A stretch of 20,530 bases of DNA, from IMG/VR virus record IMGVR_UViG_3300008219_000140, positions 1 through 20,530 of that record. The stretch is one strand, 5' to 3'. The notes beneath the pieces are model-generated. The model ran no database searches. It saw only the letters and a program-made list of their open reading frames with translations, and had not been told where the DNA came from. The position numbers and the translations under genes are program-made. Below are positions 1 to 20,530 of this stretch, piece by piece (the stretch's first letter is position 1; each line of letters opens with the position of its first letter). The DNA comes from a virus.

Positions 1-11
1 GATATATAGAA

Positions 12-17
12 AAGGAG
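12..17 (+). promoter_or_regulatory. Strong Shine-Dalgarno sequence (AAGGAG)
   Basis: AAGGAG followed by an AT-rich spacer (atatata) closely resembles the gene-10-type ribosome binding site of T7. No ATG follows at normal spacing. The only codon in the downstream reading frame at a normal distance (9 bases) is ACG at 27-29. Upstream genes in the other two frames could end at the TAG at 7-9 or the TAA at 23-25, which fits a gene boundary here. Seen in sequence; use as an initiation site is inferred. Confidence 0.6.
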
Positions 18-26
18 ATATATAAT

Positions 27-2120
27 ACGCTAATTCTTCCGCATATTACGAATTGGACACCAACTAGCGCAGACGTGATCGCCGGGATTACACTGAAACT
101 AGGACTTCAGAACTCAACAATTCAGGGTCTTCTCGGTGCCGCAATTGAACGTGATGCGGAAGCCTTACTCCATCTAGGTGCTACTGGTCCTGGGGGTACT
201 CCACAAGGTGCTCGTGATGTAGGCGAGCGCACATGGGAAACGGGTTTTGCTGATCTTCCACGAGATGTATATGAAATCTCGGTAGACGATATTCCCGAGA
301 CACTCGTTCGTTCTTATCATATATATGAGAAGATTAGAGTCAAGGGAGTTAGCGGTGCAGAAGTCCTTGGAATTAAAGATACTCCTATTGCAGATATTTT
401 TGAAGATGCATACAGCATCAGAGATAATAATACTCCTGTAGCCGCTAGACTTGTTAATGCCCTGAGACAAAGACTCCCAGACGTTCTACTTCGTGGGGAT
501 GTCTCTGAGCTAAGTGCAGCGGATAGGGATGCTATTATTAAATCTCTTTCTGGACGTAATCTTGATCTTCATGAAGACGTAGTCCCAGGTATAATGGACG
601 ATCCCGTAGTTAGTGGGGTCAGACTGGTTTCTCCCCTATTACAGACTATCGAAACTGTAGGAGACTTCTTCGATTCTGATGCACAAAAACCGGATGCATA
701 TCTTTTTGATATCATTGGTCCCTTCCTCGCAGACGCTTACGGAAAATTCAGCGGATCAACAAGTCAGAAACGAGAGCAAACAATCACCTGGGCAGAGGAT
801 AATATTGTAAATAAGAAGGGAGTGTTTCTTCGTCTTGGACCCCAAAACTCTCTGTTTATGAACATAGACCCCGATGACATGACGCGTGGTCCAGAAGAAG
901 CTGACTTCTACACACGAATGGCAGAGGATCTAACAGAGTTGGCTGGTATACCAGAGAATCAGGGCCATGTCGAACTTGTGGTTATGACTGTGGGTGATAA
1001 GACAGTTGTAATTCCTAATCTTGTTGCCCCAAATGGTGTTAGAAGAGACTTGATTGGTACAAATATTAAGGCTGTATACAGTGATGACGACCTTCAGTAC
1101 ATGTATGAAGAGTATAAAGAAGCCGATGGCGAAGTTAGACATAACGAATATGAGCGAAGCAAGGGACTTGGAGAAAGAGCCGGTGATGCCTTTGGAACTT
1201 TCATGCATTGGTGGAAGAAGGTCAATATAGACAAATACCCGGAGAGGTTCTTCGGCGCACCATTTGGCGGGGGGCTCATGACAGAGCTTGGGGGTCATGC
1301 GGTAGTAACAGCTATAGAGTCTGTTATGGATTCAGCCCGCAACATGGAGACCGATGCTGATACCACCACGGAGCCTGCTGATGAACCCATAGTTGATACT
1401 GAACCCACCACGGTCCCTGATCCTGATACCACCACGGAGCCTGATCCCGATACCACCCCTGATGAGCAGGAGGAGCACTACCGTCTACTTAGGAAGGAGT
1501 TTGAGGAGACACCGCACATCCGTAAGATGTCTATTGAGCAGGCGCAGGAGATGGTGGATTATGCTAAGCGCGACCTTGAGACGCAGCGCGATCCCTCTAT
1601 GATTCCCCAGCTTCGCGCCGCAGTAGATGCGTGGTCCGACGCGATTAAGGAAGGGTTCTTCGATGGTAATACCGGCACGGAGGTGGATGTAGAGCCTGAA
1701 GAAATTCCCGAGTACGAGTCTTGGGAAGATCTAAGAGCAGCCATTGAAGCGGGTCTTCGTAAAGGGTCGATCCCCTTATCAAGGGTGGGGGGCGTATTGT
1801 ATAAGTGGAACACTCACGAGGGGACGTTTGAGCCTGTTGTAGAGCCTGATACTGAACCCAGCGACCATAAATCACACGTGCAGATTGAGGTGGATAAGCT
1901 TAGCCCTGAAGAACAAGTAGAATGGTTTATCACCACTGAGGTTGATCGTTGGGTTAGGGTCTCTCAGGGCCAACCTGATTGGCCCGACGACGGTACCGTC
2001 AAGCATCTTCGTGATTACTTGGAGGAGGTGCTAGCCGCACAAGATCCGCCTATTGCTGCGGAAGATCTTCGTGATGAAATTATAAAGCGGTTTGACGCCT
2101 ACACGGAAGACAATAAGTAA
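27..2120 (+). CDS. Internal virion-type protein, ~690 aa (T7 gp15 position)
   Basis: I do not recognise a defined domain. The case for a virion/ejection role is position and size: it lies directly upstream of the giant gp16-like gene (TAATG, one-base overlap) as T7 gene 15 (747 aa) lies upstream of gene 16. The first ~400 residues are a globular mixed region. Around residues 428-460 there is a low-complexity linker rich in Thr, Asp, Pro and Glu, followed by an acidic, Trp-containing, probably helical C-terminal part of ~220 residues whose DNA is noticeably richer in GC. The start is uncertain. The frame is open to the left edge; the first standard start codon is GTG at 75 without a ribosome site, whereas ACG at 27 sits 9 bases after AAGGAG. 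The gene could also begin before the window. It may instead be a tail or core protein of another kind. Confidence 0.6.
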   Translation, partial: TLILPHITNWTPTSADVIAGITLKLGLQNSTIQGLLGAAIERDAEALLHLGATGPGGTPQGARDVGERTWETGFADLPRDVYEISVDDIPETLVRSYHIYEKIRVKGVSGAEVLGIKDTPIADIFEDAYSIRDNNTPVAARLVNALRQRLPDVLLRGDVSELSAADRDAIIKSLSGRNLDLHEDVVPGIMDDPVVSGVRLVSPLLQTIETVGDFFDSDAQKPDAYLFDIIGPFLADAYGKFSGSTSQKREQTITWAEDNIVNKKGVFLRLGPQNSLFMNIDPDDMTRGPEEADFYTRMAEDLTELAGIPENQGHVELVVMTVGDKTVVIPNLVAPNGVRRDLIGTNIKAVYSDDDLQYMYEEYKEADGEVRHNEYERSKGLGERAGDAFGTFMHWWKKVNIDKYPERFFGAPFGGGLMTELGGHAVVTAIESVMDSARNMETDADTTTEPADEPIVDTEPTTVPDPDTTTEPDPDTTPDEQEEHYRLLRKEFEETPHIRKMSIEQAQEMVDYAKRDLETQRDPSMIPQLRAAVDAWSDAIKEGFFDGNTGTEVDVEPEEIPEYESWEDLRAAIEAGLRKGSIPLSRVGGVLYKWNTHEGTFEPVVEPDTEPSDHKSHVQIEVDKLSPEEQVEWFITTEVDRWVRVSQGQPDWPDDGTVKHLRDYLEEVLAAQDPPIAAEDLRDEIIKRFDAYTEDNK
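1359..1443 (+). repeat. Imperfect tandem repeat encoding a Thr/Asp/Pro linker
   Basis: The 19-base word gataccaccacggagcctg occurs exactly at 1359-1377 and again at 1425-1443, with degenerate relatives between them (gatactgaacccaccacgg) and after them (gataccacccctgatgag). The encoded protein reads as repeats of D-T/P-T-T-E-P-D. Such linkers commonly join structural modules and vary in copy number by slippage. Seen in sequence. Confidence 0.75.
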
Positions 2121-5100
2121 TGGCAATATATAATCAGCCACAAGATCCTCATCGAGATGAGCTAAGAAGACAAATAAGAGAGTCTTCTGTACCGAGAGCA
2201 TCGGAGGTATATGCCCAGGGTGTTCCGATGAAGGAGATGTTGATACGTCCCCAGAGCGGCCCGACTCTCTCAGATATTGAACAACAGAGGCATGATGCTC
2301 GCATCTGGCAAGCAAAGCTAGATGCTCTTAATGGTGGAGACATATGGAGACATGCTAAGCAGGAAACATGGACATGGCCCTCTGGGGAAGGTTTGGGTCA
2401 GGTTGAAGGCACGTTAGCTCTGTGGGATGAGATACTAGCAAAAGACGTTAGTGGTCTTAGTGTAAATAAATACGGATATGATGCTGCCGCTGAGCAGAGA
2501 GAAATACAAGCCCTGCTTGATGCTCATCCGCATATGACGCGAAAAGGTGTTGCTCGTCTTGCTGTTCTTGGTCGAACACAAGGTAGTACGGTTCCAACAG
2601 GGAGAGGTGTCGATATCACAGGCACAAGAGTGACCGGACATGGAAGAACACACACAGGGGGAACATTTGATAAAGACGCTCTTTTAATAAAAGATTATAA
2701 TGATCTACTTCCCGACTTGTGGAAAGAAGAGCCTGGGTGGGTTATATCATGGGAGGAGTTTAAAGACATAACCAAAGATGTTCCTGGTATTGCCCATGAA
2801 GATATTCGGAATGCTAAGAGTATGGCCCATGCAGTAGCTATTGCAGAACAAGCAAAAGCTCGAATGGCAGAGATTGGGATGATGCATGAAAAGTATGCGC
2901 TGGGACCAATGATGCTTGCATATATAGGTGCTGGTGTTGTTGATCCAGTTAATCTTTCTCTTATGATTGGAGGAGCAGGGGTATATAAACAAGCTGCTAA
3001 TATCGCTAAGTATAGCCGTCTTGCTCGTTTTGCAAGGGTTGGGGCACTCGCTGCTACTGAAGCTGCTGGTGTGGTAGGTGTTAGAGCAGCCGATGACCCA
3101 CTTCTTGATGAGAGGCATGTTATAATGGCTGCTGCTGTATCTGGAGTTATTGGCGGGACTATAGGCGCAGCAAGAAAGTCTACGCTGACACATGCTACCG
3201 AGGTAGAACCTGGAATGGCTCTTAACCGACAGGCATGGGATGATATGCCAGAAGCTCCTAAAGGAACTTGGGAGGGTGATTGGAATGTTCAGAGACCTCC
3301 AATCTTCTTTGAGCTTTCCCTTGATACAAGTGTGAAGTGGGGGAATGTTAAGGGCGGAAGAATTCTCATGGTTGGGGATCGTGCAAAGAATCGTGGTGGG
3401 TTCATCTTTGAGGGTGCAGATGGTAATACAGCATTTAGGGTTGATCAGGATGGCGTAGTTACATATTGGAGTACGGACTATAAAATTTCTGGTGTCTGGG
3501 ATACCAAAACAGGACGAGTCGTTTTCAATATGGAGACGATGGAACTAAAACAAACTCTTCGTGAAGCTGCTCTTGATATTGATAGTCCTGGTCATCCTCT
3601 TAAGGTTGAGCAACAAATTGAAGAAACAATCAGGGATTTCTTTAAGCTTGATAAACGAGAGGGTCAAGCGTTTAGAGATGGTGCGGTAAAAGCACAGAAG
3701 AACCGCAGTGTTCCCACACACGATGAACGAAGAATTGTACGGATTAAAGAGGAGCTACAAAAACCAGGACTAAGCGAGAAGAAGAAGGGCGAACTAATCT
3801 TTGAACTTCGGGATCTTGAAAAGCGTCCTCGTGTTGGTAAACCCAAATATCATGAATATGCCGATGACTTTGATATTGATGAAGAATCTGCCATTGGGGG
3901 AACCAAAGGTATAGTCTATGATAGCCAGGGTTTTGGTAAGATGCCCGCCCATGGTATTGAAACAATTGAAGCTTTATCCTGGAGAGCAGCGGAAGCACAT
4001 CTTGGACCCTTAGCTACTCAAGCGCAGAAGGAAAGCTATGCAAATATGTTCCACTACCCACTGATGCGGCATTGGAATACTATGACCGGACGCCTTGTAT
4101 TTGATAACTTAACTGAATATGATTTAATGCGTCAGGCAATGAAGTTTGGAATGCGAGATCCTGAAACTGGATTATGGATTCCTCGACGAGAGTTTGCTGA
4201 AATGGATCCTGTTGCTTATGCAAAGTTAACCAAAAGGCAGCGGGCTGTTGTTGCTAGAGATCAAGCAGCACTAATAAAAGAAAATAAAGAACTAGAGATC
4301 CAAGCAAATGCTGCATATAAGAAACAACTTATTGATCTTGGTGGGGGAACGAACAAGATGTTCCTTAATCGTATTGTTGTTGGTCCTGATACTAATGTTG
4401 ATAGTCCTATTGGTATTGTTACCAAGGTGTTTGATGACGGCACTGTAGAAGTAAACATGGGAGCAATCCATGGTCCGAGGGCAGAGCGTGTTGTTGCCCC
4501 GTCACAACGAGCAGACAGGGCAGCAAGAGAAGCAAAGCAAGCAGCGCGACAAAGAAAACAACAAAGACAGCAGATTCAGAGGGCTAAAGAGATTGGGCCG
4601 TATGAGAAGTACCGGGCACAGGGAGAATTAGATGCGTCTGGAGCGGAAGGTGCTATTGGTGGGGTAGTGATGAGCCCCCGACAAGCAGAACAAACAGCAC
4701 GGTCAGTTAAAAATAATGTGGGAGAAGAGGCTAGTGATGCCTACATGAGTGCATACCTTCAAGAATATACAAAACGTATTGAAGGTCACCTGGGTAGGGA
4801 GGTCACCATAAGTGAGAGTATAGGGGGATTTAAAAAGGCATGGCCGAACGCTGTCCGTATGGCAGAAGAGGAACTAGCACAGAGGCGGGCTGAGATCGCT
4901 GAAGCCCCAGGAGGCCCACCGACCCGTGAGACGGACCCAGGCGACCCCTACCGGCCCGTCGAGGAAGCCGATGTGATCCGAGACCCGGAATCGATCATGC
5001 ATCCTGAGAGGCTACAGACCTTCCACATGGACGAGGTGACCCCCCTATCTCCAAGCGTACTGAGTCGTGAGTTCCTTGAGACTGATATTAAGCTTACGAT

Positions 5101-8100
5101 TAGTAAGCTTGCTCCTCTTACAGATAGCCAGAAATCGAAGCTGTTTAATGGCGCACTTTCTGAGTTAACGCATCCTGAAAGACTTGTGATAGCTCAGAGA
5201 CTTCGGGAAGCAAAAGCCCTAGTAAAATCAATACGAGAGGAGGTAAAGAAGAAACAAACAGAGCTACTAAATATTAAGAAAAAACATGATAAGCTTCCTC
5301 CTTCTGTCTATGGTTATGGTGTTATTGTACCGGAAGAGATTGGTACACTTGGGCAGGGGACGACAGTCTGGATGACTCCCGATGAATTCTTAAGTATTTC
5401 GACGCCGTATGGGTGGGAACCAGATATCAGAAAGCTTAAGAAGCTGCGTAAATCTCTATATCCTAAAGATCATCCTACGCTACGGGCGGACGGGGAGTCG
5501 GGTAGGGGTGAACTATTAAATACCGCACCATCTATTAAGCTACACGCAATGTTTGGACGGGCTCCCGGACCCGCCCCAGGATCACGTCTTTCTGGTCATA
5601 TTGTAAAGGCACATCAGCATGAAGGACGGCATAGGGCTATCGTTCTTAAAGAAATGGGGCAAAAATATATTCCGGTTCTCGTTACGATGCGCGGTACTCC
5701 TTCTGAGAATCTTACCCTTAAAGATTTAGAGCTTGCGTATCACGCCGAGATTGAAAGACTTTCTCTACATAGTACATTACGGAATGCCTATGATGATGCA
5801 TTCTTCCCGACACATATTGAGTCAGAATTTACAAAAGAGACGATACCGTTCCCACGCCATGTAAGTGAAGAAGCCGTTGAGTCTATTCGGGAAGGTAAGT
5901 CTCTTGTGTCTGTAAAGGGCGAACTACTTCGACGTTTTGATAATGTTGAGGACGAAATATTCAGACTCAAGACAAAGCATGAAGAGGCCCAGGCCCAGGC
6001 AGTTTATCTTTTTAATAGGCATAAGGCTCTGGGTAGATTCCGAGGTAAGCGGACGTTTAATCTTGTCTTTGATTCGATTGATGAAACTACATGGTCTGGA
6101 ATGCATCCCTGGCCGAGCCTCGCTGACCCCAAGAAACCTGGATGGGCAATACAAACAGAACATGGTCTTGCGGGGGTTAAAGGAACTCCGTATCGTCCAG
6201 AGTTTTTACCGGAAGGAATCCATGGAGATCCTACGTTTTGGGAAATAGGTGGAAAGCAGGGGTATATTTCAACGGAATTAGTCCAACCCAGTAATCCCGT
6301 AGGTTTCTCTAGAGGAACACCTGATGACGAAGGGTCAGCCGTGTTCCATGCCTCACACGATCCAAATTATTTGGGGCCCATATACAAGGATGTTACTGTA
6401 GTTCCCAAACACATCTGGGAACGAGTCCCCGTATTAGACGCTGGTTTTGGTACATCCCACTTACTGGAGGTACTACGGTCAATACAAAAACATAACTTGG
6501 TGGACCCTGTACCGAAGGCATTTAGAAATTCTCTAGAAATGAACGGCATGAAGCCTCGACAGGATGACTACGAGGCTATGCGTATCTATAAGATGTATGA
6601 ACTTCTTGAGAAAGCTGGAGTTCCATTTGAAAGATGGACGGTCGTTCAAAGCTTTAGAAATCTTACCTATGATGAGGCTGCTGGTGCGATGAGTAAGGGA
6701 AAGATTGTACTTACTGGGGATCGTATTCAAGAACCATTGATCATCCCTTTCCAAATTAGTGCAAAAGCCCTAGACAAGGTTAATCTAAACAACGTTGCTA
6801 AAAACCTAAAGAAATTACTAAGTAGAGAAAAGGATTATACACCGAAGCAGTATGCTATGGAGTACACGGGTGTTGGTCCTAGTGGAGAACCGTTTACCCT
6901 CGACGTATATCCCGATTTACGTGTATATGTAGACCCCGGAACAGGGGATCTTGCTGGTATTCCAGGGCTTGGAGAGAAGGCAAGTGTTCTATATTCTGGA
7001 GGAGAGCCGGGTGTTGTTGGTCCCAGAAGTACAGAGGCACTGTCAGAAGCTACCCGAAGTGGGCTTAACTGGAATGGACCAAAAGAGTATAAGCTCCGAG
7101 TTCGGGGAGGCTCTGAATTTGGTTATGATCTAAAAGCAACAAATCTTAAAGATGCGAAAGCAGAGATTAAAGAGTTCTTCCTTGATCGTGTTCTTCGTAA
7201 AGAGAGTGAAGAGCTTAAAGAATACTGGAGAACACAACCAGAACGTGAGGCTCTCGCTGAACAAGGAAGAATTGAGGGCGAGGTTCTTATGATTGCTCTT
7301 GGTATTCGTCGTCTAGAGCTTGAACAAGTTTCTGATATTCTTTCTCATATTCCTGAACACCTGCGGATGCGTCGATGGGATGAAGTAAATGCTCGTATTC
7401 GTAGTCTTCTTAATACATGGGAACCTGAAGAGATTCCCGTAGCATCTACAAGACATATTGATCCTGGGGACGTTCAGATTATTCTACCCAACGGGAAGAT
7501 AATCGATATGGTGGACCTTCCGAAAGTACATAAGCGTCCAAAGAAAGTTGTAATAGAAGCTCTGGACTCCATTGCAACGTATGAAAAACGAATTGGTAAG
7601 TGGCAAGATAAGATTGCGAAAACCAGAGATCGTATTGTAAAAATTAAAGATGCTCTAAAATCAAAAGATCTTTCTAAGGAAGATAAGGCAACACTAAATA
7701 AAGAACTAAAGGAGCTACAAAATAATAATAGATCCGCTAATGCTAAATTGCGGAAGCTTGAGAAAGATCTTGCTGATGTTGAGAAGGTAGAAGCTGCTGC
7801 TGAGCCCTGGTGGCATGCTAAGCGAGCACCTCAAGAACGCACCGGCACCTTTATATATGACCAAGAATCTGGTGAGATGTTCTTTCTTCGGAGTAAGAAG
7901 ACCGGAAAGACACGATCTGTTGATGATATTATCGACGAAGCAGAAAAAGCCGGAGCAGCAGCACGGGCAAATAAGGCTTCCGTACGTAATGCAGAAAACC
8001 CTGGGAGACCTAGTCCCGAAGCATTTGATGATACCCCGCATGGCATGGATGAGATTGTTGATGGGGGTGCAAGGAGCTTTGACGACACTGGTTGGGGAGC

Positions 8101-10624
8101 AAAGGTAACAGGGATCAAGCTAGGCATTAAGGGCATGTTTAATTCGATAGGGAATAAGACAAAGAATATGCCTCTTAGTGGTATGTATCGTTGGATGGCA
8201 ATGCGAATCGGGGGTGGTCTTGTTGATGAAGTAGATCAAGGGTCATGGCGCGGACCACTCAGAAAGGGCAAAACGCTTCGTCCGGTTGAGGGAGAATCTC
8301 CTTGGGGGCGTCGAGGTATTGAAGAGGGTAGAGATGAAATGGTTAAGATGCGCCTCGCCTTCTTTGATCATATCCAGAAGGAATTCCAGACATGGAGAAA
8401 ACTAAATCAGAAAGGTTTCATGTCTTACTGGACAAATACCGCCCAAGATGAATTCGGTGAGATCCTTGGGCGAGTCAAAAATGATAGGACAGGAAAAGTT
8501 CTTGCTGAACTTCCCGAGCATTCACATGATGTTATTCGTCGTGGTGTACAAAAGGCTATAGAACACTTCGATGGTGAGCTTAAGTTCCTACAGAAGTATG
8601 GCAAGGGATGGGAAGATGTTATATCTGATCCTCATTATGTCCCCAGATTCTGGGATCGTGCTAAGATCGCAATGCATAGAGGAAGGCTTGGACTAAATAT
8701 TGCTGATGAGGAACTTGCAAAGGTATTCCAAAAAGGTCTTCTTGCTGCCAACAAGCAAGCTAGGGAAGCTGCACAGGCAATCGGAGAGAAGGGTCCACGC
8801 GAACTGTCTGAAGCAGAAGCATATAAATTTGGAGAAAAGTTCCTTAAAAGTATTGGAAATAATAAATTCCGTCTCAATCTCATTAATGATGCTTCACATC
8901 AGAAAGCTACAGCAATAGAGCTTGCAAAAATTCTTGAGATGAATTTCGGATATACAGCGCAAGAAGCCCTAGATATTGCTGCTACATTTAGGGTTACCGA
9001 AAAGAAAGCACGGCATCAAATGTTTAGAATCCGTTTGGATACTGAGATTCTTACTACTGTATTAAATAGGAAGGGCGAACCAGTTGATGTGCGTCTTGGT
9101 GATCTTATTGATTATAATATATTTACTGGAGCAAGGAGATATGCTCGACATACATCCAGTAAGATTCTAATTCAGGATATGATCGATGAAGCAAACATAA
9201 AACTTGGACGACCCAACCACTTCAAGAATCTAGATGATATGGTGGAAGTGGTCCTTCACGATCTAGAGCATAATAAAGGCGTTACAGGAAGAGAGCTAGA
9301 GAGGTGGACAAAGTATATGGATTCTTTGGCGAGAATCGCTCGTGACCAACCATTTAGTGAGGCTACAGACGCCGCTCTCGGAATGCAGTTGTCCCGACAG
9401 ATTGCATACAGCATGGGACATGGTGCGCTCTTTGGTGTTTCTGCTCTTGCAGAGGCAAGCTCTGCTAACTGGGTACAGGGAGTTAAGGGCTTTATAGAAA
9501 GTATGCCCGCACTTCGTCGCATGGTTGGTGGTGTGACAGAAGTAGATAAAGTGACACTCAGGGAGTTTGCGGCCTCGCTTGGTATGGGAATACGAGAACG
9601 GATTATCCCCAGAATGGACCTGATGGGTCGTATTGTTGAAGAGGGTGGTAGCACAGCACTGGGACGACAGGCAGTAATGCGGCGACTTTGGATGGGAGCT
9701 TCACGTATGATGACAGAAGTTTCTGGTCTTATGAAAATAACCGAGTGGAGTGATCATGTTGCTTTAAAACGGCACATGGTTCACTATGGTAATATGATGA
9801 TTCGAGGAGAATATCCCAACGATATTCGTCTTGTTGATATGGGACTCACACGAAAAGAGTGGGATCGAATTTCAAGGCAGGTAAGAAAACAATATAAACG
9901 ACAAACATCTGTTGATGGTGTTGATACATATCAATACAACTTCAGTGAATGGGATGACCAGGGAGCAGTAGACCTCTTTGCCCAGGCAATTCAAGCAGAA
10001 GTAAAATCTGTGGTACAGAGACAGAGTCGTATGGATATGCCAACATGGTATTTCGCAAACCCAACAGCACACGAACTCACTAAGATTGCTTTGCAGTACC
10101 GTGGGTTTGGAATGTCTAGTATTAATAACTACGTAGTAAGAAACCTACGTGCCAGCGATGCAAGGGCTCTTTATGTTCTTGCCTCATCTGTCGCTGGTGG
10201 TGCTCTGGCTTTTATGATTAAAGGTATGCTCGCTCACGAAGATACCCCAGAAGGACGAGAAAAATTTAAAGAACGCATGAGCCTCGGTTCAATTGCGCGT
10301 GGAGCCTTCCTACATTCAGGCTTTACTTTCGGGCTAGAGAACGCAACACTTTTTTCTGGTCCTCTGTTGGGTTATGATGTATATGGTAACTACCATAGAC
10401 GAGGACTTTCTAATTCATGGATGGACCAAGTACGTACCATGTCTTACGCTGATGATGTTACTGGTATGATGCAATCCTTTATTCAGACTGGAGTCCTAGA
10501 TAATAGAGATTTCACACAAGCTGACTACCGAAGAGTACAACGAGTTTTCGGTATTATGAGACACCCACTAATCGCTCCATTCGTCAAAGATCTTGGCAAT
10601 GGTTTACCCACTAAATCTAGATAA
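2120..10624 (+). CDS. Giant mosaic internal virion / DNA-ejection protein, 2834 aa (gp16-like C-terminus)
   Basis: A single uninterrupted frame, over twice the length of T7 gp16 (1318 aa). Regions visible: a charged N-terminus (1-240); a glycine/alanine-rich hydrophobic segment about 260-354 that could be membrane-active; a small beta-type segment about 747-790, followed by an Ala/Gln/Arg-rich helix (~793-830); a Pro/Asp linker in GC-rich DNA (~928-980); a ParB-like segment with HEGRHRA (~1064-1209); an unassigned mixed region to ~1800; a long charged coiled coil (~1813-1897); a segment with DPHYVPRFWDRAKI (~2170), a motif style known from large phage virion proteins; and a C-terminal ~400 residues with hydrophobic helices (~2684-2708) resembling the gp16 family. 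The role inferred is ejection with the DNA and bridging the cell envelope, with the extra modules possibly acting in the host. No lytic transglycosylase motif was found. Start: ATG overlapping the previous stop, with GGAAG about 10 bases upstream. Confidence 0.75.
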   Translation: MAIYNQPQDPHRDELRRQIRESSVPRASEVYAQGVPMKEMLIRPQSGPTLSDIEQQRHDARIWQAKLDALNGGDIWRHAKQETWTWPSGEGLGQVEGTLALWDEILAKDVSGLSVNKYGYDAAAEQREIQALLDAHPHMTRKGVARLAVLGRTQGSTVPTGRGVDITGTRVTGHGRTHTGGTFDKDALLIKDYNDLLPDLWKEEPGWVISWEEFKDITKDVPGIAHEDIRNAKSMAHAVAIAEQAKARMAEIGMMHEKYALGPMMLAYIGAGVVDPVNLSLMIGGAGVYKQAANIAKYSRLARFARVGALAATEAAGVVGVRAADDPLLDERHVIMAAAVSGVIGGTIGAARKSTLTHATEVEPGMALNRQAWDDMPEAPKGTWEGDWNVQRPPIFFELSLDTSVKWGNVKGGRILMVGDRAKNRGGFIFEGADGNTAFRVDQDGVVTYWSTDYKISGVWDTKTGRVVFNMETMELKQTLREAALDIDSPGHPLKVEQQIEETIRDFFKLDKREGQAFRDGAVKAQKNRSVPTHDERRIVRIKEELQKPGLSEKKKGELIFELRDLEKRPRVGKPKYHEYADDFDIDEESAIGGTKGIVYDSQGFGKMPAHGIETIEALSWRAAEAHLGPLATQAQKESYANMFHYPLMRHWNTMTGRLVFDNLTEYDLMRQAMKFGMRDPETGLWIPRREFAEMDPVAYAKLTKRQRAVVARDQAALIKENKELEIQANAAYKKQLIDLGGGTNKMFLNRIVVGPDTNVDSPIGIVTKVFDDGTVEVNMGAIHGPRAERVVAPSQRADRAAREAKQAARQRKQQRQQIQRAKEIGPYEKYRAQGELDASGAEGAIGGVVMSPRQAEQTARSVKNNVGEEASDAYMSAYLQEYTKRIEGHLGREVTISESIGGFKKAWPNAVRMAEEELAQRRAEIAEAPGGPPTRETDPGDPYRPVEEADVIRDPESIMHPERLQTFHMDEVTPLSPSVLSREFLETDIKLTISKLAPLTDSQKSKLFNGALSELTHPERLVIAQRLREAKALVKSIREEVKKKQTELLNIKKKHDKLPPSVYGYGVIVPEEIGTLGQGTTVWMTPDEFLSISTPYGWEPDIRKLKKLRKSLYPKDHPTLRADGESGRGELLNTAPSIKLHAMFGRAPGPAPGSRLSGHIVKAHQHEGRHRAIVLKEMGQKYIPVLVTMRGTPSENLTLKDLELAYHAEIERLSLHSTLRNAYDDAFFPTHIESEFTKETIPFPRHVSEEAVESIREGKSLVSVKGELLRRFDNVEDEIFRLKTKHEEAQAQAVYLFNRHKALGRFRGKRTFNLVFDSIDETTWSGMHPWPSLADPKKPGWAIQTEHGLAGVKGTPYRPEFLPEGIHGDPTFWEIGGKQGYISTELVQPSNPVGFSRGTPDDEGSAVFHASHDPNYLGPIYKDVTVVPKHIWERVPVLDAGFGTSHLLEVLRSIQKHNLVDPVPKAFRNSLEMNGMKPRQDDYEAMRIYKMYELLEKAGVPFERWTVVQSFRNLTYDEAAGAMSKGKIVLTGDRIQEPLIIPFQISAKALDKVNLNNVAKNLKKLLSREKDYTPKQYAMEYTGVGPSGEPFTLDVYPDLRVYVDPGTGDLAGIPGLGEKASVLYSGGEPGVVGPRSTEALSEATRSGLNWNGPKEYKLRVRGGSEFGYDLKATNLKDAKAEIKEFFLDRVLRKESEELKEYWRTQPEREALAEQGRIEGEVLMIALGIRRLELEQVSDILSHIPEHLRMRRWDEVNARIRSLLNTWEPEEIPVASTRHIDPGDVQIILPNGKIIDMVDLPKVHKRPKKVVIEALDSIATYEKRIGKWQDKIAKTRDRIVKIKDALKSKDLSKEDKATLNKELKELQNNNRSANAKLRKLEKDLADVEKVEAAAEPWWHAKRAPQERTGTFIYDQESGEMFFLRSKKTGKTRSVDDIIDEAEKAGAAARANKASVRNAENPGRPSPEAFDDTPHGMDEIVDGGARSFDDTGWGAKVTGIKLGIKGMFNSIGNKTKNMPLSGMYRWMAMRIGGGLVDEVDQGSWRGPLRKGKTLRPVEGESPWGRRGIEEGRDEMVKMRLAFFDHIQKEFQTWRKLNQKGFMSYWTNTAQDEFGEILGRVKNDRTGKVLAELPEHSHDVIRRGVQKAIEHFDGELKFLQKYGKGWEDVISDPHYVPRFWDRAKIAMHRGRLGLNIADEELAKVFQKGLLAANKQAREAAQAIGEKGPRELSEAEAYKFGEKFLKSIGNNKFRLNLINDASHQKATAIELAKILEMNFGYTAQEALDIAATFRVTEKKARHQMFRIRLDTEILTTVLNRKGEPVDVRLGDLIDYNIFTGARRYARHTSSKILIQDMIDEANIKLGRPNHFKNLDDMVEVVLHDLEHNKGVTGRELERWTKYMDSLARIARDQPFSEATDAALGMQLSRQIAYSMGHGALFGVSALAEASSANWVQGVKGFIESMPALRRMVGGVTEVDKVTLREFAASLGMGIRERIIPRMDLMGRIVEEGGSTALGRQAVMRRLWMGASRMMTEVSGLMKITEWSDHVALKRHMVHYGNMMIRGEYPNDIRLVDMGLTRKEWDRISRQVRKQYKRQTSVDGVDTYQYNFSEWDDQGAVDLFAQAIQAEVKSVVQRQSRMDMPTWYFANPTAHELTKIALQYRGFGMSSINNYVVRNLRASDARALYVLASSVAGGALAFMIKGMLAHEDTPEGREKFKERMSLGSIARGAFLHSGFTFGLENATLFSGPLLGYDVYGNYHRRGLSNSWMDQVRTMSYADDVTGMMQSFIQTGVLDNRDFTQADYRRVQRVFGIMRHPLIAPFVKDLGNGLPTKSR
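4901..5060 (+). other. GC-rich seam inside the giant gene
   Basis: Bases 4901-4980 contain 57 G or C in 80 (71%), while 5221-5280 in the same gene contain 18 in 60 (30%). The encoded stretch is a Pro/Asp/Glu-rich linker (GGPPTRETDPGDPYRP). A sharp compositional change at a linker is what joining of modules from different sources would leave. Composition was counted by eye; origin is inferred. Confidence 0.6.
5090..5110. repeat. Perfect 8-bp inverted repeat (aagcttac / gtaagctt)
   Basis: AAGCTTAC at 5090-5097 and GTAAGCTT at 5103-5110 are exact reverse complements separated by gatta. The repeat is in coding sequence just right of the GC-rich seam and left of the ParB-like segment. It could be chance, a recombination footprint or an RNA hairpin. 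Seen in sequence; no function shown. Confidence 0.4.
5310..5745 (+). other. ParB-like segment within the giant protein
   Basis: Residues ~1064-1209 show the order VWMTPDEFL, then a gap, then a glycine-rich turn, HEGRHRA, and an IPVLV strand. Many ParB/sulfiredoxin-superfamily proteins have the pattern H/D-G-x-H/R-R-x-x-A-x-x-x-x-G-x-x-x-x-I/V-P-V. In phages and plasmids such domains are often carried inside very large polyvalent proteins delivered with DNA. The motif is seen; membership in the superfamily is my reading, and nuclease or NTP-binding activity is not shown. Confidence 0.5.
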
Positions 10625-10632
10625 TAATTATT

Positions 10633-10923
10633 ATGAAACACTTAACTATGCTTACATCTGCTGCTTCCGCATCATGCATTCTACCCGCTTGTGCGACTGT
10701 TGGTAAGATGCTCCCTGGTGGAGAAGAGCAGGCTGTTGCAGTCGGCAATACCCTTCTTGACAACGCTCCTGCTCTGGCAGAACAGACGGGAATGCTTACG
10801 ACAATGTTTACTGGTAATCCAGCCCTCGGTGGTGCCGTAGCTACAGCACTTGCTGGTGTCGCTGGTATCTTTGCTGCTAGAAAGATTAAGGCAAAGAAGG
10901 ACGCTGGTGCGCCTCCCGCTTAG
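10633..10923 (+). CDS. Small lipoprotein with C-terminal membrane helix, 96 aa
   Basis: The N-terminus is a short basic start (MKH), a hydrophobic stretch and a lipobox-like LPAC, giving a lipidated Cys at residue 20 if processed. The mature part is short and ends in a Gly/Ala-rich membrane helix (about residues 63-83) followed by a Lys/Arg tail (ARKIKAKKD). A protein tethered to the outer membrane at one end and the inner membrane at the other would have unimolecular-spanin architecture, although the periplasmic part (~40 residues) seems short for spanning. Alternatives are a holin-type protein or a virion-associated lipoprotein. It starts 8 bases after the giant gene with no clear ribosome site (AT-rich leader). 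Its end overlaps the next lipoprotein gene. Pro at -2 of the lipobox is tolerated but not typical. Real gene likely; function uncertain. Confidence 0.6.
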   Translation: MKHLTMLTSAASASCILPACATVGKMLPGGEEQAVAVGNTLLDNAPALAEQTGMLTTMFTGNPALGGAVATALAGVAGIFAARKIKAKKDAGAPPA

Positions 10924-11383
10924 TCTTATTATGCTTGTTGCATCCGCATGCTCAACGACAGGCAGCACATTAGATATGCTGATGCCTGATCGTTGGGGTG
11001 TAGGTGCTGGGTCGGCATCTATTACTGGAAAAACCCATGGGTCATCTAATACGATAGCTCATGGTGGTGATAGCTCATCAGACAGATATGAGGAGACATA
11101 TAATGGAGACGAAACGATAACAGCTACCTGGTTTGAATGGGATATACCGAATGTCTCAGCAGACAAGGTAAGTTTTACTGGTATGCGAGATTCTTTTATT
11201 CGTGATTACCGAGGGTCAACATCGCCCTCCTCCGGTCTCATCAGCCTATCAAAACAGGTCGATGAGACTGGAGCAGAAACATGGAGTATTGGTGCAAGCG
11301 AGGCACTGACAACTGCCTTACTAGCACTGCTCGCTGCTCTTGGCTACAAAGTCAGGAAGGATAAACAAAATGGCTCTAAGTAA
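10907..11383 (+). CDS. Putative unimolecular spanin (lipoprotein with C-terminal TM helix), 158 aa
   Basis: I chose GTG at 10907. It lies 6 bases after AAGAAGG and gives a textbook lipoprotein signal, MRLPLSLIMLVASAC, with Cys15 as the lipidation site. The next ATG (10931) would leave only six residues before the Cys, and the longer TTG-started version has no ribosome site. After the Cys comes a Ser/Thr/Gly-rich domain that looks beta-stranded (ETITATWFEWDIP), then a short hydrophobic helix (~130-148) and a basic tail (KVRKDKQ). Outer-membrane lipid anchor, beta-rich periplasmic part and inner-membrane C-terminal helix is the layout of u-spanins such as T1 gp11, which fuse the two membranes at lysis. 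The gene overlaps both neighbours out of frame (17 bases before, 14 after), typical of lysis cassettes. The assignment rests on architecture, not on recognised homology. Confidence 0.55.
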   Translation: MRLPLSLIMLVASACSTTGSTLDMLMPDRWGVGAGSASITGKTHGSSNTIAHGGDSSSDRYEETYNGDETITATWFEWDIPNVSADKVSFTGMRDSFIRDYRGSTSPSSGLISLSKQVDETGAETWSIGASEALTTALLALLAALGYKVRKDKQNGSK

Positions 11384-11591
11384 ACTTCTTTATGCGTTCC
11401 TCTCTCTCACATCCGTAAGTACGATCTTTCTTCTTGCCGAAAATAAGAAGATGTGCGATGAGGTAGATAGTATTCGTGGATATACATGTTCTGAAATACA
11501 CACATCAAATACTGAGCGTATTGATCGTATGGCTGAAAGAGTTATATTCCTTGAAGGATTCTCTGAGCAGATGTGGATAAAAAACAAATGA
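11370..11591 (+). CDS. Small membrane protein with one N-terminal helix, 73 aa
   Basis: ATG at 11370 follows AGGAAGG by 9 bases and overlaps the end of the preceding gene by 14 bases, so it is preferred over the longer version starting inside that gene. Residues ~6-23 form one hydrophobic helix (LLYAFLSLTSVSTIFLLA). The remaining ~50 residues are charged and probably helical, with two Cys (29 and 40). With a basic N-terminus inside, the tail would face the periplasm. This is the shape of a small inner-membrane lysis protein (i-spanin-like) or a class III/antiholin-like protein. I recognise no family. It is probably co-translated with its neighbours. Confidence 0.55.
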   Translation: MALSKLLYAFLSLTSVSTIFLLAENKKMCDEVDSIRGYTCSEIHTSNTERIDRMAERVIFLEGFSEQMWIKNK

Positions 11592-11659
11592 TCTGCGCAA
11601 TATGTTTAGGAGGTGCCCTTGCTTTCCTATTCACCTCATGGACTAATGAAAGTTATTAG
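11588..11659 (+). CDS. Possible 23-aa single-helix membrane peptide
   Basis: This short frame starts in an ATGA overlap with the stop of the preceding gene, a usual sign of translational coupling, and encodes MICAICLGGALAFLFTSW plus a short polar tail. It is almost entirely one membrane helix. It has no ribosome site of its own and ends 3 bases before the stop of the convergent metallophosphoesterase gene. Position and composition argue for a tiny lysis-cassette peptide. Its size means chance cannot be excluded. Confidence 0.35.
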   Translation: MICAICLGGALAFLFTSWTNESY

Positions 11660-11662
11660 CCA
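11639..11662. terminator. Hairpin between convergent gene blocks
   Basis: TGG(A)CTAAT, loop gaaagtt, ATTAGCCA form an 8-bp stem with one bulged A, between the last rightward frame and the stop of the leftward block. Its position fits a bidirectional transcription stop. It lacks a GC-rich stem and a clear run of T on either strand, so it is a weak candidate. Confidence 0.25.
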
Positions 11663-12655
11663 TCAGTCCAGCCACACAAGACTATCAGAAATAGGACCAT
11701 GCTCTTTATTAAAGAAGACAACCCTCTGACAAGGTCTACCGGATTCTCCGATGATCTCTAGGGCGAAGTCGTTATCACTCTCTGTTGTTCCATTCGCATA
11801 GAACATCTTACTCTGTATTACTCCTGCCATCGGACGGTGGAAGTGCCCAAGGAAGATAGACTCCCAAGGTTCCGGGATACTCGCCCCCCAACCGGCTACC
11901 TTCTTTGCAAGGCCCGTAAGTGGATAGCCTCCAATCCCTCCACCACCAGCAATCTGATCCCCGTGTACTAGCAGCAGGTTATGTCCCTCTACATCGACAA
12001 CACGATAGAAGGAGTCATGATCTACATCCCATGTCACTCGATCATTCTTTAGGCAATTGGAGACAAGAAGCCTTGTAATGATTGTGGCTATCATGTCGAA
12101 GTTTGTTCTGGGTGAGGCAGAGGAGTTCTTAGGAGCAGAGCGTCCATGGTTGCCAGGGACAGCAGCGACATGAACCTCTCTGAAATATGAACTCATCTCG
12201 ATAATAAAATTAGAGATGATGGCTGGAGCTTTATTAATTGCCTGCTCCCACAAATCACCGTCCACCGTCCATGGTTGATGAGAGAAGATGGTCTCTCCTT
12301 CCACAATATCTCCACCAACGAGAACAACACAGCGTTCAATCCTTGCGCTAGTCCTACGGTTGGTCACAATTTTTTCTACCGTTTTTGCAAGCTGCTTCAT
12401 GCGTGTAGCTGCTACTGTGAAATCATATGTCGGAGTTTTCTTTCCAATCTGTGTATCACTAATATGAACCACACAGGTTTCTTGCTCTTTTATTTTTCTC
12501 TTATCTTTTCTCGGTAGGTTCGGGGGTGACCATGTGAACCCATTAAGTGCATCGTCTACTCGTCGAAGCACTAAGGATTCTATAGACTCCCTCGCATCTA
12601 ACCGTCTGGATACTCTACGTAACTCTGCTTCTAGGTGGTTTATCTCATTCGTCAT
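11663..12655 (-). CDS. Calcineurin-like metallophosphoesterase, 330 aa
   Basis: The core motifs of the two-metal phosphoesterase family are in order: HISDTQIG (Asp67), GGDIVEG (Asp116), GNHGR (Asn169, His170), VHGDQ (His231) and GHFHRP (His271, His273). The usual D-x-H of the first motif is D-x-Q. A ~60-residue basic, helical N-terminal extension (coiled-coil-like, then a KDKRKIK cluster) precedes the core. The substrate cannot be read from sequence; phage members include nucleases and nucleotide or RNA-end phosphatases. It is the last gene of the leftward block and overlaps the preceding gene by 11 bases. ATG at 12655 follows GAGGA by about 9 bases and is chosen over an in-frame TTG 15 bases upstream that lacks such a site. 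Confidence 0.88.
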   Translation of the reverse strand: MTNEINHLEAELRRVSRRLDARESIESLVLRRVDDALNGFTWSPPNLPRKDKRKIKEQETCVVHISDTQIGKKTPTYDFTVAATRMKQLAKTVEKIVTNRRTSARIERCVVLVGGDIVEGETIFSHQPWTVDGDLWEQAINKAPAIISNFIIEMSSYFREVHVAAVPGNHGRSAPKNSSASPRTNFDMIATIITRLLVSNCLKNDRVTWDVDHDSFYRVVDVEGHNLLLVHGDQIAGGGGIGGYPLTGLAKKVAGWGASIPEPWESIFLGHFHRPMAGVIQSKMFYANGTTESDNDFALEIIGESGRPCQRVVFFNKEHGPISDSLVWLD

Positions 12656-12944
12656 CGAAGTCTTCCTCAAAAAGTGTTGAAGTCATTGGATACATCGCTA
12701 CCTTCTTAATTGCTTTAAATAAGAAGTGATATGATTTAGGGTCATCTTCCATATCTAGTCCTAGAATTGCCATCTGTCTGATTGTTTGCAGTCTTTCTGC
12801 CGCATCACCGATTACATTCTCTAGAAGTTTATTAGTTATTACGAGTTCAGCCATCATAACGGGGGCTTCTTTTCGTCCCTCCTCGCTATCATCTTCTCCA
12901 TACCTATCACTCGTATCATTTAAATTCATATTAAAATCTATCAT
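12645..12944 (-). CDS. Acidic protein of unknown function, 99 aa
   Basis: I do not recognise a family. The N-terminal ~28 residues are polar and acidic and probably disordered (DRYGEDDSEEGRKE). The middle and C-terminal parts look helical, and the protein ends in EEDFDDE. ATG at 12944 follows AGAGG by 4 bases. A longer in-frame version would run antisense through the small terminase gene and is rejected. The start codon shares the central CATG with the ATG of the divergent small terminase. The 3' end overlaps the metallophosphoesterase start by 11 bases, so the two are probably translationally coupled. A role near packaging is suggested by place only. Confidence 0.6.
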   Translation of the reverse strand: MIDFNMNLNDTSDRYGEDDSEEGRKEAPVMMAELVITNKLLENVIGDAAERLQTIRQMAILGLDMEDDPKSYHFLFKAIKKVAMYPMTSTLFEEDFDDE

Positions 12945-13158
12945 GGATCCTCTTAAAAAACTCTGGGAACTTCTCATCTCTACCCTGATCGACCGGATTG
13001 AGAGCGGGGAATACACCACACAAGACCTGAATGTTGCTCGTCAAGTCCTGAAAGACCACGGCATCTCTGTAGATACCCCCGAAGATACACCTATTGGTAC
13101 TCTTAATGAGATTCTTCCTTTCACTACTGTCGTAGATGAAGATAAAAAGACGGGCTAA
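12943..13158 (+). CDS. terS: Probable terminase small subunit (DNA maturase A-like), 71 aa
   Basis: The protein is a short helix-rich N-terminus (MDPLKKLWELLISTLIDRI), then DLNVARQVLKDHGI, a Pro/Thr turn, and a terminal LPF patch. I know this pattern (ARQ-x-LKD-x-x-I ... PL/PI-x-x-L ... LPF) from small terminases of T7-like podoviruses. T7 gp18 is 89 aa. The small subunit recognises concatemer DNA and directs the large subunit. It is the only rightward gene in the leftward block and exactly fills the gap between two leftward genes: its stop (TAA) overlaps the TAG of the large terminase in a shared CTAA, and its ATG is inside the CATG shared with the 99-aa gene. No ribosome binding site or promoter is evident upstream, which is odd. 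Identification is from remembered family pattern. Confidence 0.7.
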   Translation: MDPLKKLWELLISTLIDRIESGEYTTQDLNVARQVLKDHGISVDTPEDTPIGTLNEILPFTTVVDEDKKTG

Positions 13159-14816
13159 ACGTCGAACCATCCATCTGACCTATGTTCTCTTCCATTTCTA
13201 GGAGCAAGGATATCAAACATCTTATCTAGCTCATCTTGGAGTCGTTCATCTCGTCTATCTTTAATAGCCTCATCAGCATTCTTAGCCATAGACTCAGCCC
13301 AGTATGCTACTGCCATAGCTACAGCATCTAGCTTATCATCATGATCTAGGCTACGCTTCTCCCTTGTAAGGTGAGACAACTGGTACATGAGACTGTACTG
13401 TGTTGCGATGTCCGGTGGAAGCAGCAGCGTCTGATTGTAATCCTTCTTGATCGCTTCTGCGTTTATGCAGAGCCGGTGCTGATTCATGACTGGCTCCAAC
13501 GTGTCTGCTATGCGCTTCTCTTTGTGTGTCATCGCCGTTACCTCCTCAATTGTACATGGATATAGCTCATGTAAGTGGGGCTTGAGTAGCTCACTGAACA
13601 TACCCCCACCGTAGTTTGACTCAGTGAGTATGAGGTTTACTTCATATTGTTTAGCATAGGTAGCTAGACCACGCATCACCGGCTCCGTAAATCCTTCAGT
13701 GGTTCCTCCCCAATCTACGAGGTAGAGATAACCATTTAAATACTTTACGATTGCCCAGGCAGTTTCATCTTTGCCTCGTCCACTTGGGTCGATAGCCATG
13801 ACCGATCCAGAGTACGGAATGATTTCGCCCACAAGTCGTTGTGGTCTGTAGAACTTATCCCGTTTAAAGCCGAGGTTTGGTAGTCCAATCCACTCTTCTT
13901 GTGTGCCCCATACGATTTTCTCTGGACCCAGGAGTGGGTCGGTATCCATAACAATAAGATCAGATATACGTAGAGGATAACGATCAAGATCGCTAAGCCG
14001 AACATCTAGTTGGAACTGGAGTTGGAATCCTGTTCGTCCATAGGAGGCTTCTCGATCTTGTAGCTCTTCATCAGAGAATCTATCAGGGTCTGTTGGAGTT
14101 CCAGCACCTCCTTCAAGGTCGTTGACATACTCAGCAAGCATTCCCTCGTAGATCTTTTCATCATCGGGAATTCTCGCTGGATAAATTCTGACATCATAGT
14201 TACGAGCTGAGAGTTCAGTATATATAGATTCTTGAGATTGCGGTGTTCCAAGAAAAACAATTTCTCCTACTTCGGGTTTAATGATTGCTTCAAATTCTTT
14301 AACAGAGTCTGCCAGTTTAGACCTCGCACCCACTGTACTGCTGTTCCCAGGCACCTCCACATCATCAGCAACAATAAGATCGGCGCGGCTACCAGTAAGC
14401 TGACCAGTAATGCCAACAGACTTACAAGAAGGAGAATGGGCTGCGGAGGTTGGACCAACATCCCACGCAATCTTAGATGTTCTTTGATCTTCATTTGGAA
14501 TAAGGTGTTTGAGTACGGGCATCTCCCGTACAAGTCTATGACAGAAGGTGGAAAAGTCATCAGCCCTTGACTTGGAGGCTGATACAACGAGAACTTTCTT
14601 CTCTGGATCAAGATATAAAGTCCAAAGAACAAAGGCAGATGTGATCCATGATTTACCTACACCTCGAAACGCTTGAACCATTCTTCGTCTAGGTCCATGC
14701 TGTAGATATTCTGCAATATCATACTGTACTGGTGTGGGATCAGGAAGACCCAGGTGTTTCCATGTTACATATAGGAAATTCCTAAAGTCTTTTAGTTCTT
14801 CTTGTATCTCAGTCAT
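13155..14816 (-). CDS. terL: Terminase large subunit (T7 gp19-like packaging ATPase/nuclease)
   Basis: This is the DNA-packaging motor. Walker A is QAFRGVGKSW (~48-57) and Walker B is ADLIVADDVE (155-164), with acidic pair DD before E. The C-terminal RNase H-like nuclease shows AIDPSGRGKDETA (~340), ILTESNYGGG (~395) and DHDDKLDAVA (~493), supplying the metal-binding acidic residues. Length is 553 aa against 586 for T7 gp19. The C-terminal tail is charged (Arg/Asp/Glu-rich), where portal contacts are expected in the family. The start ATG lies in an 8-base overlap (ATGACTGA) with the stop of the preceding gene and has no strong ribosome site of its own, so coupling is likely. Its partner small subunit lies immediately downstream but on the opposite strand. 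Confidence 0.95.
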   Translation of the reverse strand: MTEIQEELKDFRNFLYVTWKHLGLPDPTPVQYDIAEYLQHGPRRRMVQAFRGVGKSWITSAFVLWTLYLDPEKKVLVVSASKSRADDFSTFCHRLVREMPVLKHLIPNEDQRTSKIAWDVGPTSAAHSPSCKSVGITGQLTGSRADLIVADDVEVPGNSSTVGARSKLADSVKEFEAIIKPEVGEIVFLGTPQSQESIYTELSARNYDVRIYPARIPDDEKIYEGMLAEYVNDLEGGAGTPTDPDRFSDEELQDREASYGRTGFQLQFQLDVRLSDLDRYPLRISDLIVMDTDPLLGPEKIVWGTQEEWIGLPNLGFKRDKFYRPQRLVGEIIPYSGSVMAIDPSGRGKDETAWAIVKYLNGYLYLVDWGGTTEGFTEPVMRGLATYAKQYEVNLILTESNYGGGMFSELLKPHLHELYPCTIEEVTAMTHKEKRIADTLEPVMNQHRLCINAEAIKKDYNQTLLLPPDIATQYSLMYQLSHLTREKRSLDHDDKLDAVAMAVAYWAESMAKNADEAIKDRRDERLQDELDKMFDILAPRNGREHRSDGWFDV

Positions 14817-15141
14817 CTACATCACTGCCAGAAACAATACAATGTAGGAACACGAGGTAATTAATAAGATCATGAACACTGTCAGTAAAGGTTTCATCAC
14901 CAACCAAGCCTCCTTCACTATTGACATGGGTGATGAGTCTGCCAAATTTGTCCGCAATACGAGCGAGGATTCCCGTCTCTGTCGTGCAGATCTGGAGTTG
15001 CTCGACCCTACGAAAGTTCGTAAAGGCATCACCATCACCTGAGTAATTCTTGATCTTATCGTGGAGAATATCATACGCATGGTCGCAGAGCCTTTCATGG
15101 TTCCTTAGCACTTCTAATACTGATTCTGATAATTGGGTCAT
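14809..15141 (-). CDS. DUF1599 / Nmad1-like all-alpha protein, 110 aa
   Basis: The core FRRVEQLQI...TGILARIADKFGRL...VGDETFTDSVHDLINYLVFL matches the pattern I know for DUF1599 (nucleotide modification associated domain 1): an aliphatic helix with RIADK-x-x-R, then DE-x-x-x-D-x-x-x-DLINY. Related all-alpha NTP pyrophosphohydrolases (MazG-like) use similar acidic helices to bind metal and nucleotide, so a role in nucleotide processing or a DNA modification pathway is possible. It sits between a 67-aa unknown (2-base gap) and the large terminase (8-base overlap), inside an operon of replication and packaging genes. No obvious base-modifying enzyme is in this window. Family call from memory; activity inferred. 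Confidence 0.6.
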   Translation of the reverse strand: MTQLSESVLEVLRNHERLCDHAYDILHDKIKNYSGDGDAFTNFRRVEQLQICTTETGILARIADKFGRLITHVNSEGGLVGDETFTDSVHDLINYLVFLHCIVSGSDVDD

Positions 15142-15143
15142 TC

Positions 15144-15347
15144 TTAGATGTCCTGGTCTTGTAGCACTTCTAGATCAAAGTGGGCTTTCCCGGACTCATC
15201 ATACTTATATACCTTAGCACTACGAAAGGTATATTCATTATTGTTTGAATCTTTTATTAGTATCGTTATACCATATTCAATCTTCTTTGGATCACGACTC
15301 GTCTGTACCGTCAGGTATGTAATTCTATTTGTTATTTTAGGTTTCAT
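15144..15347 (-). CDS. Hypothetical protein, 67 aa
   Basis: No family recognised. The protein is basic and looks mostly beta-stranded (KIEYGITILIKDSNNNEY, FRSAKVYKYD), with a C-terminal acidic patch. ATG at 15347 is in an ATGA overlap with the stop of the exonuclease gene and follows TGGAG by 6 bases, so it is preferred over an upstream in-frame start inside the exonuclease gene. The gap to the next gene is 2 bases. Its place in the operon suggests replication or nucleotide metabolism, but nothing in the sequence says which. Confidence 0.6.
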   Translation of the reverse strand: MKPKITNRITYLTVQTSRDPKKIEYGITILIKDSNNNEYTFRSAKVYKYDESGKAHFDLEVLQDQDI

Positions 15348-16123
15348 TCTGGGCTCCAGAGTATCGGCTTGTTCTCCGTCCAATCATATTCTCCTGGTCG
15401 TAGGATTCGTGCAAGTCTTGCTGTTATTAGGGCATCTTCGTTGTGTAGTCCATAGTCTTCGTAGGCTTTTAAGATAGTTCTCCAATTAACTCCTCCAGCC
15501 TCCAGAATTTTTTCGGCCTTTTTCGGTCCAACACCGGGGATACCAGTGTACCCATCGGCACGATCCCCAATAAGAATTTGTGTATATAGCAGATAGTCTG
15601 CCTCCTTATGTGTAACACCGAACACACCCCGCGCTGGTTTCCGGGGCTGATAATGTAACCCAGCAATTGTGAGAAGATCCTTATCATCAGAAACAATAAT
15701 AGTAGAAGAACCGGAGTTTAATCCCATAAGATCATCAGCCTCTAATCCATCTACAGCGATGCTTGGATATGTACGCATCAGAAATTCCTTCGCCTCATCA
15801 GAGCACGTAGGTCTGCGGATGTTCACCCGATTCGCTTTATAGCTTGAGTCCACCTTTGTTCTGTAGTTCTTCTTTAACGTCCAGCACAGGATGAAACGTG
15901 TAGTGGCTAGGTTCTTACACACACCACGCAGCAGATTCGTAAAGAGAGCTATGACTTCAGCATCATCGGTAAACCGTTTAGGTTCTTTTCCCCCGAAGTC
16001 AAATGTCCTCTCTACACTATAGGCTGAGCGATGATACATAATATCAGCATCAATTAATAGTAATTGATCAGGATCAAAGTCAGGCTCAAATGAGTCTATA
16101 TATTTTTCTTCTTGTTTATTCAT
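15344..16123 (-). CDS. 5'-3' exonuclease, flap/T7 gp6-like, 259 aa
   Basis: This enzyme would remove RNA primers and trim 5' ends. The acidic metal-binding positions of the FEN superfamily are visible: LLLIDADIMYH (Asp25, Asp27), GLEADDLMG (Glu128, Asp130, Asp131), STIIVSDDKDLLTI (Asp146, Asp147, Asp149) and LIGDRADGYTGIPGVGP (Asp187, Asp190), the last leading into a helix-hairpin-helix DNA-binding element. T7 gp6 is 300 aa. About 20 acidic residues precede the first motif. It lies just downstream of the DNA polymerase (9-base gap), and its stop overlaps the start of the 67-aa gene. The ATG has an AT-rich leader without a clear ribosome site. Confidence 0.92.
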   Translation of the reverse strand: MNKQEEKYIDSFEPDFDPDQLLLIDADIMYHRSAYSVERTFDFGGKEPKRFTDDAEVIALFTNLLRGVCKNLATTRFILCWTLKKNYRTKVDSSYKANRVNIRRPTCSDEAKEFLMRTYPSIAVDGLEADDLMGLNSGSSTIIVSDDKDLLTIAGLHYQPRKPARGVFGVTHKEADYLLYTQILIGDRADGYTGIPGVGPKKAEKILEAGGVNWRTILKAYEDYGLHNEDALITARLARILRPGEYDWTENKPILWSPE

Positions 16124-16132
16124 ATTTATAAT

Positions 16133-17935
16133 CTAGTGAATATCATACCACGTTTTTCCAATTCGTCCGTCCCCATCCATAGGACAGCGCAGTTCTAACT
16201 GCCCTGTAGTCTTCTTGAATGAGGAAACTCCAGCAATAACGATAGCTTCTGCTGTATCTTCTGGCACTTCAATGATGATCTCATCATGGATAAAGCCCAC
16301 GAGTCCTATATCATAGACATCCATCCAGTGATCCACCAAGGTTTGATGCATATTCAACGCAGCCAGCTTAGAGACACACGCCCCTGCTGCTTGAATAAGC
16401 AGGTTAACACTACTATGTATGGACCGTGGATACAGTCGTCTTCCATCTAATCCTTTCAGATACCCATACGATAGTGCTCTATCTTTCACGGCAGTCATCA
16501 GCTTCTTCATTGCTGGTCTCCTCTCATATAGATCAGAAACAAGGTCTGAAGCTTCTGCAACTGTATACCCAAGCATGTCAGCAATCTTCTGTCTGGATGC
16601 TCCGTAGATCAATGCGAAGAATGTGTTCTTTGCTACCTGTCTATCACATGCCATCATCTTTGCATTAGCAGCATGGATATCACCAGCGATAACCTCTTCA
16701 GCAAATTCACCACTATCGTATAGAGAAAGATAATGAGCAAAGCACCGGACTTCAAGACTCTTTGCATCCACACCGACGAGCATCTGAGCATCCTCTGCAT
16801 AGAAGAGTTCTCGACACTCCTTGCCATAAGCTAAGCGTGGACTAGGAACCTGCTGAAGATTCGGACTAACACAGGATGTGCGTCCAGAGACAGTACCCAC
16901 AGTTTTCAACCGAGGGTGAAGTCTATCATCCTTTACAAGTTTCAGCCATCCCTCTTTGCCATCATAGAGCATAGCAAGAAGCTTCTGTAATCTATAGAGC
17001 TTGGCTATCTGGTATGCTTCCTTAATATCTGGTATCTCTTGTAGAATAGATTCATCAACACGGGGTTTACCTGTCGGTGTAGTTGCCGTTGGTATCCATC
17101 CCCTAGAGATTAGGAACTGTGCTACCTGCTGACGAGACAGAGGATTAAACACATGCTCCTTTACTCTATTAGGACCACGGACTAAGTCCTTCCTCGCTGC
17201 TGCTGGGGCATCACCTTTCTTTTGATACTGTACATCTGTTATAGGATCCAACCAATAGGAAGGAGTTCTTAGCTCCTCCTTTCTCGGAGGAACTAGCGTA
17301 GAGAGAGTAGATAAGAGGTTCTCTCTCTCTCTATTCACAGTGTTGTATAGATCAAAAGCACTATTGGTGTTAAAACCAATACCTTTCTCATTCATCAAGT
17401 GAGCAAGATGAGCGAAATCCATCTCAAGATTTACAGCCATCATAGTACACCCACGATTAACACATGCAGCCCAGAGTTTCACCGTGATACGTACATCTTG
17501 ATTACAGTATTCCTCCATCTCTGGGGTGAAATGATTAAAATCCTCAAGATCTCCCTTATGCATCCTGAAGCGATAACCAAAAGATCTTAGAGAGTACCGT
17601 CCCCAATATTTTTTGGGTAATATTTCTGTACTCGTATCTGTATCGTTGCCTATGATATCGGGCCATACCATCTGTGATATAATATATGTGTCCCGTATAT
17701 CTACTGATTGTCTTGGTGTAAAGTTAAACAGTTTCTTCAGTAGTGGGAGATCATATCCAATGATGTTATGACCTATCAATTTCTCTGCTGAATCTATATG
17801 CTTCAGTGCGAAAGGTATTCTTTCTCCACTAAAACATTTAGGTTCTCCATCGTTCTCACTAATTGAGATACAATGAATCTCTGTTGCTTCATCGAGGAAT
17901 CCATTAGCCTCGATATCAAATGTTACGGAACTCAT
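16133..17935 (-). CDS. Family-A DNA polymerase (T7 gp5-like), 600 aa
   Basis: This is the replicative polymerase. The 3'-5' exonuclease is intact: FDIEANG (Asp7, Glu9), GHNIIGYDLPLL (Asp62) and YCNQDVRI (Asp147). The polymerase motifs are A, VGVDAKSLEVRCFAHYL (~385-400); B, RQVAKNTFFALIYGA (Arg432, Lys436, Phe440, Tyr444); and C, GFIHDEIIIEV (~545-555). Phe440 aligns with E. coli Pol I Phe762; T7 has Tyr526 there. T7 gp5 is 704 aa. Much of the difference is between the exonuclease and VFNPLSR (thumb), where T7 carries its thioredoxin-binding insertion and only about 50 residues remain here. The ATG overlaps the primase-helicase stop (ATGA), and GGAGGAG lies ~17 bases upstream, so coupling is likely. 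Confidence 0.95.
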   Translation of the reverse strand: MSSVTFDIEANGFLDEATEIHCISISENDGEPKCFSGERIPFALKHIDSAEKLIGHNIIGYDLPLLKKLFNFTPRQSVDIRDTYIISQMVWPDIIGNDTDTSTEILPKKYWGRYSLRSFGYRFRMHKGDLEDFNHFTPEMEEYCNQDVRITVKLWAACVNRGCTMMAVNLEMDFAHLAHLMNEKGIGFNTNSAFDLYNTVNRERENLLSTLSTLVPPRKEELRTPSYWLDPITDVQYQKKGDAPAAARKDLVRGPNRVKEHVFNPLSRQQVAQFLISRGWIPTATTPTGKPRVDESILQEIPDIKEAYQIAKLYRLQKLLAMLYDGKEGWLKLVKDDRLHPRLKTVGTVSGRTSCVSPNLQQVPSPRLAYGKECRELFYAEDAQMLVGVDAKSLEVRCFAHYLSLYDSGEFAEEVIAGDIHAANAKMMACDRQVAKNTFFALIYGASRQKIADMLGYTVAEASDLVSDLYERRPAMKKLMTAVKDRALSYGYLKGLDGRRLYPRSIHSSVNLLIQAAGACVSKLAALNMHQTLVDHWMDVYDIGLVGFIHDEIIIEVPEDTAEAIVIAGVSSFKKTTGQLELRCPMDGDGRIGKTWYDIH

Positions 17936-19545
17936 GCTATTTCAGAAAAGTCTCCTCCATTTCCTAATTCGTCTACGTGATTATGAAGTCTACCAGTAGC
18001 CGGGTGAAAGCGTAGGAATCCACTTGCCCCGGTTTCTCCAGTATACCTATTCTTTAGTATGCGGATGTGAGAGAGATACTGCTCATCTCCATCGGCTTGT
18101 TGTGATCGCTCCAGTCCGATACACATATCAGATAGTTGTGCAATGCTATGACTGCCCCGTAGTTGGGACAGAGAAACATTCCCTCCTTCCTCATGTGCTC
18201 GCCCCTCTGCTCTGCGTAGATGACTAACTAGAATCATTCCACATCCTGTCTCTTCTACAAGAGCGCGAAGCTTTGTCATTGTTACATCAATGGCAGTACG
18301 CTCCTGACTATCAGCGAACTCTGATACCACAATAGATAGGTGATCGAGAACAATGACCGAGCAACCAAGAGCTTTGATTGCATACCTAATCTTAGTTACT
18401 AGTCTCTCACTATGTAGTGATCCGAAGTGATCAAAGAGAACTAGCTGACCATTGCCAACTGATTCCTCGAATGCACTCTTGATTGTTTCTTTAGAGATAT
18501 CTTCAAAGTTTTCTTCTAGTTCATAGAGAGGCATACCCATCTGAATTGCTATGAAACTCAGGGCAGTCTTGCGTACACTTTCTTCTAGCGCAAAGTATCC
18601 AACCTTTATACCACCTTGTGAGAACTGATAGGCAATCTCTCTGCACACCTGACTCTTACCAATGCCAGTACCAGCAGTAATAGTTGTCAGTTCTCCTAAG
18701 CGGAAGCCCCGAGTTTTATTCTGCATATTAATCCAAGGATAATCGAGAGCGACAACGTCAGGAACGTCACTGATTACATCCCAAAGATCCTCACCTTTAA
18801 CAAGTCCACCAGGAATGAATGACTTTGCATTCCATACTGCGCGTTGCAGTTCGTCCTTGTCTCCATTGCAGAGAACATCGTTAGGATCTTTCTTTGAGAT
18901 GATAGCGATATGAGCTTTACCAGGAGGCATGATCAATGCACAATCTTTCGCTGCCTTCTGTCCTGCTTCATCTTGATCGAACATCAAGACTACTTTTTCA
19001 AATCCACTCAACCACTCAAGGTTGCGCTTGAATACTGAGGTTGCAGACTGCGCACCGTTAGGAATAGATACAGTGGGCCATCGACATTGATGTGTCTCTG
19101 CATAACTGAGGGCATCGATCTCTCCTTCCGTAATCACTAGCATCTTTCCACCGGAAAATTTTTGTTGTCCAAAAAATGTTCCTGGTTGTGTGCCTGACCA
19201 CATGAATTTCTTATCAGCCTGTCGTATCTTGATACCAGAGCGCGAACCCTCTTGATCATAATACTGTGCGAAATGTGCAGGTTGCCCATTCCAATTTCCT
19301 ACTCCGTACTCATAGAATCTGCATGTTTCTACCGATATACTGCGCTTTACTAACGCTTCATAGTTCCATTTTGTGGATGATTCTGTATTCTTCTCTGGTG
19401 TTTCCACGGGTTCGTCTCCTTTCGTGTGGTGATTACATGAGAAACAAAACGTATGCCCATCATCATATAGAGAATTGGCATCACTACTACCACACTCAGG
19501 ACATGAGATATGTTTGATAAATTTTGACTGTGAATCCTTGTTCAT
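17932..19545 (-). CDS. Primase-helicase (T7 gp4-like), 537 aa
   Basis: One protein unwinds the fork and makes primers. Order of domains: zinc ribbon CPEC...CFSC (Cys15, 18, 34, 37) with the surrounding GSSDANSLYDDGHTF nearly as in T7 gp4; TOPRIM primase core with VITEGEIDALS (~138) and VLMFDQDEAG (~186); RecA-like helicase with Walker A TAGTGIGKSQ (~289), Walker B VIVLDHLS (~398), and a SHLRR...LRGSHSIAQLSD stretch typical of DnaB/gp4 helicases. ATG at 19545 is chosen because it puts the zinc ribbon at the same distance from the start as in T7; the frame could begin 60 bases upstream within the RusA gene. The overlap with RusA is 50 bases. I see no internal Met where T7 starts its helicase-only form. 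Confidence 0.95.
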   Translation of the reverse strand: MNKDSQSKFIKHISCPECGSSDANSLYDDGHTFCFSCNHHTKGDEPVETPEKNTESSTKWNYEALVKRSISVETCRFYEYGVGNWNGQPAHFAQYYDQEGSRSGIKIRQADKKFMWSGTQPGTFFGQQKFSGGKMLVITEGEIDALSYAETHQCRWPTVSIPNGAQSATSVFKRNLEWLSGFEKVVLMFDQDEAGQKAAKDCALIMPPGKAHIAIISKKDPNDVLCNGDKDELQRAVWNAKSFIPGGLVKGEDLWDVISDVPDVVALDYPWINMQNKTRGFRLGELTTITAGTGIGKSQVCREIAYQFSQGGIKVGYFALEESVRKTALSFIAIQMGMPLYELEENFEDISKETIKSAFEESVGNGQLVLFDHFGSLHSERLVTKIRYAIKALGCSVIVLDHLSIVVSEFADSQERTAIDVTMTKLRALVEETGCGMILVSHLRRAEGRAHEEGGNVSLSQLRGSHSIAQLSDMCIGLERSQQADGDEQYLSHIRILKNRYTGETGASGFLRFHPATGRLHNHVDELGNGGDFSEIA

Positions 19546-19855
19546 CTCGCTTTCTAACACGCTCTTGGTCAACTTTAAATTCCTTAATAATCTTGGGGTT
19601 ATCATCTTCTAAGATTCCACACTTAACTAGTGCATCACCTATTAGTTTAAAAGATCCAGCAGCATTGTCCCAGTCCATTAGACGCACACTACGACGAGTG
19701 TACTCCACTGTAACTGGTCCTTCAATCAGGTCACATGGATACGCTGATTGAATCTCGACCACTAGATTGTTCTGTAGCTTCTTGCGCACTGCCCAGTGCA
19801 TGCGGAGAAGTCTGTTTATACCCGGAGGTTGGGTTTTGCTATTGATGATAAGCAT
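19496..19855 (-). CDS. RusA-like Holliday junction resolvase, 119 aa
   Basis: The pattern MDWDNAAGSFKLIGDAL...ILEDDNPKI is the catalytic heart of RusA-family resolvases: Asp61 and Asp63 in D-x-D-N, Lys70, and Asp84/Asp85 in the following DD. PPGINRLLRMHW upstream fits the family N-terminus. E. coli RusA is 120 aa. It would cleave branched intermediates of replication and recombination before packaging, the job of endonuclease I (gp3) in T7. ATG at 19855 lies just 9 bases after the strong hairpin described separately; the only upstream start candidate, TTG at 19876, is inside that hairpin. No ribosome binding site is evident. The 3' end overlaps the primase-helicase start by 50 bases. Confidence 0.85.
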   Translation of the reverse strand: MLIINSKTQPPGINRLLRMHWAVRKKLQNNLVVEIQSAYPCDLIEGPVTVEYTRRSVRLMDWDNAAGSFKLIGDALVKCGILEDDNPKIIKEFKVDQERVRKRDEQGFTVKIYQTYLMS

Positions 19856-19864
19856 ATAGATAAA

Positions 19865-19900
19865 TGGAGAGGACAAGCACCGAAGTACCTGCCCTCTCCA
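19865..19900 (-). terminator. Strong UUCG-capped hairpin between SSB and RusA genes
   Basis: Read on the minus strand, arms of 16 bases pair without mismatch (three G-U pairs) around a cUUCGg tetraloop. The plus-strand arms are 19865-19880 and 19885-19900. The hairpin begins 25 bases after the SSB stop and is followed by TTTATCTATATG, a weak T tract that runs into the RusA start. It may act as a leaky terminator, a 3'-end protector for SSB mRNA, or an RNA processing site. A competing shorter hairpin can form from CCTCCC, TTT and GGAGAGG at its upstream edge. The structure is read directly; its function is inferred. Confidence 0.7.
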
Positions 19901-19925
19901 AAGGGAGGAGGAGACGTTATTCTAT

Positions 19926-20530
19926 TTAGAAGTCACTCGCCGCAATTTTTTCTGTCTTCGGTGCTGAAGGCTTACCGTTTCCAAATTCCTTTGCAAACGA
20001 TTTACCACCACTACCGGCTACATATTCCTTAAGCTCGTGGATCTTAACCGCTTCAAGACGAAGGGAGATACCCAGTCCCAGCATAGGAACATAGTACGGA
20101 CGAATGAATCCACCAATACTGATAAGACTACCATTACCAACAGACCAATCTGTTTTGTCCCAGTCTACCTCATCACCATTAGGCATGTATGTGGTAATCG
20201 GGGGAGTAGCAGGATACTTATCATTGGCAACGAAAGCAGGACGCTTGAACTTCAGAGCAAAGCGACCATCATCAAGTTCTTTCCAAGGATCATGGGGTGA
20301 GAGCTTAGGATTTTTATCCATCAAGTCCTTCACCTTTTCAACCATACCATTACAGTCATCAATGATTGGCTGAGCCAGGTCTTTAGGAAGAATTACTGAA
20401 GCAAGGAAGTTTCTTTTTTCTTCATTCTTCCATTGCTTAGGTGTTTTAAGAGAGCACCATTCTGCATCCCCAGTGGGAGTAATGATTTGCACTTGATGTT
20501 GTGAACCATCAAATCTAGATTCTTTAGGCA
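19926..20530 (-). CDS. Single-stranded DNA-binding protein (T7 gp2.5-like), 5' end cut by window edge
   Basis: This protein would coat single-stranded DNA at the fork. TPTGDAEWCSLKTP near the start, then a Phe/Lys-rich strand (ALKFKRPAF), PPITTYMPNG and the block GNGSLISIGGFIRPYYVPMLGLGISLRLEAVKIHEL resemble the gp2.5 OB-fold order, especially the last strands before the tail. The frame stays open to the right edge (at least 12 further codons upstream of a GTG at 20492), so the true start is probably outside the window. The C-terminus keeps the terminal Phe (AASDF) but has only one acidic residue in the last six and a basic/Pro stretch before it, unlike the long acidic tail of gp2.5. It is followed by the UUCG hairpin. 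Confidence 0.78.
   Translation of the reverse strand, partial: PKESRFDGSQHQVQIITPTGDAEWCSLKTPKQWKNEEKRNFLASVILPKDLAQPIIDDCNGMVEKVKDLMDKNPKLSPHDPWKELDDGRFALKFKRPAFVANDKYPATPPITTYMPNGDEVDWDKTDWSVGNGSLISIGGFIRPYYVPMLGLGISLRLEAVKIHELKEYVAGSGGKSFAKEFGNGKPSAPKTEKIAASDF

Follow-up and report, generated by a model that had tools for sequence, protein, structure and literature searches.

A giant T7 gp16-type ejection protein with a variable inserted segment, a candidate delivery slot for early-acting domains

Ejection proteins of the gp16 type have been reported at lengths of 609-1337 residues (PMC8954989). The DNA analysed here, a 20.5-kb virus record (20,530 nucleotides, hereafter the window), carries one frame of 2834 residues for which a preliminary description, made from the letters alone, had proposed a gp16-type ejection protein more than twice the size of that of T7; genes for a T7-type terminase, DNA polymerase, primase-helicase and Gp2.5 lie on the opposite strand. 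The locus raises the question of what the additional sequence is, and whether it may be something that the phage carries into the cell.

The frame (ATG at 2120, TAA at 10622-10624) has no internal stop and is, at 2834/1318 residues, 2.15 times as long as T7 gp16, as had been described. At the stop-triplet frequency of the window a frame of this length has a chance of ~1e-65. Its GC content by codon position (0.60/0.41/0.34) follows the pattern of coding DNA, and the homologue in the related phage L004 (2366 aa, 52% identity) keeps the frame, with pN/pS values of 0.26-0.63 over the whole length. Codon-position composition and the comparison with L004 identify the ORF as a real gene under purifying selection. 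As the window is a metagenome contig, an ordinary gp16 might have been joined to an unrelated ORF during assembly; however, beyond the unbroken frame and the selection acting on it, independent contigs of other phages have the same architecture and can be aligned through much of the middle, and another two contigs are 100% identical over the C-terminal third. The relatives with the same architecture refute such an artefact, to which we attach a negligible probability. The features of the locus, all predicted, are the following:

3..2120, plus strand: gp15 homologue, its 5' end cut by the window, with a C-terminal extension of ~320 residues (identity to the L010 protein)
2120..10624, plus strand: giant gp16-type internal virion (ejection) protein, 2834 aa (frame, gp16 profile and hhalign matches)
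2120..2725, plus strand: N-terminal part, residues 1-202, at the place of T7 gp16 1-251, no SLT (Pfam, T7 alignment)
2726..3172, plus strand: residues 203-351, homologous to T7 gp16 252-404 (TMH I, the first inner-membrane region; hhalign, S42C7 match, hydrophobic peaks)
3302..4609, plus strand: start of the inserted segment, residues 395-830, alignable in L004 and partly in G008 and G007, no known domain (sequence comparison)
5348..5722, plus strand: ParB/sulfiredoxin-fold module, residues 1077-1201, motif MTPDEFL...HEGRHRA...IPVL (HMM, AlphaFold2, Foldseek, PDB profile)
6095..6799, plus strand: fast-evolving region, residues 1326-1560, present in L004, with a faint GNAT-like motif (sequence comparison)
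6857..7579, plus strand: residues 1580-1820, conserved with L004 (sequence comparison)
7586..7789, plus strand: coiled coil, residues 1823-1890 (heptad signal, Pfam coiled-coil models)
7853..10621, plus strand: gp16-C block, residues 1912-2834, common to all giants, with 2134-2833 aligning to T7 621-1315 (phrog_342, 7eyb, hhalign)
10160..10234, plus strand: hydrophobic segment in the T7 TMH II region, residues 2681-2705 (hydropathy, T7 alignment)

Directly upstream, and with its stop overlapping the start codon of the giant, lies ORF1, which has 27% identity (E 1e-18) to a 915-aa protein encoded between the gp14-position ORF and gp16 in L010, a record that overlaps L004 at 99.7%. The genes of L010 (capsid, tail tube, nozzle, gp13, gp14-position ORF, gp15-position ORF, gp16) stand in the T7 order (gp10-11-12-13-(14)-15-16), gp14 and gp15 being assigned from location and length rather than from a profile. 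Judged by ORF1 and this order, the giant follows gp14/gp15 in the virion operon, as T7 gp16 does.

The T7 gp16 profile (phrog_342) matches residues 2083-2823 (E 1.7e-56), in agreement with the gp16-like end noted earlier, and a profile of the C-terminal blocks of the giants finds the T7 gp16 chain 7eyb in the PDB (E 7e-8). Profile-profile alignment (hhalign) with the gp16 proteins of T7, GAP227, yong1, RHEph01 and Lo5R7ANS as partners equated residues 2134-2833 of the window giant with T7 gp16 621-1315 (prob 99.95%, E 2e-37) and residues 203-351 with 252-404 (prob 96%, E 2e-9), the two blocks being colinear in the window giant and T7 gp16. Residues 203-351 are also matched by the S42C7 protein, and the hydrophobic glycine/alanine segment of the preliminary description falls here, as Kyte-Doolittle peaks at 259-288 and 332-352 inside the homologue of T7 gp16 TMH I. 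Overall, the giant is homologous to T7 gp16 (internal virion protein D; PDB 7EYB) in both position and sequence, and shares with it the order of the TMH I region and gp16-C and a gp15-type gene directly upstream; by membership of this family, its packaging and ejection are putative. The gp16 of another T7-like phage, S42C7 (Autographiviridae, AP013541; L006 11020-15450), has the same N and C blocks, but it is encoded by two genes, lacks a large insertion and begins, in the product of the first gene, with a pesticin-type lysozyme domain.

No N-terminal transglycosylase was found in the window giant by Pfam, and the seven contigs of the lineage yielded no SLT domain (controls were detected; the records may be fragments). 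Residues ~86-200 are missing from the L004 homologue. To our knowledge, the N-terminal lytic transglycosylase is present in T7 gp16 and absent in P22 and Sf6, so that it is not universal.

The main difference from T7 gp16 (1318 residues) lies between the two blocks. In the hhalign comparison the TMH I and C blocks are 1,782 residues apart in the window giant against 216 in T7, which points to the gain of a segment of ~1,500 residues (about 1,560 net) between the TMH I region and the gp16-C block. When N and C profiles made from the giants themselves are used, the gap is 1,487 residues in the window, 1,122 in L004, 1,305 in G007 and 1,514 in G008. Of 11 complete homologues of ordinary type, taken from T7-like phages and from bacterial genomes, nine have gaps of 76-148; the remaining two, in which the TMH I match is short, have gaps of 402 and 439. 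A homologue truncated at its 5' end has a gap of 123. Giant gp16s of 2009-2685 aa were found in four related phage lineages (L004, G006, G007 and G008), taken from contigs with a terminase 71-83% identical to that of the window. Three of the four have both blocks and the same insertion point as the window; in G006 (2009 aa) the C block is present and the TMH I block went undetected with the giants' profiles. Large ORFs (1,400-2,037 aa) in the neighbourhood of less closely related TerL genes had no match to gp16 profiles and were therefore left out of the count of giants. A search of IMG/VR with the middle segment alone returned only the L004/L010 phage. The literature searched, which excluded most subscription journals, contained no description of a giant gp16 with such an insertion.

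The ParB-like motif reported earlier was located within the insertion, in two pieces (VWMTPDEFL at 1083-1091 and HEGRHRA at 1167-1173). The copies of this module in G007 and G008, used as queries against IMG/VR, gave 23 loci, and a module HMM was built from 16 of them, with the window, G007 and G008 left out. The HMM recognises the window (36.6 bits, E 3.6e-10, where the best of 2,000 shuffled giants scored 6.3 bits), G008 (E 1.5e-15) and G007 (E 3e-14), and has no match in the L004 or G006 giants; the window's module is split by an insert, and its halves match separately. As judged by this HMM, the inserted segment varies between relatives, with the module present in the window, G007 and G008 and absent from L004 and G006. 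The separate middle of ~1,500 residues that had been suggested is supported by these comparisons, in which a segment stands between two conserved gp16 blocks and changes its content among relatives as the ends stay.

In an AlphaFold2 model (18-row alignment) the module core, with pLDDT 82-92, is predicted as beta-alpha-alpha-beta-beta-(GRHR)alpha-beta. Foldseek against the PDB placed sulfiredoxin and ParB in the lead, with Noc, PadC, free serine kinase, SbnI and Osa lower; the best match, 3cyi (E 2.6e-3, prob 1.0), is moderate, with TMt 0.52 and an rmsd of 7 A over the whole chain. Viral matches (BFVD) included large proteins named as ParB/Sulfiredoxin, N-acetyltransferase-domain or tail-lysozyme. 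Independently, a PDB profile search gave SbnI, a ParB/Srx-fold protein, at the top (E 0.018). Among family profiles, PF02195 (ParB_N) matches two of 18 module-family members (best E 0.035) and not the window's own segment, and PF18763 (ddrB-ParB) matched none of five phages, the window included, at E<=10. The alpha/beta core and the conserved GxHR arginine, which characterise the ParB/Srx superfamily, are both found in residues 1077-1201. In the model and the profile matches, residues ~1077-1201 are established as belonging, in fold and with no catalytic assignment, to a phage ParB/Srx family that occurs in polyvalent-type proteins: in L122, a phage protein 3,972 or more residues long, an ART-PolyVal domain (4e-10) stands immediately before the module. 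In a further phage protein, of 1322 aa (L121 8359-12324), the same module precedes a Gly/Ala-rich hydrophobic segment that looks like the membrane region of an ejection protein.

The preliminary description had weighed separate domains against one continuous helical gp16 fold. The ParB-like part departs from the latter, as it is predicted to form a separate alpha/beta domain; for residues 1040-1800 as a whole, the AlphaFold model (4-row alignment) had a pLDDT of 39 and no usable fold, and we base no domain claim on it. Residues 1320-1560 had no Pfam, PHROG or PDB match. A GNAT domain at ~1326-1560, suggested by the motif GFGTSHLLEVL...YELLEKAGVPF and more distinctly by its L004 counterpart, is not claimed, as Acetyltransf_1 and GNAT structures did not match the region and no profile, PDB, phage or 385-genome match was obtained. 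The coiled coil was confirmed, its strongest heptad signal lying at ~1852-1890 and Pfam coiled-coil models matching 1823-1882; the beta-type segment of the preliminary description (~395-510) stays putative. Other candidates were likewise set aside: three ADP-ribosyltransferase-like stretches in G007 (L107 ~6700-8850, gp16 ~800-1500; YHGT ... GFDA ... LFDP), two of them 29% identical to one another, were spotted by eye and have no profile or statistical support; a zincin-like HELGH motif within the insertion of G008 (L110, gp16 ~1210-1235) was also seen by eye without profile support; and a 'DarB-like' tblastn match in PBC5 (E 0.9) was not used.

How the insertion has evolved bears on whether it is cargo. 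Its residues 395-830 (about 40-54% identity) and 1580-1820 are together kept with L004 at roughly 40-57%, above the expectation for free cargo, and the window's gp15-position protein is itself extended, by ~320 C-terminal residues of acidic repeats (DTTTEPDP-type) absent from its L010 homologue. These points, with the DNA binding of T7 gp16-C (PMC8954989), would suit a purely structural segment, forming a larger internal core or a longer ejectosome for a different envelope, with the ParB-like fold recruited as a DNA- or nucleotide-binding piece that holds the incoming genome. On the other hand, the ParB-like module comes and goes among related phages and recurs in unrelated large phage proteins, one of them with ART-PolyVal, and the parts of the giant that diverge most from L004 are inside the insertion (residues 1326-1560, at about 28-44% identity, are among the less conserved). 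We regard the structural explanation as unlikely.

Another possibility is that the giant is cut during assembly like P1 DdrB, so that the gp16 ends alone would enter the virion and the middle would act late or in assembly. Phage polyvalent proteins are known to be processed (PMC5512222), and the two genes of S42C7 gp16 indicate that the halves can work apart. However, the Pfam search of the window giant revealed no recognisable protease domain, and its HEGRH, which resembles an HExxH zinc protease motif, is the ParB-family GRHR motif, the residues before GRHR varying in the family. Such processing is, in our estimate, decidedly improbable.

We favour instead the reading, to which we would assign a probability of about 0.6, that the inserted segment is a delivery slot for early-acting domains, because the T7 topology, the precedent of N4 and the parts found in polyvalent proteins all point this way. 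In T7 gp16, residues 1-228 are periplasmic, TMH I (243-410) crosses the inner membrane, gp16-C (411-1118) is cytoplasmic and TMH II (1119-1290) is back in the membrane (PMC8954989). Because the insertion starts just after the TMH I homologue, it would, by this topology, be cytoplasmic after ejection. The third ejection protein of N4 is a vRNAP of ~3,500 residues, the polymerase of which is believed to regain its fold in the cytoplasm (PMC12633501), and phage polyvalent proteins, whose common components include ParB/Srx domains, GNATs, ARTs and peptidases, have a predicted role early in infection (PMC5512222). On this reading, a T7 gp16-type protein has gained its variable segment between the TMH I region and gp16-C; the segment would leave the capsid with the protein, pass through the gp14/gp15 channel and fold again in the cytoplasm beside the incoming DNA, functionally comparable to the RNA polymerase of N4 vRNAP. 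The segment contains at least one separate module, the ParB/sulfiredoxin-fold domain (a kind predicted elsewhere as nuclease/NTPase), and unassigned modules besides, and it changes between related phages; once delivered, it may have enzymatic activity and a role against the host.

The resemblance to known systems is partial in each case. N4 vRNAP (gp50) is also a giant protein at the gp16 position of the ejection operon, with its own activity working in the cytoplasm; the N4 group reportedly has no recognisable sequence similarity with T7 ejection proteins, whereas the window giant keeps the gp16 framework and has the extra segment inside. It shares with polyvalent proteins (P1 DdrB/DarB type; Iyer et al. 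2017, PMC5512222) a very large size and the ParB/Srx-superfamily module, but has a T7 ejection-protein backbone, no PF18763 match and only one established module, the polyvalent class being defined by several effector domains per polypeptide. A wider proposal, which we put forward tentatively and rate at slightly short of even odds, is that a clade of T7-like phages has made gp16 a modular injection vehicle, exchanging host-acting domains at a fixed site behind the first membrane-crossing region and so placing effectors in the cytoplasm before phage gene expression. A gp16 of 2834 residues with a variable segment at one site would mean that the T7 ejectosome, besides N4 vRNAP and P1 head proteins, can carry other activities into the cell; if true, it points to a definite site in T7-like phages at which early counter-defence can be sought, and to a precedent in nature for delivering proteins via a podophage ejectosome.

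Some minor observations concern the surrounding genes. The replication and terminase genes of the window (11663-20530) are convergent with the structural genes, an arrangement that differs from T7. Directly after gp16, at the holin position, a small protein of 95-96 aa with no family match is encoded in the window (10633-10923) and L004 (7321-7608). L010 has a small M78/SprT-like metallopeptidase-type ORF (2167-2502; phrog_1233, 5.8e-19) between its tail tube and nozzle genes. The G007 contig also codes for a T7-type RNA polymerase and, downstream of its giant gp16, for a Mom-type DNA modification protein (L107 12103-12672; PF25680, 6e-30).
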